Shown: piece by piece, positions 1-64,000 of the stretch
How positions within the stretch are numbered: position 1 is the stretch's first letter
Layout: each line of letters begins with the position of its first letter
Origin: Crateriforma conspicua
Lineage (GTDB): Bacteria > Planctomycetota > Planctomycetia > Pirellulales > Pirellulaceae
Direction of reading: 5' to 3'
Assembly (NCBI RefSeq): GCF_007752935.1
Contig: NZ_CP036319.1
Coordinates: 2,170,001 to 2,234,000, forward strand
DNA: 64,000 bases
The notes under the pieces: generated by a model
Told to the model about the DNA's origin: nothing
What the model saw: only the letters and a program-made list of their open reading frames with translations
The model's database searches: none
Position numbers and translations under genes: made by a program

Positions 1-754
1 TCGCGGGCAACTCGGTCACGTCGTGGTATCCGAAGAATTCAACGGACTGTGAATGGTCATTGGAGAACTTCCTGAGTCGATCGAGTGACTCCAGCCTGGC
101 CACATTGTCTTCGGCGCGAATGGTTGCGAGTTCGCCGATTGGGTGATTGCGATCGTTCAGTTCTTCACGCAAATAGTAGGCATCGCCAACGTACAATAGC
201 TTCGTTGAGGACGTTTCGACGGCTACGCCGCAATGACCGATCGTGTGTCCCGGAAGCCAAATGAGGTGGACAGCGGCGTCTATCGCTAACTCGAGACGCC
301 TCGACGGTAGACCGAACCAATCCCCATCAGCTTCGGAGTAGCTATCCCACATCGGGCTATGCGAGAATTGCTCGGCACTGTACCGAGGGCTACCACGTTC
401 AATCTCGGCTAACTCCTCGGACGACACATGCACCTTTGCTTGGGGGAAGTCGGCTAGACCGCCTGCATGATCGTGATCACCGTGAGTCAACACGATGTCG
501 GTGACAGAGGTTTGCGAAAGTCCAAGGCTCTCGATTTGGCAAAGTGCCGTGCATTCGGGGATGAACTGAAAACCGGCCGCGTCGATCGCTGCTCGTCCAA
601 TGCGAGGGACAGGTTGCTCAATGTCCAGCATTCCGATTCCCGAATCGACGAGGACAATCCGATCAGCTTGTCGAAGGATCAATCCGTGGCAGGACGCTGG
701 CGGAAGTGGCGGTGAATGAAGCCAACCGAAATTGGCGTGGATGATTTTCAGCAT
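1..754 (-). CDS. MBL-fold metallo-hydrolase, C-terminus cut by window edge
   Basis: Translating the minus strand from the ATG at 752-754 gives about 251 codons with no stop before the left edge, so the gene is partial. The protein starts MLKIIHANFGWLHSPPL. Near residue 90 it has the metallo-beta-lactamase signature THGDHDHAGG, which supplies the metal-binding His/Asp cluster. Further histidines lie in LPGHTIGHCG and an aspartate in YVGDAYY, matching the later metal ligands of the family. It is probably a cytoplasmic hydrolase; no signal peptide is seen. Quorum-quenching lactonases and glyoxalase II-like enzymes share this fold, and the sequence alone does not fix the substrate. It is co-oriented with the two genes to its right. 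Confidence 0.85.
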   Translation of the reverse strand, partial: MLKIIHANFGWLHSPPLPPASCHGLILRQADRIVLVDSGIGMLDIEQPVPRIGRAAIDAAGFQFIPECTALCQIESLGLSQTSVTDIVLTHGDHDHAGGLADFPQAKVHVSSEELAEIERGSPRYSAEQFSHSPMWDSYSEADGDWFGLPSRRLELAIDAAVHLIWLPGHTIGHCGVAVETSSTKLLYVGDAYYLREELNDRNHPIGELATIRAEDNVARLESLDRLRKFSNDHSQSVEFFGYHDVTELPA

Positions 755-835
755 GAGGGGTTCAACGCTACAGGTCGATTTTGGTGAATGCATACAAGAT
801 ATAGGTTGAACCCAAAACGACGAAGGTCATCACGC

Positions 836-1405
836 TCAACCTTCGTCAGCTAACCTTCCCCCATCGTTCCAGTTGCCGAACATCTTGCCGGCGGCGGTCT
901 TGGTGATGAAGTTGCGGAGTCGTTTGTCGAACTCGGCAGGTTGCTTTCGCATCTCTTCGACGTAGCCGATGCGAACGCGTTTGTAGAGATCCGGAAACGA
1001 CTCGAAGTGTTCCCATGCGTCGGGTTTGGCCTTGAGTGCGGCGACGATGTCTTCGGCGACCCAGAAGTTGATTGACAGGTCGGGCAACGTCGCTTGGCCG
1101 GCGTCGGTCATCAAACCGAGACGAATCAACCGGCGAGCACGTTCCTTATTCAACTCGGTCCAGTTGCTGCGTTTGCGACGCGGCGTCAGACGTTGAGCCT
1201 TCTCGAACTCGGAATGCTTCTTGGCGATGCCGTCGATCCAACCGAAACAGATGGCTTCCTCGACCGCGTCGAGATACTCGACCGCTGGCACATTGGGTCG
1301 CTTGTCGAGTAAAAGCCAAATCTCGGTCTTTGTCTTTTGGTTTTCCTGCAGCCAGCCTCGCCATTCCTTCCGGTTGGCCGGTTTGATCGTTTCGGTGATG
1401 TCCAT
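836..1405 (-). CDS. YdeI/OmpD-associated family protein
   Basis: This roughly 189-residue protein matches the YdeI/OmpD-associated family (often labelled bacteriocin-protection YdeI). The features seen are an N-terminal NRKEWRGWLQENQ segment, the EAICFGWIDG core, the RLTPRRKRSNWTELNKERARRL stretch (read in two parts) and a C-terminal helical region with FETFPD-like motifs. The open frame extends to 1459, but that extension overlaps the GNAT gene upstream. The ATG at 1405, beginning MDITETIKPANRKEW, is the more natural start because it opens the conserved domain. It probably acts in the cytoplasm; the biochemical role of the family is not settled. It follows the GNAT gene closely and could share its transcript. 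Confidence 0.85.
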   Translation of the reverse strand: MDITETIKPANRKEWRGWLQENQKTKTEIWLLLDKRPNVPAVEYLDAVEEAICFGWIDGIAKKHSEFEKAQRLTPRRKRSNWTELNKERARRLIRLGLMTDAGQATLPDLSINFWVAEDIVAALKAKPDAWEHFESFPDLYKRVRIGYVEEMRKQPAEFDKRLRNFITKTAAGKMFGNWNDGGRLADEG

Positions 1406-1440
1406 GCTGCGACCCAGGTTGCAATCACTTCCAACGGGCT

Positions 1441-1908
1441 TCAATCGAGCCGTTTCCAATAAACCACTTTGTCCATGCCGTCGATGTAGAAGTCGCTGAT
1501 ACGAGCTTCTTCGCGATAGCCATGGGATCTGTAGAACGACCGAACGTATTCAAAGTCGTCGAGCCCGGCCGTTTCCACTAGCAACACGCGTGCGGATTGC
1601 TTCGCTAACGCTCGCTCGACGAAGCTGAGCAACTTACCGCCGCGACCACACCTCTGCTTGGCTGGATCAATGGCAATGTAGAGCAGATTCCATGTGCCTT
1701 CGGTCATTCGCTCTGGCATCGCGTAGGCAACACCAGCGATACCGTCCTCGTCGTCGACGAACCATTTGTCGGTAGATACATCCCCAGCGGCAAAGTGTTG
1801 ATCGACGGTATTTGCCAGTTCCGACAACTCTCGCGCCTCGAACAGGCCAACCGCCGAAGAAAGCTCCATCACGCCTGCTTTGTCGTTGGCTTTGAAGTCA
1901 CGAATCAT
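1441..1908 (-). CDS. GNAT family N-acetyltransferase
   Basis: A 155-residue single-domain GNAT enzyme that would transfer an acetyl group from acetyl-CoA to an unknown amine. The pyrophosphate-binding loop of motif A is visible as KQRCGRGGKLLSFVERAL around residues 84-101. It is preceded by a beta strand (NLLYIAIDP) and followed by motif B (FYRSHGYREEARISDFY). Length and layout fit a complete GNAT domain. The gene lies 35 bp upstream of the YdeI-family gene on the same strand, so they may be co-transcribed. It is the last recognisable chromosomal gene before the accessory region. The substrate cannot be deduced. Confidence 0.88.
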   Translation of the reverse strand: MIRDFKANDKAGVMELSSAVGLFEARELSELANTVDQHFAAGDVSTDKWFVDDEDGIAGVAYAMPERMTEGTWNLLYIAIDPAKQRCGRGGKLLSFVERALAKQSARVLLVETAGLDDFEYVRSFYRSHGYREEARISDFYIDGMDKVVYWKRLD

Positions 1909-2050
1909 TTGAAAACTTTGCTATTGGTTCTCGATAGTGCCTGCGGGCAGACACCACTCAAGCCGGTAAGGTTCGCATGAAAGACATGCGGACGCCAGAC
2001 AACCGCGACCGAAAGTCTCATTCGGACAAGCAAAACAAACTGTACCTAAT

Positions 2051-2083
2051 AACGCCGCTGTTCCCGCGGCCCCCACCGGCGTT
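2051..2083 (-). terminator. Hairpin after the leftward replication operon
   Basis: The 7-bp stem AACGCCG/CGGCGTT encloses a 19-nt GC-rich loop, just downstream of the stop codon of the last leftward gene (2102). It lacks a clear T-tract, so it is only a possible terminator. A short repeat of GTACCTAA flanks it at about 2042 and 2097. The rest of 1909-2101 holds no gene I can support. Confidence 0.35.
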
Positions 2084-2101
2084 TGCACGGCCGGGAAGTA
2101 C

Positions 2102-2560
2102 CTAAACGCGGTCGGTTGGCGGTTGGCCGGGCAGTGGTTCGCTATCGACGCAAACGGCCACAACGGCGGCGTCTGTCGCGTCCTCGTGGGCTGCCGCGTC
2201 TAGTTCGGCGTTGGCGTCGGTGATCGCAAATGACGCCAACCGCGGACGGAATTCGCCACACCAATCACATGCGATCACGATCGGGAACAACGCGTAGTTC
2301 ACCGAGGCCTCGCGGTTGCCATGGTCGCATACCGGTGGGAGACGTCGGCACTCACCCTGTTGGCATTCCTCTTCGGGCGGTTGATCGCGATCGAGCAGCG
2401 GCGAGGTGTCGAAGAAGCGGCAATCCCAGCACGACGGTTCAGGCTGATTCAAAATACCGCAATAACGCAATTCATCAGTAACCCCCTCGTGCCCTCGCGT
2501 GCGGGCGGGCATACGCGCGGGTGTCTGATGTATTGAGGTATTATTATTTATGTATTTCAT
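2102..2560 (-). CDS. Small cysteine-rich hypothetical protein
   Basis: A 152-residue protein, last in the leftward operon. Its centre is rich in cysteines, including CWDCRFF, ECQQGECRRLPPVC and ACDWCGEF. Pairs of CxxC type suggest one or two zinc knuckles, as in many small phage-encoded proteins. The start is supported by an AAGGA-like Shine-Dalgarno sequence about 10 nt before the ATG at 2558-2560. The C-terminal 45 residues are acidic and Ala-rich and look disordered. I do not recognise a family. Its position after the Prim-Pol gene suggests a role tied to element replication or packaging control, but that is only context. Confidence 0.6.
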   Translation of the reverse strand: MKYINNNTSIHQTPARMPARTRGHEGVTDELRYCGILNQPEPSCWDCRFFDTSPLLDRDQPPEEECQQGECRRLPPVCDHGNREASVNYALFPIVIACDWCGEFRPRLASFAITDANAELDAAAHEDATDAAVVAVCVDSEPLPGQPPTDRV

Positions 2561-2677
2561 TGTTCGTATTTCCTTGGGTTTCAGGCGAATTTCGGGTTTG
2601 CGGCATTCGGTGATGAACTCGATTACCGCACTGATGTTTTGGCCCTCGCAGTGATTGCCGCAACTGCGGTATTCAAT

Positions 2678-4876
2678 TCATCCGTTTTCGAGCAGCCGGT
2701 AGACAAAGCCGCATCGGGTCTTGGACCGTCGCTGCTCACGAACAACCAAACGCTGCGTGCCCAGCAATTCGATCACCTCCTTTTGTTCGCTGGGTTTCCA
2801 CGGCAATCTGCGGGCGAGTTCCCATTCGGGCATTGGTTTGTCGCCGCGTTTCTCTTTCCACTTCTTCAGCAGCCGGACGACCTCCTTGGCCATCGCGTCG
2901 AAGTCGTTACGGGCAACGTGGTCGCTGGCCATGAACAGCATCCGCCGCGTTTGATGCTCGACCACGCGGATGGCCCAGCGACAAGCGTCAGCATCGATGA
3001 CCGGATCACGGCAGTTGCGACTAACGGCGTAGAGAAGGGCGAGCTTTCGGGTCTGTTCGCTCACCCGTCCCCACACCGTCGTTCCGACCGGATCGTTCGC
3101 TTCCTCGGCTTTGTCGTACTGTTCCTCGGCGCTGACGCGAGCGTCGGCGAGCAACCGCTTGGCATCCTTGTCATGAGGGACGATTGCCGGCGTGGGGTTC
3201 CAATCAACAAGATTGCCGGCACCGGGGCGGAAATTCTCCCACCACGCGGCCGTCTCGATGATCGAATCCGGGACATCACGGATCTTGGGTTCTTGGCCCT
3301 TTCCGCGACGGCCACATTCGAAGATCAACATTCGAGCGAATAATCCGTTGGTTAACATCCGCTCGGACAACGCTTCGTAATAGTGGTTCGGGATCGCCGT
3401 GCCAAAGATGACCAGTGACGGTTGATTGATGACGCCGGGGTCTTCTTTGCCGGCTTTACGACGCATGGGATAGACGCTGTTGGCAGATGAGTACATCGTC
3501 AGCAACGTCGACATGATCTGCTCGAAGCGAGCGTCCTTGGATTTGTTGATCGATTGCAACAGTCCGTCGATCTCGTCGGTCTGAAACAGCATCGACGGGG
3601 TTAGGTTCAAACCGTCTTGAATCCCTTCACCGGACGCGAATCGTTCTCCGACGCAGCTTGCCATGCCAACTTGCTGCAGGATGCGGACGTTCAACTTCCG
3701 CGGCCAATCCTTGCCAGCGGCCGAGTGAGCCAAACCGAGCAGATACAGATTCGTCCGGTTGTCGCCGGGATCACGTACGCGGCGGCCGGCGAGTGTGGCT
3801 TGCAGCGACAACGCTCCGCAGAACGCCATGACAGGGTTGGGATACGGAGCCGTGTCGAGGCAATGGTCCATGACCTCGGCGATGAATCCGGGGATACGGA
3901 GTAAGTGATCTGGCAGCACTCCGGGGTCGGGAATGTTGGGTTTGTCACTCGAATCCGGTTCATCGTCGTCATCGTCAATGATATTTGATGACTTTGTGAA
4001 AGCCGACAGATCAACGTCATTCGCCGGTGGCGATGTCAATTGTTCGTCGCGCAACCAGCCGTAGGGACGATCGTGAGATTTGGTTGCCGCTTGGTTGATC
4101 TTGTGCTGCAACTCACGATCGGACCACGGCGGCGAACACCGCGGGTTGTATTCGCTTTGCAAGATCGCGAGGGCGCGATTAGGTGCAATGCCGAAGCCGT
4201 GAACCAATGCGGTCGCGGCGGCGAAGGTTTTCGAGTGACCGCTGCTGCCGGAGACCGCACCTGGCATGGCGGTGAGGTATGCGATGGCTCGTTGTTCAAC
4301 GTCGGCGGTTGGTTCCGAAAGCGCGGCCGGTATTGGCTTGGCAACTGGAACGCCCCGTTTGATGATGACGGCATCGGCGAGAGCTTTCACGCACGCGGCC
4401 AGCATGGGGGCGGGGACGGTTGCTGGATCGGCGTCGAGCACGTCATAGGGTTCGCCGTCTGGATGGATGCTTGGGCCGACCACGGTTTGACCACCAGTGG
4501 ATCGCAGCTCAACGATCATCGAACCGTCGGTCGGATCGGTGTGTTTGTCTGTGGTTGCACCAGTTGCGACGTACCAACGATGCGAGCGCGGTGAGGACGG
4601 CCGGCCGGTAACCGCTGGCGTTGGCGGCAGATATTGATCGGCTAGTTCGATCGCTTCGGGACAATCGAGATCCACGTCGACTAGCCAACCGGACGGCTCG
4701 CCGAGGATCAGTCCAATATTGCAACCTTCGGGAAAGACCTCAGGCTGCAAACGCAGCGATGTCCAGTCCCGTCGCGATGGTGACTTGGAGTTTGGTTTGA
4801 GCGGCACGCAGTACCAGCCACGATCGCGGTAGTTCGCGACGTGCGATCGAACGTCGATTGGGATTGGCTGGGACAT
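2678..4876 (-). CDS. Prim-Pol primase/polymerase fused to DUF3987-type helicase
   Basis: This 732-residue protein probably primes and unwinds DNA for element replication. The N-terminal 190 residues carry the archaeo-eukaryotic primase (Prim-Pol) motifs: the acidic pair in WLVDVDLDC (motif I), an S-x-H in PRSHRWY (motif II) and ELRSTGGQTVVGPSIHPDG (motif III). A linker rich in Asp/Ser at about 290-315 leads to a RecA-fold segment like DUF3987, with a Walker A-like loop SAAGKD near residue 395 and a Walker B-like LFQTDEID near 440. The C-terminal 60 residues look like a winged helix. This architecture is common in phages, satellites and integrative elements. The gene follows the 148-aa hypothetical gene and precedes the Cys-rich gene. 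Confidence 0.85.
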   Translation of the reverse strand: MSQPIPIDVRSHVANYRDRGWYCVPLKPNSKSPSRRDWTSLRLQPEVFPEGCNIGLILGEPSGWLVDVDLDCPEAIELADQYLPPTPAVTGRPSSPRSHRWYVATGATTDKHTDPTDGSMIVELRSTGGQTVVGPSIHPDGEPYDVLDADPATVPAPMLAACVKALADAVIIKRGVPVAKPIPAALSEPTADVEQRAIAYLTAMPGAVSGSSGHSKTFAAATALVHGFGIAPNRALAILQSEYNPRCSPPWSDRELQHKINQAATKSHDRPYGWLRDEQLTSPPANDVDLSAFTKSSNIIDDDDDEPDSSDKPNIPDPGVLPDHLLRIPGFIAEVMDHCLDTAPYPNPVMAFCGALSLQATLAGRRVRDPGDNRTNLYLLGLAHSAAGKDWPRKLNVRILQQVGMASCVGERFASGEGIQDGLNLTPSMLFQTDEIDGLLQSINKSKDARFEQIMSTLLTMYSSANSVYPMRRKAGKEDPGVINQPSLVIFGTAIPNHYYEALSERMLTNGLFARMLIFECGRRGKGQEPKIRDVPDSIIETAAWWENFRPGAGNLVDWNPTPAIVPHDKDAKRLLADARVSAEEQYDKAEEANDPVGTTVWGRVSEQTRKLALLYAVSRNCRDPVIDADACRWAIRVVEHQTRRMLFMASDHVARNDFDAMAKEVVRLLKKWKEKRGDKPMPEWELARRLPWKPSEQKEVIELLGTQRLVVREQRRSKTRCGFVYRLLENG

Positions 4877-4931
4877 GGCCGGCTACCAAGATGCAAGTCA
4901 CTGGGTGGGGAAGATGGGTGACCGCCGGCAG

Positions 4932-5378
4932 TCACTCACTCGATCCCAGCTTCGGCATCTCGGCGAGCCGACGCTGCGCGGTTTCGTAAGCCTTGATAGC
5001 CCGGTCCGCGTGTCGAGTCTCCGGTGAGACGTGCTGGAAACATTCATCCAACGCTTGGGTGATGTCGATCATCCAGCCGCTCCAATACTCTCGGTCACGC
5101 GGCGGCAGATAATGTCGAATCTTGGCCAGCGGATGCTTCGGCACCAGCGTCGACCGATCGTGGTAGAAGCACAACGTCCCGCCGTCATCGTTCGCGGTTG
5201 GTTCGTCGATGTACAAGTCATAGTCAACGGTCTTCACCTCGGCGTCTTCGATGTTGTCGACATCGCTTTCGTCCACCAGATTGACCGACAGGCTTCGAAT
5301 GAGGCGGGCTGCATCGCCGGCGACCGAAAGCTCGACACCATCAAGCGGACCGTCGTTGAGTTGGATCAAGTATTCCAA
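4932..5378 (-). CDS. Hypothetical protein in the replication operon
   Basis: A 148-residue acidic protein beginning MEYLIQLNDGPLDGVELSV. That opening resembles small beta-rich proteins annotated as hypothetical in phages and planctomycetes. The middle has aspartate-rich strands (DYDLYIDEPTANDDGG) and the C-terminus is helical, with ECFQHVSPETRHADRAIKAYE. There is no signal peptide or membrane segment. It lies between the helicase gene (28 bp gap) and the Prim-Pol gene (55 bp gap), all leftward, so it is almost certainly co-transcribed. I do not recognise a family and offer no function. Confidence 0.65.
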   Translation of the reverse strand: MEYLIQLNDGPLDGVELSVAGDAARLIRSLSVNLVDESDVDNIEDAEVKTVDYDLYIDEPTANDDGGTLCFYHDRSTLVPKHPLAKIRHYLPPRDREYWSGWMIDITQALDECFQHVSPETRHADRAIKAYETAQRRLAEMPKLGSSE

Positions 5379-5406
5379 TGAAACATCCTTGGGCTAAAGG
5401 TCGAAG

Positions 5407-7074
5407 TCAAAACGGGGCATCTTCGAGATTCGCGATTGCCGGTACTTCGCCGAGCGTGCAACCGATGATGCGGTCGTAGCGTTGGCCAGCGATTGATCGC
5501 ACGGTGATCGAATCCGGTGCGGCCAATAGTCCGGCGGCAGCGATGCCCATCGCCTCGTCGGCGTCAGTCGGGCACGGATCGAGGCAACGCTCCTGCCACC
5601 ACTGTTCGGCTTTGCGGCGGGCGAAGCCGGAGTGCTCGATGCAGATGAATTCACTTTGCCAATGATCCAGACCGATCATGTAGTCGACTCGCAAGCATCG
5701 CGGTGCGTCATCGTCGGCATCGCGTTTGCGATGGATGCGATAAACGATGTCTTGGACGTCGTAGTCGGTGTCGGTGACTTCGCCCGAGAGGACGCCGGCT
5801 TCGCTCGCCTTGGCATCGTGGGCCTCGCGGTCTGGCGGTGGAAACGGATGACCGCACTCGGGACAATTCGCATATCCGCACGCGACCAAGGCGTGACATT
5901 TTTCGCACTCTTTGGCCGGTGGTTCTTGGTCCGGGCGGGCAGCTTTCTCTTTCGGTTTGATTTGGTCGATCGGTCCGTGGCGTTCGATGTTGCCGCCGAA
6001 GTCGAGGACTAGGCAGTTCCGTTTGTCGGGATGCAGACGAAAGCCGCGACCAACACATTGATAAAGCAAGCCCGGCGACATGGTCGGGCGGAGCATGACC
6101 ACGCAATCGACGCGAGGTGCGTCGAATCCGGTCGTCAGCACATTCACGTTGCAAAGGAAACGCAGCGGTTCGTCGGCAAGCAAGGAAGTTGGTGCATCAC
6201 CGCGGAATCGCGACAGCAGTTCATCGCGTTCATCCGCCGGCGTCTCACCAGTGACAAAGCCACACTCGATGTCGTGGTTTTTCGCCAACGTTTCGACGAT
6301 TTGCCGGCCGTGGGCGACACTGGCGGCGAAGATCAAAACCGCCCTGCGGTCCGCGGTCAGTTCCACGATCTCGGCACACGCGGCCGACACGAGGGCGTCG
6401 TCGCCGGCCAATTGTTCGACATCACCGGTGACAAACTCGCCGGCACGGGTGCGGAGGTCGCCGAAGTCCGCTCGGTTGACGCCAGCTTTGGAAACGAGCG
6501 GGCAGAGATATCCATCGCGGATCAGTTCTTTGATGCCGACGTCGAAACAAACATGATTCAAGAAATGGTCTGGCGAACAGATCATTCCACTGTCCAAGCG
6601 GAACGGTGTCGCGGTTAGCCCAATCACGCGAACATTCGGGTTGATCACTTTGCAATCGGCAAGAAACTGCCGATACATACCGTCACCCTTCTTGCCGATA
6701 AGGTGTGCCTCATCAACCACGATCAGATCGAACGGATCAAGCTCGCACGCTCTCTTGTAAACGCTTTGAATGCCAGCGACCAAAACCGGCGTGTTCGTGT
6801 CACGCTTCTTCAGCCCAGCGGAGTACAAACCGACGTCGATGTCCGGACAGAGGCGGCGAACCTTGTCGGCGTTCTGTTCGAGCAACTCTTTGACGTGAGC
6901 CAGGATCAGCACGCGACCGCTCCAACGCTGAACAGCATCGCTAGCGATCTGCGCAAGCACGAGAGACTTACCGGCACCGGTCGGCAATACGGCGACCGGA
7001 TTGTCGTCGCGGGTGCGGATATGTTCGTAAACCGCGTCGACGGCGGATTGTTGATAGGCTCGCAGTTGCATCAC
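5407..7074 (-). CDS. SF2 DEAD/DEAH-box helicase, RadD-like
   Basis: A 555-residue superfamily 2 helicase. It has a Q-type opening (LRAYQQSAVDAVYEHI), Walker A PTGAGKS near residue 31, the DEAH box in LIVVDEAHL near 119, GLTATPFR near 153, and motif VI QCVGRGFRLHP near 345. After the helicase core is a four-cysteine knuckle (CEKCHALVACGYANCPECG, about residues 395-413). The order matches RadD/YejH-like proteins, which act on branched DNA in recombination and repair. The start codon overlaps the stop of the upstream resolvase gene by 4 nt (ATGA), indicating translational coupling. Helicase and Holliday-junction resolvase in adjacent genes suggest joint processing of recombination intermediates. 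Confidence 0.88.
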   Translation of the reverse strand: MMQLRAYQQSAVDAVYEHIRTRDDNPVAVLPTGAGKSLVLAQIASDAVQRWSGRVLILAHVKELLEQNADKVRRLCPDIDVGLYSAGLKKRDTNTPVLVAGIQSVYKRACELDPFDLIVVDEAHLIGKKGDGMYRQFLADCKVINPNVRVIGLTATPFRLDSGMICSPDHFLNHVCFDVGIKELIRDGYLCPLVSKAGVNRADFGDLRTRAGEFVTGDVEQLAGDDALVSAACAEIVELTADRRAVLIFAASVAHGRQIVETLAKNHDIECGFVTGETPADERDELLSRFRGDAPTSLLADEPLRFLCNVNVLTTGFDAPRVDCVVMLRPTMSPGLLYQCVGRGFRLHPDKRNCLVLDFGGNIERHGPIDQIKPKEKAARPDQEPPAKECEKCHALVACGYANCPECGHPFPPPDREAHDAKASEAGVLSGEVTDTDYDVQDIVYRIHRKRDADDDAPRCLRVDYMIGLDHWQSEFICIEHSGFARRKAEQWWQERCLDPCPTDADEAMGIAAAGLLAAPDSITVRSIAGQRYDRIIGCTLGEVPAIANLEDAPF

Positions 7075-7655
7075 ATCGGCACTCCGTTTCGGCGTTTGCC
7101 GGATCCGGCTTCAACGACCGATGGCGGCATCTTCGATTGCTTGTGTTTGCAATCACGACAAATTCGGTGTGTCGGGCCTTTTGATTCGAAAGATTGGTGG
7201 CACTGCAAACAAATGCGATTGGCATGGGCGTGTCTTTCGACATCGACCTCTGCGATCCAGACGATCGCTTGGCCCTTTGGCTTGTCTGCCGTCCGCTGGA
7301 CACCGGCGGCGATCTCTGCCTTGGTTCGTCGCTTTGGCGGAGCCTTCTTCTCGGCCACGATCTTTTCAATCGCCAATCGCACGATCTGGTTGTCGTCCAA
7401 GAACGCTCCGCCCCACTGCAGCGCGTCAAGCATCGCTTTGAGCACATTGTCGATGTCGCGACGGCGGCGGTCGGGCATGTGCAATTCGATGTCGACCGAC
7501 AGGGGGCCTTCGAGCGGTTGCACGCCTTTGCGATGCAGGTAGCCGCTCACGTCGGCGCGGTACTCGCGACCTTTCTTGGAGATCAACACACGCTGGCCGA
7601 CGTGTCGCCAGTAGTGATTGATCGTGGGCGGATAGGGCAGTTTGAGCTTGAGCAT
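7071..7655 (-). CDS. rusA: RusA-family Holliday junction resolvase with C-terminal zinc-binding tail
   Basis: The first 120 residues match RusA crossover-junction endodeoxyribonuclease: the opening LPYPPTINHYWRH, the metal-binding aspartates in MPDRRRRDIDNVLKAMLDAL, and the following GAFLDDNQIV. RusA dimers cut Holliday junctions and are mostly phage-borne. This copy has about 70 extra residues with ICLQCHQSFESKG and HRICRDCKHKQ, two CxxC pairs that probably bind one zinc. Standard RusA is about 120 residues, so the tail is an addition and may bind DNA or the neighbouring helicase. It overlaps the helicase gene by 4 nt. The protein family assignment is strong; the tail function is inferred. 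Confidence 0.88.
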   Translation of the reverse strand: MLKLKLPYPPTINHYWRHVGQRVLISKKGREYRADVSGYLHRKGVQPLEGPLSVDIELHMPDRRRRDIDNVLKAMLDALQWGGAFLDDNQIVRLAIEKIVAEKKAPPKRRTKAEIAAGVQRTADKPKGQAIVWIAEVDVERHAHANRICLQCHQSFESKGPTHRICRDCKHKQSKMPPSVVEAGSGKRRNGVPM

Positions 7656-7749
7656 TCGTTACAGAGCAAGTGAAAAGAAAACGCCCGGCCGACAGTCCGT
7701 TGCCGGCCGAGCGTCTGGCCTTGGTGCGATCTTCAGGGAGAGGTCGCGA

Positions 7750-8241
7750 CTATCGCTGCCAAGGTGGGGTATCCGTGCCGGAAGAGTCCGGCGAAGAAGC
7801 GGCGGTGCTAGACAGTTCGGAAGCCGCGATGGGCTGGGCCGAGGCGTCGCGCCGGGAATACCCCTTCACTTCGTTCTGCAACTCGCCAGTGTCTGATCGG
7901 CGTTTCACCTTGACGTGGATGTTGCAAGGCAAGTTGTGCAGGTCCGTCGAATCCGTTGGGGTGAGCACACCCACGGCGCGGCAGATCGCAGACAATTCGC
8001 GACGAGCGATCTCGACTGCGGTCGCGTTGGGGTTGTCGAGATTGAGTCGCACCCACAGGAGCCTGTTGGCGTGCTCGCCTTCGATAACTTGAAACGTGAG
8101 CTGAAGATAATTTCCGGCTCCCGACTTGGTCGGCTTCATTTCGCTGTCGGTGATGACGGCAACGTACTTGCCAACCGGGATCGGTTCGAGGTCGTTGGCG
8201 GGTTTAATAGTGTTGGCATCAAAGCCTTGAAGGTTGGCCAT
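7750..8241 (-). CDS. DUF669-family (phage ssDNA-binding-like) protein
   Basis: A 163-residue protein beginning MANLQGFDANTIKPANDLEPIPVGKYVAVI. This opening, followed by MKPTKSGAGNYLQLTFQVIEGEHANRLLWVRLNLD (read in two parts), is characteristic of DUF669 proteins found in phage recombination operons, where they are thought to bind single-stranded DNA. The frame is open up to 8370, but the ATG at 8239-8241 is preceded by an AAGGA Shine-Dalgarno sequence and opens the conserved region. The C-terminus (about 35 residues) is Ser/Asp/Pro-rich and ends in PPWQR, like the acidic tails of SSB-type proteins that recruit partners. It follows the Sak4-like ATPase gene, its usual neighbour. Confidence 0.85.
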   Translation of the reverse strand: MANLQGFDANTIKPANDLEPIPVGKYVAVITDSEMKPTKSGAGNYLQLTFQVIEGEHANRLLWVRLNLDNPNATAVEIARRELSAICRAVGVLTPTDSTDLHNLPCNIHVKVKRRSDTGELQNEVKGYSRRDASAQPIAASELSSTAASSPDSSGTDTPPWQR

Positions 8242-8285
8242 GGTTGGTTCCTTGGGAAAGTGGAAAGGGTTGGTGAATCGGTCGA

Positions 8286-9044
8286 TCAGTTCTTGGTCAT
8301 GGCACCGACGAACGCCGGCCACGAGAGCGGCAACTCGGTGTCGATGCCGTAGCGATTCTTGGCGACGCACGACGGTGATCCATAGGCACGGACAATACGT
8401 TCGCCGCCGTCTTTGCCGACCGCGTGAGCGATCGTGCGTTTACGGTTGAACCCGCCGTCTTCGGTTTGCGTTCGCATCTTGCGGGTGGCGAACAGCACCG
8501 CATCGCACCACTCTTTGATGAGTGCCGCGGCGTGTTTGTGCAGTCGCGGCGAATAGCGGTCGTAGGGCGAGCTTTCCGGATCTTCGAAACGCTCGACCTT
8601 TGAGTGAGCGATCAGCACGACCACCATGCCACGGGAACGCAGCACGCTAAGCACATCGAGAACGTCCCGCCACAGCGATAAGGCGTGCATGTAGCCGCGG
8701 GCGTATCCGCCGTCGACCTTTTCGATTGACTCGACTCCGTACTGCTGGCAGAGCTTGTCCCAAACCAAACGTTCGAGCCAATCGAGTGAGTCGACTACGA
8801 CGCTTTGATAGTCGTGCTTTTCATCACGCAGCGTTTTCAGTGCCGCCATGACGTCATCAAACGTGCCGGCCAGCGGAAAACGATCGCAGTCGATCTCGTC
8901 GAGACCGTCTTCGGTCTGAATGAAGATCGGCTTGGGTGCTTGGCTGCCGAATGTCGACTTGCCAATGCCCTCGACGCCATAGAGCAGCACGCGAGGTGGC
9001 TTCGATTGCCGGCCGGATTGGATGGATTGAAGTAACGTGGTCAC
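8286..9044 (-). CDS. Sak4-like/AAA_24 phage ATPase (single-strand annealing recombinase)
   Basis: A 252-residue RecA-fold ATPase. Walker A is GVEGIGKST at about residues 23-31, a Walker B-type strand is SVVVDSLDWLE near 80-90, and a third conserved strand is VVVLIAHSKVERFED. It resembles the AAA_24/Sak4 family of phage nucleotide-binding proteins, which promote single-strand annealing with a partner SSB. The lysine/histidine-rich segment YSPRLHKHAAALIKEW is also typical. Its neighbour downstream, the DUF669 protein, is the likely SSB partner. It lies second in the leftward operon, 33 bp after the 79-residue gene. The family is clear; annealing activity itself is inferred. Confidence 0.87.
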   Translation of the reverse strand: MTTLLQSIQSGRQSKPPRVLLYGVEGIGKSTFGSQAPKPIFIQTEDGLDEIDCDRFPLAGTFDDVMAALKTLRDEKHDYQSVVVDSLDWLERLVWDKLCQQYGVESIEKVDGGYARGYMHALSLWRDVLDVLSVLRSRGMVVVLIAHSKVERFEDPESSPYDRYSPRLHKHAAALIKEWCDAVLFATRKMRTQTEDGGFNRKRTIAHAVGKDGGERIVRAYGSPSCVAKNRYGIDTELPLSWPAFVGAMTKN

Positions 9045-9077
9045 TGGTTGGTTGACTCCTTGACGGGTGGTGGTTGG

Positions 9078-9317
9078 TTAAAGGGATTCGATCGGTTCAA
9101 CGTCAAAGTTGCCGTCTCGATCGCTGGTCACGAGGTAGTGCTTGAAGTCCACCTGAACGATGAAGCGTTGACTCGGTCCGAGTCGTTTGCGGAGCGACTT
9201 ACACGCTCCGGTGAATTCGCGAGACGCTTCGTTGAAGCGATCCGCCGATCGCAGGTAGCGTCCGACGGCGAGCGAGAGTCCGACGCGGCGTTCGATATCG
9301 AGGGCAAGATTGGGCAT
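9078..9317 (-). CDS. Small hypothetical protein, first gene of the leftward operon
   Basis: A 79-residue basic protein starting MPNLALDIERRVGLSLAVGRYLRSADRF. The first 50 residues look helical and the remainder (QRFIVQVDFKHYLVTSDRDG) looks like two or three beta strands. No family is recognised. It begins 56 bp downstream of the 19-bp inverted-repeat site at 9373-9391 and ends 33 bp before the Sak4-like gene, so it is the promoter-proximal gene of the replication operon. Small proteins in this position in phages are often recombination or replication accessories, but nothing here proves it. Confidence 0.55.
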   Translation of the reverse strand: MPNLALDIERRVGLSLAVGRYLRSADRFNEASREFTGACKSLRKRLGPSQRFIVQVDFKHYLVTSDRDGNFDVEPIESL

Positions 9318-9372
9318 GACAGTCCGGGTTGGGGTTGCGGGAAGTCAGCAAGCGGATCGACGCTCGCCGGCT

Positions 9373-9391
9373 ACCTGTAGACCTACCGGAA
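9373..9391 (-). promoter_or_regulatory. 19-bp site, copy 1 (shared with 13852-13870)
   Basis: The minus strand reads TTCCGGTAGGTCTACAGGT, identical to the plus strand at 13852-13870. The site is an imperfect dyad, CCGGTAG-GT-CTACAGG, with a two-base centre. It lies in the 111-bp gap between the sigma-like gene and the first gene of the leftward replication operon, where a promoter for that operon must be. It could be an operator for the LexA-like repressor or a core site for the serine recombinase. Confidence 0.65.
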
Positions 9392-9428
9392 CAAATGCCC
9401 AAATCACGAAACCCGGCGAGAAATAATT

Positions 9429-10085
9429 TCAGGCGAGGTAATCACGCAGTCCCGCGTCCTCGAAGACTTGCGTCAGCTTTTCCAGCCGCGACACGACCGT
9501 CGAACGCGGCAAATCCAAGATCTCGGCGACGTCCGTCACGTTGTGTTCACGAAGCAGGATCAGAAATTCCCGCTCGTCAGCGGGCAGTTCAGCGAGCACC
9601 GACGCCAGGTCATCGCGCAGGTTCGTTGCATCAATCGAATCACGCTTTTCGGTTTGCAGCCGGCGTGACTTGTCGTCTTGATTCAGCAGGTCCACCATCG
9701 CTCGCGGACCGACTTCGCCATCGTTGATCCGCTGATCGAGCGAAACGCCATCGGCGGTGTAGCGGACCTTGGCCCTGCGGTGTTCGAGCATCGTGGCGGT
9801 GTGCCGGTCAACGATGCTGACGATGTAGGGATTGCGATGGCCGACCTCGTCGTCGTGGTGCTTCATCGCGTCGGTCAATCGAATCAGGAATTCCTGCGTC
9901 AGATCATCAACGGTGTCGCCGACGAACTCGGCGAGGCGAAGCAACTGTGTGACTCGCCGGTGAATGATTTTGCGGGTGAAGCAATCGGCGATCAACTCGG
10001 CCACGATGCGGTCGGCCTCGGTCGTTCCTTCGCCGGGGGCAACCAGATCGATGGACGAAAAATAGGGTTTGGAAGAAAGGGTCAC
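9429..10085 (-). CDS. Sigma-70-like RNA polymerase sigma factor encoded on the element
   Basis: From a GTG start at 10083-10085 the protein has about 218 residues. A GACGGAG sequence lies 8-14 nt upstream, and a longer reading to 10277 would run through the repeat region. A region-2-like segment (VDDLTQEFLIRLTDAMKHHD, then YIVSIVDRHTATMLEHRRAK) is followed by a region-4-like helix-turn-helix (LAELPADEREFLILL, then VTDVAEILDLPRSTVVSRLE). This is the two-domain ECF-type layout. An alternative is a sigma-like transcription regulator with no core-binding function. The gene is divergent from the 174-aa gene at 10418, with two 19-bp direct repeats between them. It would let the element direct host polymerase to its own promoters. 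Confidence 0.75.
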   Translation of the reverse strand: MTLSSKPYFSSIDLVAPGEGTTEADRIVAELIADCFTRKIIHRRVTQLLRLAEFVGDTVDDLTQEFLIRLTDAMKHHDDEVGHRNPYIVSIVDRHTATMLEHRRAKVRYTADGVSLDQRINDGEVGPRAMVDLLNQDDKSRRLQTEKRDSIDATNLRDDLASVLAELPADEREFLILLREHNVTDVAEILDLPRSTVVSRLEKLTQVFEDAGLRDYLA

Positions 10086-10155
10086 GTGCGAACTCCGTCG
10101 GCAAGTGGGTGATTGGCTTGGCCGCGTCACGGCAGCGGCCACACCCACCGGCGAA

Positions 10156-10174
10156 GTTGCACGAAATCGCACTC
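10156..10174 (+). repeat. 19-bp direct repeat, copy 1, in divergent control region
   Basis: AGTTGCACGAAATCGCACT occurs here and, identically, at 10242-10260, with an 86-bp period. A small dyad, CGA-AA-TCG, lies inside it. The 332-bp gap between the sigma-like gene (10085) and the gene at 10418 holds both copies and no supported gene. They are probably binding sites for a regulator, or promoter elements read by the element's own sigma-like protein. Confidence 0.65.
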
Positions 10175-10241
10175 CGGCTTTTGTGAAACCGTTTTGACCC
10201 CGCAAAACACAGGGAGAAAACGTTGCAGAAAAAGTTGTTGC

Positions 10242-10260
10242 AGTTGCACGAAATCGCACT
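10242..10260 (+). repeat. 19-bp direct repeat, copy 2, in divergent control region
   Basis: This copy is identical to 10156-10174. It is embedded in a run of GTTGCA/TGCAAC motifs from about 10222 to 10274 (several on each strand), which makes the copy-2 side denser in possible binding sites than the copy-1 side. It lies 158 bp before the rightward gene at 10418 and 157 bp before the leftward sigma-like gene. Confidence 0.65.
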
Positions 10261-10417
10261 AACTGCAACTGCAACACTCACGCGTCCCACGTGCGAGGGG
10301 ATCTGCCGACTAGAAATTCCTAAACTTTCTTTGGTCGCTTGGACCAAACGTGTCAAAGCCACCGGTCACGCTGAACGGCGAATGCTGTTTCCAAACCCTT
10401 CTCACCGGAGATCCGAA

Positions 10418-10942
10418 ATGGACGTGATTCCGTTCCACCGCCCGCTGACCGACGAAGAGTTCGCCCAGGAAGAAAAGGCCGATGCTCTGCAAACCGAGAT
10501 GCTCGATCGGTTAGCGAAATTTCTGCTCAACCCCGAACTGGACCGATGCGACATCGCCGACGGCATCCTCGCCGACGCCGAATTGATCCAGTTCCTCGGC
10601 CAATTCGAAAACGTGATGCTCGAATGTCATGCTCCCCGCGGAGCGAGTTGGGCTGAGATCCAGCAGGACCTTTCCTACAGTTCGATCACAACCGAGTCCG
10701 GCATCCCACGCGATCCACTTGTCCTGCCGTTGTTGCTGGGATGCATCATGGACGAGGACGACCGCGTCTGGCGCCAGGGATCACCGCAAGAATTCATCCG
10801 CGCGCACGAGGATGTTCAAACATCGAACTTACGTGGCCGGCCAATGTTCTATGCTGGCGTGAACGGGTCGATGTCCAGTGAGTTTGTCAGCGCCAAAGAA
10901 AATTTTTCAGACGGTTATTTACAGTGCTTTCAGCTTTGCTAG
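10418..10942 (+). CDS. Hypothetical protein divergent from the sigma-like gene
   Basis: A 174-residue acidic protein. The frame is open from 10223, but the ATG at 10418 has CGGAG eight bases upstream and opens the well-behaved part of the protein (MDVIPFHRPLTDEEFAQEEK). The rest is mainly helical, with LQTEMLDRLAKFLLNPELDR and a Cys-containing core (LGCIMDEDDRVW). No transmembrane segment or known domain is recognised. Its TAG stop lies inside a perfect 12-bp palindrome (10935-10946). The gene lies between the sigma-like gene and the LexA-like gene, so a regulatory role is plausible but unproven. Confidence 0.55.
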   Translation: MDVIPFHRPLTDEEFAQEEKADALQTEMLDRLAKFLLNPELDRCDIADGILADAELIQFLGQFENVMLECHAPRGASWAEIQQDLSYSSITTESGIPRDPLVLPLLLGCIMDEDDRVWRQGSPQEFIRAHEDVQTSNLRGRPMFYAGVNGSMSSEFVSAKENFSDGYLQCFQLC

Positions 10943-10979
10943 CAAATTTTGACTAGACCGGGCAATCTGCATGACTAGA
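10935..10979. promoter_or_regulatory. CTAG-centred palindrome and paired octamers ahead of the LexA-like gene
   Basis: TTTGCTAGCAAA at 10935-10946 is a perfect 12-bp palindrome. It is followed by two copies of TGACTAGA at 10950-10957 and 10972-10979. The octamers start 22 bp apart, about two helical turns. Three CTAG tetramers (10939, 10953, 10975) occur in 40 bp, which is notable because CTAG is often scarce in bacterial DNA. The cluster is 75-120 bp before the LexA-like start codon, so it is a likely operator for autoregulation. Confidence 0.5.
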
Positions 10980-11053
10980 TTTAAGCAAGCACGAAACGAA
11001 GTCTATCAGCGCTAATTCGATCCGCCCAAAGTCAACGTCATGGAAGTCCGATC

Positions 11054-11722
11054 ATGAAGCCATCGAAGTCACGCCGGGAGCCGCCCAGACGCGGACGACC
11101 ACGCCAAACCGAAATCACCGAAGGCCAATCGCGGGCACTCGACGAACTGTCCGCCGCGATCGATCGCCACGGCATTGCGCCGACGATGACCGAACTCGGT
11201 GACCGGCTTGGCATCAGCGCCGCCAGCGCCCACCAACTGGTCTTGCAACTTGAACGCAAGGGTTACGTCGCACGGCAACCGCGGAAGGCGCGAAGCCTTC
11301 GCGTCCTGCGACGTCCGAGCCAATCGATCGAGTCAATGACCGGTGTGAAGTTGGTTGGCGTGGTCAAAGCTGGTCCGGCGATGTTGGCCGAAGAGAACTG
11401 TCTTGGCGAAGTCATGGTTGCGTCATCGCTGGTCGGCCGCAGCCCATGCTTTGCCCTGACGATCAGCGGCGACAGCATGAAGGACGCTGACATGCGTGAC
11501 GGTGACGTCGTGATCGTTCGCCGGCAACCGATCGCCGAAAACGGTGAGATCATTGTTGCGTTGATCGATGACGAAGCCACCGTCAAGCGTTTGGAAGCCA
11601 ACGACGGAGAGGTTCGGTTGCTGCCGGAAAACCGCCGGTACAAACCGATCGAGGTTCAGCCTGATAGCGACTTTCGTGTGCTTGGAAAAGTCATCGGTGT
11701 TTCTCGGAAGTCTGAAAGTTAA
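11054..11722 (+). CDS. lexA: LexA-like repressor (winged helix plus S24 autoprotease)
   Basis: A 222-residue protein with LexA organisation. Residues about 20-85 form the winged helix (ALDELSAAIDRHGIAPTMTE, then DRLGISAASAHQLVLQLERKGYV). The self-cleavage bond is Ala-Gly in VVKAGPAML near residue 109. The catalytic serine is in ISGDSMKDADM and the lysine in ATVKRLE, so the Ser-Lys dyad is intact. DNA damage acting through RecA would be expected to cause self-cleavage and derepression. The location between the replication and integration modules, together with the sigma-like neighbour, suggests an element switch rather than the host SOS regulator, though an orthologous host role cannot be excluded. 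GGAAG precedes the ATG. Confidence 0.9.
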   Translation: MKPSKSRREPPRRGRPRQTEITEGQSRALDELSAAIDRHGIAPTMTELGDRLGISAASAHQLVLQLERKGYVARQPRKARSLRVLRRPSQSIESMTGVKLVGVVKAGPAMLAEENCLGEVMVASSLVGRSPCFALTISGDSMKDADMRDGDVVIVRRQPIAENGEIIVALIDDEATVKRLEANDGEVRLLPENRRYKPIEVQPDSDFRVLGKVIGVSRKSES

Positions 11723-11728
11723 GAGTTC

Positions 11729-12910
11729 ATGTCCCAACCTGTTGCCATCTCAACCGTTTTTCGAACCGTTCCCAATGTCTTGCTTCGTCGTTGGTTCGAC
11801 GACCACGTTCCCGGACAATTCCCAATCAAGTGGGATGATCTGGGCGAACGCGAAGTCGAACCGATGATGTCCTTTCACAACGAGTTGCCACCGAGCAAGC
11901 GTGACGAAATGGACATTGATCTGCAAACCGTCCGTGCGTTCGCCAGCGAAGCCGGCATGCGAGCGTTCATGGACGCTGCAGAATTACATGACGTAAACGA
12001 CCTGATGCAACGCATCCCCGATGACCTCGACCTGAACGGTCGAGCGATGTGGGTGCGTGTCAATGAACCAGAGATCTTTAAATCGTCGTTGCTATTCCTG
12101 CGTCTGGACGAGGCCCAGTGGTGGCGGTGCCGAAACGATGTTCCCCAGAACATGCGAATCGCTAAAGACGTCAAGGAAAGACTTCAAGACGCGATCTCCG
12201 ACCTACTTCGCGAAGACGGTCGCGGCCAGCAAACGACCGTCCAGATCGTCAAACGCGGCGATTGCACCTACTTCGATTGCAACCCGGACGACTACGTTCG
12301 CAGTGAGAACACGCACGATGAAAGTGGCAACTTGATGTCCATCCCACTGCGTCCGACGACACAAGTTCTCGTGAAATACGACGCAGGCGTCGGCCAATTG
12401 CAAATTTCGACGAAGATCAAACAGCCACGCAAATCCCAGATCGAACAGGTCGTCGCCAAGGTCGCGCTGGGCTGGGATCTTGGGCCGTACAGCGATGAGC
12501 CGGCGTATGAATTGGACCATCTCAAACTCCCAACGTTCAATCTCGAAACGGATCCGTCCGACAACATCCACGCCCGAATCGAATCAATCGGATTGTTAAA
12601 CACGATCACGCATCGCAAATCGACCGCCAGCGTCCGGCGGAACGACTCCGATGATTCGATCTACCGAGCGATCGAGGAAGAACTCGGCCGGGAACCCAGT
12701 TCTTTGCACCAACTGCAGGTGACGTATGTGGAGATCAAGTTTCAGTTCCCCGGCACCCGCTATCACCGCGCCGGTCGAACGACCATCCGCATCACGCCGC
12801 GTTCGTGCAACTTGAACCGATTGACATCCGATCGTGCCGAGATCGTTCAAAAGCATCTCAAGTTGTGGAACATCGACAATGCGTCGATCGATCAATCCGG
12901 TCTGGGCTAG
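11729..12910 (+). CDS. Unrecognised protein, upstream member of a two-gene unit
   Basis: A 393-residue soluble protein starting six bases after the LexA-like gene, so probably co-transcribed with it. It has an N-terminal segment of about 120 residues (MSQPVAISTVFRTVPNVLL), a central region with WWRCRND and FDCNPDDYV, and a C-terminal half of alternating strands ending in FQFPGTRYHRAGRTTIRI. No nuclease, ATPase, HTH or membrane motif could be identified. Its last 32 bases overlap the next gene, which ends in a predicted HTH, so the two products may work together. I do not assign a function. It could be a regulator, a toxin/antitoxin-like unit or a defence protein. Confidence 0.6.
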   Translation: MSQPVAISTVFRTVPNVLLRRWFDDHVPGQFPIKWDDLGEREVEPMMSFHNELPPSKRDEMDIDLQTVRAFASEAGMRAFMDAAELHDVNDLMQRIPDDLDLNGRAMWVRVNEPEIFKSSLLFLRLDEAQWWRCRNDVPQNMRIAKDVKERLQDAISDLLREDGRGQQTTVQIVKRGDCTYFDCNPDDYVRSENTHDESGNLMSIPLRPTTQVLVKYDAGVGQLQISTKIKQPRKSQIEQVVAKVALGWDLGPYSDEPAYELDHLKLPTFNLETDPSDNIHARIESIGLLNTITHRKSTASVRRNDSDDSIYRAIEEELGREPSSLHQLQVTYVEIKFQFPGTRYHRAGRTTIRITPRSCNLNRLTSDRAEIVQKHLKLWNIDNASIDQSGLG

Positions 12911-13820
12911 GTGGGAATCCGCTTCGGCCACCTTCACCCGCCATGAAGTTGAAACCCGCTGGAAAACGCAACTCGCTTTTCTGCGTCCTGCCGGCTTGCT
13001 CGTTCCGACCTTGCCCGCAGCGGAATGGTGGTGTGATGATTGTGGCGAACACCACTCGGTCCAGTACCACGACTTTCCCGCGGGTAAGCAAGCGATCGTG
13101 ATCTGCAACGCCGGATCGATTCGTTTGTCTGTGGACCAAGTCGATCGTTTCGCTTTGGACACCGAATCCATGCTGCGATGGCTGTTCGCAGATTCACGCG
13201 TCGCGGTCGAATCAATCATCGCAAATCACCTGTGGAAGATCGGTCGGTATACGCTTCGTGGCCGCAGTCGTGAATTGCTGTTTGTACGCGGTGCCGGCCC
13301 ATCGCATGTCAATGTGATCCGCGAAAGATTGGTCACTCATCCGAAAGCGATCTTGTTTACGCCGACCACCGGGTCCGCCGACCATTGGCGGACAATCGTT
13401 CGGTGCAGCGTGTTCGCCTTGGAACAAGTCGCCGTTTTGAACAAGTCGAATCCCATCATCGATTGGGACGGGATTGAAGACGCAATTACGGTTCGCGGAA
13501 GTGATGCCGATACATCGACAAAACCCCGTCGCAAGCGTGGAACCCGAACCGCCAAGATCGAACGCCTGCGAGACGAACTCAAACGGCATCTCGCGGCCGC
13601 GGCCGACCACGCAATCGCCGCCGCCGAAACCGAAGCCGGCATTACACTGCTTCCACGACCATCGAAAACGCAGCTCGCCAAACTCACTGGCATGACCAAA
13701 CCCGACGTCACGCGCTGCTTCGCCGATCCCACAGCTACCGAATTGAACCTGCTCTGGGACACCGCCGATGACCTCGAAGCCATCCTTCGTCTCCGCGGCC
13801 GATCGCAGCTCGCAAAATAA
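12879..13820 (+). CDS. Unrecognised protein with C-terminal HTH, partner of 11729-12910
   Basis: A 313-residue protein using the ATG at 12879, which has GTGGA at a workable distance. The same frame is open from 12834 but that would deepen the overlap with the preceding gene. The N-terminal half contains EWWCDDCGEHHSVQYHDF, with CxxC and HH that could bind a metal, and then repeated strands and helices (MLRWLFADSRVAVESIIANH). A basic linker (TKPRRKRGTRTAKIERL) joins it to a C-terminal helix-turn-helix-like segment (SKTQLAKLTGMTKPDVTRCF). DNA binding is likely from the C-terminus. The overlapping arrangement with the 393-residue gene suggests translational coupling. I recognise no family. Confidence 0.6.
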   Translation: MRRSINPVWARWESASATFTRHEVETRWKTQLAFLRPAGLLVPTLPAAEWWCDDCGEHHSVQYHDFPAGKQAIVICNAGSIRLSVDQVDRFALDTESMLRWLFADSRVAVESIIANHLWKIGRYTLRGRSRELLFVRGAGPSHVNVIRERLVTHPKAILFTPTTGSADHWRTIVRCSVFALEQVAVLNKSNPIIDWDGIEDAITVRGSDADTSTKPRRKRGTRTAKIERLRDELKRHLAAAADHAIAAAETEAGITLLPRPSKTQLAKLTGMTKPDVTRCFADPTATELNLLWDTADDLEAILRLRGRSQLAK

Positions 13821-13851
13821 TTCTCATCGCCTTTCGTGATTTCGACGTTTC

Positions 13852-13870
13852 TTCCGGTAGGTCTACAGGT
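13852..13870 (+). promoter_or_regulatory. 19-bp site, copy 2 (inverted relative to 9373-9391)
   Basis: TTCCGGTAGGTCTACAGGT on the plus strand is identical to the minus strand at 9373-9391. It lies 31 bp after the stop of the HTH-partner gene and 310 bp before the DUF2924 gene, in the 359-bp gap 13821-14179. Both copies therefore stand ahead of a transcription unit that leads away from the regulatory centre. The remainder of this gap holds no supported gene, only the leader structure at 14119-14174. Confidence 0.65.
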
Positions 13871-14118
13871 GAGAGCGGTTGTCGTTAACCGCTCAGTCTT
13901 GTTCCACGACCAAAAGAGTCTCCCGAGTTGCGATCACTCCAAAGGCCAACAACACTTGACGTTTCCCGCCGAAACAACGTCGTTCGAATCCTCGCCGAAG
14001 CCATCGTCGACCAACTGTCCCGCCCAGCTGCCGGCACAACCGAGCCACGGGAAAATAACTTCGGTGAAAGTTCGCACGACTCCGAGCATGATCGCTTGAG
14101 TGTGTCGGCGACGGACCG

Positions 14119-14174
14119 CTCTCTGTGACCACGCGGTAAACGGACCGCGAGAACCACTTCTTCAACACAGAGAG
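14119..14174 (+). promoter_or_regulatory. Nested hairpin leader covering the ribosome-binding site of the integration operon
   Basis: The outer stem is CTCTCTGTG (14119-14127) pairing perfectly with CACAGAGAG (14166-14174). Inside it is a second perfect stem, CGCGGT/ACCGCG (14132-14137 and 14144-14149). The right arm of the outer stem holds the only purine-rich sequence before the ATG at 14180, five bases away, so the fold would hide the likely ribosome-binding site. Translation of the DUF2924-recombinase operon could be controlled this way. This is inferred from base pairing only. Confidence 0.55.
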
Positions 14175-14179
14175 AACCC

Positions 14180-14680
14180 ATGCCCCTGAACATCGACAAA
14201 GAGGTCGCCGCGATGAAGCGGATGACCGTCGGCGAATTGCAGTCGAAGTACGCCGAGGTCTACGGCGAATCCACCAACGGTCGACACAAACAATGGTTGA
14301 TCAAACGCATCGCTTGGCGGATGCAAGCCAACGAATACGGCGGCCTATCCGACCGTGCACTCACCCGTGCCCGCGAAATCGCCAATACGTCTGATTTGCG
14401 AACGACCCCGCCCGGCGAAGATGCAGCACCCCCAGCCAAACGCATTCCCGGCCGAGCACAACTGCACCCGCCGGCAGGCGACGACCGTTTGCCGGCAGTC
14501 GGACTCACGATCGAACGTGTCTACAAAGGCGTTACCTACGAGGTCATCGTCCGCGAAGGCGGCTTTGAATTTGAAGGCGAGTTCTACAAATCGCTGACCG
14601 CCATCGCCGGCGTCATCACGGGATCCCATTGGAACGGATACCGCTTCTTCAAACTCGATCGTAAGGAGACGAGCCGATGA
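14180..14680 (+). CDS. DUF2924 family protein, recombinase partner
   Basis: A 166-residue basic protein of the DUF2924 family. It opens with a helical region, MTVGELQSKYAEVYGESTNGRHKQWLIKRIAWRMQ (read as two motifs), then a Pro-rich linker, and ends with the conserved LTIERVYKGVTYEVIVREGGFEFEGEFYKSLTAIA (read in parts) and HWNGYRFFKL. DUF2924 proteins are encoded next to serine recombinases in many prophages and integrated elements, and are thought to assist or modulate recombination. Here its last four bases overlap the recombinase start (ATGA), confirming the pairing. The upstream leader has a nested hairpin that may limit translation. Confidence 0.85.
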   Translation: MPLNIDKEVAAMKRMTVGELQSKYAEVYGESTNGRHKQWLIKRIAWRMQANEYGGLSDRALTRAREIANTSDLRTTPPGEDAAPPAKRIPGRAQLHPPAGDDRLPAVGLTIERVYKGVTYEVIVREGGFEFEGEFYKSLTAIAGVITGSHWNGYRFFKLDRKETSR

Positions 14681-16215
14681 TCCGCGAAGCCAATGCAAAC
14701 GACAAGGTCGTGCGGTGTGCGATCTACACCCGCAAGAGCACCGAAGACGGGCTAGAACAAGAGTTCAATTCACTCGACGCACAACGCGACGCAGGCGAAG
14801 CATTCATTGCTAGCCAACGGCACGAAAGCTGGGAGTGTTTGCCGACCAAATACGACGACGGCGGCTATACCGGCGGCAACCTTGATCGACCGGCGATGCA
14901 ACGACTGATGGCGGACATTGATGCTGGCAAGATCGACTGTGTCGTCGTCTACAAAGTCGACCGACTCAGCCGATCGCTGATGGACTTCTCCCGAGTCATG
15001 GAAAAGTTCGATAACAAAGGTGTCGCATTTGTCTCGGTCACTCAGCAGTTCAACACTGCGAGTTCCATGGGCCGGCTGATTCTGAACGTGCTGCTATCGT
15101 TCGCTCAGTTTGAACGCGAAATGATCTCGGAGCGAACACGCGACAAGATTGCCGCCGCGAGACGACGCGGTAAGTGGTCCGGTGGCATGCCGCTCTTGGG
15201 ATACAACGTGATCGACACCAAGTTAGTCGTCATCCCCGAAGAAGCCGAGCGAGTTCGCCAGATATTCTCGCTCTATCTCGAACACGGATCGTTGCTCGAC
15301 ACCGCAAAGGCGATAAACGAACGGGGCTGGAGGACCAAACAGTGGACCACCAAAAAGGGAACGCAGCGTGGCGGCAAACTCTTCGACAAGACCAATGTTC
15401 ACACGCTGTTGATCAACCCGACCTACATCGGCAAAGTCCGCTACCGCGACGAGGTCCACGAGGGCGAGCATCAGGCGATCGTCGACACCAGCCTTTTCAC
15501 TTCCGTTCAAAAGCGATTGAAACGTAATGGTCGCGGAGGTCACGAAAAGGCCCGCAACCAGCATGCCGCGTTGCTGCGAAGCGTTCTCCGGTGCAAACAA
15601 TGCGACCGCGCCATGGTCCACAACAGCAGCACGAAGCGGAACCGTCGCTACCGCTATTACGTGTGTGGTGGTGCCCAGAAACGTGGCCACGCATCTTGCC
15701 CCACGCCATCGATCCCGGCCGACCAGATCGAATCCTTCGTCATCGGCGAGATCAAAGCGATCGCAGCCGATCATGAATTGATCGCGGACATCCACGACCA
15801 GACTCAGTTCAAAACGAAAGAAAAGCTCGATGCTCTCGTCCGCGAGCGTGAATCGCTCATCGAGTTTTTGCGATCCTATCACGGCCAACTGAACCATCTG
15901 GCAATCACCAGCGGTCCTATGGAGTTGGTCGCCGACCTGCAAACACGCATCACCCAATCGGAGCGAAGGCACGCTGAATTGAACGAGCAAATCGAATCGC
16001 TCGAAGCCAATGCCCCACGTCGCGTCGATATCGTCGATTCGCTCAACCGCTTCGACGAACTTTGGGCGTCAATGAAGCCCCGCGATCGCAACGACCTCGT
16101 TGCGACGCTCGTTGACCGAGTTGACTACGACGGCGTCGCAGGGACCGTCGACATCCACTTTCACACCACAGGCATCACCACGCTAGGCCAAACCAACCCG
16201 GAGCCCTCATCGTGA
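14677..16215 (+). CDS. Large serine recombinase (site-specific integrase)
   Basis: A 512-residue recombinase. The N-terminal resolvase domain starts RCAIYTRKSTEDGLEQEF, with the catalytic serine in the YTRKST context, and continues with VVYKVDRLSRSLMDFSRV, NTASSMGRLILNVLLSFAQF and RERTRDKI-like motifs. The recombinase domain follows near 170-280. A zinc ribbon lies at about 305-345 (LRCKQCDRAMVH, then YYVCGGAQKRGHASC). A coiled coil occupies roughly 375-450. This is the standard large serine integrase layout, carrying out integration and, with a directionality factor, excision. Its attachment site is not identifiable here. An AAGGAGA ribosome-binding site sits inside the end of the DUF2924 gene. 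Confidence 0.93.
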   Translation: MIREANANDKVVRCAIYTRKSTEDGLEQEFNSLDAQRDAGEAFIASQRHESWECLPTKYDDGGYTGGNLDRPAMQRLMADIDAGKIDCVVVYKVDRLSRSLMDFSRVMEKFDNKGVAFVSVTQQFNTASSMGRLILNVLLSFAQFEREMISERTRDKIAAARRRGKWSGGMPLLGYNVIDTKLVVIPEEAERVRQIFSLYLEHGSLLDTAKAINERGWRTKQWTTKKGTQRGGKLFDKTNVHTLLINPTYIGKVRYRDEVHEGEHQAIVDTSLFTSVQKRLKRNGRGGHEKARNQHAALLRSVLRCKQCDRAMVHNSSTKRNRRYRYYVCGGAQKRGHASCPTPSIPADQIESFVIGEIKAIAADHELIADIHDQTQFKTKEKLDALVRERESLIEFLRSYHGQLNHLAITSGPMELVADLQTRITQSERRHAELNEQIESLEANAPRRVDIVDSLNRFDELWASMKPRDRNDLVATLVDRVDYDGVAGTVDIHFHTTGITTLGQTNPEPSS

Positions 16216-16631
16216 AACCACAAGTCGAACCCGACACAACCCCGGTAACGCGACCTTTCACCGTCACCCGCCGCTGCGCCGGCCGCCAAAACGTAACGCC
16301 CGGCACGCCGCCACCGTCGCCCCCACCGGGCCGCCTTCCGCGAGTCACCAAACTCCTGGCCCTCGCCATCCACTTCGACGAACTCATCCGCACCGGCGCG
16401 GTTACCTCCCAAGCCGAACTAGCCCGTCTCGGTCAAGTCAGCCGCCCCCGTCTGACGCAAATCATGAACCTGCTGCATCTTTCGCCGGACATCCAGGAGG
16501 AGATCCTCCACCACTGCAAAATCATTACCGGCCGCGACCCAATCACCGAACGAGAATTGCGAGTCGTAGCTCTTCTGCCGTCGTGGGAGAAGCAAAGGAC
16601 GCAGTTCAGTCGTCTGACAACACATCTCTAA
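16212..16631 (+). CDS. Small HTH protein downstream of the recombinase
   Basis: A 139-residue protein beginning at a GTG that overlaps the recombinase stop by 4 nt. The first 50 residues are Pro/Arg-rich and look disordered. Residues about 65-105 form a helix-turn-helix (VTSQAELARLGQVSRPRLTQ) followed by LHLSPDIQEEILHH, a pattern like KorB/ParB-type DNA-binding proteins. Similar short proteins follow DUF2924-recombinase pairs in other genomes, from memory. It may be a regulator of the operon or the recombination directionality factor, which large serine integrases need for excision; that is inference. Its stop codon overlaps the convergent hydrolase stop by four bases. Confidence 0.75.
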   Translation: MKPQVEPDTTPVTRPFTVTRRCAGRQNVTPGTPPPSPPPGRLPRVTKLLALAIHFDELIRTGAVTSQAELARLGQVSRPRLTQIMNLLHLSPDIQEEILHHCKIITGRDPITERELRVVALLPSWEKQRTQFSRLTTHL

Positions 16632-18136
16632 TGTGACCGTGGGCCGCTCAAACGCCAGTGCCGCATTGTTTCATCAACCCGATGCAACGACCGCCCCGAT
16701 TGTCCGTCGGGATCCGCGTTCGTCTCTATCAGCGACGAAAGATCTTCTAGCATGGGAATCAGCTTGGCAAAGTAAGTGTGCCCAAACAAAGCCAGATTGA
16801 ACGGCACCTCGATCGTGTCGATTCCATCCAAGCTCATCACCGGCGGAAGCACGCCCGCTCGCGGCCAACGATTCAGCAATCGAGATAGCCCGAGAGCGAA
16901 GTCAGTCCGATTGGCGTAGAGCGTTGCTCTTTGACAAAAGTCCTCGATATTCTCGGTGTCGTTTTTGAAGACCGTTTGAAAAACATCAGGCGCTGCAAAA
17001 ACCACTTGACCAATCTTGAGCGACTCCGAAGAGTTGACGGCTTCAAAAACTTCTTTCCATGAAAGCGATAATGCGCGATTGCCCATACTATGAGCGATGA
17101 CGTGAAGTGTGCCTTCCAAACCACCTATGTGCTCGGCCAGCGACGCCAGTGCCTTACGGCTGGCCAAGATTGCATCTCCATCGGAGTTGTAACGGGAAAC
17201 AAATGGCAGCAACTTACGGCTTGGCCAGCTGAACGCGATTGTAGCTCCGTTGATGCCAAGGTCGAATCCTACCTGGGCAGCACGCAGAATCGCATCTTGA
17301 AACGAATTGTTGAATCCGTGAATAAAAAGCAGGTGATTGGTGGTTGTCGATTGTTGAATCTGTCCACAAATATCGCCAACAAGATCCTGGATTAATTGGG
17401 TGTTGCGAATTTGCAGCGTCTCGCCCGACAGCCAGCGATCCGGTCGATACCAGGGTGACTTTTGCTCACCACGTCGATGCGTTTTAGGAATCCAAACCTC
17501 ACACTTCCCAAATTTTACCTGGTTCGATGGCGCACTCTCGGGACGCTCGAACACATGCTCGCCGTCTTGGTAAAGCTGACGATTCGACCCAAACCAAACA
17601 GGAAAGAGAGTTCCGTCTGCCTCTTCATCGTCCTGACCCGATCGGTAATCCATCGAGGCTGGTACGTTCTCGACCCCACCAACCGACGCCGCCGTATGTC
17701 CCTCTTCTGCGATTCGCACATCGACGACTGTGACCAAGTTATCGTCAAGCACGTTGTTCGCGGCGTCAGGACTAGACAAACCGCCGACCATCGAGATCGT
17801 GATGTCCCAGGGAGCGACTCGAAACAAATCGTGATGCGAAGCGGGAACTGTATTCTGAACTGCAATCGTTAGCCTCGCCGGAAGCGCGTCAACAATCACG
17901 CGGCAGGCTTCTTCGCCAATCGTCAACTTGACCATCTCCGCCCACAAGGCAATCAAGTGCTCCGGGGTTTCGGCATTGTCGTCAAAAGCCTCTGTTCGCT
18001 CGAGCAACGCGGTCAATCGCGGCTTGATCGTATTCCACTCGACCTTGTGAGTAGCCTCTGTTAGACCGTTGCGAAAAAGAGAAAATCGCACCAGCCCTTT
18101 CCAGTACGCAAACGAGAGTTCAAAATCAGCAAACAT
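16628..18136 (-). CDS. DUF900-like alpha/beta hydrolase with long N-terminal region
   Basis: A protein of about 502 residues using the ATG at 18136; a TTG at 18151 is an alternative. The C-terminal half is an alpha/beta hydrolase of the DUF900 type. The oxyanion strand LLFIHGFNNSF is near residue 275, the nucleophile is in VIAHSMGNRAL near residue 350, the acid is in FAAPDVF near 384, and the histidine is in ALFGHTYF near 453, so the Ser-Asp-His triad is complete. The first 230 residues are unrelated to the fold and start MFADFELSFAYWKGLVRFSL. No signal peptide or membrane segment is seen. It is divergent from the cysteine peptidase gene, with 102 bp between starts. Lipid or ester hydrolysis as an effector activity is an inference. 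Confidence 0.82.
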   Translation of the reverse strand: MFADFELSFAYWKGLVRFSLFRNGLTEATHKVEWNTIKPRLTALLERTEAFDDNAETPEHLIALWAEMVKLTIGEEACRVIVDALPARLTIAVQNTVPASHHDLFRVAPWDITISMVGGLSSPDAANNVLDDNLVTVVDVRIAEEGHTAASVGGVENVPASMDYRSGQDDEEADGTLFPVWFGSNRQLYQDGEHVFERPESAPSNQVKFGKCEVWIPKTHRRGEQKSPWYRPDRWLSGETLQIRNTQLIQDLVGDICGQIQQSTTTNHLLFIHGFNNSFQDAILRAAQVGFDLGINGATIAFSWPSRKLLPFVSRYNSDGDAILASRKALASLAEHIGGLEGTLHVIAHSMGNRALSLSWKEVFEAVNSSESLKIGQVVFAAPDVFQTVFKNDTENIEDFCQRATLYANRTDFALGLSRLLNRWPRAGVLPPVMSLDGIDTIEVPFNLALFGHTYFAKLIPMLEDLSSLIETNADPDGQSGRSLHRVDETMRHWRLSGPRSH

Positions 18137-18163
18137 AATGCGGCCTGACAAAAATGACGAGTG

Positions 18164-18222
18164 ACGTGCTGAAGCACGTGGAGCGTCGGTTGACAGTCAA
18201 GCGGTCGCTAACCCACCGACGC
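18164..18222. promoter_or_regulatory. Inverted repeats in the divergent hydrolase/peptidase promoter region
   Basis: ACGTGC-TGAA-GCACGT at 18164-18179 is a perfect 6-bp hairpin with a tetraloop. It is followed by an 8-bp inverted repeat GCGTCGGT/ACCGACGC at 18183-18190 and 18215-18222. Both lie in the 102-bp gap between the hydrolase and peptidase starts. They could be operators or, for the second, a leader structure on the peptidase transcript. Confidence 0.45.
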
Positions 18223-18238
18223 GGAAAACACGGAAAGT

Positions 18239-19801
18239 ATGGCAAACCTCCCCGCTTACGAGAATGTCCAGTTCTCGGTAATACAGATTGACACAACGAC
18301 CGGAGAGCGAAAAGATGAAGCTTGGCTGCAAGTCCAAGCCGCCACATCTGACATGCTGACTCCCTGGGGAGTCGAGCAGCTACGAGCAGGCCTAGATCCT
18401 CACGTCAAAACCGTCCTTGTAGAGACGCCATACGTCTGTGAGGACTTCCGCAGTTTGCACCAAAATTTTTACGGGCGAAAGTTTCGCGAGCGACCGAGCA
18501 AGTGTTGCCGGCTGCACTTCTTCAATGAGCACCTGTCCGAAAGCGAAGTCGTGTTCGCGTTCCCCCGCGAACACTACATCGGTTTTTCAGTGGTCGAGCC
18601 ACTGATGGTTCGTTGTATCGGCCGAACGGTCATTCGCCCTGAAATGATTGGCCTCGGCCCAGAACATTTTCATCTGCTTGGGACTCGATTTCGCAATCGC
18701 GTTGGCGGAACACTCTACGAATGCAACGGATTCCCTTACCGAAGTCAAAGCAACGAGGCGACGGTCTGTGCTCACGTCACGATGTGGGCGGTGTGCCGCT
18801 ACCTATCGCATAAATTCGATCGTTACCGGAAGCATCTTCCGTATGAATTGATCGAGATGGCTGGCCGTCGCAATGGCCGGATCATTCCGCATCGTGGACT
18901 AAACTACGCCGACTATGCAGAGATGCTTGATCGTTTCGGTTGCCATCCGATCATTGTCACCAACCATGGGCTCGGGTCGCAGATCTTCGCCTCCAAAGAA
19001 GACGGCATTCAAGACCAGCAGGCCTTCAACGACTTCCTAAAAATCTTGTATTGCTACATCGAGTCCGGCTTCCCGCTTATTGCCTCGTTCAGTGAGCACG
19101 TTGTCAGTATCGTCGGGCATGCGTCTCTCGACCAAGATGTCACCCGGGAACGGGTTAGCAAGTTGAACGGGCCAATTCATGCTGCCGAACTCGTAGATGA
19201 ATACGTCGTCATGGACGATGCCTACTTCCCATATCAGTTGATGCCGCGCACGAAAACGCAACAGCAGAACTATCGACGGGCCCTGGACGAAGTACGCCGC
19301 ATCGTCGTTCCGCTGCCCGACGAAGCATATCTACGCCCGACAGACGTTGACAATTACGTCCTGGACTTTCTGGAAGACAAGGTCTTCGAGCCGATGGTGA
19401 CCGAAACGCTCCAAGATCTAGAATTAAACGAACCCATCGTGTACCGGCCGCTTCTTGCCACTGGCGTATCGTTCAAACAGTTCAAACAGCGTGAACTGGC
19501 GGATAAGCCAACCGACCTGGCGATCCGGATGCAACTGGCGTTGTCACTGCCCCGATTCGTCTGGTGTGTCGAGATGTCGACCCCCAGCCTGCGAACAAAA
19601 GATGAGGCGTTTGGGGAGATTTTGCTGGACGCGACTGCGGGCGAAAGCGATTTGGAGCCAATTTTTATTCGAATTGGCTCGAAGATTGCCCGATCCACCA
19701 TCACGGGCGAAGATACCCGGCTAGACTATTTTGATCGAAATCCCTACAGTTCCTTTGCTCAATACCGCCACAATCTCGGAGCATCACCCCGCCATGCCTG
19801 A
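18239..19801 (+). CDS. Putative C39-like cysteine peptidase
   Basis: A 520-residue soluble protein. Around residues 170-190 is QSNEATVCAHVTMWAVCRYL, which looks like the entry helix of a C39-like papain-fold peptidase, with an oxyanion Gln (170) and nucleophile Cys177. The expected histidine follows as GFPLIASFSEHVVSIVGHA (His287), and an Asp follows in YVVMDDAYFPYQ (326-327). The order and spacing fit the family; the assignment is from pattern only. The N-terminal 160 and C-terminal 180 residues are unrecognised and may sense or bind partners. It is divergent from the DUF900-like hydrolase and its stop overlaps the start of a 71-residue gene by 8 bp. It is a candidate proteolytic component of an undescribed defence unit. 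Confidence 0.7.
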   Translation: MANLPAYENVQFSVIQIDTTTGERKDEAWLQVQAATSDMLTPWGVEQLRAGLDPHVKTVLVETPYVCEDFRSLHQNFYGRKFRERPSKCCRLHFFNEHLSESEVVFAFPREHYIGFSVVEPLMVRCIGRTVIRPEMIGLGPEHFHLLGTRFRNRVGGTLYECNGFPYRSQSNEATVCAHVTMWAVCRYLSHKFDRYRKHLPYELIEMAGRRNGRIIPHRGLNYADYAEMLDRFGCHPIIVTNHGLGSQIFASKEDGIQDQQAFNDFLKILYCYIESGFPLIASFSEHVVSIVGHASLDQDVTRERVSKLNGPIHAAELVDEYVVMDDAYFPYQLMPRTKTQQQNYRRALDEVRRIVVPLPDEAYLRPTDVDNYVLDFLEDKVFEPMVTETLQDLELNEPIVYRPLLATGVSFKQFKQRELADKPTDLAIRMQLALSLPRFVWCVEMSTPSLRTKDEAFGEILLDATAGESDLEPIFIRIGSKIARSTITGEDTRLDYFDRNPYSSFAQYRHNLGASPRHA

Positions 19802-20009
19802 CTCAATTGAACAGCAAAAGCCGATTCAATGGATGAGCATGGACGAGGTAGAGAGTCGATTGGAACGTAAAGACGCGACTGCCTTGGAGCAAGCCGTCAA
19901 GCGAGTCCGCGACGAAGTCGCTCCCAAGATCATCCGCCACCGGAATGAGGAAGCGGCTGATTTTGCCGATGCTCAACACCAGATCGTCGGCTACGAACCG
20001 ACTCGCTAA
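19794..20009 (+). CDS. Small helical protein coupled to the C39-like peptidase
   Basis: A 71-residue charged protein that begins MPDSIEQQKPIQWMSMDEVE and continues with a long helix (LEQAVKRVRDEVAPKIIRHR). Its ATG at 19794 overlaps the peptidase stop codon by 8 bases (ATGCCTGA), indicating translational coupling. The frame is open further upstream, but that would read through the peptidase gene. No cysteines, membrane segment or family match are seen. It could be an inhibitor, adaptor or substrate of the peptidase, by position alone. Next is a 104-bp convergent gap before hsdR. Confidence 0.6.
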   Translation: MPDSIEQQKPIQWMSMDEVESRLERKDATALEQAVKRVRDEVAPKIIRHRNEEAADFADAQHQIVGYEPTR

Positions 20010-20113
20010 CCGAACCGCCGCAATTCAGGCTGTTCGCAGAGCGTTCGTTCAGGACGTGTCGCCGGCTTGATGGTCTTACCGACGCACTCATCGCCGGGAT
20101 TCCTCAAGGTAAA

Positions 20114-23100
20114 TTACGCAGCGAACTTCACGCCGCTGAGGGCGTAGTCCAGGATCGCGTCAAAAACGTCGTCGCGTTTGCGTTGGAACAGTTGTTTGTC
20201 GTAGGAATCAGGAAGATTGACGTCCAGCACTTCCTCCAAAGCATCCCGAACGACCTTCCGAGTCTGCGCGTCTTTGAACCAATCCTCGACTAGGACTCGC
20301 GGGTGCTCTTCCAACACGCGTCGCAGCAACGCGCGAGCGGCCAGCTTCACCTTTTGCGATTCGGCTTCGGTCATCTTGTCTTTTCTTAGCAGATCGAAGA
20401 TTTCCAATTCGTCCTCCGACAAACCCTCCCGGACATGACGTTCATCCTCGGACTTCATCTCCTCGGCAAAATTGACCAGTTCATCGAAATAGTTCTCGTT
20501 CGACGATCCACCGCTGTTGTACTTATCGACGATCGCCTGCAAACGCACCGCGAAGTCACGACGGGTCAGATTCTGCTTCATCATCTCATCAAGCTTCTTC
20601 TTGATGAATGCCAGCAGGTCGGCAATCTCGATGTTCTTGTGCTCTACCGCCTTAAACTCATGCTTCAAATGCTCAAAGTTCGTCTTGCTCAAGTCCCAGA
20701 CACGCCCCGACTGAAGCACATACTTCGTCTCTTGCACTTCCTTGACGGCGTTTCCGGTCGAATCGTCAACGACCAAGCTTTCATCAAGCAACTCCGTGAT
20801 GCGTCGCTGAACGTCGCTCACGTCCTGCCCTTCGATCAGTGCGTCGACAACACCTCGAAGATACTGGAACACAGCCACCCGACGAACAATCGGATCACCG
20901 AAGATCTCCGGCTTGCAGGCATCATAAAGCGACGACACCGTGTTTTCGTACACGTAGAACGACTTCCGCATCTGCTCGTCGCCCAGCAAGACGTCGGCGT
21001 AGTCGCCAAAGATCGATACGGATTTGAAGATCTGTCCCGCGTTCTTCGACAATCCCTCCAACGGCATCCCATGGCTCTCGCAGAACTTCGTCGCCTCGTC
21101 TATCGCTTGGCCGAGCAAATCGAAGAGAACGCCTTTGTCCTGAACCGGCATGTCACCCGCGTCGCTGCCCTCACCGTAATCGCGAAGCGCCTTTTGCAGG
21201 TTCCGAAACACGTTGTAATAGTCGATGATCTCGCCGTGCGTTTTCTGCACACCATCGATCTGGTGTGACGTGACACGGTTGGCCCTCGCGATCGTTTGCA
21301 TCAACGTGTGCCCCCGCATCGGTTTGTCCAAGTACAACGTCGACACCGTCGGAGCGTCAAAACCGGTCAACCACATCGCGCACACAAACACCAACTGCAA
21401 CGGGTGATCGGGGTCTTTGAAGTTGTACTCGACATCGTGCCCCTCTTTATCGACCGATTCCATTCGCTGTCGGTGCGGCTTGATGTCCAAGCCACGATCG
21501 GCGAACTTTTTCTCCTCGTCCGCGTCCTCGCTGATCACCACCGCCATCTCGACACGCTTCATCCACTCGAGTTGTCGCTTCAGGCGATCTTTCGCCGGCC
21601 CCGTAGCTGACCGAATCTCGCCCCGCAGCGATTTCAGCTTCTCCTTCCAGTGATGCTGGACCTTGTCGTACATCGTCACCGCGGTGAACTTGTCCAGCGT
21701 GATCACCATCGCCTTGCCCAGATAACCACGCTGGGGAAAGTGATCGACGATATCTTCGGCAATCGTGTCCAAACGATCGTCTCGCCAGATCACCTTGTCT
21801 TCCTTCGCGAAGCGGTTCTCCAGCTTTTCCCGCTGCAATTCGTCGATGTCTTCTTCGTCAAAGATCGCGATCAAGTCTTCCGTCAGATCCTCGTTCTGAA
21901 TCAGCACCTCGGGCACACGCTTCTGGTGAAACAGCGGCACCGTCGATTCGTCGTCGATCGCCTGTTTGAAGTTGTATTCCGAAACGTAATCGCCGAACCA
22001 CTGATTCGTTTTGCGATCACGACCCAGCAGCGGCGTGCCGGTGAAAGCCAAGAACTGGGCGTTCTTCAAGCCCGCACGCATGTTCTGGGCCAGATCCTCG
22101 TACTGCGTCCGGTGCGCCTCGTCGACCATCACGATGATTTCCTTACGAGGCGACAACAGCGGGTACTCTTTGCCCTTGTCGTAGCGGAACTTTTGGATCA
22201 GCGTGAAAACCATCCGTTTGTTGCTGCCCAGAAACTCACGCATCTGGTCGCTGTTGCGAGGCTGGCAAGCCTCGTTGTCGCGAACCGTTTCGGTGTTCAA
22301 GAAGTTGCGATAGATCTGGTCATCCAAGTCCTTGCGGTCGGTCACGACGACGAAGGTGAAATTGCCAGTCGCTTTGCGAAAGATCTTGCGAACATAAAAG
22401 ATCATCGAAAAGCTCTTGCCTGACCCTTGGGTGTGCCAGAACACGCCCAGCTTGCCCGGTGTCTCGTCGCGACGCTCAAAACGCTCGTAGGCGTTGTTCA
22501 CACCGATGAACTGGTGGTTTTGAGCGAGGATCTTTTGGTTCTCGTTGTAGAACAGCGTGAAATTCTCGACGTAATCGAGCAATCGTGGCGGCGAGAGCAA
22601 GCCTTCGATCACCCGTGGCAGGCTGTCCGTGTCGGCTTTGATCTTCTGGCGATCAAGCTTCTCTTTCTCGTCATCGACCCGCAGCCAATTGAAAAAGTAC
22701 TCCCAAGTCGCCGTCATGCTGCCGACGCGAGTTTCGATCGCGTTGGAAAGCACGCAGATCGCGTTGGCATGGAACAGTTGCGGGATGTCGGCTTTGTAGT
22801 CCGTCAGATTTTTGTCGAACGCGTCGCGAACATTCACGTTGCTGTTCTTCAGTTCGATGAAGACCAATGGAATGCCGTTGACGAACAACAACACATCGGG
22901 CCGCCGAAACCGTCCCGCCGGCCCGATACCTTTGATCCATAGCTGAGTCACTGCCAGGAACGTATTTTGCTCGGCGGCGTCAAAGTCGATAAACCGGACC
23001 CGTGCGTGTTGCTTGCGTCCCCGATCGTCGTCGTACTCGACCGGTGCCCCATCACGGATCAGTGCCGTCACTTCCCGATTGGCCGCGACCATCGACATAC

Positions 23101-23359
23101 TCGACCGGCGAGCGGTCAATTGTTCGATCGCATCTTCGACGGCTGACTCGGGCACTTCGTTAAGTCGTAAAATCGCTTCACGAACCCGATCGACCAAGAT
23201 CACATCCCGTTTATCGGTGCGTCCGGATTTGTCATTGAGATTTTCCGGGTCGGTCGTATGGCAATTCAAGGTGTCGAAGACATACGAGTCACCCCAGCGA
23301 GCCTTCATCTCGCCAATGATCTCACGTTCGATGTCATCTTCGGAGAGAAAGCTAGGCAT
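20114..23359 (-). CDS. hsdR: Type I restriction enzyme HsdR subunit
   Basis: A protein of about 1081 residues from the ATG at 23357-23359, which overlaps the hsdS stop by 8 bases. The N-terminal nuclease has VLLFVNGIPLVFIELKN with the E-x-K of the PD-(D/E)XK centre. The translocase follows, with Walker A HTQGSGKS, DEAH box MVDEAHRTQ, FTGTPLL and IARANRV. The C-terminal region is helical. HsdR translocates DNA and cuts at a distance when the site recognised by HsdS is unmodified. All key motifs are present and the length is normal, so it should be active. It is the last gene of the leftward R-M operon. Confidence 0.95.
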   Translation of the reverse strand: MPSFLSEDDIEREIIGEMKARWGDSYVFDTLNCHTTDPENLNDKSGRTDKRDVILVDRVREAILRLNEVPESAVEDAIEQLTARRSSMSMVAANREVTALIRDGAPVEYDDDRGRKQHARVRFIDFDAAEQNTFLAVTQLWIKGIGPAGRFRRPDVLLFVNGIPLVFIELKNSNVNVRDAFDKNLTDYKADIPQLFHANAICVLSNAIETRVGSMTATWEYFFNWLRVDDEKEKLDRQKIKADTDSLPRVIEGLLSPPRLLDYVENFTLFYNENQKILAQNHQFIGVNNAYERFERRDETPGKLGVFWHTQGSGKSFSMIFYVRKIFRKATGNFTFVVVTDRKDLDDQIYRNFLNTETVRDNEACQPRNSDQMREFLGSNKRMVFTLIQKFRYDKGKEYPLLSPRKEIIVMVDEAHRTQYEDLAQNMRAGLKNAQFLAFTGTPLLGRDRKTNQWFGDYVSEYNFKQAIDDESTVPLFHQKRVPEVLIQNEDLTEDLIAIFDEEDIDELQREKLENRFAKEDKVIWRDDRLDTIAEDIVDHFPQRGYLGKAMVITLDKFTAVTMYDKVQHHWKEKLKSLRGEIRSATGPAKDRLKRQLEWMKRVEMAVVISEDADEEKKFADRGLDIKPHRQRMESVDKEGHDVEYNFKDPDHPLQLVFVCAMWLTGFDAPTVSTLYLDKPMRGHTLMQTIARANRVTSHQIDGVQKTHGEIIDYYNVFRNLQKALRDYGEGSDAGDMPVQDKGVLFDLLGQAIDEATKFCESHGMPLEGLSKNAGQIFKSVSIFGDYADVLLGDEQMRKSFYVYENTVSSLYDACKPEIFGDPIVRRVAVFQYLRGVVDALIEGQDVSDVQRRITELLDESLVVDDSTGNAVKEVQETKYVLQSGRVWDLSKTNFEHLKHEFKAVEHKNIEIADLLAFIKKKLDEMMKQNLTRRDFAVRLQAIVDKYNSGGSSNENYFDELVNFAEEMKSEDERHVREGLSEDELEIFDLLRKDKMTEAESQKVKLAARALLRRVLEEHPRVLVEDWFKDAQTRKVVRDALEEVLDVNLPDSYDKQLFQRKRDDVFDAILDYALSGVKFAA

Positions 23360-24671
23360 GAACCGGTTCCTCGCTAGCTTCCTCCGCCGCATCGTCCGTC
23401 ATGCTCGGCGGCAATTGGATGTCGAGTTCATCGACGGGGAGTTTGCCGGAGATGAGGCGGGCCAGCAATGAATTGCGTTTCCTTTCCAGTAGAGAACTCT
23501 GCCGCGAGAGCGAGACGATGGACAAGAAAAAAGGCGAAACCGCTTTTACAAACTGCTTGCGAACACCATTTGGCGGCGTTTTTACCAGAAACGATGAAAA
23601 GCACTTTTCATGAACGCGTTGCCTCCCCGAGGCTCCGACCATGCTCTGCTCAGCGTGTGTGCGAAATACGTCCGAACAAGTCACAAAGAACAAGTGCTCT
23701 TTGCAGATTTCTTTTTCCCGCATTACGATGAATTCAGTTGACCCGACTCCAATCCTCCCCTCAGCAAGACACGTGACGAAGCCGCGTTTTCCATTCTCGA
23801 CTGACGGGGTAATGCGAGGAAAAAGAACATCGCCATTTCGGAATCGAGATCCAGATGGATGCAATCGTTTCTCGTCGCAATGAAAATAAAACGAATTGCA
23901 ACTCAGCTTGTCCATTGCGACAAATGTGTATTCTTCTCCATGCACGACATGTTCGGTTGGCTTGATGCTGACGACTGCATCAAAGGGTTTAACCTCCCAC
24001 CCCTCCGGGACTCCTTTTTCAAACTTGGCGTTTTGGTGTCCTGGGAATCTCATTCGGACGAACCATTCGCGGTAGATTTCCTCGGCCATGTTCTCGAGGA
24101 TCGCGATGCGACGCCGGTTGTTTTCAATCAAGTCGTCGTAAGCCGACAACACACCGGCAATCTTCCGTTGGATTTCGAGCGGTGGGCAGGGAAACGAGAT
24201 TCGCTTCACAATGTCTTGATTTAGCGAACTCATCGTCGCGCCAAATGAACACAAAGCTTGCATCCAGTCTTGGTGTCCCTGAGTCCTGAAATAGTACGAC
24301 AAATACTTTGGAATCACTCGTTTGCTGTCGACGCGCAAACGGAGACAGTCCGATCCTTGAATCCATCCATCGGAGTCGCGGTTGATCAACGCGTGGCGTT
24401 CAACGGCTCCTTTTCGACCAAAGACAATATCGCCTTCTCGGAGATGATGTGCTCGTAACGCGTAGGCTTTTGCTTCGTTTACATATTCTAGGTCTGCGTC
24501 GCGAATTTTGCCGAACCCAACGTTGCGGACGTTAATGACTGGCGTACCAGTTTCGACGTATTCACTGGCCTTTAACTGAGTTCCAAACGGCCCGGTTTGA
24601 ACGCCAGCCTCGCCAGCTTCAATCAATTCGGCGACTGTTAATCGTGGAATCGGAAGTACGTCGATCGTCAT
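23352..24671 (-). CDS. hsdS: Type I restriction enzyme HsdS specificity subunit
   Basis: A 439-residue specificity subunit. It has two target-recognition domains separated by the conserved helical spacer LEIQRKIAGVLSAYDDLIEN, followed by RRRIAILENMAEEIYREWFVRMRFPG (read in parts). A second, more divergent helical spacer (LSRQSSLLERKRNSLLARLI) closes the protein. TRD1 covers about residues 15-165 and TRD2 about 215-380. Each TRD would read one half of a split DNA site, but the sequence recognised cannot be deduced. The TRD2 coding region looks more AT-rich than the neighbouring hsdM and hsdR by eye, as usual for exchanged TRDs. It overlaps hsdM by 4 bases and hsdR by 8. Confidence 0.94.
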   Translation of the reverse strand: MTIDVLPIPRLTVAELIEAGEAGVQTGPFGTQLKASEYVETGTPVINVRNVGFGKIRDADLEYVNEAKAYALRAHHLREGDIVFGRKGAVERHALINRDSDGWIQGSDCLRLRVDSKRVIPKYLSYYFRTQGHQDWMQALCSFGATMSSLNQDIVKRISFPCPPLEIQRKIAGVLSAYDDLIENNRRRIAILENMAEEIYREWFVRMRFPGHQNAKFEKGVPEGWEVKPFDAVVSIKPTEHVVHGEEYTFVAMDKLSCNSFYFHCDEKRLHPSGSRFRNGDVLFPRITPSVENGKRGFVTCLAEGRIGVGSTEFIVMREKEICKEHLFFVTCSDVFRTHAEQSMVGASGRQRVHEKCFSSFLVKTPPNGVRKQFVKAVSPFFLSIVSLSRQSSLLERKRNSLLARLISGKLPVDELDIQLPPSMTDDAAEEASEEPVHA

Positions 24672-26782
24672 ACGCCATCCTCAGTTAGCAACCTAACGTT
24701 ATCGCCGATCACGGAAGCCAGCGTTGATGCCTCGTCGTTCATGCTTTCAAATTCAAGCTGCATCGTCGAAAGATCTTCGATGAACTCCTCTTCCGTCTTG
24801 CCATCCTCTTCGATCACGACGCCGACGTAGCGGCCAGGGTTGAGCGAGTAGTCTTGTTCTTCCAAGTCGGCTTGCGTGGCCAGTTTGCACAACCCGGTGA
24901 CGTCTTCGTACTTGGCCGATGGAAACCGTTCTTGCAGCCAGTGGATGTGCGTGAAATAGCTTTCCGCGTTCTTGATCTCGGTGTGCAAGACTTCCAAGCG
25001 ACGCTTGATCTCTTTCGTTTCGCGATCGACGCCTGATCGCTTGCCTTCGGCCTTGGCTTCGTCCGCCTTGTACTTTTGGTGCTGGCGAACGACACGGTCA
25101 AGTCGCTTGAGTCCGGCGTGCAACGCTTCAAAGAACGGGTCGAGTGATTCGCGAAGTTTGTGCTGAGCCTTGTTATGTTTGTCGACGACGCCCTCGTCGC
25201 CGTGCTTTTCCAAATACTTGTCGTATTGCTTTTGATACTTGCCCAGACCCTTCCACGCGGCGAGCAACTCCGCCACCGCAGATTCCGCTTCGGCGACAAT
25301 CTCTGGCGTGCTGTCGAGCACCTCAACGACTTGCTCCGCGATCGGTTGAACGCGTGTCGCGGTTTCGGCGAGTTGCTCGAATCCGCTGGCAAAGTAACCG
25401 TCCACCAGCCGCGTAAAACTCTCTCGTTGGCCTTTTCGCAAGTGCGAGATGACCGCGATGTTGGCGATTTGTTCTTCGGAGAACTCGCGATGGGCGCGGT
25501 CGATCTGCGTGAAGATGTTGCGAGCGTCAATGAACAGGATGCGGTCGTCGTCCTTCGCTTTGTCAAAGAACCACAACGTCGCCGGCAGCGTGACGGTGTA
25601 GAACATGTTCGACGGCAAGGTCAGCATGCCGTAGATCAGATTCTTTTCGATCAGCGTTTTGCGAATCTCGGCTTCGCTGTGCCGAGCGTCCGACGCACTG
25701 TTGGCCATGACCAGGGCCGCCCGCCCCGTTTCATTGAGCGACGTCGCAAACAGGTTGATCCAGAGGTAGTTGGCGTTGGGGACGGTCTCCTTGCCCTCGT
25801 CAGCCTTCTTCGACTTGGTTTTCTTCTGCGGAATGCCATGATCGCTAAACCGGCGATCGTCGCGAACGCGGCTCAGGTTGACGTCGTCGACATTAAATGG
25901 CGGATTGGCGAGGACGAAGTCGAACTTGCCATAGCTGTCGACCAAATCGTCGTAGTAGCTGTTGCCTTGCTTGATCTCGCCCCGCAACCCGTTGACGGCC
26001 AAGTTCATCTTGGCCAGGTTCACCGTTTCACCTGTCTTCTCTTGACCGTAGACGTAGATGTCATCGGCGGACGCTTTCTTGCCTTTCCCTTTGGTGCTCG
26101 CCAACGCTTCTCGGTGCTTCTTCACGAACTGGACCGAGTGAACGAACATGCCACCGCTGCCGCACGCCGGGTCAAACACTTTACCGCCGTGGGGCTGGAT
26201 GATTTCGACCATCACCCGCACGACGCTCTTGGGCGTGAAGAACTCCCCACCACCCTGGCCCTCGGCCAACGCAAAGTTGCCCAGAAAGTATTCGTAAATC
26301 TGACCAAAGACGTCGCCTTCGGCATCAGCTGGAATATCGGCAAACGTTTTCAGCAATGACTTCAACAGCGACGACGAATTGTCCGGCATCAGCTCGAAGT
26401 AGTCGTCCTTGGGAAGCGTGTCTTCGAGTTCCGGTTTATGCTGCTCTATCGCCACCATCGCTTGCTTGATCTTGTTGGCGATGTTCTCCTTTTCGGGCAG
26501 TTCCAGCAGGTACTCGTACCGAGCCTCGTCGGGCAGGTAGAACCCACACTTGGCGATCGCAATCTCGGAAATCGGTTTCTCTCGGCGCGTGCCCGATAGC
26601 TTTTCAAACTCCGCGTTAATCTCGGCCTCGTGCCCACGATAGATATTGTCGGCAAAGCGAAGGAAGATCAGCCCCAGAATCGGCGTCGAATACTGGTTCG
26701 CCTTCAACCCCGAGTTCGCCCGCAGATTATCCGCCGCACTCCAAAGCTGCTTTTCCAGTTGTTTCAATTGTTCGCGGTTCAA
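24668..26782 (-). CDS. hsdM: Type I DNA methyltransferase HsdM subunit
   Basis: A 704-residue N6-adenine methyltransferase. The N-terminal helical domain (REQLKQLEKQLWSAADNLRA) is followed by the SAM-binding motif I in VFDPACGSGGMFV near residue 205 and the catalytic motif IV NPPFN in FVLANPPFNVDDV near 300. The C-terminal 220 residues are helical and extend beyond the short HsdM (about 500 residues). A long C-terminus of this kind is common in one large HsdM subgroup. With HsdS it modifies the host DNA. It is the second gene of the leftward operon, 113 bp after the putative nuclease gene, and its stop overlaps the hsdS start. Confidence 0.95.
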   Translation of the reverse strand: MNREQLKQLEKQLWSAADNLRANSGLKANQYSTPILGLIFLRFADNIYRGHEAEINAEFEKLSGTRREKPISEIAIAKCGFYLPDEARYEYLLELPEKENIANKIKQAMVAIEQHKPELEDTLPKDDYFELMPDNSSSLLKSLLKTFADIPADAEGDVFGQIYEYFLGNFALAEGQGGGEFFTPKSVVRVMVEIIQPHGGKVFDPACGSGGMFVHSVQFVKKHREALASTKGKGKKASADDIYVYGQEKTGETVNLAKMNLAVNGLRGEIKQGNSYYDDLVDSYGKFDFVLANPPFNVDDVNLSRVRDDRRFSDHGIPQKKTKSKKADEGKETVPNANYLWINLFATSLNETGRAALVMANSASDARHSEAEIRKTLIEKNLIYGMLTLPSNMFYTVTLPATLWFFDKAKDDDRILFIDARNIFTQIDRAHREFSEEQIANIAVISHLRKGQRESFTRLVDGYFASGFEQLAETATRVQPIAEQVVEVLDSTPEIVAEAESAVAELLAAWKGLGKYQKQYDKYLEKHGDEGVVDKHNKAQHKLRESLDPFFEALHAGLKRLDRVVRQHQKYKADEAKAEGKRSGVDRETKEIKRRLEVLHTEIKNAESYFTHIHWLQERFPSAKYEDVTGLCKLATQADLEEQDYSLNPGRYVGVVIEEDGKTEEEFIEDLSTMQLEFESMNDEASTLASVIGDNVRLLTEDGV

Positions 26783-26895
26783 GCGTCTTGCTCTTGGAAT
26801 TTGATGTGTTTGAAAAGCGATTAAGAAGTCGCTCGAGTCGCTATCCAGCGAAAGGACAATTGTAGCTGGCCCATCATCTAGCGTTAATCAGGGGG

Positions 26896-28104
26896 TTAGG
26901 AGATCGTGATCGTTGGAGACGTGGAAGAATCGTCAACATGGATTGTCTCGGGCTCGTGACGCCGCAGCGGGCTGGCGCTGCTAAAGGTCGAACCACCGAC
27001 AAGCATCAGTGGATACCATTGATGCTCCAAGACGGAACTCGGAATACCATCTTTCCACCAACTGCGAGTCACCGGTGATTCGCTGGAGGTGCGCGGCACA
27101 CCATCGTGCGCGACGTAATTGTTGAGCATAAACCGGTAATCAACCGAGGCTTCGAGCAACGGACGGGTAACAAAAATGTCCACGACGCAACCGGCAATAT
27201 CTTTCAATGCAAATGGTCCTACCGATGCATCAAAAAGATTGACGCTCCATGAATTCGAGAAGAACTTAACTTGCTCAGGGTGGTGAGATTGGCCAGATCC
27301 GACGTGTTTGCTTGGGTCACTCCACATCCACGCCTTCCCAACTGTCTTAATTCGACTTTCAGATCGACAATAAAGAAACAGCGAATCCCTTCGTGGACGG
27401 ATACCAGAAATCGAGATCAGCACCGCCATGTCGTCTTGTATCGGTATCGGTTTGTCTCCAAGCGAGAACGAGACGGACACATGATTGAATGGAAGAACCG
27501 ATGAGGAAAAAAACTCGATGCGATCAAGACGAGACTCGATAGAACGCTGCTGATTGATAATAAGTTGCTCCAATTGCCCACCGAAGCGGGCAAAAAACGC
27601 TGCTTGTTCTGCCTCCGATAGCGAAAGCTTCAAGTACTGATAACGGAGCCCCAGGCCTTCGGGACTATCCAGAACTTGCCGGATTCGTTCACGCCAAAAT
27701 ACATCGACATGAGTCACCCCTTTTTTGAATGCCGCATCCCGTAGCTTTTCAATCTCAGCGGGCGTCAGATCGACATTCGTAAAGAACACAAACGATCGAA
27801 GATCTGGTTCTGCCTGTAGAGCGCTTTTAAGATCGTCGTGGAACTTGTTGGTTGCTTCTCGCTTGTTCTTCGCAGAGTCTTCAACCGAGTTTTGAAAACC
27901 AATCCCTCCGAGACACCGGGTCTCGCCACGAAAGATGGCTTCAATGTCACGCCCACCGTCCGGCCCGCCTTCAGGACGGCGCGGTGTCACCGCGGAGTAC
28001 TGTCGATCTAACGACAAAATTGCGAGACACATACGCTCTCGTCCGGGTTGATCACCGTTAAGCCGTGATCGCAATCGTTCATCTGTGTCGCGGTGGTCAG
28101 TCAT
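26896..28104 (-). CDS. Putative Mrr-like PD-(D/E)XK nuclease with C-terminal sensor-like region
   Basis: A 402-residue protein. The N-terminal 170 residues contain RRPEGGPDGGRDIEAIFRGE, where GPDGGRDIEA resembles the first acidic motif of Mrr-like restriction endonucleases. It is followed by GGIGFQNSVEDSAKNK in the place of the usual E/Q-x-K strand (here with Gln). Next come helical segments (LDSPEGLGLRYQYLKL, and a coiled-coil-like stretch at 170-205). The C-terminal 200 residues look beta-rich and unrelated (HVSVSFSLGDKPIPIQDD). The layout suggests a nuclease effector joined to a sensor. The gene stands first in the R-M operon, so it may be a defence gene co-regulated with hsdMSR. The nuclease call is from motif likeness and needs structure prediction. 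Confidence 0.6.
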   Translation of the reverse strand: MTDHRDTDERLRSRLNGDQPGRERMCLAILSLDRQYSAVTPRRPEGGPDGGRDIEAIFRGETRCLGGIGFQNSVEDSAKNKREATNKFHDDLKSALQAEPDLRSFVFFTNVDLTPAEIEKLRDAAFKKGVTHVDVFWRERIRQVLDSPEGLGLRYQYLKLSLSEAEQAAFFARFGGQLEQLIINQQRSIESRLDRIEFFSSSVLPFNHVSVSFSLGDKPIPIQDDMAVLISISGIRPRRDSLFLYCRSESRIKTVGKAWMWSDPSKHVGSGQSHHPEQVKFFSNSWSVNLFDASVGPFALKDIAGCVVDIFVTRPLLEASVDYRFMLNNYVAHDGVPRTSSESPVTRSWWKDGIPSSVLEHQWYPLMLVGGSTFSSASPLRRHEPETIHVDDSSTSPTITIS

Positions 28105-28413
28105 TTTCGTTCACGTAAAGAGACTAGGTCATTTTGATCAATCGTCGGCTTTGATTGCGACCGCGTTAACCACCCGTCGGAGAGAAACAGAGACTCTGAG
28201 AGTTCTCTGTTGAGACCACCGCGAGGGCGGACCTGACGGCTGGGATCGGGTCCGGGCTGACGGTCTCGGCAAGAGAACCGAGAGCGCGGGTGTCCGCGGC
28301 GTGGCGGGCCAGTGGGCCGCGAAACGCGGGGATAAACGAAAAACGCCCGCGGACCAATGCTGGCCAGCAGGCGTTAAGTGGGCGGTCGGAAAATTCCAAG
28401 ATTTTCCGACGAG
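28105..28413. other. Gap between the accessory region and tRNA-Asn, with hairpins
   Basis: This 309-bp stretch holds no gene I can support. It contains the stem AACAGAGA/TCTCTGTT (28186-28211) with a small inner stem, the palindrome GCTGGCCAGC near 28362, and the strong hairpin at 28385-28410. The right boundary of the accessory region should lie in it or at the tRNA. I looked for sequence shared with 1909-2101 and saw only trivial matches. Confidence 0.5.
28385..28410 (-). terminator. Hairpin immediately after tRNA-Asn
   Basis: GTCGGAAAAT-TCCAAG-ATTTTCCGAC forms a perfect 10-bp stem with a 6-nt loop, three bases beyond the tRNA 3' end on the minus strand. There is no T-tract, so it may act as a terminator or as an end-processing signal for the tRNA precursor. 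Confidence 0.5.
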
Positions 28414-28486
28414 CTCCCCCGGCAGGACTCGAACCTGCGACAAGGCGGTTAACAGCCGCCTGCTCTACCAACTGAGCTACAGGGGA
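28414..28486 (-). tRNA. tRNA-Asn (anticodon GUU)
   Basis: The minus strand reads a 73-nt cloverleaf. The acceptor stem TCCCCTG pairs with CGGGGGA, with discriminator G at 28414. The D arm contains AGCTCAGTTGGTAGAGC, the anticodon stem is GGCGG/CCGCC around CTGTTAA with anticodon GTT, and the T arm is CGCAGGTTCGAGTCCTGCC-like. CCA is not encoded. Its 3' end faces the accessory region, the usual geometry for tRNA-targeting integration, although large serine integrases normally use other sites. Confidence 0.97.
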
Positions 28487-28676
28487 TTGAGGAGCTTTTG
28501 GCGTGAGCCGGACGGGGATGATCGACACTCCGGTCCGCCAAAGCGACGAATGTTAAAGACTTCCGTCGTCGGCTTCAACCCAGTTAGATCGCCTTTTTTC
28601 CCGCTCCCGCACGCTACACGACCGGCTGTCGGCGGCCGAATCGGATTGTGCCTGTTTTGCGGCCTTCGGCGCGACG

Positions 28677-29264
28677 TCAGGCCCGGCGTTTGGTCATCCA
28701 GATCTGGTTTCCGTCGTCATTGAAGCGGACATCGGACATGATTTCGCGGATCAGCAGGACGCCGCGACCCCCGGGGGCTTCCAGCAAGTGTTCGCTGGTC
28801 GGATCCGGCACCGCGTCCGGGTCGAACCCATCGCCTTCATCGGTGATCCGAATTTGAACTTCGTCGCCGTCGCAGTGCAGGTGGACTTCGATCCGCTTTT
28901 CGGTGTCGTGTCGGTTGCCGTGGCGAATGGCATTGGCGATCGCTTCTTCGTACGCCAAGTGAACCCGAAACACCTCTTCGTCGGGCCATCCGTATTGTCG
29001 CATCGCGTCGGCCAGTTGCAGCCCCAGTTGCGAGCCCACCGAGAGGTCCGAAGGCAGGTGCTGGCGAAACTGCCATCGCTCGACATCCGAGCTTGTTTCG
29101 GACTCGGCGTCTGGCTGTGGGGCGGCACCACGCTGGGGGCACGCATCGAGTCGAGCGTCGGGATCGGGATGGGCGTCAGGTGCCCGTCCGGAGTCGGACG
29201 CGTCGTCGGCACCGGAAAGTCGATCCGGATGGGAGTCGTGATCGTGCATGGGCAGAGAGATCAT
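28677..29264 (-). CDS. RsbW-like ATP-binding protein (anti-sigma factor/serine kinase family)
   Basis: A 195-residue protein whose last 130 residues are a HATPase_c_2 domain. The N box is AYEEAIANAIRHGN, the G1-type motif is ITDEGDGFDPD, and the glycine-rich G2 part is APGGRGVLLIREIMSDV. These GHKL kinases phosphorylate anti-sigma antagonists and hold sigma factors in partner-switching circuits. The N-terminal 60 residues are rich in Asp, His, Pro and Ala and look disordered. No membrane segment is seen. No STAS antagonist or PP2C gene is adjacent, so its partner must lie elsewhere. Confidence 0.88.
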   Translation of the reverse strand: MISLPMHDHDSHPDRLSGADDASDSGRAPDAHPDPDARLDACPQRGAAPQPDAESETSSDVERWQFRQHLPSDLSVGSQLGLQLADAMRQYGWPDEEVFRVHLAYEEAIANAIRHGNRHDTEKRIEVHLHCDGDEVQIRITDEGDGFDPDAVPDPTSEHLLEAPGGRGVLLIREIMSDVRFNDDGNQIWMTKRRA

Positions 29265-29389
29265 GGAACGCGATGAGTTCGGTGGCAGCCGACCGGACTG
29301 GGTACTTTAACTGAAAAATACGGATCGATGATCAAGTCAGTTCGCTGCCGGGATGCGGCATCGACTGGCGAGCATCCTGATCCGGCGGG

Positions 29390-30043
29390 TCATTGGCTGG
29401 CACGCTGGGCGGAGAGAAGGATCAGCCGGTTTTCTTCGCGAAATTCGGTGATCTGGCCGGTAATACTCCATTGGTCATCCGCCACGTCGTCGTTGATGGC
29501 TTCGACGATTCGCTGCAGCATCAAGTTTTCGACACAAATCATCTGGGGCAACCGGCGGGGAACCGTTCGCTGTTGTTCCGGAGGTGCGTGCATGGCACTG
29601 GTGCGGGAGGTCGTCCGCGTCAGCAAACCGCGTGAGGATTGAATGGTTTCGGTGATCGTTTGCGATCGATTCACCTGTGATCCCGTGCCCGATGCTGGCG
29701 GATTGGCATCGACATTTTCTGGGATAAAGACCCATCGTCGACCGAGCTTGGCGACGCGTCCGCGGGTGGGCGGAATGCGGGTGCCTTCGCGAAGCCGGTA
29801 GACGCGCCCGATCGTCCGACGACTTTCGTCAGGAGCTTCCAGATCCGCATCGTTGTTGGCGTCGTATTGGGAACTCGTCGGCGATGCGCCGGTGGCGAAG
29901 ACGCTGGACGCACCAACCGACGGGGCTGTGATGGCGGGCGTTTGCGCAGTGGCCTGTTGATCAAGCAGGTGAATCGGCGAGCACACCGTCAGCATGGTCG
30001 ATACCAAGACGATTGTTCGCTTCCGAGGTCCGGCGAAATGCAT
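29390..30043 (-). CDS. Secreted hypothetical protein
   Basis: From the ATG at 30043 the product has about 217 residues with a signal-type N-terminus (MHFAGPRKRTIVLVSTMLTV) and a likely cut after ATAQ. The frame is open to 30349, and an ATG at 30085 is a second candidate. The mature part has a linker of low complexity, then a basic segment RLREGTRIPPTRGRVAKLGR that could be a short beta domain, and a C-terminal domain beginning MICVENLMLQRIVEAINDD and ending in an EENRLILLSAQ strand. I do not recognise a family. The conserved-looking C-terminus suggests a genuine planctomycete protein. The next gene leftward is the anti-sigma gene. Confidence 0.6.
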   Translation of the reverse strand: MHFAGPRKRTIVLVSTMLTVCSPIHLLDQQATAQTPAITAPSVGASSVFATGASPTSSQYDANNDADLEAPDESRRTIGRVYRLREGTRIPPTRGRVAKLGRRWVFIPENVDANPPASGTGSQVNRSQTITETIQSSRGLLTRTTSRTSAMHAPPEQQRTVPRRLPQMICVENLMLQRIVEAINDDVADDQWSITGQITEFREENRLILLSAQRASQ

Positions 30044-30437
30044 CGGACGACGAATCCAACAAGTCATCAACAATAACAGCAACATGAGTTTGTGATCGGT
30101 GGGAGGGAGTCCAGGAGTGTTGCGTGAGATCGTTTGCCCAAAGCAGCGTTTCGGTTCAGGCATCGTGCCGATCTGCTGCGACGCGATGCGACGGTCACGT
30201 ACGCGTGGCTGGTGGGCGCTGGAGGCGATCGGTGCCCGCGGAGCCGATGGGTGAAAGCAGCGACTCGGGTGCAACGTCCTGTGTCGTTCGGTTGCAGGTC
30301 TTTGGTGCGACGCCGCGATCGTGCCGGTGGCATCGATGCGAGCGGTCACAATGTGCTCGCCTTGCCAACCTGCACGTCGGATCCGTTCGCACTTTGGGAG
30401 CAGCGTGCAGGCAGGGACAGTGGGGGATCGACCGAGA

Positions 30438-30731
30438 TCAGGATCCGTCGCGAGGCATTGCGATCGCGTGCAGGCTGACCACGGCGCCGACGGTGATCAT
30501 GGCCATCCCGAGCCACCGTGGCAGTTCCACACGCTTGGTCGGTTTGGGATGAACTTGCATGAAGAACGACTGCATGTTGTAGTCCGGCTGAGCGGCCGTC
30601 TTCTGGGAGACTTTGGCCAGGGTGCGCGTCGTCGGTTCGTTCAGCACAAACGATTCGACCATACGGAATTGGATGCCCAGCAGGATGAGCAGGACGCCCA
30701 ACAGAAAGTATCGGTTGCGTGTGAAATGCAT
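30438..30731 (-). CDS. Small two-helix membrane protein
   Basis: A protein of about 97 residues with two hydrophobic segments. The first is YFLLGVLLILLGIQFRMVES near the N-terminus and the second is WLGMAMITVGAVVSLHAIAM near the C-terminus. The loop between them (about 40 residues) contains LNEPTTRTLAKVSQKTAAQP and faces one side of the membrane. A GTG at 30740 would add three residues. I recognise no family; small membrane proteins of this shape occur widely in planctomycetes. It lies upstream of the secreted protein gene on the same strand, separated by about 395 bp that hold no gene I can support. Confidence 0.6.
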   Translation of the reverse strand: MHFTRNRYFLLGVLLILLGIQFRMVESFVLNEPTTRTLAKVSQKTAAQPDYNMQSFFMQVHPKPTKRVELPRWLGMAMITVGAVVSLHAIAMPRDGS

Positions 30732-30740
30732 GGGATTCAC

Positions 30741-31343
30741 GACATGAAAGGGCGTGGCGGCGGACAGGGATCACTGCGGTCTGGCGGCGGTGCAACAGTG
30801 GACGCGCGGCCGAGCCGGGGACGAGGTCCCCGCGGTCGGTCCGACGTTGCGACACCACCATCGTGACGGGGAGGCGTCAATCGACACGGCAAGGCGAACC
30901 GAAACCGGATCGACATGCGACAGGCGAGCCGCCCGGAAAAGTCATCGCGTTTAAAGGGAGGGACGCGAGACTTTCCGGGTTGCCAAGACTTTGATTCGTC
31001 CAGAAGCCCGCCGGATCTGGAAGACTTCTGCGATCGGTGGGACTTTGTCGTTGGGGCCGGTTGTGCCGGAGACCCGTTGCGTGCGGGTGCTGGTCGCTTG
31101 GCGTCCGTCGCTGTGTCTGGAGATTTCCGAAGCGGCGGATTGACCGGGGCGTGACCGTAGAGGCGATCGATTCGCCACAAAATGTAACCTGAGGGCCTGT
31201 TTTGTCCCGGCCTCTGGCGGTCTAGATTGAGCGTCGTTCAACCGTCGCGACATGATCGCGTCCGGCGGCTTGTCAGGATTGCATCCTGTAGCCGTTCCAT
31301 CAGGTGAGTTTCCATTTCGACCCCAGCTTCTTTTCGAACCGAC
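30741..31343. other. Divergent intergenic region upstream of pyruvate carboxylase
   Basis: This 603-bp stretch lies between the leftward membrane-protein gene and the rightward pyruvate carboxylase gene. Long open frames exist on both strands but their products are Pro/Arg-rich without recognisable structure. It should contain the promoters of both flanking genes. I could not pick out a convincing promoter. Confidence 0.4.
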
Positions 31344-34300
31344 ATGCCCATTCGTCCGATCCGAAAACTATTGGTCGCCAACCGCAGCGAAATCGCAACC
31401 CGAGTCTTTCGCAGTGCCACCGAGCTGGGAATCCGAACGGTCGCGATTTATTCCCACGAGGACCGTTACGCGCTGCACCGTTTCAAGGCGGATGAGGCCT
31501 ATCAGGTCGGCGAACCGGGCGAGCCGATTCGGTGCTATTTGAACATTCCCGCCATCGTCGAACTGTGCAAGGAGCACGACGTCGACGCGGTGCACCCGGG
31601 GTACGGCTTTCTGTCGGAGAACCCTGAGTTTGCCAAAGCGTTGCAAGACGCGGGCATCATGTTCGTCGGTCCCAGCGTTCGGTCGTTGGAGATGTTGGGC
31701 GACAAGATGTCGGCTCGCCGATTGGCCGAGGCCGCGAAGGTGCCAATTCTGGGTGGAACGAACGAGGCGGTTCGCGAGGCGGACGAGGCGATTTCGATCG
31801 CCGAAAAAATCGGCTTTCCCGTGATTTTGAAAGCGGCCAAGGGCGGTGGCGGTCGCGGCATGCGAGTGGTCGAAAAGAAAGACGATTTGCCAGCGGCGCT
31901 GGAGGCCGCCCAACGCGAAGCCAAGACCGCGTTTGGCAGCGATGAAGTGTTCGTCGAACGATTCATCCAAAACGCACGTCACATCGAAGTCCAGTTGATC
32001 GGTGACCAGTGCGGGAATCTGATCCACTTGTACGAGCGTGACTGCAGCGTCCAACGCCGTCACCAAAAGGTGGTAGAAATTGCTCCGGCACCAAACCTTG
32101 CACCGGAGGTTCGTGACGGGCTGTGTGATGCGGCGCTTCGTATCGGTCGCGCGGTCAGCAGTGATGGTGGCAACAGCTATGACAACGCCGGGACGGTCGA
32201 GTTTCTTTACGACGTCGACAAGCAAGACTTCTTCTTTATCGAAGTCAATCCGCGAATTCAGGTTGAACACACGGTCACCGAAGAAGTGACGGGAATTGAC
32301 GTCGTTCGGACACAGATCTTGGTGGCCCAAGGGCATGCGTTGGACAGCGAACTGGTCGGGGTTCCCGAACAGTCACAGATTCACACCACGGGTTTTGCGA
32401 TTCAGTGCCGTGTGACCACCGAGGACCCGGTCAATCAGTTCCGTCCCGACTATGGTCGCGTCAGTCACTATCGACCGGCCGCCGGTTTGGGCATTCGTTT
32501 GGATGCGGGCAGCGCGTTCAGTGGCGCGGTGGTCAATCCGTTCTATGATTCGATGCTGGTGAAGGTGACCGCACGAGGGCGTGATCTGGCGACCGCGGCG
32601 TCGCGGATGGATCGATGCTTGCAAGAGTTCCGTGTCCGCGGCGTGAAGACGAACATTCCGTTCTTGATCCAGATGGTCAACCATCCCGTATTCCTGGCGG
32701 GCCAGGCGACCACGCGGTTGATCGATACGACGCCGGATTTGGTGCGTTTCCCGACGCGTCAGGACCGTGCGACGAAGTTGCTTTCCTTCTTGGGCGAAAC
32801 GATCGTCAACGGCAATGCTTTGGTCGCCGATCGTCCCGTGGCAACGCGTCGGTTGCCAGCGCCGACGCCGAAGGTGCACCGGGCCGATCCGTTGCCCGAG
32901 GGAACCAAGGACATCTTTAAACGCGAAGGCATCAAAGGACTGGTCGCGTGGATCGAAAAGCAACAAGGTTTGTTGCTGACCGACACGACCATGCGTGATG
33001 CCCACCAATCGCTGTTGGCGACTCGGGTGCGAACGTTTGACATGTTGCAAATCGCGCCGGCTTATGCCGCGATGGCGTCGTCGCTGTTTTCGGTCGAAAT
33101 GTGGGGCGGTGCCACGTTCGACACCAGCATGCGTTTCTTGAAGGAGTCGCCTTGGCAGCGGTTGGCCGACCTGAGCCAGGCGATGCCAAACCTGTTGACA
33201 CAGATGTTGCTGCGGGCCAGCAACGCGGTCGGCTATACGAACTATCCCGACAACGTGGTCCGCCTGTTCGTTCGCGAGGCGGTGCAGTGCGGCATGGACG
33301 TGTTTCGTGTTTTTGACGCGTTGAACTGGCAAGAAAACATGAAGGTCGCCATGGAAGCGGTGATCGAAGAAGGCGGGATTTGCGAAGCGTCGATTTGTTA
33401 TACCGGCGACCTGCAAGACCCGGGGCGAACCAAGTACGACTTGAAGTACTACGTCGATCTGGCCAAGCAGTTGGAAAAGATGGGCGCGCACCTGTTGGCC
33501 ATCAAAGACATGGCGGGGCTGTTGAAGCCGGCGTCGGCGGTGAAGTTGATCCAAGCACTGCGACAAGAAATCGGTATCCCCATTCATCTGCACACCCACG
33601 ATACCGCGGGCATCCAAGCGTCAACGATTTTGGCGGCATCGGCCGAAGGGCTGCAAATTGCCGATGCGGCGTTCGCGCCGATGTCGGGCGGGACCAGCCA
33701 AGTCAACTTGAACACGTTGGTCGAGGCGTTGCGGTACACCGATCGAGCCAGCGATCTGTCGACGGATCATCTGACGAAGCTGGCGACATACTGGCAGGCG
33801 ACTCGAGAGTTCTACACGCCCTTCGAAAGCTCCGTGCTTCCGGCGACCGGCGACTTGTACGATCACGAAATGCCCGGTGGCCAATACACGAACTTGTTCC
33901 AGCAAGCCCGCGCGCTGGGGCTATCGGATCGTTGGGCAGAAGTCTGTCGGGCCTATGCGGACGTGAACCGGTTGTTCGGTGACATTGTGAAGGTCACGCC
34001 GACCAGCAAGGCCGTCGGCGATATGGCGTTGTTCTTGGTCGCCAACGAAATGTCCGCCGATGAGGTCATGACCAGCGAGAAGGCTTTGGCGTTTCCCGCC
34101 AGTGTGTTGGATCTGATCGGCGGCAAGATGGGCCAGCCGCCCGGCGGTTTCCCACAGCCCGTAATGCAGCGGATCTTGGGCGATACGCCGCCGATCACCG
34201 ATCGACCCGGGGCCACGATGCCCGACTCGGACATCGAAAAGGCGCGGCAAACGGCGGAACAACTGACCGGCCGAACTGCCAACGACCGCGATGCGGTGAC

Positions 34301-34814
34301 TCACCTTTTGTATCCGAAGGTGTTCGAAGACTTTGCCAAACACGAAAACCAATACGGCGATGTTTCGGCCCTGGCCACACCCAACTTCTTCTATGGCCAA
34401 GAGCCCGGTGAAGAACTGGCCGTTGACATCGAAAAGGGCAAGCGGCTGATCATCAAGTACATCACCACCGGCGCGCCGCACCCCAACGGCACGCGGACGG
34501 TGTTCTTTGAGCTGAACGGTCAACCGCGTGATGTCACCGTCGTCGACCGATCGCTGGAACCGGAAACCAAGGCGGCGGTCAAAGCCGATCCGCAGAATCC
34601 ATGTCACGTTGCCGCGTCGATGCCCGGCATGGTGATCACGGTAGCCGTCACGGAAGGCCAGCATGTCAAGGCGGGCCAGAAATTGGTCAGTCTGGAAGCG
34701 ATGAAAATGGAAACCATGATCAACGCACCGCTGGACGGAACGATCGAGACCATCGAAACGCCGACGGGAACACAAGTCGAAGCCGGCGATCTGTTGATCG
34801 TGATGAAGTCCTAA
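31344..34814 (+). CDS. pyc: Pyruvate carboxylase
   Basis: A 1156-residue single-chain enzyme converting pyruvate, bicarbonate and ATP to oxaloacetate, replenishing the TCA cycle. The biotin carboxylase domain occupies about 1-455 (LLVANRSEIATRVFRSATEL, ATP-binding KAAKGGGGRGMRVV, and EVNPRIQVEHTVTE). The carboxyltransferase domain is about 540-825 (LLLTDTTMRDAHQSLLATRV, and MAGLLKPASAVKLI). The C-terminal BCCP domain carries the biotin lysine in LEAMKMETM, with the M-K-M context intact. Length matches the family. The start ATG at 31344 is the first in frame with the conserved N-terminus. It is a monocistronic-looking gene with a convergent neighbour eight bases after its stop. Confidence 0.97.
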   Translation: MPIRPIRKLLVANRSEIATRVFRSATELGIRTVAIYSHEDRYALHRFKADEAYQVGEPGEPIRCYLNIPAIVELCKEHDVDAVHPGYGFLSENPEFAKALQDAGIMFVGPSVRSLEMLGDKMSARRLAEAAKVPILGGTNEAVREADEAISIAEKIGFPVILKAAKGGGGRGMRVVEKKDDLPAALEAAQREAKTAFGSDEVFVERFIQNARHIEVQLIGDQCGNLIHLYERDCSVQRRHQKVVEIAPAPNLAPEVRDGLCDAALRIGRAVSSDGGNSYDNAGTVEFLYDVDKQDFFFIEVNPRIQVEHTVTEEVTGIDVVRTQILVAQGHALDSELVGVPEQSQIHTTGFAIQCRVTTEDPVNQFRPDYGRVSHYRPAAGLGIRLDAGSAFSGAVVNPFYDSMLVKVTARGRDLATAASRMDRCLQEFRVRGVKTNIPFLIQMVNHPVFLAGQATTRLIDTTPDLVRFPTRQDRATKLLSFLGETIVNGNALVADRPVATRRLPAPTPKVHRADPLPEGTKDIFKREGIKGLVAWIEKQQGLLLTDTTMRDAHQSLLATRVRTFDMLQIAPAYAAMASSLFSVEMWGGATFDTSMRFLKESPWQRLADLSQAMPNLLTQMLLRASNAVGYTNYPDNVVRLFVREAVQCGMDVFRVFDALNWQENMKVAMEAVIEEGGICEASICYTGDLQDPGRTKYDLKYYVDLAKQLEKMGAHLLAIKDMAGLLKPASAVKLIQALRQEIGIPIHLHTHDTAGIQASTILAASAEGLQIADAAFAPMSGGTSQVNLNTLVEALRYTDRASDLSTDHLTKLATYWQATREFYTPFESSVLPATGDLYDHEMPGGQYTNLFQQARALGLSDRWAEVCRAYADVNRLFGDIVKVTPTSKAVGDMALFLVANEMSADEVMTSEKALAFPASVLDLIGGKMGQPPGGFPQPVMQRILGDTPPITDRPGATMPDSDIEKARQTAEQLTGRTANDRDAVTHLLYPKVFEDFAKHENQYGDVSALATPNFFYGQEPGEELAVDIEKGKRLIIKYITTGAPHPNGTRTVFFELNGQPRDVTVVDRSLEPETKAAVKADPQNPCHVAASMPGMVITVAVTEGQHVKAGQKLVSLEAMKMETMINAPLDGTIETIETPTGTQVEAGDLLIVMKS

Positions 34815-34821
34815 ACGGATT

Positions 34822-36546
34822 TCAGCGGGCGTCGGCCAGCGGCGATTCGTTGGCCGACGTCAGGGTTTGTTCGGCTGACGGTGCCGTTTGTGGCGGTTCG
34901 CTTTCGTCACCGGCTTGTCCCAGCGTGACGATCAGAGACCGAACCGTTGGTGGCACATCGTCGGTGCTGCGGACCATGTAATCGACTTGGTATTGTCCGT
35001 CGTCCAGCGAACGATCGGGAATGAATCGCAGTTGTTTGGTTTCACCCGGCTTCAACCAAACGCCGTAGCCGTCGGCCATTTCCAGGGTCCATCCGGCGGC
35101 ACTGGCCAGGGTCAAGCGTGCGTCGACGGGAAGGTAGCCTTCGCCGGCATTGGTCGCGGTCATGCTGAGATAGCGTCTGGACCCGTCCTGTTGCAGTTGC
35201 AGATCACCCAATTGCAGGTCGGCCGCCGGAGCGTCGCCGAATAACATGGCGACGGGCAATTGACGTCGTGAGGCCTGGCCCGATTCGCTTTCGGAAACGA
35301 TATCCAAGACTCCAAAGATGGCGTCAGTGTGATCGCCGGAGCGTTGCATCGACAGACGGACTGATTTGGTGCGTCCGGGTTTCAGTTGAAAATCGTCGCT
35401 GGAAACTCGCACACCGGTGACGGGATGACCGTCCAGGTCACGCAAGCGGATGCGGGCCGATTGCAGGGTGTTGCCCGTGTTTTCAAATCGCAGAATGGCC
35501 GTTCGGTCGACGCCGGCGACTTGGCCCAGCCGGATTTGCGAAGGCGAAACGGAAAAGCCGTCGCCCAGGTGTGCCAGCTTTGCCTTCAGTGCGGGAAACG
35601 AGGCTGTTTTGGCGGCTAGCGAAAATTCCCGGACCACCAATTCACGTCGTCCGTTGGTGATCGCGATGCGAAAGACTTTGTCGCCTTGCAGGTCCAGGGA
35701 GTCCACTTCGGCCTGCAACTTCAGACGCGACTTGGGCATCACCCGGATCAGCGTTCGCTCGGATTCGTCTTCCAGGCTGGCTCGCGAAAGCATCGAAAGC
35801 CAAAACGGCGCAGCGGGCCGACGGCCGGCGACACCGATGTTCCCGCGGACTTTGAATTCAAAGGCATAGTCGGTCGGGTTGTCCAAATAGACGGTGGCGA
35901 CCGGCATCCCCAGTTCGCTGGCAACGTGGGCTTCGGTCAGTTGCAATTGGTTCATCGCGGCAAGGTCTTTGATCCCGGTTTCGATATCGATCCGCAGGAC
36001 ATACTGCGTCACGAACTGGACTCCGGCGGTGGTCGTTTGACCGTCGGCGTCGCCGGTGAATTCGTTGGCCACACCGTTGTCACGGACCAAGATCCCGTAA
36101 GACAGGAAGTTGGTTTTCGCCAGCGGGACTTTGACGGTGCCTTGGATGACGTGGGATTCGCCGGGAGCCAGCGGGAACGCTGTGGATGACGTGATGTCGA
36201 CTTCGTCGGGGGCACCTCCCTGTAGATCGTGCAGGATGACGCCGGATTCTTCCTGACGCAAACGAACCGCCTGCACCGTGACATTCATGTCTTTGCCGGT
36301 GGACGTGATTTTGAAGCGGAACGGAATTTCCGCGCCGCGGCGGGCTTCGAAACGCTGGACGATCGGTTCGATGTGAAACGAAGGTTCCACCGAACGCGTC
36401 AACGTCACCGATTGGCGACCGTCAGCGGTCGTGCCGGTGCGAACGCCGGTCGAGTTGGATTGCGAGGTCTGTGCGACCACGCTGGCGGACAGGCAAAGCG
36501 GCAACAGGAAGCCGAGCAAAGCGGTGTGGCGAACAAAACGTTTCAT
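34822..36546 (-). CDS. Secreted Ig-like protein, possible surface-structure chaperone or subunit
   Basis: A 574-residue exported protein with a clear signal peptide (MKRFVRHTALLGFLLPLCLS, cut near VVAQ). The mature protein appears almost entirely beta. It has a PapD-like opening (SFHIEPIVQRFEARRGAEIP) and FPLAPGESHVIQGTVKVPLA, then several Ig-like segments (LRFENTGNTLQSARIRLRDL, LDDGQYQVDYMVRSTDDVPP). Fimbrial chaperones have similar strands, but this is much longer than the usual 230 residues and the C-terminus adds at least two Ig-like units. It is leftward with the secretin gene (161 bp upstream) and the small secreted protein further upstream, so the three may build or export a surface structure. 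The end of pyc lies 8 bp away, convergent. Confidence 0.65.
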   Translation of the reverse strand: MKRFVRHTALLGFLLPLCLSASVVAQTSQSNSTGVRTGTTADGRQSVTLTRSVEPSFHIEPIVQRFEARRGAEIPFRFKITSTGKDMNVTVQAVRLRQEESGVILHDLQGGAPDEVDITSSTAFPLAPGESHVIQGTVKVPLAKTNFLSYGILVRDNGVANEFTGDADGQTTTAGVQFVTQYVLRIDIETGIKDLAAMNQLQLTEAHVASELGMPVATVYLDNPTDYAFEFKVRGNIGVAGRRPAAPFWLSMLSRASLEDESERTLIRVMPKSRLKLQAEVDSLDLQGDKVFRIAITNGRRELVVREFSLAAKTASFPALKAKLAHLGDGFSVSPSQIRLGQVAGVDRTAILRFENTGNTLQSARIRLRDLDGHPVTGVRVSSDDFQLKPGRTKSVRLSMQRSGDHTDAIFGVLDIVSESESGQASRRQLPVAMLFGDAPAADLQLGDLQLQQDGSRRYLSMTATNAGEGYLPVDARLTLASAAGWTLEMADGYGVWLKPGETKQLRFIPDRSLDDGQYQVDYMVRSTDDVPPTVRSLIVTLGQAGDESEPPQTAPSAEQTLTSANESPLADAR

Positions 36547-36707
36547 CGGAGATCAACAGTGGTGAGACGGTTGGTGTTGTCGGGTCCGCCTTTCGCATCA
36601 GGGCATCGTGTTTGTCTGGTGACCCTCCGTGTGCACCGCCGCCAGTGATCACAGGCGTCAAAGGCGAGCAGCAACGCGGAGCGGTGACGGTGACGGTGCG
36701 CCGTGGA

Positions 36708-38246
36708 TCAGTGGGCAACCGAACCGTGGGGTGACGTCAGGGACGCCGGGACGATTGTGGGGGAAACCCGAGGTCGTTCGATGCGAGGCGAAAGGAAGAT
36801 GACGACTTCGGCTTCACGAGTCTGTCGCTGAGTCGTCTCGAAAAGGTAGCCCAGCAGTGGCAGTCTGCTTAAACCAGGGATGCGATTGATGCGGTCCACG
36901 GTTTCTTTCTGGACAAGTCCGCCGATTACGATGGTTTTGCGGTCTTCGACGTGGACCGTTGTCGACACGGATCGTCGGTTGATGATTGGGAACGGATTGA
37001 CCGCCAATTCAGTGTTGGCATTCCGGATGTCTTCGCTGACTTCCGCTTTTTCGATATCGATCGTGACGGTGTTTTCCCGAATCGTCGGGGTCAGCGCCAG
37101 GGTTATGCCGGATTCCACCTTTTGTATTTCTTGTTGAAAGAAATACGCGTTGTTGTCGGACGTGCTTTGAGGCTGGATGCTGAAGAACGTTTCGCGGTTG
37201 ATCGCGATGTTGGCTTGTTCGCCGTCTTGCGCCATCACGTGTGGTGTCGCACGGATCGTCAGGTAACCGTGTTCGCAAAGCAGTTTGACGAAGGCCGATG
37301 TTTGGGCAAAATCGCTGAAGGCTTGTCGGCCACCGGCGGGACTGTAAACGCCTGACAACGCCAAGCCGTTGGCACCCAGTCTGGCAAGTGTTTCGCCGTT
37401 CAACTGGACGGCGTGTTGCCAGTCCAGCCCGAATTGGAAACCCGAATCCGGGGACACCACACAAATGATCGCTTCCAGTGTCACTTGTGGGATCGGTTGG
37501 TCGATGGCGGCGAAGCGCTTTTGAATCGCCGCAACGGTATTCGATGGCGCATCGATCATGACCAGGTTGCTGCCGTTGACCAATTCCACGTAGGGTTCGA
37601 ATCGATCGGGCAGCGTGTCGACCAGCGTTTTGGGGCTGACATGATTCGGACGATAGGGGACTTGCGTGCTGATGTAGGGGAACAGCGGCGAATCGGGGTC
37701 CGGTGGTGCGATGATGTATTGATTGCCCCGTTTGGCGTAGGACAGTCCCAACGGCATCAAGATCTTTTCGATCGCCTGTTCAATCGTCATCCCGTTGATT
37801 TGCGTATTGACGACGCCGGCGACTTGCGGATCCATGACCAAGTCAATCTCCGCGTCCTCGGCCAACATGATCAAGACTTCGCGGACATCCGTTTCGATGA
37901 ATTCATCATCGATCAACTCATCTTCCCCGTCGGGGGAATCCGAGTTGCTGGAATCGCTGAGATGGGCCGACCAGCCTTCACCGGCGAAGTAATCCGATCC
38001 CGGCCATTGGTTCAGCTCCGGTGCGTCGGTTTGTACGTCAAGAACGTTTCCGTCGGCGTCGCGGATGATCGTTTCTTGGCGGACAATTTCGGCGTCCTCA
38101 TGGACGACCGTTTCGATCGGCGAGATCGCTTGATCGGCCGACGACTTTTCGATCGCCTGCTGGATCAACTCTTCCACCGAGGGACGCGGCGGCAGCGGGC
38201 GGGATACGCAACCGGGCATCAGAATTGCTGTGAAGACCAGGGCCAT
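36708..38246 (-). CDS. Secretin (GspD/PilQ-like) lipoprotein
   Basis: An outer-membrane secretin of about 512 residues. From the ATG at 38246 the N-terminus is MALVFTAILMPGCVSRP, with a lipobox-like MPGC. The same frame is open to 38405, so the start is uncertain. N-domains (DVREVLIMLAEDAEIDLVMD, then MTIEQAIEKILMPLGLSYAK and TLPDRFEPYVELVNGSNLVM) precede the secretin core (VTLEAIICVVSPDSGFQFGL), with KVESGITLALTPTIREN and the family signature in VHVEDRKTIVIGGLVQKETV. The C-terminus ends after REAEVVIFLSPRIERP. No inner-membrane type II secretion or pilus genes lie nearby. The neighbours are the secreted Ig-like protein and a small secreted protein. Confidence 0.88.
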   Translation of the reverse strand: MALVFTAILMPGCVSRPLPPRPSVEELIQQAIEKSSADQAISPIETVVHEDAEIVRQETIIRDADGNVLDVQTDAPELNQWPGSDYFAGEGWSAHLSDSSNSDSPDGEDELIDDEFIETDVREVLIMLAEDAEIDLVMDPQVAGVVNTQINGMTIEQAIEKILMPLGLSYAKRGNQYIIAPPDPDSPLFPYISTQVPYRPNHVSPKTLVDTLPDRFEPYVELVNGSNLVMIDAPSNTVAAIQKRFAAIDQPIPQVTLEAIICVVSPDSGFQFGLDWQHAVQLNGETLARLGANGLALSGVYSPAGGRQAFSDFAQTSAFVKLLCEHGYLTIRATPHVMAQDGEQANIAINRETFFSIQPQSTSDNNAYFFQQEIQKVESGITLALTPTIRENTVTIDIEKAEVSEDIRNANTELAVNPFPIINRRSVSTTVHVEDRKTIVIGGLVQKETVDRINRIPGLSRLPLLGYLFETTQRQTREAEVVIFLSPRIERPRVSPTIVPASLTSPHGSVAH

Positions 38247-38533
38247 TGTGATTCGCGTCGGCAACGTCGGGACGTGACGCGATCGCACCGGGCACCCGTG
38301 GGTGTGATGGGGCGAGACATCGGATTCCCTTCCGCATGGTCGCAACGACGTTTGGTCCTGTATTGAATGAATGCCCAGGTGAACAAAATTTCGGTAGGCG
38401 TCCAATAGCGGTTTGCCGTAGGCCGTCGCTACCGTGATTTTCGATCGGATGCCGCGGGAAACTGGCGGCGTTTCACGGGGCGGTGTGCGTTGGGTGAATC
38501 AGCGGCCTAAGGGCAGGCCGTCAGGGGACGAAA

Positions 38534-38572
38534 GACAAAAAGGGGGCGGGACGAAACCCACCCCCATTTGTC
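38534..38572 (-). terminator. Terminator of the small secreted protein gene
   Basis: GACAAA-AA-GGGGGCGGG and CCCACCCCC-A-TTTGTC pair around an ACGAAA loop. On the minus strand the GC stem is followed by a T-run (complement of the A-run at 38537-38541). It starts 11 bp after the stop of the gene ending at 38583, so it likely separates that gene from the secretin gene. Confidence 0.75.
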
Positions 38573-38582
38573 GCGACATCGA

Positions 38583-39104
38583 TCAGTTGGAGGTGATCGT
38601 ACCGGTCACGATCGTTTCATAATCGCCAGCCAGGAACGTTCCGAATCCGTCGGTGATGAACGTGACCGACAGGTTCATGTTGGCCGTACCGAAACCGTCA
38701 CTGCTGACTTGAACGGTGGCGACTTCGTCGTTGTTGATGTAGTCGGTTTGGTCGCTGCTTTGGGCAACGGTCCAGGTGGCACCGCCGATTGACGAATCGA
38801 CGGCCAGTCCCAAGGCGACGTCACGTTTTTCGCTGGGCGTGTTTGTATGCGTGAAGGCTGCGGCGGTCGCGAAGGTTGCGGTCACGCCGGCGCTGGAGTT
38901 GCCTTTGACGATCCAAGGCTGCGGCAAGAACGATTGATCGTTTTCGCTTTCGTCGTGAATCAGATTCACGTTGTCCGGGGCGATGATGGCGATGGACGAG
39001 GGAACCGTGACGGTGAATTTTTGGGTGTCACTGGTTTGAGCGTTGGCCGTGGTCATGGAAGCGACGACGATCAAAGCGGCAACAATTGATTGGATGCGAA
39101 ACAT
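38583..39104 (-). CDS. Small secreted beta-rich protein
   Basis: A 173-residue exported protein with signal peptide MFRIQSIVAALIVVASMTTA, cut after NAQ. The mature 150 residues are rich in Thr, Ser, Val and Asp and look like a beta sandwich (QKFTVTVPSSIAIIAPDNVN, then ATVQVSSDGFGTANMNLSVT), ending in YETIVTGTITSN. Alternating hydrophobic strands and a terminal strand of this type resemble pilin-like or spore-coat-U-like subunits, but no cysteine pair is present and the match is weak. It is leftward, upstream of the secretin gene and with a strong terminator after it, so it may be expressed more highly than the rest of the locus. It could be the exported subunit. Confidence 0.65.
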   Translation of the reverse strand: MFRIQSIVAALIVVASMTTANAQTSDTQKFTVTVPSSIAIIAPDNVNLIHDESENDQSFLPQPWIVKGNSSAGVTATFATAAAFTHTNTPSEKRDVALGLAVDSSIGGATWTVAQSSDQTDYINNDEVATVQVSSDGFGTANMNLSVTFITDGFGTFLAGDYETIVTGTITSN

Positions 39105-39342
39105 GGTGAGCAGCCTTCAGCAAACGTGAAACAAGTGGAAAAGGTTTGCAACGAAACATCACCGAAGTTGGCCGACCGCACGTTGCGGCATTCAATGACC
39201 GTGGTCGGTGATCGCGTTCGTCGCTTTCACTGCAAACCTATGCCGGGACGCGACGGTGGCAAACGATTCGAAGCATAAGTCCGAACCGTCCCGTCGCGCA
39301 GTTTGAAGCCCGTCGAAGTTGCGTCTGGTGTTTGTCAGGCAA

Positions 39343-40314
39343 TCAACGGACACCACGTCGGGGCAAACGCGAAGCCACGTTTTGGCGGTTGCGTCTTGAG
39401 CGAAATAGCGACGCCGACATCACAAGAATGAAGCCCCATGTCTGGGGTTCGGGAACCGCGGTTGCGCCGGCGATCGACGTGATTTGCAGAAGGTCGCCGG
39501 TTGACGCATCGCGAATGGATCCGATGGTGGTCAATTCACCGGTCTGTAAATCAATCGTTTGTAAGACAGATTCACCGGTGTTGCGGTCGACGGTGAATGC
39601 GCGTCCGCCGGGCCCGAAGGTCAGCGCGTTGGCCGGTTCGCCGCTGAGCCAAGTTTGAAACGTTCCCAGACCGGTGGATGCATCCAACGTGAACAGAGCG
39701 CCGCGTTGATCGGGGATGGGCTGGCTGGCATCGGGATCGCCGCTTTTCATGTACAGCGTTCCATCGGGCGCGAACGCCAAGCCGACCTGATTGACATTCA
39801 AACCCGATGGCTGCATCGGAGTAACCGCGGCGGTGCTCGTGTCCAAGCGGACCAGTTGTCGACTGAGCGAACCGAGTCCGGCAAAGCTGCCCTGCTGTAG
39901 CCAGGCGTAAAGGTTGCCGGACGAGTCGAACGTCATGTCGGGGACGCCGATCTGTGTGTCGCCGATCAGCATGGCCTGACCGTTCACAGCGTCCAGTTCC
40001 AACAGTTGCCCGCCGACTTGTGCGGTGCGGTCGTTGCGGTGGGCATAGATTCGGCCGGTCAGTGGGTGGACCGCCAATGCGCCGACGTTTTGAAAACCGG
40101 TCGGACCGATCATGGTCGCCATCCCGGTCGCCGCGTCAATGCGGTACAGCACCGATGACAGGTCACGGGCTTTGCCATCGACCAGTACTTTGCCGCCGGT
40201 GATTCCGATCAGGTCCGCCAAGGCGGTTGGGCTCGCCGAGAGTGCGCAGACCAAACCCAAGCAGATCCATCCCGACGTCCGTACCGCCATCCATCCGTTG
40301 GTGTCCATTCGCAT
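39343..40314 (-). CDS. PEP-CTERM-anchored beta-propeller-like protein
   Basis: A 324-residue exported protein (ATG at 40314; a second ATG at 40308). The signal peptide is WICLGLVCALSASPTALA. Repeated units such as LYRIDAATGMATMIG, LLELDAVNGQAMLIGD, LVRLDTSTAAVTPM and LFTLDASTGLGTFQ, about 50 residues apart, suggest a beta-propeller, as in other secreted planctomycete proteins. The C-terminus has the PEP-CTERM sorting signal VPEPQTWGFILVMSASL and a basic tail RSRRNRQN. Proteins of this class are thought to be processed by exosortase and exposed at the surface or secreted. Function is unknown. The frame is open upstream to 40590, but that extension is not needed for the signal peptide. Confidence 0.8.
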   Translation of the reverse strand: MRMDTNGWMAVRTSGWICLGLVCALSASPTALADLIGITGGKVLVDGKARDLSSVLYRIDAATGMATMIGPTGFQNVGALAVHPLTGRIYAHRNDRTAQVGGQLLELDAVNGQAMLIGDTQIGVPDMTFDSSGNLYAWLQQGSFAGLGSLSRQLVRLDTSTAAVTPMQPSGLNVNQVGLAFAPDGTLYMKSGDPDASQPIPDQRGALFTLDASTGLGTFQTWLSGEPANALTFGPGGRAFTVDRNTGESVLQTIDLQTGELTTIGSIRDASTGDLLQITSIAGATAVPEPQTWGFILVMSASLFRSRRNRQNVASRLPRRGVR

Positions 40315-40605
40315 CCGATGCGACTCCTTCCTTCGATCGACCGCAAAATTGTCCGGCCCCCCTACCCAATCGATTCGCCAGAACGATGTATCAAGATGCC
40401 TGGGGCAAGATCGATCGTTTGGGCGAACTGGGACGAATCGTGATCGGGTTGCGGTTTCGCGTAAAGCGGCAAATCTTGAAGCCTCCACTGAAGGATGTGG
40501 CTTCGGTTCCACCAGGGTGTTGCCGATTGGATCAGTCGAAGATTCCAGACGCTTCGGCAGCGGCGGCAGGCGATTCGCGTCACCCGCCACGGCGTGCCGG
40601 CAATG

Positions 40606-41250
40606 CTAGGCCGTCTGTTGAAGTTGCCGGGCGTACGTGGTCAATCCCGCGCGGCATCGGACGTCCAGCTTCTTCATCAACCGAGCCCGGTAGGTCTCGA
40701 TCGTTTTCACACTGAGGAACAGCTTTTCGGCGATCTGCTTGTTGGTCATGCCGTCGGACAGCAATCCCAAGACCTCGCGTTCCCGAATGGACAACTGGTC
40801 GATGCGGTCGGCATCCGTGTCCACCGTCGTGGCAGGTCGCATGGGCTTGAGCAGCGACTGGTGCTGGGGGTGGCAGAAGAAATAGCGGCCTTCGGCGACC
40901 GACGTGATCGCACAGAACAGTTGTTCGAAGCTGAGCGTTTTGTCGACCAGGCCGGCAACGCCCATCCGCAACAACGACGGATAGGATTGGGACGACACCT
41001 GATCGGACCAGACGATCACGCGGGCATCGCCGATCGTTTCGATCAGCGTTTGCAGTTGCGCCAACGCTTGTTCGTCGCGAAAGTCGGCATCCAACAGCAC
41101 GACGTCGACGGATTGGTCGGTCAGCAATTGGGTGGCTTCTTGAAGGCCGCTTGCTTCGCCGACGATCGACACCAGGTCACGCGAGCACGCGGATCGGAAT
41201 CCGAGTCGGACGAAGTCGTTGGCTTCGATCAAAAATAAAGTGGGGGGCAT
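40606..41250 (-). CDS. LuxR-type response regulator (REC plus HTH)
   Basis: A 214-residue two-domain regulator. The receiver domain (1-120) has the acceptor Asp in VDVVLLDADFRDE near residue 53 and the lysine in GLVDKTLS near 103, with paired acidic residues near the N-terminus (IEANDF). The C-terminal LuxR/NarL DNA-binding domain is LSIREREVLGLLSDGMTNKQ (about 151-170), followed by LFLSVKTIETYRARLMKKLD. Phosphorylation by a histidine kinase would activate DNA binding. No kinase gene adjoins it, so it is an orphan in this window. The 549 bp upstream contains a terminator for neighbouring transcripts but no clear operator. Confidence 0.92.
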   Translation of the reverse strand: MPPTLFLIEANDFVRLGFRSACSRDLVSIVGEASGLQEATQLLTDQSVDVVLLDADFRDEQALAQLQTLIETIGDARVIVWSDQVSSQSYPSLLRMGVAGLVDKTLSFEQLFCAITSVAEGRYFFCHPQHQSLLKPMRPATTVDTDADRIDQLSIREREVLGLLSDGMTNKQIAEKLFLSVKTIETYRARLMKKLDVRCRAGLTTYARQLQQTA

Positions 41251-41699
41251 CGGTGATTCTCCGAAGGCAATGGTGAGGGTATGCCGTCCGGATCACTTCC
41301 GTTGGGGGCGAGGCGTGGGGGGAGTGATCGTTGGGGGTGATCACACGTGATGGTGGACCTTGGGGTGGTCCAACGGTGCGTCCCGCTCCCTTGAAAGCGA
41401 TTCGGCAAATGGTGAGGCTTTGCACAACCAACCGTTGCACCCGATTGTTGGCATGTCGGGGAAATTCAAGGTTTGCGGCTCACCGCAAGGTTGCCGCGTG
41501 ACGGATTGGGCAGATCTTGTCGATTCGGTTTAGCGCAAACTGAGCGGTGTTGTCAGATTGACAGGGGATGATGAGCCCGTTGGCTCTCTATCAGGAGCGT
41601 TATCGGGTCACCTGGCCGATGGCTTGTCGGGGTGACCGATGTTTCCGCTGGCCGGTCGGATTGGCTTTTTCGATGCATTCCACGGCGATGCGCACGAAA
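41251..41699. other. Intergenic region upstream of the response regulator gene
   Basis: No supported gene. The stretch should contain the promoter of the leftward response regulator gene. Short TGATCA-type repeats occur around 41325-41350 (GTGATCGTTGGGGGTGATCAC), a possible regulator-binding cluster. Confidence 0.35.
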
Positions 41700-41733
41700 A
41701 AAGCCCCGGAATGCTGAAGCACTCCGGGGCTTT
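41700..41733. terminator. Strong terminator hairpin
   Basis: AAAGCCCCGGA (41700-41710) pairs perfectly with TCCGGGGCTTT (41723-41733), and the inner ATGCT/AGCAC bases extend the stem with one mismatch. The A-run before and T-run after let it work in both directions. It lies about 66 bp after the stop of the leftward small gene at 41799. Confidence 0.85.
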
Positions 41734-41798
41734 CTGGGTCGATTTGGTATGTGGCGATTGACGCACGGGGGCGACGATCGCCGCGAGCGGGGGAAACC

Positions 41799-42023
41799 TT
41801 ACTCGCGAGGACGGATGGCGCCGGTCAGGCCGCTGTAATCGACTCGGTCGGTGTTGTGCCACAAGGGCTGGCCGAGTTCGACGCGACGGCGCAGAACTTC
41901 AATTTTTTCGGGGCTTCCGGCCGGAGCATCGGTGGGCTCGAAGCCGTCATCCTTGTGGGGGACGAAGTCTTCATCGTGACCGTAGCGAAGGATGGCTTCG
42001 AAAACGTTTTTGCAGTGGCTCAT
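41799..42023 (-). CDS. Small conserved hypothetical protein
   Basis: A 74-residue soluble protein beginning MSHCKNVFEAILRYGHDEDF and ending VDYSGLTGAIRPRE. The frame extends to 42215, but the ATG at 42023 opens a compact, conserved-looking protein, and a strong terminator follows its stop. Residues PHKDDGFEPTDAPAGSPEKI look loop-like and VLRRRVELGQPLWHNTD helical. Short proteins like this recur in planctomycete genomes as conserved hypotheticals, from memory. A single cysteine and two histidines could bind a metal but no motif is clear. It appears to be its own transcription unit. Confidence 0.65.
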   Translation of the reverse strand: MSHCKNVFEAILRYGHDEDFVPHKDDGFEPTDAPAGSPEKIEVLRRRVELGQPLWHNTDRVDYSGLTGAIRPRE

Positions 42024-42528
42024 AAGCGTTGGAACAAATCTTCCTTTGGGGCTTCGACCGCGGGCTCTTTTCCGTGGCGATGCGGCGAAGTCGAGAGAAA
42101 GTCGGCGACGCCTTGATTCCTGGTTTCTCGGGCGTCGGTTTGATTGGTTGGACGCCGTGATTATTGACGTCAACGGGGGACAGTCAAGAAAATTCCGTGA
42201 AGAGTGAAGACGCAAACACAGCGGACCGAGCCACCATTGGCGGCCAGATAAACTTTGTCGCTCGGGAAGAAACCAACGCCCGATGCGGATGGCTGTTGCG
42301 TTATGCCGAAAAATGGCCCTTCAAGTGTGGGAATTTTCCCCTACGCTCGAACTCAATGCTGAAATGCCCGTTGCAGTGGTTCGCCGCAATGCGGTCCCGG
42401 CTGTCAACCGGATCTGACGTGTCGACGGGCACCGTGATAGGTTGCGGCGTGGAAATTACCATAGGAAAAGCCAGGATTTTTTTCGTCCTTGGCGAAAATC
42501 GTCACGGGACACGAGGGTTGGACGGGTC
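42024..42528. other. Intergenic region before the YjbQ-family gene
   Basis: This 505-bp stretch lies between divergent genes and has no gene I can support. An in-frame extension of the YjbQ gene to 42442 is possible but not needed. The A/T-rich run near 42470-42485 could be part of a promoter for the YjbQ gene. Confidence 0.35.
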
Positions 42529-42960
42529 ATGTGGGTACAAAAACGCATCAGGTTGCCGGCCAAGCGGCGCGGTTTTCACCTGATCACGCACGACGTTTTG
42601 GCCGCCATTCCGGAATTGTCACAGATCCGGGTGGGGATGATGCAGGTGTTCATTCGCCACACCAGCGCGTCGCTGACGATCAACGAGAACGCCGATCCCG
42701 ATGTCCGTGTGGACTTTGAAACGGCGGTCAATCACATGGTTCCCGAAGACTTGCCGTATGTTCACACGCTGGAGGGGCCCGATGACATGCCCGCCCATGT
42801 GAAGGCGTCGATGATGGGGGCGTCGTTGACCCTGCCGATTCGTGACGGTCGTCCGGACCTGGGCACGTGGCAGGGGATTTATCTGTGCGAACACCGCGAC
42901 CGTGGCGGGGCCCGGAACCTGACGATCACGGCGATGGGGGAAACGGGAGTGGGAGATTAG
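42529..42960 (+). CDS. YjbQ/UPF0047 family protein
   Basis: A 143-residue protein of the YjbQ (UPF0047) family. The family signatures are visible: RGFHLITHDVLAAIPEL, VFIRHTSASLTINENADPDV, LEGPDDMPAHVKASMMGASL and the C-terminal GTWQGIYLCEHRDRGGARNL. Metal-binding histidines and aspartates occur in the NENADPDV and HVKA segments. Some family members can substitute for thiamine phosphate synthase in vitro, but the physiological role is unsettled. The ATG at 42529 is the start closest to the conserved region. It is rightward and faces the pgk gene, with the pgk terminator between them. Confidence 0.92.
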   Translation: MWVQKRIRLPAKRRGFHLITHDVLAAIPELSQIRVGMMQVFIRHTSASLTINENADPDVRVDFETAVNHMVPEDLPYVHTLEGPDDMPAHVKASMMGASLTLPIRDGRPDLGTWQGIYLCEHRDRGGARNLTITAMGETGVGD

Positions 42961-43044
42961 CGACGGTTTGGGGCCTGAATGCTGGCGCATCCAGCTACGG
43001 GGTTGGGGGGGCGTTGGTGGTTGGTTCAGGTAGGGGGACGAAAA

Positions 43045-43072
43045 AAGGCCACGACGTGGGCGTCGTGGCCTT
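43045..43072 (-). terminator. Terminator of pgk
   Basis: AAGGCCACGACG-TGGG-CGTCGTGGCCTT is a perfect 12-bp stem. On the minus strand it is followed by a T-run (A-run at 43041-43046 on the plus strand), 45 bp after the pgk stop. It could also stop transcripts from the YjbQ gene. Confidence 0.9.
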
Positions 43073-43116
43073 GGAACGAGATCGCAATTGGACGATCGAC
43101 GTTTCGGTGGGGCCGA

Positions 43117-44304
<1,188 letters not shown>

Positions 44305-44700
44305 CGCTAGCTTTGTGAAACAAGTGGGTGTGAAACGGTCGGGGGTCGGCCCCGCGAGTGTGCGTCGGCGGAATTATCCGCCAATCCGTTTGGATGCGGG
44401 AGGGGGGCCAATTGACGCGAATGGGGCCGGAAACGGGTCGATGGTGCCGACCCCGATTTGGTCGTCGCGACCCCTTTGATTGAACTTCGCGGCATAACCC
44501 GACCGAAGAAGAACACCATGCGTTGTACTGGGCACCCAGCCGGCTCGCCGCAACGCCCCGTGGCAGGTGGACCACGGACGAATCTCCAGCGGGGGACGCC
44601 AGTGGCGGGCCAGCGAAACGCCGAAAACGACCGTCGATCGTTGCGCATTCGTCTCGGGCGGATCGTGCTTCACGCGTGTGCCGCGCCGGTGAATGCCGGT
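44305..44700. other. Divergent region between pgk and the secreted protein gene
   Basis: This 396-bp stretch should contain the promoters of pgk (leftward) and of the secreted protein gene. The downstream frame is open from 44458, so part of it may be coding if that gene starts earlier. Nothing else is recognised. Confidence 0.35.
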
Positions 44701-45594
44701 GTGCTGCGTCGCATGGTCGTTGCCGCTTGGGTTTGTTTGTTGATCGCCGCTTCGCTCGGTTCCGACGTGCCGGTGATGGCCAACGACGGTTCCGGTGGCG
44801 GATTGTTGTCAACGCTGACGTCGCGAGAACGCCGCGAGGCGATCGCCGCATTGCCGTTGCAGCGGTTGACGCCGCAAGCGTCGCAGAAGATCCAGCGGAT
44901 CACCGACAAGCCGACGATCTATCGCCGGTTGCCCACCCAAGCGATCGCCTGTGATCGGGACATGTTTTTGTTCCTGACCCGCAACCCCGAAGTCTTGGTC
45001 GGCATGTGGGACCTGATGGACATCACCAAGGTCGCCGTCCGTCGCACCGGCGCCTATCAACTGGAAGCCCAAGACGGCAGCGGGACGACGTGCACGATCG
45101 ATTTGGTCTACGGCGATTCGACGACGCACGTGTTTGTGGCGACGGGCCTGTACGACGGCAAGCTGACGACCAGTCCGGTGCGAGGCGAAGGCGTGTTCAT
45201 GCTGCGAAGCAGCTACGCCAAAAATTCCAGCGGCGGCACCACGGTGACCGGAACGCTGGATTGCTTCATCAAGTTTGACGGCTTCGGTACCGATCTGATC
45301 GCGCGAACGTTTTCCGGGCTGATCGGAAAATCGGCGGACGTGAACTTCATGGAGACGTCACGATTTGTCGCGCAAGTTTCTCAGGCATCCGCGGTCAATC
45401 CCGGCGGCATGGTGGACGTCGCACGACGGTTGCCCCAAGTCGAAATGGAAACGAAGAAGCGTTTTGCGGGAACCATTTTGACGGTGGCCAAGCGTGCGGA
45501 GTTGGCCAAGGCGGGCGAGCGGAACGGACAGCCGCGGGTGTCGCCGGATAGCTCTCGCACGGCGCAACATTCCGGCCGCGGCGACAAACGCTAA
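44701..45594 (+). CDS. Exported hypothetical protein
   Basis: From the GTG at 44701 the product has 297 residues with an N-terminal hydrophobic segment (LRRMVVAAWVCLLIAASLGS) and a cut site near VMAND. The frame is open to 44458, so the start is uncertain. The mature part begins with a helical region (LLSTLTSRERREAIAALPLQ, and QKIQRITDKPTIYRRLPTQA). It is followed by a mixed domain (TTCTIDLVYGDSTTHVFVAT, then GTLDCFIKFDGFGTDLIART). I do not recognise a family. The regular strand pattern and secretion signal suggest an envelope protein. It lies between pgk and the SMP-30 gene and has no other clear partner. Confidence 0.6.
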   Translation: MLRRMVVAAWVCLLIAASLGSDVPVMANDGSGGGLLSTLTSRERREAIAALPLQRLTPQASQKIQRITDKPTIYRRLPTQAIACDRDMFLFLTRNPEVLVGMWDLMDITKVAVRRTGAYQLEAQDGSGTTCTIDLVYGDSTTHVFVATGLYDGKLTTSPVRGEGVFMLRSSYAKNSSGGTTVTGTLDCFIKFDGFGTDLIARTFSGLIGKSADVNFMETSRFVAQVSQASAVNPGGMVDVARRLPQVEMETKKRFAGTILTVAKRAELAKAGERNGQPRVSPDSSRTAQHSGRGDKR

Positions 45595-45860
45595 AGCCGT
45601 TGAAGCATCGCCGCGCCGGTGACAAGCAATGAGTCGGTGACAAGCATCGCGCGGGCGGGTTTTTCTTCCGACGACTTCGTCGCATCGCGTTGGCGACGCC
45701 TGTGTTGCCAGTGAATCGATCGGCCGGATCGCACCACCAGACTTGCCACGCAACACGAGCCCTGTGAAGCCTGACTACAATCAGCGGCGGTCGTGATCGG
45801 TGATCGTACCGGCCGGCCATTCCCACCATTGACGCCCATCTTCCCACCGGTGATCCCAAC

Positions 45861-46901
45861 ATGCATCAGCGTTTGTTTTCCCCCGCGGCCGCGACTTTGG
45901 CGGCGTTGTTGGCCCTGACCGCGGTCACGTCGAACGCACAGTCGAACCAGGCCGATGGCTCGGACCGCTATCGTTCGATCGGACGTATCGAAAGACTGAC
46001 CGATGCCGCCGACAACGTGTTGGCCGACGACGCCAAAATCGAAGTCGTGGCGGATGGTCTGACTTGGTGCGAAGGCCCGGTTTGGGTGCCCGATGATGCG
46101 GGCGGGCATCTGCTGTTTTCGGACATCCCACGCAACACCATCTTTCGCTGGTCGGCACGCGGTGGCATGGAAACCTTCATGCAACCCAGTGGTTACACCG
46201 GAGTCACCTATTATGGATTGGAACCGGGGACCAACGGGTTGACGTTGGATCCGCACGGTCGATTGACGATGTGTGAACACGGTGACCGACGTGTCAGTGT
46301 GTTGACCCGTCGTGGCGGAAAGATGACGCTGGTCGATCGATACGAAGGCAAGCGGCTGAACAGCCCCAATGATGCGGTGTTCGACAAAGCGGGGAATCTG
46401 TTCTTTACCGATCCGCCCTATGGATTGCCACAGCGGGCCGACGATCCGCGACGCGAGTTGGATTTTTGTGGCGTTTACCGTTTGAGCGCCGATGGCGATC
46501 TGTCGCTGTTGACCAAAGAATTGGATCGGCCCAACGGGATCGGTTTGTCACCGGATCAAAAGACGTTGTATGTGGCACAAAGCGATCCGGGACGCCCGAT
46601 CTGGACGGCCTATCCCCTGGGCGACGACGGCACACTGGGTGATGGCAAGGTGTTGATGAATGCAACGCAGTTCATGAAAGAATACCCGGGGTTGCCCGAC
46701 GGTTTGGCGGTGCATCCCAGCGGATTGATCTTCGGCAGCGGTCCCGGTGGCATCTATGTGATGAAACCGTCGGGCGACTTGATTGCCCGAATCATCACCG
46801 GCGGCCGGACCAGCAATTGCACGTTCGACGACACCCATGGGACGTTGTACATCACCGCCGATGACAAACTGTGCCGCGTGAAGATGAAGGCGGGAGGGTG
46901 A
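45861..46901 (+). CDS. SMP-30/gluconolactonase-family protein, exported
   Basis: A 346-residue protein with signal peptide LFSPAAATLAALLALTAVTS, cut near NAQS. The rest is a six-bladed beta-propeller of the SMP-30/gluconolactonase/LRE family. The family's metal-binding residues are indicated by WCEGPVWVPDDAGGHLLFSD, the RLNSPNDAVFDKAGNLFFTD segment and LPDGLAVHPSGLIFGSG. These enzymes hydrolyse lactones such as gluconolactone. Here export suggests an extracytoplasmic role, perhaps in sugar degradation. Length is normal for the family and no damage is visible. No sugar-pathway operon adjoins it. Confidence 0.9.
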   Translation: MHQRLFSPAAATLAALLALTAVTSNAQSNQADGSDRYRSIGRIERLTDAADNVLADDAKIEVVADGLTWCEGPVWVPDDAGGHLLFSDIPRNTIFRWSARGGMETFMQPSGYTGVTYYGLEPGTNGLTLDPHGRLTMCEHGDRRVSVLTRRGGKMTLVDRYEGKRLNSPNDAVFDKAGNLFFTDPPYGLPQRADDPRRELDFCGVYRLSADGDLSLLTKELDRPNGIGLSPDQKTLYVAQSDPGRPIWTAYPLGDDGTLGDGKVLMNATQFMKEYPGLPDGLAVHPSGLIFGSGPGGIYVMKPSGDLIARIITGGRTSNCTFDDTHGTLYITADDKLCRVKMKAGG

Positions 46902-46980
46902 GCGGGTTTGCAGGCTGACAGGTTTGCGGGATGACAGGTTGATAGGGACGCTGAGAACCTGACTCGTCCACGGCCTTGGT

Positions 46981-47472
46981 TCAGCTGTTGCTTGCGTACA
47001 GTTCGGCGAATTCGATTGCCCAGGTGTCGATCAGCTGGGCGAATTCGTCTTCGTCGACGTCCACCAAGTCGGCAAAGAAACTGCGATTGAAGATTTCCCG
47101 ATTGCCCACCGTTCCTTTGGCTTTCATGTCCAGGACTTTGGCGTCGCTGAAGGGGCGGATGACAATCTCCAGGCGGCTGTACAGATTGGTCCGCCGGCCA
47201 CCGTCGATCTTCAAGTCGTCTCGGTAACAGGCGGTGCCCCAGCCGTTTTCACCGAACAGCGATTCCTGGCGAAAGCCGGGAAAGTGGTCGGCCACACCGG
47301 TGACGGCACGCTCGATCCGGTCGGACAGGTTCAGCCGATAACTGGTGTGCAGACGCCGCAGTTCGTCTTCGCTGAGTTCTTTCTTGCGTTGCCGATCGGC
47401 CGCGGACTGTGCCCGTTTCTGGCCACGTTGGATGGCCGATTCCAATCGTGATCGAAAATCTCCACTGCTCAT
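46981..47472 (-). CDS. Conserved hypothetical protein coupled to tex
   Basis: A 163-residue soluble protein beginning MSSGDFRSRLESAIQRGQKR. It has a basic N-terminal helix, then a mixed domain with YRLNLSDRIERAVTGVADHF, FGENGWGTACYRDDLKIDGG and SRLEIVIRPFSDAKVLDMKA. I do not recognise a family with a known function, but it looks like a real folded protein with conserved Gly/Trp residues. Its ATG overlaps the stop of the Tex gene by 4 bases (ATGA), so the two are translationally coupled and may act together. It is the promoter-distal gene of that unit. Confidence 0.7.
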   Translation of the reverse strand: MSSGDFRSRLESAIQRGQKRAQSAADRQRKKELSEDELRRLHTSYRLNLSDRIERAVTGVADHFPGFRQESLFGENGWGTACYRDDLKIDGGRRTNLYSRLEIVIRPFSDAKVLDMKAKGTVGNREIFNRSFFADLVDVDEDEFAQLIDTWAIEFAELYASNS

Positions 47473-50400
47473 GCCGACGACGAATCCGAAGGGTTGTTGG
47501 GGCTGGTCGGGTCCGTCGTGGCGGCCGGCGAAGTGGCTTTTTCGGTGGCGGCGTCATCGCCGGGCGGTTGATTCGCGGGCGGCGCCGGATCGGCGGCCGG
47601 CGGATCGACTCGTTCGCTGGAAGCAGCGGGCGGCTGCGAATCAGCCGGTGCCTGCGAATCAGAGGGCGGCTGCGTGGTGGCAGCGGCATCGGATGCGACC
47701 GCTTCAGGGGCCGCCGGGGCCGGGGCGTCCGGTTTGACCTCCGGCTTGGGCGGTTCGGGCGTGTCCTTTTGATAGAACTGCATCAGGTCACCAAAGGACC
47801 GCAGCGGTTCGGCACCCTGCTTCATCGCATCGGTGATCGGTGCCTTTTCCGGTTCGCTGCTGGTGACGCGATAGACCTCGGGTTTGCGGTCACGAGAACG
47901 ACCGCGATCGCGTCCACCCGGCCGACCGCCGCCCCGTCCGCGGCCACCGCCACGATTGTCGGACGAACGGCCGCCGCCACCGCCGCGGTTGTCACCGCCA
48001 CGGCCGCGTTCGGATCCACCGCGATTGCCGCCGCCCTTTTGTCCACCGGCTTGGCCGCCACCGCGTCGTTGTCCGCCGCCGCCACCGCCGCGCGGGCCAC
48101 GGTCATCACGGCGACCATGTTGTTGTTGGCGCTCTTGGTCCAGTTCGATGACCCGTTGGGGGCTGATGGCGCTCAAAGCGACACGTCGACGTTTTTCGTC
48201 GATGCCGGTCACCCAGCCGGTGATGACGTCGCCGACCTGAACCGCTTCGTGCAAGTCTTCGACGAAGCCTTCGCTGATGCGGCTGACGTGGATCAGACCG
48301 CTGCAGTCGGGGGCCAGTTCGACGAACACGCCGAACGGCATGACACCGACGACCACGCCGATCACTTCGTCGCCTTCCTTCAGCGATTTCAGCGACGGCA
48401 TCGTGTTCAATACGGCCGGGCTGACACCGCTGGGGTCGCTGTCGCCGAACGGGTCGCACAGCCAATGAACGATCTGGTGCGAACGGTGACGTCCGACCTG
48501 CCATTCCTTGACACACTTGTCGACCTTGGCGGGCTCGGGCAACGCTTGCCGGAACGGTGTGGCTGGTTGTGCATCGGCCGCACTGTCGGATTCCGCGTCG
48601 GGCTTGGCATCGGATTCGGGCGTCGCGTCTGCATCGGCCGAAGTTTCGGCGGTGGCGTCGTCGCCGGCATCGGCGCTGGCTTCGGGCGGTGGGGCGTCGC
48701 TGGCTTCCGCGTCGGCGCTGGCTTCGGGTGCTGATTCGGACGCCGCGTCGGGGTCTGCTGGGGTGTCCGCGGCTTCGGCGGGCGAATCGGCATCGGCCGT
48801 GGGCTCGGACTCGCCGGTGGCTTCGGCTTCCGGTGCAGCGTCGGATTCCGATTCGATCTTGGCCGCAAAGTTTTCCGTTTTTTCGTCCGGGACGGTTTCG
48901 AACGTCTCGACTTTCAAACTGTCGTCGGCGACCGGCGTCTCCACGGGCTCGACCGGCTGTTCCGAGGGCTCATCGTCGAACGACGGGGCGGTGTATCCCG
49001 GCGGCTCGGCGGGCGGCAGTTCCAGTTCCAACGCCTTGGCCAGCTTTTCAGCCAGGCCATAGTCGTCCGGATGGATCATCGTTCCGTCCAGAGGCTGGGG
49101 ACTGCCGAAGACACGCAAAAACGGCAGCGCTTGGCGGCTGCTGACCAGCGAATCCCAGACGTCCAGTTCGGTCAATTCGGTGCGTGATCCGAACAGTTTT
49201 TCGCGTCGACGTTGATCGATGGCCTTGGCGATCGCTTCGTTCATACCGGGCAGTCGGCTGAGCCAAGTCACCGGCGCGCCGTTGGCATCGATCCCGCCAC
49301 GCGACGCACCGCTGATCATCACGTCACGCAGGGCGCCCGACAGGGTGTCATCGGACAGTTCACGCTGGAACGAACCCAACCGCAGTTTCAGCGGATCGAC
49401 CTTGGCCAGCGCTTGCGCCGGGGTGACGACCGAGAAAGCGATCCACGATGCGGCACGGAAACGCCGCGGGGTCGCCTTCATTTCTTGATCGGCCACCGGA
49501 CCGCTGGCGTAAGCGTCGGCGCCGTTGCGATCGGCCAATGTCCAGCGGATCGACTGTTCCGGCGATTGTTCGATCAAGTCACCGATGGCGGCCAGACTGG
49601 CACGGCGGGCCGGACCATTGCTGACCACGATCAGGTCGACGCCGTAAGTGTGGATCAGTTCGCCCATCTTCAGGACGGCTTGCGACCGCAGCGATTTGGA
49701 CAACTGGCACGGGATGTCTTCGTGATGCAGCACACGTCCGTCGCTGGAAACGATCGCGGTGGCCGCGGTGCGAGGTCCGACCGCATCGATCGACATCACG
49801 ACTTTGGCATCCACGCCGCCGCGGTTGACGCTGCGACGCAGGTTGTCGGCGGCGATCCCGACCAGACGAGCGGAAGCTTGTTCCTGCAATTCATCCCACC
49901 AAGCGGACTCGGCCGCTTCGCGGATGTTGGCTTCGTGGATCAGAACTGTCTCACGCAGCTTGGCTTCCAGTTGGCGATTCAGCCCCATTGCCGAGCGCTG
50001 AATTTCGTCCACCAGTTTTTTCGCGTCGTACTCGAACGAGCACACGGCGACTTGGCTGCGCAAGGCACGAGCCAACATCACGATCTGGAACGAACTGAGC
50101 TTCGACGGCGGCAGTCGTTTGCCCTGCAAGGGCTTCAGCACACCCACCAACCAACGTCGGCGGCGCTGACGCGGCGAAACCTTCTTCGTCTTTTTCGTCA
50201 CCGGAACCGGCGTCGGGTCGGTGACCTCGGGCGAAGCCGGCTTGTTTTGTGGGTGTTTGGGGGGGGCAGGTGACGGGGCGACGGGTGACGGGTCGGCAGA
50301 AACCGGGTCAGCAGGTGACGGGTCGGCAGAAACCGGGTCGGCAGAAACCGGGTCGGCAGAAACCGGGTCGGCAGAAACCGGGTCGGAAGGTGACGGGTCG

Positions 50401-51311
50401 ACGGGTGACGGGGCTGCGGGTTCGGACGTGGGCGTTTCCGGTGCGGGAGCGGCGGCAACCGTTTCGGCGGTGACCTGTTCCGCAGCGACCGGGGGTTCGG
50501 TTGGCGGGGGTTCGCTTGACGGGCTTTCGGTCGCAGGGCTTTCGGTTGCTGGGCTTTCCGTCGCTGGGGTCACAGCGACCTGTTCGCCCGCAACCTGTTC
50601 ACCTGCCACCTGTTCACCTGCCACCTGCTCCGCGGCAACCTGCTCACCCGTGACCTGGCTATCCGTCTGCTTCGGGTCCTTTTGTTCCCTGCCCTTTCGC
50701 CCCTTCTTCTTTTCTTCCGGCTCGTCGCCGCCGTGAGGGTCGTGGACTTGGGAGATATGAATGCGAGAGTTTTTGGTCAGCCAGCGGACGGCGGCGTTGA
50801 TCACCCGCGGATCGCCACACAAACGTTTCGCCAGCGCGTTGTCCAAACCGGCAACGGCCGCTTCGACTTGATCCGCTTCGATCCCGTCAACTTTGCCGGC
50901 GATCGAGGCGATGTCATCACCGTCGCCTTTGCGGGGGTTCAAAATCCGGGCAGCCAAGCGAGTCGAAGGATCGACTTTTTCGCCCAGTTCCGATTTCACG
51001 CGACGAGCCAACCGGTCCAGCAATCGTTTGCTGGCCGCTTTTTCAACCGCTTTGCCCAGTGCCGGATCGGTCAGTTCGCTGGTCTTCCACGATTGCACCA
51101 ATTCTTCGCGGCGTCGCTGCAGTTCAAGATCCGACTGGACGGCGTGGGACAGATGCCACAGCGACGCTTCGTCGATATCCCCCAGTTCATCCCGGCGGTA
51201 CCGCGCCAGATAAGGCGGGGTGTATCCCTGTTCCAACAATGGCAGGGCGATTCGCAAACTAGCAGTTTCGCAACGCCCGCGGCGGGCAATTGCCTCCAGA
51301 TCGACAGTCAT
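47469..51311 (-). CDS. tex: Tex-family S1 RNA-binding protein with long disordered inserts and RGG-rich tail
   Basis: A 1280-residue version of Tex, a nucleic-acid-binding protein normally about 770 residues long. The N-terminal Tex region starts at residue 1 (IALPLLEQGYTPPYLARYRR). A low-complexity Pro/Ala/Asp insert with pentapeptide repeats fills about 200-385. A YqgF-like domain follows near 500-610 (VVMSIDAVGPRTAATAIVSS), then a helix-hairpin-helix part near 630-750 (WLSRLPGMNEAIAKAIDQRR). Acidic Ala-rich sequence fills about 815-930. The S1 domain is near 975-1045 (GDEVIGVVVGVMPFGVFVEL). An arginine-glycine-rich block spans about 1065-1140 and resembles eukaryotic RGG boxes. The last 100 residues are Pro/Ala-rich. 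The inserts and RGG tail make it unusual; the core motifs look intact. Confidence 0.88.
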   Translation of the reverse strand: MTVDLEAIARRGRCETASLRIALPLLEQGYTPPYLARYRRDELGDIDEASLWHLSHAVQSDLELQRRREELVQSWKTSELTDPALGKAVEKAASKRLLDRLARRVKSELGEKVDPSTRLAARILNPRKGDGDDIASIAGKVDGIEADQVEAAVAGLDNALAKRLCGDPRVINAAVRWLTKNSRIHISQVHDPHGGDEPEEKKKGRKGREQKDPKQTDSQVTGEQVAAEQVAGEQVAGEQVAGEQVAVTPATESPATESPATESPSSEPPPTEPPVAAEQVTAETVAAAPAPETPTSEPAAPSPVDPSPSDPVSADPVSADPVSADPVSADPSPADPVSADPSPVAPSPAPPKHPQNKPASPEVTDPTPVPVTKKTKKVSPRQRRRRWLVGVLKPLQGKRLPPSKLSSFQIVMLARALRSQVAVCSFEYDAKKLVDEIQRSAMGLNRQLEAKLRETVLIHEANIREAAESAWWDELQEQASARLVGIAADNLRRSVNRGGVDAKVVMSIDAVGPRTAATAIVSSDGRVLHHEDIPCQLSKSLRSQAVLKMGELIHTYGVDLIVVSNGPARRASLAAIGDLIEQSPEQSIRWTLADRNGADAYASGPVADQEMKATPRRFRAASWIAFSVVTPAQALAKVDPLKLRLGSFQRELSDDTLSGALRDVMISGASRGGIDANGAPVTWLSRLPGMNEAIAKAIDQRRREKLFGSRTELTELDVWDSLVSSRQALPFLRVFGSPQPLDGTMIHPDDYGLAEKLAKALELELPPAEPPGYTAPSFDDEPSEQPVEPVETPVADDSLKVETFETVPDEKTENFAAKIESESDAAPEAEATGESEPTADADSPAEAADTPADPDAASESAPEASADAEASDAPPPEASADAGDDATAETSADADATPESDAKPDAESDSAADAQPATPFRQALPEPAKVDKCVKEWQVGRHRSHQIVHWLCDPFGDSDPSGVSPAVLNTMPSLKSLKEGDEVIGVVVGVMPFGVFVELAPDCSGLIHVSRISEGFVEDLHEAVQVGDVITGWVTGIDEKRRRVALSAISPQRVIELDQERQQQHGRRDDRGPRGGGGGGQRRGGGQAGGQKGGGNRGGSERGRGGDNRGGGGGRSSDNRGGGRGRGGGRPGGRDRGRSRDRKPEVYRVTSSEPEKAPITDAMKQGAEPLRSFGDLMQFYQKDTPEPPKPEVKPDAPAPAAPEAVASDAAATTQPPSDSQAPADSQPPAASSERVDPPAADPAPPANQPPGDDAATEKATSPAATTDPTSPNNPSDSSSA
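50291..50410. repeat. 15-bp tandem array within the Tex insert (DPVSA units)
   Basis: Eight 15-bp units, mostly GGTCGGCAGAAACCG, run in frame with no indels. On the minus strand they encode the pentapeptide DPVSA and variants DPSPS/DPSPA. Such arrays can change length by slippage, keeping the frame because 15 is divisible by three. Confidence 0.85.
50521..50649. repeat. 15-bp tandem arrays within the Tex insert (ATESP and GEQVA units)
   Basis: Three 15-bp units of GGGCTTTCGGTCGCA type (50521-50565) encode ATESP, and five units of GCAACCTGTTCACCT type (50575-50649) encode GEQVA. Both keep the reading frame. Together with 50291-50410 they show repeated local expansion of one disordered segment. 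Confidence 0.8.
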
Positions 51312-51536
51312 GATCGGTCGGTCTCAATCGAGCGGTCCGATGCGGCCGAAGACGCATCGCGACGCAGTTGAAGTTGATGTCTACTTGCACCGCCACCGAC
51401 GCGTCCAAGATCCCTGGGGGGCTCGAGTTGCGCCGTGAGTGCAGTAAACGGCGGAGAATATGACCGCTGCGCAGGACTGTCAACCGAGACGACCGCTGAC
51501 GACGCGGCTTCGGCGGTCACCGAGACCCCGACAGAA

Positions 51537-52580
51537 TTACCGATCCGGTTTGTCTTGCCCAAGTTGAAACGGCGGGCCGCCCGATATCCGATCGACGACT
51601 CGGTCCACCCAGTGTTGGGCTTGATCGTCGTCATCGATCTGTCGGCCGGGCAGATCCGTCAGCTCGGTGAACGATCGAAACCAAGTCTCCTGTCGACGTG
51701 CCATTTGGCGGGTGCGTGCGGCGATCTGTTGGACGATTTCCTCCGGCGGTCGCGTCGGCCAAGCGTCGGGATCGTCCGCCGACAGGTTCTCGTCTTCCGC
51801 CCACTGCAGAATCTCTCGATAACCCACCGCGCTGGCCGCCGTCCGCGACAGAGTCGGGAATCGCTGTGCCAAACGGCGGACTTCGGCGACCCAGCCGGCA
51901 TCGAACATCGCGTCGACGCGGGCGTTGATTCGCTGGTGAATTTCCGCGCGGTCACGCCGGACGACCAGCGCCGCACACTGATCGGCATCACGCACGGTGT
52001 CGAATTGCTGTTGGCGATGGCTGAGCGGTTGGCCGGTCAGCTTGGCGACTTCCAACGCCCGGATCATGCGACGTGAATCGTTGGCGTCGATCCGAGACGC
52101 CGACAACGGATCGACTTGCCACAGACGATTCCGCAACGCGTCAACGCCGTGCCGCGCGAGGTCTTCTTCGACCTGGCGACGAAAATCCCAATCCGCCGGC
52201 GGGCCCGGATCAAAGCCTCGCAAGACGCCCTTCAAAAACATCGGCGTTCCACCGACAAAGATCGGCACCCTGTCGCGCCCCAGCACGTCATCGACCACGC
52301 GATGCGCCGCGTCCAAGTACCGCGCGACGCTGTAGTCTTCGTCCGGATCGACCCGATCGATCAAGTGGTGCGGCAGCGCGGCTTGATCGTCCGCGTCAGG
52401 CTTGGCCGTGCCGATGTCCATGCCGCGATAGACCGCGATGGAATCCAGCGACAAGATTTCACCGCCCACCTGCCGGGCCAAACGCATGGCAATGCGGCTT
52501 TTGCCCGTCGCGGTCGCACCGGCCACAAAGACGGCTCGATCGATCAGCGGTGGATAGGGGCGGTCTTCGGCGGCGTCCAA
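51537..52580 (-). CDS. miaA: tRNA dimethylallyltransferase
   Basis: A 347-residue MiaA, which prenylates adenosine 37 of tRNAs reading codons starting with U. The P-loop is FVAGATATGKSRIAMRLARQ near residues 18-37. The catalytic Asp motif is ILSLDSIAVYRGMDIGTAKP, and PHHLIDRVDPDEDYSVARYL and VGGTPMFLKGVLRGFDPGP follow in the usual order. The central insertion and the SRTAASAVGYREILQWAEDE and TRQMARRQETWFRSF motifs near the C-terminus are also present. Length is normal. The annotated start is a TTG at 52580; an internal start is possible. It is leftward, 225 bp from the tex start, with no clear terminator between. Confidence 0.95.
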   Translation of the reverse strand: MDAAEDRPYPPLIDRAVFVAGATATGKSRIAMRLARQVGGEILSLDSIAVYRGMDIGTAKPDADDQAALPHHLIDRVDPDEDYSVARYLDAAHRVVDDVLGRDRVPIFVGGTPMFLKGVLRGFDPGPPADWDFRRQVEEDLARHGVDALRNRLWQVDPLSASRIDANDSRRMIRALEVAKLTGQPLSHRQQQFDTVRDADQCAALVVRRDRAEIHQRINARVDAMFDAGWVAEVRRLAQRFPTLSRTAASAVGYREILQWAEDENLSADDPDAWPTRPPEEIVQQIAARTRQMARRQETWFRSFTELTDLPGRQIDDDDQAQHWVDRVVDRISGGPPFQLGQDKPDR

Positions 52581-52846
52581 GATCTTCGGTGCGGTTCGTC
52601 GTAGTAGAGTGGGCGTCGGTCGGTCGGCCGGGCGTCCACCGGTGCTCTGGTGGTGTCGTTCGATGGTCTAGGAAAAGTCTAAGTAGACCCTACAAATCGA
52701 CCAGTCCCTCCGTCGGACGGATCGAAGCGATCAATCCGCACCGGAATCCCGACGTTTTGAATGCCATTGGGCACGCCGCGTGGTACGATCGATCGTGGCA
52801 TTCGACGGCGTCTGCGTGGGCGACCGTTTCCATCCATCGCCGAACG

Positions 52847-53413
52847 ATGACACCCATGGGCATCACCTACTTTCGACGATTCCGAATGGAATTCGATCTG
52901 GCCGCCGGCGTGCCCGAATCGCCGCCACTGCCGTTCGGATACGAACTGGTTCCTTACAGCGATGCCCTGGTCCGCGAACATGCGACCGCCAAGTTCGACA
53001 GTTTTCGCAGCGAGCTGGACGCGGACGTGTTTCCGTGTCTGTCACGGCAAGACGGTTGTTTGCGTCTGATGCGTGAAATCGTCAGCCGCGCGGCTTTCGT
53101 CCCAGAGGCGACCTGGTTGTTGCGGCACCGCGATCCGGCCAGCGGACTTCAAAGCCCGGTGGGCACGATCCAAGGGTTGTCGGTCGACGGCTGGGGCGCG
53201 GTCCAAAACCTGGGCGTCGTCGGGGATCACCGCGGCAAAGGTCTGGGCAGTTTGTTGCTGCTGAAAGCGGCTGCCGGGTTCGCCGTCACAGGCATCCGCC
53301 GCATGCACTTGGAAGTCACCACCGATAACGCGGCGGCCGTCCGGTTGTATGAAAAGCTGGGCTTCAAAAAAGCGGACGTGGTTTACAAGGCGGCCGATAT
53401 CGTCGGCGCATGA
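52847..53413 (+). CDS. GNAT family N-acetyltransferase
   Basis: A 188-residue single-domain acetyltransferase. Its ATG at 52847 (or 52856) opens MTPMGITYFRRFRMEFDLAA. The acetyl-CoA loop is GVVGDHRGKGLGSLLLLKAA near residue 127, with motif B at MHLEVTTDNAAAVRLYEKLG and FKKADVVYKA. The frame is open far upstream to 52073, but that region is the minus-strand miaA gene and the upstream reading has low-complexity Arg/Pro content. The strong GNAT fold suggests acetylation of a small molecule or peptide; the substrate is unknown. It is divergent from miaA, with a 266-bp gap that should hold both promoters. Confidence 0.88.
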   Translation: MTPMGITYFRRFRMEFDLAAGVPESPPLPFGYELVPYSDALVREHATAKFDSFRSELDADVFPCLSRQDGCLRLMREIVSRAAFVPEATWLLRHRDPASGLQSPVGTIQGLSVDGWGAVQNLGVVGDHRGKGLGSLLLLKAAAGFAVTGIRRMHLEVTTDNAAAVRLYEKLGFKKADVVYKAADIVGA

Positions 53414-53651
53414 TCCGAGACCCTTTCTGACCCGCGATTCCGACCGCCACCGGGTGGCAACACTGGTCCGCCGAGCACCCCGTGTGGACGACACGAACCA
53501 GCGATAGCCGTTTTGTTTCCTGTCAGCTAAGTTGGCGCTAACGCACGGATCGCTGACCGCTGATACGTCTTTCTTTCACGTCGACGATTCGGCCGAAACC
53601 GTCCACGTCCGTCGCTTTCCATCGATCTTTTATTCAGGCATCCGCACCGCA

Positions 53652-54863
53652 ATGTCCGAACCCGCCGCCGCACCGCTGCAGCTCAGCTCCGTCCAACCCG
53701 CACCGCCCGACGCGATCCTGGGTTTGACCGAATCCTTCTTGGCCGACCCTCGTTCGGACAAGATGAATTTGACGGTCGGTGTCTACAAAGACGACAGCGG
53801 GATCACCCCGATCATGCGGGCGGTCAAACAGGCCGAGCAGATCTTGATCGAAGGCGAAAAGACCAAAGGCTATCTGCCGATCGATGGCATGGCCGACTAT
53901 CGCGACGCGGTCCGCGATATGGTCTTTGACGGCAAAGTTCCCAACGAACGGGCCGCCGTCGTTCAGGCACCCGGTGGCACCGGCGCGCTGCGTGTGTCGG
54001 CCGAGTTTCTGGCCGACCAGTTTGCCCGGCCGCGTGTCTTTTTGCCCACGCCGACTTGGGCCAACCACGGTGCGATCATGAACGCCGCTGGTTTGGAAGC
54101 CGTGTCGTATCGCTACCTGTCAGCGGACAAGACGTCGCTGGACTTGACCGGGATGCTGGACGACCTGTCGGCAAACGCGCGACCGGGCGACGTGATTCTG
54201 CTGCACGCGTGTTGTCATAATCCATCGGGTGTCGACCCGGACGCCCAGCAATGGGAACAGATCGCCGCGCGGATCACCGAGCTGAAACTTTTCCCCCTGA
54301 TCGACTTTGCCTATCAAGGTTTCGGTGACGGATTGGCCGAAGACAGCGTGGGGCTGCACACGATGCTGCGACACGTTCCGGAATGTTTGGTGTGCAGTTC
54401 CTTCAGCAAGAACTTTGGGCTGTACAGTGAACGTACCGGCGCGGTCGTGATGATGGCCGCCGACCAGGCCGCAGCGTCCGCATCGGTCAGCCAAATCAAA
54501 CGGCTGGTGCGATGCAACTACAGCAATCCGCCACGCCATGGTGCGTCGATTGTGGCGACGATCCTGGGCGACGAAGCGTTACGCCGGACCTGGAAGTCGG
54601 AATTGATGGAAATGCGGCAACGGATTCATCGGCTTCGCGAATCGTTCGTCAAAGGGATGCAAGAAGTCGCGCCGGATCGCGATTATTCGTTCCTGCTTTC
54701 GCAAAAAGGCATGTTCAGCTTCAGCGGCCTGTCGCCCATGCAGGTCGACCAACTGCGTTCCGAACACGGCATCTATCTGGTCGGAAGCGGTCGCATCAAT
54801 GTCGCCGGGATGGCCGAAGACCGCATCGACTGGTTGTGCGAAAAGGTCGCGGCGGTGCTGTAA
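53652..54863 (+). CDS. Aspartate/aromatic-amino-acid aminotransferase (class I)
   Basis: A 403-residue PLP enzyme of the AspC/TyrB group. The N-terminus is LQLSSVQPAPPDAILGLTES with the group signature SDKMNLTVGVYKDDSGITPI. Substrate-binding YLPIDGMADYRDAV is followed by PGGTGALRVSAEFL and the PLP-binding lysine in SSFSKNFGLYSERTGAVV. The C-terminus has GMFSFSGLSPMQVDQLRSEH and SGRINVAGM, typical for this group. It transfers the amino group between aspartate or aromatic amino acids and 2-oxoglutarate. The ATG at 53652 fits the conserved start; the frame extends upstream to 53532. AspC versus TyrB specificity cannot be decided here. Confidence 0.94.
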   Translation: MSEPAAAPLQLSSVQPAPPDAILGLTESFLADPRSDKMNLTVGVYKDDSGITPIMRAVKQAEQILIEGEKTKGYLPIDGMADYRDAVRDMVFDGKVPNERAAVVQAPGGTGALRVSAEFLADQFARPRVFLPTPTWANHGAIMNAAGLEAVSYRYLSADKTSLDLTGMLDDLSANARPGDVILLHACCHNPSGVDPDAQQWEQIAARITELKLFPLIDFAYQGFGDGLAEDSVGLHTMLRHVPECLVCSSFSKNFGLYSERTGAVVMMAADQAAASASVSQIKRLVRCNYSNPPRHGASIVATILGDEALRRTWKSELMEMRQRIHRLRESFVKGMQEVAPDRDYSFLLSQKGMFSFSGLSPMQVDQLRSEHGIYLVGSGRINVAGMAEDRIDWLCEKVAAVL

Positions 54864-55027
54864 ACGCCGATCGATTCGGTCGCCCGTTCGTGCATCACCG
54901 GCCCCGGACGCCTACACTGGATTCGGTGGCAAAGTAGCGCCACCGTTGTGTTCCGGGCACGGGCCGACGCGGCCTGCCCCGGCAAATGTGTCCCGTGTGC
55001 GCCCCCATTGCTAAAGGGATCGAATCG

Positions 55028-56026
55028 ATGTCCCAGCGGAATCTTCCGACCGAATCCGACTCCCGACAATCCAACACGAATCCGTCTGACCGATGCAGCC
55101 GGCGTTCCCTGTTGACCGCCACCGCCGCTTTGTCGGCTGGCACCATGCACGCCGGTGCCGCGATCGGCGCCGAATCGGAGTCGCCGTCCGCTCCGATCGA
55201 CGACGATGTGCCCCCGCCGCCACAGATCCAGCTCGGTAACACGGGCATCACCATGTCTCGTGTTGGCCAGGGAACGGGGATGCACGGTGGCAATCGACAA
55301 TCGGACCACACCCGGCAAGGCTTCGAAAAATTGGTCGCGCTGCTGAACCACGCTTATGATCGCGGCGTGACCTTCTTTGACTTGGCCGATCTGTACGGTT
55401 CGCACGTTTATTTCCGCGAAGCCCTGCGGACGATCCCACGCGATAAAGTCACGGTCCTTTCCAAACTGTGGACTCGTTATGACGGTCCCTTTGAAAAGAT
55501 CGCGCCGTCGCATCGCAAGCAGGCCGCCAAGACGACGATCGAACGATTCTGTCACGAAATCGCCACCGACCACTTGGACATCTTGTTGCTGCACTGCATG
55601 ACCACGCCGGATTGGTCCGAACAGTTGCAACCGTACATGGAAGCGTTTGACGAAGCGAAGAAGTCGGGCAAGCTACGCGCGGTCGGCGTTTCCTGTCACA
55701 ACTTGGAAGCCCTCAAGATCGCCAGTCAGTCCGATTGGGTCGACGTCATCTTGGCTCGCATCAACCCGCACGGCGCCAAGATGGATGGCAAAGTCGATGA
55801 CGTTGTGTCCGTGCTGACCGAGGCCCGCAAGAACGGCAAAGCGATCATCGGGATGAAGATCTATGGCGAAGGCACGCTGGCCGATAAAGCCGACGAATGC
55901 ATCCGGTTCGCCCAGTCTAACGGGCTGCTGGACACGATGACCGTCGGCGCCGAAACACCCGAGCAGATGGATCAAACCCTGCGGCTGATCGCCAAGTACC
56001 CCGCCGCCCCATTGATCACCCCGTAG
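55028..56026 (+). CDS. Tat-exported aldo/keto reductase
   Basis: A 332-residue protein from the ATG at 55028, which follows an AAAGGGA ribosome-binding site. Residues 22-46 contain a Tat-type signal, CSRRSLLTATAALSAGTM, with the twin arginine. The rest is an aldo/keto reductase: LGNTGITMSRVGQGTGMHGG, FFDLADLYGSHVYFREALRT, the active-site Asp/Tyr/Lys region with DKVTVLSKLWTRYDG, and HLDILLLHCMTT, RAVGVSCHNLEALK and VDVILARINPHG. The catalytic Tyr would lie in DLADLYGSH. It ends in the REP hairpin at 56023-56043. Export by Tat suggests it reduces a substrate outside the cytoplasm after cofactor loading. The substrate is unknown. Confidence 0.88.
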   Translation: MSQRNLPTESDSRQSNTNPSDRCSRRSLLTATAALSAGTMHAGAAIGAESESPSAPIDDDVPPPPQIQLGNTGITMSRVGQGTGMHGGNRQSDHTRQGFEKLVALLNHAYDRGVTFFDLADLYGSHVYFREALRTIPRDKVTVLSKLWTRYDGPFEKIAPSHRKQAAKTTIERFCHEIATDHLDILLLHCMTTPDWSEQLQPYMEAFDEAKKSGKLRAVGVSCHNLEALKIASQSDWVDVILARINPHGAKMDGKVDDVVSVLTEARKNGKAIIGMKIYGEGTLADKADECIRFAQSNGLLDTMTVGAETPEQMDQTLRLIAKYPAAPLITP

Positions 56027-56075
56027 GTCATGCTGTGCATGACGATAGGTTGATCTATAGGTCATGCTGTGCATG
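56023..56075. repeat. REP hairpin pair upstream of the RAYT gene
   Basis: Two copies of the REP-type palindrome lie here: GTAGGTCATGCTGTGCATGAC at 56023-56043 (stem GTCATGC/GCATGAC, loop TGT) and a near copy TAGGTCATGCTGTGCATGA at about 56057-56075. The TAG inside the first repeat is the stop codon of the aldo/keto reductase gene. The pair is in the same orientation and precedes the RAYT gene by about 80 bp. Confidence 0.9.
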
Positions 56076-56158
56076 AAGATCGATAGATCCGTAGTCAGTA
56101 GCATGACAGATCCGTAAGCCGCGCCCGGCCCGGTCTTTATCCGCCGACTCAATCGGGA

Positions 56159-56737
56159 ATGATGCCTGAATACCGCAGGGCCTTCGTCACCGGGGGCACG
56201 TACTTTTTCACGGTCGTCACATATCAGCGACAGCCAACGTTTGCGGATCCGACGGCAGTGACTCTTTTGGGCAACGTTTTGCGGCAATGTGCCAGTCGTT
56301 GGCCGGTCGATGCCATCGCCATCGTGTTGTTGCCGGACCACTGGCATTCGATCTGGTCGCTTCCGCCCGGCGATGACCAGTATTCAAAGCGCCTGGGGTG
56401 GATCAAGAAGGAGTTAACCAAACGTTGGCTAGTCGCCGGTGGATCGGACCAACAGGTATCCACGGGGAAGCAGCGTCAACGACGACGAGGCGTTTGGCAG
56501 CCTCGGTTCTGGGAACACACCATTGAAGGCGAGATGGATTTTCAAAGCCATTTCGACTACGTTCACTGGAACCCGGTGAAGCACGGGTACGTCAAGTGTG
56601 CCAAAGACTGGCCGCACACCAGTTTCCATCGTTGGGTCAAGCAGGGCGTGTATCCCGACCACTGGGGCTGTTTCACCAAAGAGAGAAATCAGACGCCCGA
56701 AACCGTCAGTAGGATTCGTGAAGCCGGCGAACCGTAG
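56159..56737 (+). CDS. REP-associated tyrosine transposase (RAYT)
   Basis: A 192-residue Y1 transposase of the IS200/IS605-related Transposase_17 group. The nuclease His motif is LLPDHWHSIW near residue 62, a HUH-type pair in the form DHWH. The catalytic Tyr lies in FDYVHWNPVKHGYVKCAKDW near residue 135, and GGTYFFTVVTYQRQPTF is the usual N-terminal motif. RAYTs recognise REP hairpins rather than mobilising themselves as IS elements. Matching hairpins sit on both sides (56023-56075 and 56734-56801), so this is a complete single-copy RAYT-REP unit. Two adjacent ATGs (56159 and 56162) are equally possible starts. Confidence 0.9.
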   Translation: MMPEYRRAFVTGGTYFFTVVTYQRQPTFADPTAVTLLGNVLRQCASRWPVDAIAIVLLPDHWHSIWSLPPGDDQYSKRLGWIKKELTKRWLVAGGSDQQVSTGKQRQRRRGVWQPRFWEHTIEGEMDFQSHFDYVHWNPVKHGYVKCAKDWPHTSFHRWVKQGVYPDHWGCFTKERNQTPETVSRIREAGEP

Positions 56738-56801
56738 GTCATGCTGTGCATGACACAATCCCTGTCGGATCGCCCACACCGTCATGCACAGCATGACCTA
56801 C
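56734..56801. repeat. REP hairpin pair downstream of the RAYT gene
   Basis: GTAGGTCATGCTGTGCATGAC at 56734-56754 is identical to the copy at 56023-56043, and its TAG is the RAYT stop codon. At 56781-56801 the same sequence occurs in reverse orientation, so this pair is a head-to-head BIME-like unit. It also separates the rightward RAYT gene from the leftward RND gene. Confidence 0.92.
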
Positions 56802-56808
56802 GTGTGCA

Positions 56809-59800
56809 TCAAACCGTCGCCGCCGAATCGTTTCTCCGGTGCAACAGCGTGTAGACACATGGCACCAGGATGAGCGTCAGGACCGTTGACGCGACCATCC
56901 CGCCGACCACCGCACGGGCCAGGGGGATCATCGCTTCGTTGCCCGGCGTCAAAGCAAATGACAAGGGCAACATCGATGCGACCAACGTCAAACTGGTCAT
57001 CAGGATCGGACGTAAACGGACGCGAGCAGCTTCGATCGCCGCGTCGGCTGCCGATTTGCCATCGGCGCGACGTTGGTTGGCAAATTCGACCAACAGGATC
57101 GAATTGTTCACGACCACGCCGACCATCATCAGCGTGCCCATCAGCGATTGAATGTTCATCGTCGTTCCGGTCGCCCACAGCGTCACGATGACACCGCCGA
57201 TCCCAAGTGGAACTGCCAGCACGATCAACAGCGGGTCGATGAACGACCGAAACTGTGCCATCAGCACCAGGTAGACCAACACGATCGCGACCAACAATCC
57301 CCAGCCCAGCATTTCCATGCCGCTGTACATCGTCTGTACCGGACCTTGGATCGTTGCCGACGTACCACTTTCAAATTCCATTTCGTCGATGACACGTTGT
57401 ACGTCGGCGGCGACCGAACCGACGTCACGTCCCGAAACGTTGACATAGACGTCGTTCACCCGAGCAATGTTGTAGTGCTTGATTTCTGCGGGAATGTTCA
57501 CGCGGCGGACCGTGGCGATGTTCGACAACGGGATCGTCACCGCGCCGTCGGCCGTGTCCAACGAAATCGGCATGCTGTGAATCTCGTCCAGCGAATCGAA
57601 TTGGTTGTCGGCATACTGAACACCCATGAAGAAGTCGACGCCCGACTTGGGGTCGATCCAGATCGTGGGTGCATAGCCAACGCTGCTGCCCAACGCGGTC
57701 AAGATCGTTTCAGCGACCTGTTTCTGATCGACGCCCAGGAACTTCGCCCGCGTCCGATCGACTTGGATATCGAATTGGGGATAGTCCAAGGACTGAGCGA
57801 TTTGGACGTCGACGGTACCGGGAATGTCACGGACTTTCGCGACGACTCTTTCCGCCACCTCGCGGCACTTTTGCGGTGTCCCGGCGCCACACTGGATGTT
57901 GATCGGGCTTGGCACCCCACGATTCAGCGCCATGTTGACGATCCCGCCGCCGACGAACATGAACTGCTGCATCGGGTAATCATCGGCCAACTTAGTTCGC
58001 AGTTGGCGGATGTAATGGTCGGTACTGGCGCTGCGACCGCTGCGTGTCAAATTGACGATCACATACGCCGTGTCTGGACCGCTGTTGGAACTCAACACCG
58101 TGCTGAAACCGGCACCCTTGCCCACCGGCAACCCGATGTTGGAAATCAGGGCGTCGATCTCCGATTCCGGAATGACCGACCGGATCGTGTCTTCGATGTC
58201 GGCGACCAGAGATTCGGTTTCCAACAACTCCGTTCCGGGCAACGTCTTGATGCGAATTTCAAACGTGCCCTCGTCGACGTTGGGGAAAAGCTCGGTCCCG
58301 ATCGCCGGCCACAGCGCGAACGAGGCACCCACGCCAAGGATGATTACCAGAGCGACCAACCCCGGTGCTTTGATCAGGCCACGCAACAGACGACTGTAAG
58401 CATTGTCCGTCGGCTCGCTTGGATCCGAATCGCTTTGGAATTTGGAACGCACAAAGGTGGCGCAGAACGCCGGCACCACCGTCAGAGCCAAGATGTAAGA
58501 CGCACCGATGGTGAACGTGGCGGCCAGTGACAGCGGGGCGAACAAGTACTTGATCATCCCGGTCAAAAACACTGCCGGCAGGAAGACGGCCAGGGTCGTG
58601 ATCGTGCCCGCCAGAATTGCACCGCTGACCTCCGCGGTCCCGTCACGCGCCGCATCGATGGACGATTTGCCCATCTTCATGTGACGCAAAATGTTTTCAA
58701 CGACCACGATTCCCGCGTCGACCACGGTGCCGATTGCCAACGCCAATCCGCCCAGCGTCATGACGTTGATCGTTTGACCGGTAAAGGCGAATCCGAGTCC
58801 ACCGATCAGAAGTGCAAGCAAGATCGTGGCCACGATGACCAGTGTCGGCAACAAGCGACGCAGAAAGACGACGACCACAACGGCCACCAGCAACGCACCC
58901 AGTGCGACTTGGTTGAACAGGTTCTTCATCGCGTCGCGGATGTAACCCGACTGGTCACTGACCAGCGTGACCTCGGTGGCTTCGGGGATGTCGCCCCGCT
59001 CCTTCATGTTTGGGATTTCCTCCGCCAAGCCTTCGCGAATTCGGTCCACCACCGCGATGGTGTTTTCGCCCGGTTCACGCAACAACGGGCAATACACGCT
59101 TCGCTTTCCGTTAACCCGGACGATGTTGTATTGCAGCGCCGCGTCGTCAACGACTTCGGCGACGTCGCGGATGAACACCGGGCGACCTTCACGAACGGTG
59201 ATCGGGATGCCCGCGATTTCATCAGTGTCGGGCAACGTGTTTCGCGGATGGATCTGATAGTCGATGCCGCCCATCCGCGCCGATCCAGACGCCAGGACCA
59301 GGTTGCTGTTGCGCAAGGCTTCGACGATGTCGGTTGCCGCGATGTTGAAGGCCTGCAGTTTTTGTGGATCCACATAGACCATCATCTGGCGAAATTTGCC
59401 GCCGAAGGGGTGCGGAATCTGGACGCCTTTTAAGCCGCCCATCTTGTTTCGCACCGCGTAGTAACCAATCTGGTACAGCTCTGATTCGCTCAGCCCTTCG
59501 CCGCTGATGGCCGCCAAAACAACAGGCAAGTTGGCCGGTTCACTGCGCAGGGTGAACGGCCATTCGATCCCCGGCGGCAAGTGGAACATGTCGCTGGCTT
59601 CTAGATTGACGATGTCGTTCATCGCCGAACTGGGATCGGCACCGGGTTGAAAGAAGACTTTGATCACCGCCGCACCGGGGACGGTTCGCGATTCTTGGTG
59701 TTCGATCTTGCCGGCCAGGGTCAACGCACGCTCGACACGGCTGGTCACCGACTTTTCCATGTCCAGCGTCGGCAGCCCCGGATAGCTGAAAAAGCTGACC

Positions 59801-59934
59801 ACGACCGGCTCTTTGAAGTCCGGCAAAATGTCAATCGTGGTCCGCGGAATCACCGCGGCGCCCAAAACGCACAATGCGATGGCCGACGCCAAAACGGCGT
59901 AAGGGTTACGAAGCGAAAATCGGATCAGACCCAT
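56809..59934 (-). CDS. RND efflux pump, inner-membrane component
   Basis: A 1041-residue RND permease with twelve predicted transmembrane segments in the usual 1+5 / 1+5 plan. The N-terminal segment is NPYAVLASAIALCVLGAAVI, with proton-relay acidic residues in TM4 (LALAIGTVVDAGIVVVENIL). Two large periplasmic domains follow, with SVTSRVERALTLAGKIEHQE and KYPMQQ-like porter motifs. The C-terminal half has VGVVVNNSILLVEFANQRRA in TM10 and RLRPILMTSLTLVASMLPLS. Length fits the HAE1/CzcA group. Substrates cannot be told from sequence. It lies downstream of the adaptor gene, with the TolC-like gene divergent, so the three form one tripartite system. Confidence 0.94.
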   Translation of the reverse strand: MGLIRFSLRNPYAVLASAIALCVLGAAVIPRTTIDILPDFKEPVVVSFFSYPGLPTLDMEKSVTSRVERALTLAGKIEHQESRTVPGAAVIKVFFQPGADPSSAMNDIVNLEASDMFHLPPGIEWPFTLRSEPANLPVVLAAISGEGLSESELYQIGYYAVRNKMGGLKGVQIPHPFGGKFRQMMVYVDPQKLQAFNIAATDIVEALRNSNLVLASGSARMGGIDYQIHPRNTLPDTDEIAGIPITVREGRPVFIRDVAEVVDDAALQYNIVRVNGKRSVYCPLLREPGENTIAVVDRIREGLAEEIPNMKERGDIPEATEVTLVSDQSGYIRDAMKNLFNQVALGALLVAVVVVVFLRRLLPTLVIVATILLALLIGGLGFAFTGQTINVMTLGGLALAIGTVVDAGIVVVENILRHMKMGKSSIDAARDGTAEVSGAILAGTITTLAVFLPAVFLTGMIKYLFAPLSLAATFTIGASYILALTVVPAFCATFVRSKFQSDSDPSEPTDNAYSRLLRGLIKAPGLVALVIILGVGASFALWPAIGTELFPNVDEGTFEIRIKTLPGTELLETESLVADIEDTIRSVIPESEIDALISNIGLPVGKGAGFSTVLSSNSGPDTAYVIVNLTRSGRSASTDHYIRQLRTKLADDYPMQQFMFVGGGIVNMALNRGVPSPINIQCGAGTPQKCREVAERVVAKVRDIPGTVDVQIAQSLDYPQFDIQVDRTRAKFLGVDQKQVAETILTALGSSVGYAPTIWIDPKSGVDFFMGVQYADNQFDSLDEIHSMPISLDTADGAVTIPLSNIATVRRVNIPAEIKHYNIARVNDVYVNVSGRDVGSVAADVQRVIDEMEFESGTSATIQGPVQTMYSGMEMLGWGLLVAIVLVYLVLMAQFRSFIDPLLIVLAVPLGIGGVIVTLWATGTTMNIQSLMGTLMMVGVVVNNSILLVEFANQRRADGKSAADAAIEAARVRLRPILMTSLTLVASMLPLSFALTPGNEAMIPLARAVVGGMVASTVLTLILVPCVYTLLHRRNDSAATV

Positions 59935-60055
59935 TGCGAAACTTGTTTCCGAAAGCGGTGACGCGTGGTGGCGACGAAGAAACGTTCAAACGAATTCGAC
60001 GCTGGCGAGAATCACGCGTGAAGGTGGGAGCGGTGCAAAAACAAAGCGGGCAAAA

Positions 60056-61444
60056 TCAGGGAGCCAAGACCGCGACCTGTTGGCCATCGGTGAATCGCTG
60101 CAGATGCGCGTCGATCACGTTCGTCCCGGCGGGTAAATTCGAAAGGACCTCAATCGTCGATCCGTCGTCGTTGCCGGTTTGGATGTTCTGGACCGACACG
60201 GTTTGATCGTTGACGACGTAAACATAGGCGTCGCCGCTTTCGTCAAACCGGATCGCACGGGCGGGTAACGTGGCGACGTTTTCATGCACCGCCAATTCTA
60301 TCGTCGCTTGGCCGAACATCCCCGGCACCAGCTTTCCGTCGGCGTTGTCCAGCACCGCTTCGACCACCATCGTGCGGGTCGATGGGTCCAGTTCGCCGGC
60401 GACGCGAGTGACGGTACCCTGCATCGGTGACTCGTCGGGAAAGAAAGGAAACGCGACTTCGATGGCATCGCCCGCGTTGACATGAGCGGCATCCGATTCG
60501 GGAACCGGCACGTGAACTCGCACGCGGTCGACTTGGCTGATTCGCAGCAACGGGGGGCCCGCGATCGCATCGACCAGGTCACCCGGGGCGACGTTCCGCT
60601 GGGTGATGATGCCGTCAAAGGGGGCTTTGATCGTTGCAAAGTTCAGCATGACTTCGATCCGGTCCAATTGACGCAGCGCGACATCGACGTCGGCCTTCGC
60701 CGCATCGACATCAGCTGCCGCGGCCGTCAACTTGGCCTGAGCCACGGTGACCTCGGCTTGTGCCGCGTTGACCGACGAACGGATCGCGTCCAATGCGGCG
60801 CGTCGGCTGTCACGCCGCTGGAGTGCTTCGTCCAGCATGCGTTGCTGCAGCGATTGGCGTGACACCAAATCTTGCGTGCGGGCAAATTCCGATTCGGCGG
60901 CTACCAATTCGGCTTCGGCGCCGGCCATCTCACTTTGGGCGGCCGCCACGTTGGCTTCGGCGGACTGGACGACGGCCCGAGCCAATTCGGCACCGGCATT
61001 GGCACGTTGGACTTCGGCCTCCAACCGCGCGATCCTGGCACGCTGGGCTTCGCGGTCTTGTTCCAAATCCGGCACGTCTAAAACGATCAACACGTCACCC
61101 GCTTTGACCACGTCGCCGATGTCCGATCGGACTTCGCGAACAAATCCTTGCACCCGAGGACGCAGGGCGGCTTCATAGAACGGATGCACCGTGGCCGGTT
61201 GGCGACTGGTTTGTCGGGTCGTCGCCTGCTGAACGGAGACCAATTGCACGGCGACGGGTGCGTCGCTGCGTTTCGATTCCGCGCCGGCGGTGTCATCGCC
61301 CGACGGTTGGCATCCGACCGATGCGACGATCAGCAGCATGGCGATCGGGCCGAGCCAAAGGCGGCGCTGGCACGTCGCTGGCAGGTGGCAATGGGACAGA
61401 CGTAGACGAATGGCCAGGTTGGGTTTCAAGGCGAATCGATCCAT
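60056..61444 (-). CDS. RND efflux adaptor (membrane fusion protein), lipoprotein
   Basis: A 462-residue periplasmic adaptor from the ATG at 61444; the frame is open to 61585. The N-terminus has a lipoprotein-like segment with lipobox IVASVGC, which would anchor the protein to the inner membrane. The lipoyl half-motifs are VHPFYEAALRPRVQGFVREV and VVKAGDVLIVLDVPDLEQDR near the start. A long coiled coil (AQRARIARLEAEVQRANAGA, then AAQAEV-like repeats) is followed by the second lipoyl part (TIKAPFDGIITQRNVAPGDL) and a beta-barrel domain. It would join the RND pump and TolC-like channel. It is the first gene of the leftward pair, 121 bp from the RND gene. Confidence 0.92.
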   Translation of the reverse strand: MDRFALKPNLAIRLRLSHCHLPATCQRRLWLGPIAMLLIVASVGCQPSGDDTAGAESKRSDAPVAVQLVSVQQATTRQTSRQPATVHPFYEAALRPRVQGFVREVRSDIGDVVKAGDVLIVLDVPDLEQDREAQRARIARLEAEVQRANAGAELARAVVQSAEANVAAAQSEMAGAEAELVAAESEFARTQDLVSRQSLQQRMLDEALQRRDSRRAALDAIRSSVNAAQAEVTVAQAKLTAAAADVDAAKADVDVALRQLDRIEVMLNFATIKAPFDGIITQRNVAPGDLVDAIAGPPLLRISQVDRVRVHVPVPESDAAHVNAGDAIEVAFPFFPDESPMQGTVTRVAGELDPSTRTMVVEAVLDNADGKLVPGMFGQATIELAVHENVATLPARAIRFDESGDAYVYVVNDQTVSVQNIQTGNDDGSTIEVLSNLPAGTNVIDAHLQRFTDGQQVAVLAP

Positions 61445-61690
61445 GCGGGGAGGGAAAGAGGTGGGGCGTACCGGCGATTCAAACTGAAGCGTTTTCGCAG
61501 CCAGCTTAATCCATACGACGGGCATTTCTGTTTCTGTTCCGTTTGTATCGGTCATTTCTTGGGCGCTTGGGGCGACCGCACGCATAACCCGTTGCCGAAT
61601 CAGAAGTCATACGACCTGCCGTATCCCGACGTTCGGGCAAACCGGAACCGCAGGTTCAACACGACTTCAATCGCCCGTCAAAGGCCACGA
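61445..61690. promoter_or_regulatory. Divergent promoter region of the efflux genes
   Basis: This 246-bp gap, counted between the favoured adaptor and TolC starts, should contain both promoters. If the longer starts are real (adaptor at 61585, TolC at 61559) the coding regions would overlap, so the shorter starts are the better reading. No clear operator was seen. Confidence 0.4.
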
Positions 61691-63646
61691 ATGAAATCGA
61701 GACGACTGCTGTATTTGACCTTGGCAAATCTTGCGGCGTGTGCCGGTTGCACGGCTATGCCCGGATTCAACGATCGCGCCGACAGCACCAATGTGCCGGT
61801 GATGGACGCGACCGACGTGCAAAATCCGGCAACCGATGCCGGAAACGCCAGTGATCGCTCCGTTCCCCGGAGACTGGATCCCAAGATGATTGGGCCTTCG
61901 GCGGATGTCGAGGGTGACGTGCGCTTGGTCAACAACACCGAATCGGTTGCGGCTGTCGAATCGGAAAAGTCGGCGCAAAGCGAACCACCCCAACTCGCCA
62001 CAGCAGCCCGGCAGACCATTCGTCACGCGGCCAGTCCCCGCCGAGTCCCGCCACCCGAACGCGCAACCGACGGTCCGGTCGCTGTGGCGCCGCCGGTGGA
62101 TTTTGACAAGCCGGCGGTCACCGGTTCGCCAGCACCGCAAGCCGTCTCGGTCGACCAGCCGCCCGCGCTCACTGAGGCCAATGAAGCGGACGATACCTCA
62201 CCATCAACGCCCATCGAATTCGCCACTGCTGCGCCGGTGCAAATGGCCACCACTTCGCCGATTCAGGCCAGCCAGGCATCGGCCATCGAATTGGTCGACG
62301 ACATCCAAGTTCTGGCCGATGATTCGGCTCCGATCCTGATCGACAATTCCGCCGGCGTGATGCCCGTCAACCTGCCCAGCGTATTGGCGATGGTGGGTGG
62401 TCGGCATCCCGCCGTGGCCGTCGCACGTTGGCGGGTCCAAGAAGCCTACGCCGAATTGGACCAAGCACGTGCGTTGTGGCTGCCGACGATTCAAACCGGT
62501 TTTTCGTTCCACCGACATGATGGTCATTACCAGGCCAGCGACGGTTCGATCGTGGACGTCAATCGCAACTCGTTCCAATACGGATTGGGGGCCGGTGCAA
62601 CCGGTGCGGGCACCACACCGACGCCCGGTCTGGTCGCCCGTTTCCACCTGGCCGATGCACTCTTTCAACCTCGGATTGCCAAACGTGGCATGTGGGCCGA
62701 CGGTCATGCGGCAACCGCCACGATGAATGACCAACTGCGCGACGTTGCGGTTGCCTACACTGATTTGTTGCAAGCCCATCAACGGATGGCGATCGTCCAG
62801 CAATCGTTGCAGCGTGCCCAGCGGTTGTCCAAGCTGACCCGTGACTTTGCCGAAGCCGGCGAAGGCTTGCAGGCCGACGCGGACCGTCTGGCGACCGAGG
62901 TCCTGATGGTCCAGAACCGATTGTTCGAAGCCCAAGAACAAGTGGGCGTCGCCGCCGCACGACTTGCCGCGGCGGCCAGCCTGGACGGCGGTGGCGATTT
63001 GATTCCCACCGATGCGATGGCCATGCCGGTCCATTTTGGAGTTCCGTCAGATGATACGAATTCACTGGTTCCGATCGCGCTAAGAAATCGTCCGGAACTG
63101 AAGGAGGCCCAGGCATTGGTCGCCCAGGCTTGTGAAGCCCATCGACGTGAACGCTTCTCGCCGTTCGTGCCCAGTGTTCTGTTGGGTTTCAGCACCGGCG
63201 GCTTCGGCGGTGGTTTGGGCAACAACTTGGATCAAGTCGACAGCCGTTATGACTTTGATGCCGCGTTGGTTTGGCAAACGCGTAACCTTGGTTTCGGCGA
63301 ACACGCGGCACGCCGTCGAGCTTCGGCCCAAGTCCAGCAAGCACGCTATGAAAAGCTGCGCACGATGGACCAGGTCGCCGCCGATGTACGCACCGCGGCA
63401 TCCCAGGTGACGATGCGGACGCGCCAGATCGACGTTTGCCAATCTGCCATTCCGACCGCCCAAGATTCCTATGACCGCAACGTCAGCCGAATCGCCGACG
63501 GTCAAGGTTTGCCGATCGAAGCGTTGCAATCGATCGTCGCCTTGGAAACCGCCCAGCAAGCCTATTTGGACGCAGTCGTCGGACACAATCGTGCCCAGTT
63601 CGAACTGCAACGTGCCCTCGGCTGGCCTGTCAGCGAAGGCATGTGA
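61691..63646 (+). CDS. TolC-like outer-membrane efflux protein
   Basis: A 651-residue outer-membrane factor from the ATG at 61691, with a lipoprotein-type signal (MKSRRLLYLTLANLAACAGC) and a Cys at the expected position. Residues 30-200 are a Pro/Ala-rich, acidic linker (SVAAVESEKSAQSEPPQLAT) not found in ordinary TolC, which is about 450-490 residues. The OEP domain then begins (VNLPSVLAMVGGRHPAVAVA) with two repeats of about 200 residues each (AHQRMAIVQQSLQRAQRLSK, then LKEAQALVAQACEAHRRERF and TRQIDVCQSAIPTAQDSYDR). It would provide the outer-membrane exit for the divergently encoded RND pump and adaptor. The linker may span the thick periplasm or bind peptidoglycan. Confidence 0.9.
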   Translation: MKSRRLLYLTLANLAACAGCTAMPGFNDRADSTNVPVMDATDVQNPATDAGNASDRSVPRRLDPKMIGPSADVEGDVRLVNNTESVAAVESEKSAQSEPPQLATAARQTIRHAASPRRVPPPERATDGPVAVAPPVDFDKPAVTGSPAPQAVSVDQPPALTEANEADDTSPSTPIEFATAAPVQMATTSPIQASQASAIELVDDIQVLADDSAPILIDNSAGVMPVNLPSVLAMVGGRHPAVAVARWRVQEAYAELDQARALWLPTIQTGFSFHRHDGHYQASDGSIVDVNRNSFQYGLGAGATGAGTTPTPGLVARFHLADALFQPRIAKRGMWADGHAATATMNDQLRDVAVAYTDLLQAHQRMAIVQQSLQRAQRLSKLTRDFAEAGEGLQADADRLATEVLMVQNRLFEAQEQVGVAAARLAAAASLDGGGDLIPTDAMAMPVHFGVPSDDTNSLVPIALRNRPELKEAQALVAQACEAHRRERFSPFVPSVLLGFSTGGFGGGLGNNLDQVDSRYDFDAALVWQTRNLGFGEHAARRRASAQVQQARYEKLRTMDQVAADVRTAASQVTMRTRQIDVCQSAIPTAQDSYDRNVSRIADGQGLPIEALQSIVALETAQQAYLDAVVGHNRAQFELQRALGWPVSEGM

Positions 63647-63674
63647 TCGGCGGGAACCGCCATCACTGATGGAA

Positions 63675-63725
63675 GCCGCGAGGTGACCGACACGAGGCGA
63701 TCGCCCCGATTGTCGACCTCGCGGC
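63675..63725. terminator. Bidirectional hairpin between convergent genes
   Basis: GCCGCGAGGT (63675-63684) pairs with ACCTCGCGGC (63716-63725), and inside it CGACA pairs with TGTCG. The 10-bp outer stem sits between the end of the TolC-like gene (63646) and the end of the ArsR-type gene (63732), so it could terminate both. Confidence 0.7.
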
Positions 63726-63731
63726 GATTGG

Positions 63732-64000
63732 CTAGGAATCGCAACAACCGCCGTTGTCTTTCAATTCACGGGCGCGTCGCTTGTCGTCTTGCAACTCAGG
63801 CACATCGTGAAAGCAGTCGGTCAGACAGCCGTACAACTTTTGTTGAAAGCACGACCGTGCCGGAGCCAGTGAATAGTGCGACCACTGGCCGACTTTGCGA
63901 ACGTCCACCAACGAAGCTTTGCGTAGATACGCCAGATGACGCGACACGGTGGGCTGAGGCAACTGAAGGATCTTGACCAAGTTGCCGACGCAGATTTCAT
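63732..64000 (-). CDS. ArsR-family transcriptional regulator, N-terminus cut by window edge
   Basis: The minus strand from the right edge reads EICVGNLVKILQLPQPTVSRH, then LAYLRKASLVDVRKVGQWSH and the C-terminal CLTDCFHDVPELQDDKRRAR. This is the winged-helix part of an ArsR/SmtB repressor, with the recognition helix at PQPTVSRHLAYLRKA and the wing at VGQWSHYSL. The opening EICVGNL matches the usual CVCDL-type Cys near the HTH, which can bind arsenite or other metals. The C-terminus carries further cysteines (CLTDC and GGCCDS). The start codon is beyond the window. It is convergent with the TolC-like gene and may control metal or organic-arsenical genes to its right. Confidence 0.9.
   Translation of the reverse strand, partial: EICVGNLVKILQLPQPTVSRHLAYLRKASLVDVRKVGQWSHYSLAPARSCFQQKLYGCLTDCFHDVPELQDDKRRARELKDNGGCCDS

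Follow-up and report, generated by a model that had tools for sequence, protein, structure and literature searches.

Gene content of the locus

The window, a stretch of 64,000 nucleotides of Crateriforma conspicua DNA, contains a leftward replication operon and a rightward DUF2924-recombinase operon, as well as genes for a sigma factor and a LexA-type repressor between the two. The relevant features are as follows.

2678..4876, minus strand: Prim-Pol/DUF3987 primase, replication operon
5407..7074, minus strand: DEAD/ResIII helicase, replication operon
7071..7655, minus strand: RusA resolvase, replication operon
7750..8247, minus strand: DUF669 protein, replication operon
8286..9044, minus strand: AAA_24 ATPase, replication operon (Pfam, 174 bits)
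9078..9317, minus strand: 79-aa gene, first of the replication operon; 27 of the 29 site-bearing sigma genes have a homologue beside them
9371..9408, minus strand: R site, predicted sigma-type promoter of 38 bp, CGTGA ... CCGGTAGGTCTACAGGTAG, at the head of the replication operon and including the 19-mer at 9373-9391
9429..10085, minus strand: ECF-like sigma factor, 218 aa from the putative start GTG 10085 (a longer frame reaches 10277)
10155..10173, minus strand: conserved 19-bp repeat AGTGCGATTTCGTGCAACT upstream of the sigma gene, copy 1
10242..10260, minus strand: the same 19-bp repeat, copy 2
10418..10942, plus strand: 174-aa protein, divergent from the sigma gene; no Pfam match, homologues in 6 of 8 other LexA-bearing prophages
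10935..10946, unstranded: palindrome TTTGCTAGCAAA ahead of lexA, a candidate binding site for the prophage LexA; 11 of 12 bases invariant in nine prophages
11004..11014, unstranded: TATCAGCGCTA, another invariant word ahead of lexA
11054..11722, plus strand: LexA-type repressor with S24 autoprotease domain (TIGR00498, 174 bits versus a cut-off of 111; Pfam LexA_DNA_bind and Peptidase_S24)
11729..12910, plus strand: 393-aa protein
12942..13820, plus strand: 292-aa protein, ending just 5' of the D site
13835..13872, plus strand: D site, the other 38-bp element, in front of the DUF2924-recombinase operon and including the 19-mer at 13852-13870
14180..14680, plus strand: DUF2924 protein, encoded first in the D operon (Pfam, 131.7 bits)
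14677..16215, plus strand: large serine recombinase, putative prophage integrase (Resolvase, Recombinase, Zn_ribbon_recom)
16212..16631, plus strand: 139-aa gene overlapping the recombinase end (PHROG 14161, 'recombinase')

The product of the sigma factor gene exceeds the curated cut-off of TIGR02937 (50.2 versus 42.9 bits), as does one of three relatives (50.3), with the other two falling below it (37.8 and 29.5), and it matches PHROG 1740 (sigma factor). Pfam sigma regions 2 and 4 are matched with E values of about 1e-3, below the gathering scores, and a profile of the family aligns over positions 23-201 with the solved structure of the ECF factor SigW (4.3e-5) and, in two stretches that are each weak singly, with the structure of SigE. 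A sigma homologue is found upstream of AAA_24 in 49 of the 57 viral contigs that contain AAA_24 and at least 1.3 kb of upstream sequence; the AAA_24 proteins of the relatives are mostly 84-91% identical to that of the window. The two 19-bp repeats upstream of the sigma gene, in a region conserved in an alignment of nine prophages, are candidate control sites for its expression. A second lexA gene is present elsewhere in the genome (C1:4543865).

A two-box element ahead of the prophage operons

The 19-mer TTCCGGTAGGTCTACAGGT occurs in two exact copies on opposite strands of the window, at 13852-13870 (plus) and 9373-9391 (minus), with no further match at up to three mismatches and none in 100 dinucleotide shuffles. 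The first-pass annotation had reported this inverted pair, and its gene order is also confirmed, the minus copy preceding the replication operon and the plus copy the DUF2924-recombinase operon. The whole 7.18-Mb genome contains one additional near-copy with a single mismatch (G000:C1:2139552-2139570, minus strand), while the sole match with three mismatches is at background level (two matches for the reversed-pattern control).

The 19-mer is the 3' half of a larger repeat, an element of about 37-38 bp (CGTGAT...TTCCGGTAGGTCTACAGG) of fixed spacing, the sequence boxes of which, in the type present in the window (type A), are CGTGA and GGTAGGTC. The R site starts 20 nt past the stop codon of the sigma gene, directly adjoining it. 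A third copy, the L site, lies outside the window at a distance of about 40 kb and heads an operon for portal, capsid/protease, tail tube and tape measure proteins, and a weaker fourth copy is divergent from the terminase gene. Because the third copy heads a phage structural operon, the entire element is taken to be a prophage. When sought at matching positions in related elements the site was found, including one element (G333) with both copies, inverted and 4.46 kb apart. The imperfect dyad described earlier is present in the letters of the window site and is lost in relatives (e.g. AGTTGGAAGGTCTAGAGG), which retain the spacing of the two boxes.

A coding explanation of the site was rejected, as the short frames that cover it differ in reading frame from copy to copy. 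Mimicry of tRNA was also discarded: the -10 region of the E-type site (GTAGYTCAAGGGGTAG) looks like a tRNA D-arm, yet a scan of 15 sources with ARAGORN predicted no tRNA at a site. An 18-mer search allowing one mismatch across 296 genomes of the order identified 4 genomes, in comparison with 2 matches for the reversed control. Five IMG/VR matches and one Shewanella match to the A-type pattern look like chance.

Site type follows sigma type

An element scoring at least 17 of 20 follows the sigma stop codon at 25 of 34 sigma loci (the remaining 9 lack a site at this score) versus 2 of 900 random stretches, with the scoring letters and windows having been chosen after the sites had been seen. The distance between sites correlates with the distance between the corresponding sigma factors (Mantel r=0.89, n=29, p=1e-4), and does so in the non-redundant set (r=0.70, n=15, p=1e-4). 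Uncontrolled correlations with site distance are also found for LexA (r=0.73, p=0.0045, n=9) and the recombinase (r=0.45, p=2e-4, n=15), and only partial tests set these two proteins apart from the sigma factor. With LexA controlled for, the link between sigma and site persists (partial r 0.85, p=5e-4, n=9), whereas with sigma controlled for neither LexA (partial r -0.13, p=0.76) nor the recombinase (partial r 0.15, p=0.14) accounts for the sites. It is thus the sigma factor, and neither LexA nor the recombinase, with which the site type co-varies. The sigma factors are of types A (the window), A', B (for example in G121), B2, C, E and F.

This co-variation, which would be expected of a sigma-dependent regulon, includes the sites far from the sigma gene, although these are few and ties were counted. 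All ten D sites, some 3-4.5 kb from R, are nearest to the R site of their own prophage (exact p=5e-5, 8 non-redundant), as are all six L sites, 16-40 kb away (exact p=0.0083, 5 non-redundant), with 4 of the 10 D sites and 2 of the 6 L sites tying with the R site of an element of a different group. In three C-type prophages no D site is present in the approximately 400 nt upstream of the DUF2924 gene. Within the set of 15 sigma factors, the -35 pentamer alone shows a weak correlation (0.28, p=0.012), the downstream seven bases one that is not significant (0.24, p=0.065) and the spacer one of 0.35, so that shared ancestry contributes to the relationship between site and sigma.

Among the 49 sigma genes of the viral contigs, sites scoring at least 17 are found at only 15 and at least 19 at 6; their letters are looser, and shuffled sequences reach 15-18. 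Judged by these scores, the form of the site described here holds for the nearer sigma factors only and is mostly absent at the distant sigma factors of viral contigs.

Candidate ligands of the sites

The repressor located between the two copies is a genuine LexA by both NCBIfam and Pfam, and the first-pass annotation had proposed that it binds both sites, coupling replication and excision by repressing them until SOS induction. The partly dyadic form of the site and the uncontrolled LexA correlation are in keeping with such operators, as is the -35 side of the A-type site, TTTCGTG, which has 7-8 letters in common with an invariant word upstream of lexA (GTTTCGTGC) and with the repeat upstream of the sigma gene. 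Yet LexA is 84-87% identical between the window prophage and eight relatives, and its DNA-binding domain is nearly constant across the nine, while their sites range from TTCCGGTAGGTCTACAGG to GTTGGAAGGTCTAGAGG; the sites are not conserved where the same LexA is conserved. The words that are invariant upstream of lexA are absent from the sites, LexA explains nothing once sigma is controlled for, and no LexA match was obtained in five stretches of 13-20 kb that have both a sigma gene and a site (L083-L085, L087 and L105). It is therefore very unlikely that the sites are LexA operators. What stands of the proposal is that a single regulator encoded by the element very probably acts on the two sites, linking replication to the genes for integration and excision; the choice of LexA was probably wrong, given that the site varies with the neighbouring sigma gene.

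Identical inverted copies adjoining a large serine recombinase, the distance of which correlates with that of the sites when taken alone, could also be recombinase cores flanking an invertible 4.5-kb segment, as had been suggested, or attachment sites. The segment has the same orientation, with the sigma gene beside the replication operon, in all ten elements with both copies, the third copy is situated at the structural operon about 40 kb away, copies of mixed type precede the HTH-primase genes of satellites, and the recombinase adds nothing beyond sigma. This idea is scarcely credible and was abandoned, though occasional inversion may occur. Somewhat less improbable, but still unlikely, is binding by another activator or repressor that is encoded by the element close to the sigma gene and co-evolves with it, the sites then not being sigma promoters. 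For an ECF promoter, the core of the A-type site has unusual length and invariance, and the segment contains further uncharacterised genes; against this, the 174-aa, 393-aa and 292-aa genes are all unmatched in the same five stretches of 13-20 kb, and a sigma factor would fit with two boxes that are spaced like -35 and -10 boxes and lie immediately ahead of operons.

On the sequence evidence, the sites are very likely -35/-10 promoters of the prophage-encoded sigma factor, driving the replication, integration and structural operons; two boxes at constant spacing 5' of operons are the arrangement expected of a sigma-dependent promoter regulon. The sigma factor would recognise a -35 box (CGTGA) and a -10 region (CCGGTAGGTCTA) at fixed spacing and redirect the RNA polymerase of the host to three or more operons of the prophage, including those for replication (R), DUF2924-recombinase (D) and, outside the window, portal-capsid-tail (L). 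The prophage LexA probably maintains lysogeny upstream of this cascade through different operators of its own, in which case DNA damage would raise the level of the sigma factor and the modules would fire together.

Putative promoter arrays in satellite-like elements

Putative promoters of the same kind are also found in compact satellite-like elements, in tandem arrays that combine as many as five types, with no match to the window sigma factor in these elements. HTH, DUF2924 and recombinase genes are carried by 12 of 21 element loci, with a primase match missing in one of the 12 (L153). Assignment to the PICMI satellites would call for an integrase, an AlpA-type HTH, a primase and Fis; the HTH_17 match scores 21.9, below the gathering score of 27. 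Seven structural and packaging probes from the window phage gave no match in the 21 loci (E<=1e-4, stretches of about 10-20 kb), a search that structural genes unlike these probes would escape. By these probes the elements have the make-up of phage satellites, with an integrase and a replication gene of their own and no structural genes. In one genome (G411), sigma genes of three types (A', B and F) accompany a satellite-like element bearing putative A', B-like and F promoters. These elements probably are satellites with tandem promoters ahead of their HTH-primase genes, each promoter serving a sigma factor from a separate phage family, so that any of several helpers would switch the satellite on. 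The alternative that they are remnants of defective prophages was rejected, as it leaves tandem same-strand arrays of different types unexplained.

Comparison with known systems

In common with the ECF (sigma-70 group IV, TIGR02937) family, the window sigma factor has putative two-box promoters, a match to the NCBIfam superfamily model above its cut-off and a profile that aligns with the SigW structure and, more weakly, with that of SigE over regions 2 and 4, but it is prophage-borne, and its sites precede phage modules and not the genes of a stress regulon. Xpf of the Bacillus prophage PBSX is a phage-encoded sigma factor. Sporulation-like sigma factors encoded by phages have also been described (PMC9429907). 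In both cases the resemblance is that a phage or prophage has its own sigma factor; the differences are that the sites described here precede operons for replication, integration and structural proteins, and that several promoter types co-vary with the sigma factor within one host family. They constitute a natural panel of sigma-promoter pairs, sharply different among prophages with much-alike neighbouring genes, which would be useful for studying the evolution of sigma specificity and as a source of orthogonal expression tools. In planctomycetes they provide a simple genomic signature by which prophages of this kind may be located, along with their promoters and satellites.

In the P2/P4 system, the late genes of satellite and helper answer to related phage-type activators of the Ogr-Delta kind, according to the passages cited (PMC8628076), whereas the shared language here would be a sigma factor and its promoter, with satellite-like elements that lack a sigma match stacking promoter types. 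The Vibrio PICMI, as outlined in the corresponding passages of PMC10803314, has an integrase, an HTH regulator, a primase and a small integrase-overlapping gene, without capsid remodelling genes. The planctomycete satellite-like elements share this minimal make-up but differ in their serine recombinase with DUF2924, in their hosts and in the rows of putative promoters that precede the HTH gene. That source (PMC10803314) names as an open question the means by which a helper turns on the early regulon of PICMI. Carriage of the helper's promoter by the satellite is a plausible general answer to helper sensing, and several promoters in one satellite would allow several helpers to be served.

Literature searches found nothing joining satellites with phage-encoded sigma factors, nothing on P4-type late promoters and, among the entries listed, nothing on point for planctomycete prophage ECF sigma factors, phage ECF lysogens or satellite-helper sigma promoters. 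The literature retrieved for DUF2924, the domain encoded by the first gene of the D operon, consisted of Wolbachia papers.

A fixed-spacing element at the operons of a prophage

Both copies of the 19-mer reported by the first-pass annotation, TTCCGGTAGGTCTACAGGT, are exact and inverted with respect to each other, with no further match in the window at up to three mismatches and none in 100 shuffles, and a search of the whole genome adds one near-copy that differs at one base, 40 kb leftward. Alignment of the copies gives a longer element of fixed spacing, TTTCGTGATYNG....TTNNTTCCGGTAGGTCTACAG, and the operons lie as that annotation had placed them, replication leftward of the first copy (79-aa gene, AAA_24 ATPase, DUF669, RusA, helicase, Prim-Pol primase) and DUF2924, a large serine recombinase and a 139-aa gene rightward of the second.

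Features of the regulatory segment (window positions)
9373-9391, minus strand: 19-mer of the R site, heading the replication operon
9429-10085, minus strand: ECF-like sigma factor gene
11054-11722, plus strand: prophage LexA-type repressor gene
13852-13870, plus strand: 19-mer of the D site, heading the DUF2924-recombinase operon

The window's element belongs to a prophage. Downstream of the third copy (L site) comes a small gene and, among others, genes for a portal of the lambda type (Pfam PF05136, 197 bits), a protease-capsid protein, a tail tube and a tape measure of 1308 aa. A GpA-type terminase sits further right, and divergent from it is a fourth, weaker copy that agrees at 25 of 32 positions. 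The terminase, portal and capsid proteins of similar prophages (G411, G396, G434, G121, G448) are 84-92% identical to those of the window's genome, in which 15-18 kb of other genes separate structural operon and terminase; in relatives the sigma gene lies 16-30 kb from the structural operon. We infer that sigma region, structural operon and terminase form one prophage.

The element was matched at up to three mismatches in 8 of 241 same-family genomes, the window's own included (reversed-pattern control, 0). A scan of named genomes matched five planctomycete stretches, in Neorhodopirellula pilleata (twice), Rubripirellula obstinata, strain SV_7m_r and a Planctomycetales MAG; a sixth match, in Shewanella, resembles chance.

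Of the related elements, G333:C428 has both copies at matching positions, inverted and 4.46 kb apart; the intervening genes are ordered as in the window (sigma 58%, LexA 87% identical), and DUF2924 and the 79-aa gene flank the pair externally. The proposal that the segment between the copies could invert gained no support: the sigma gene adjoins the replication operon in all ten elements in which both copies were found, so that the segment was not seen inverted. A transcript from the D site would start with a strong hairpin near GTTAAC (13873-13894, z -2.73; G333 counterpart weaker, z -1.41), and GTTAAC is found again shortly after the 10 D sites identified.

Co-variation of the site with sigma factor and LexA

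Immediately ahead of the R site lies the gene of a sigma factor of 218 aa, which scores above cut-off for TIGR02937 (sigma70-ECF), hits PHROG 1740 (sigma factor) and matches the solved ECF factors SigE and SigW by profile, with Pfam regions 2 and 4 below gathering scores. Homologues occur in 62 of 241 family genomes (E<=0.001), from which 34 loci were taken, many weaker matches being left out and L072 omitted because its contig ends. At offsets of +1 to +35 from the sigma stop codon, a 38-mer of the same form scores at least 17 of 20 in 25 of the 34 loci, as against 2 of 900 stretches of 130 nt drawn at random, and at least 15 in 30 versus 69 of 900, the other four loci falling below 15. The site occurs in distinct types.

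Table. Types of the candidate sigma promoter
A (G000, the window's genome; G333): CGTGA/CCGGTAGGTCTACAGG
A' (G411): CGTCA/..ACAAG
B (G396, G121, G448, G160): TTGGAAGGTCTA
B2 (G434): TCGGAAGGTCTA
C (second sigma gene of G000; G406, G288): CGGGTAGGTCTAT
E (G243, G399, G448b): GTAGTTCAAGG

By sequence comparison, the site co-varies with the sigma factor and not with LexA. Among the 30 loci scoring at least 15, less G434b with its short frame, R-site distance follows sigma distance closely (Mantel r=0.89, n=29, p=1e-4). The first-pass annotation had offered LexA as the regulator of both copies, and a plain comparison does correlate site with LexA (0.73, p=0.0045, n=9); this correlation disappears once sigma is given (-0.13, p=0.76), whereas that of site with sigma given LexA persists (0.85, p=5e-4; both n=9). 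The recombinase behaves similarly, its plain correlation (0.45, p=2e-4, n=15) falling to 0.15 (p=0.14) given sigma, as against 0.88 for sigma given recombinase. In partial Mantel tests no independent correlation was left for AAA_24, DUF669 or DUF2924, and the 79-aa gene retained a small one (0.26, p=2e-4, n=27). For 15 non-redundant sigmas (<75% identity), site and sigma correlate over the full 38-mer (r=0.70, p=1e-4), in the -10 region (0.58, p=1e-4), the spacer (0.35, p=0.0013) and, weakly, the -35 box (0.28, p=0.012), and not significantly downstream (0.24, p=0.065).

LexA has upstream words of its own. Nine prophages, whose LexA proteins share 84-87% identity with that of the window by longest match, retain TTTGCTAGCAA(A), TATCAGCGCTA and GCACGAAAC upstream of the gene, all absent from the R and D sites, although the -35 side of type A (TTTCGTG) has 7-8 letters in common with the reverse complement of GCACGAAAC. 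Another LexA is encoded elsewhere in the window's genome, at a locus without the three words. The sigma gene also has a conserved upstream region, different from that of lexA, which in the window contains AGTGCGATTTCGTGCAACT twice; the prophage LexA may in turn control the sigma factor.

Because the correlation at the R site may stem from linkage, copies distant from the sigma gene were compared. D sites are present in 10 of 13 elements examined, and were not found within ~400 nt upstream of DUF2924 in three C-type elements. For all ten, the nearest R site includes that of the same element (permutation p=1e-5; exact p=5e-5 for 8 non-redundant, 2e-4 for 7), although four (G396, G121, G448, G160) share that place with an element from a different group. 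The same holds for L sites in 6 of 6 cases, with two ties (p=0.003; exact p=0.0083 for 5), and for fourth-class sites in 4 of 5 (p=0.008). Both classes were located by a generic pattern (reversed control, 3 matches in 833 kb), so that sites breaking it would be missed; with it, no fourth site was found in G121 or in the B-type prophage of G448.

Viral contigs

A protein query with AAA_24 identified 261 stretches encoding a relative, some probably from genomes already in the set; the top 80 were retained, of which 57 extend at least 1.3 kb upstream. Within this best-80 set, a sigma homologue lies upstream of AAA_24 in 49 of the 57, at 347-394 nt before the ATPase in 34 of the 49, and a site of at least 17 accompanies 15 of the 49 sigma genes (at least 19 in 6), with looser letters and with shuffles reaching 15-18. 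The site is thus less general in viral contigs than the sigma-AAA_24 linkage. Several other sigmas there have different words in common after the stop codon, such as F (CGGCATAGGTAA) and G (GCCTAAGTAACC).

Candidate promoter arrays of satellite-like elements

In other genomes, A-type copies that occur singly precede HTH-primase or AAA-ATPase genes. Two loci, L037 and L040, contain units of 6.7-7.3 kb comprising candidate promoters, HTH, primase, DUF2924, recombinase and 139-aa genes, with no match to the window's sigma, LexA or seven structural/packaging probes within 20 kb. HTH, DUF2924 and recombinase occur together in 12 of 21 element loci, nine being without one or more, and upstream there are usually several sites of differing types rather than one.

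As a test, the L040 HTH protein was searched, matching 27 of 241 genomes at 30 loci, which hold 24 positions of at least 18 of 23 against known sites (reversed control, none); L109-L111 were first found via the site and are not independent. Eight other loci whose HTH protein is at least 75% identical (L112-L117, L136, L137) carry at least two types in five cases, one in one and none in two. With 12-mer cores from sigma-linked sites, one mismatch allowed, the 1.8 kb upstream of HTH in 18 elements (32.4 kb) contains 39 matches, against 1 on the antisense strand, 0 for reversed cores and 5 in the remaining 298 kb of these loci, a count that is not blind because some satellite sites were seen before the F and H cores were fixed. 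Two to five types, taking F and F' as separate, occur in 10 of the 18, one in 2 and none in 6; L036, L038 and L042, which have no HTH match, carry two or three each.

In G411, satellite and candidate helper types can be compared.

Sigma genes of G411
C3:304089, type A'
C3:459933, type B
C2:429895, type F (no difference from the query sequence, itself possibly from this genome)

Its satellite (C21) carries cores A, B, F, F' and H, those of B and H with one mismatch, and the site of the A core is nearest G411's own A' type (19 of 23). Other genomes show a partial match between satellite and sigma types: the F sigma is also found in G419 and G402 (~90%), with a 59% relative in G121, and elements of these genomes carry F. 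For most satellite A, B and C promoters, the sigma search of the 241 family genomes gave no matching sigma in the same genome, which is expected if helpers come from outside, yet is also a weakness of the satellite-prophage match.

Xpf of PBSX is a phage-encoded sigma factor. Factors of this kind are already known (PMC9429907), and P4 relies on an activator akin to that of its helper (PMC8628076). The minimal plan of PICMI satellites, whose activation by the helper is there called open, is similar to that of the elements described here (PMC10803314). The terms 'sigma factor' and 'promoter' are absent from the main text of a review of helper-dependent elements, by term search (PMC11389934), and nothing on point for satellites with sigma factors was found in the open-access papers searched.

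Surroundings of the prophage

By reading of translations, type I restriction-modification genes occupy 20114-26782, right of the prophage end, and beside the terminase (L034:15103-18307) three tyrosine recombinase-like genes follow one another on the same strand, presumably resembling a recombinase-trio insertion. A terminase-like stretch of 32-36 aa lies immediately 5' of the L site in G000 (L033:14654-14761) and G396 (L094:19615-19710), where 11-18 kb separate it from the full terminase; in G411 and G434, by contrast, the L site directly follows the end of the terminase gene. This looks like inserted cargo with a duplicated gene end. In the G121 prophage (L101/L102, G121:C1:6560000-6599999) the portal match stops before full length, and ~17 kb, including a satellite-like primase, separate portal and capsid genes.

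Left of the window, a 37-84-nt repeat with core CGCTTGAGGTGT...CATGGCTCATGTGTGT stands ahead of one small open frame after another and resembles a cassette leader; most copies are downstream of the fourth site.

Copies of the 37-84-nt repeat
L035: 267-349, 706-788, 1080-1162, 2490-2526
L034: 14827-14910, 19458-19541

Two more sigma genes of the same family, of types C and F, lie on the window's chromosome at G000:C1:2068001 and G000:C1:1713358, which suggests two further related prophages.
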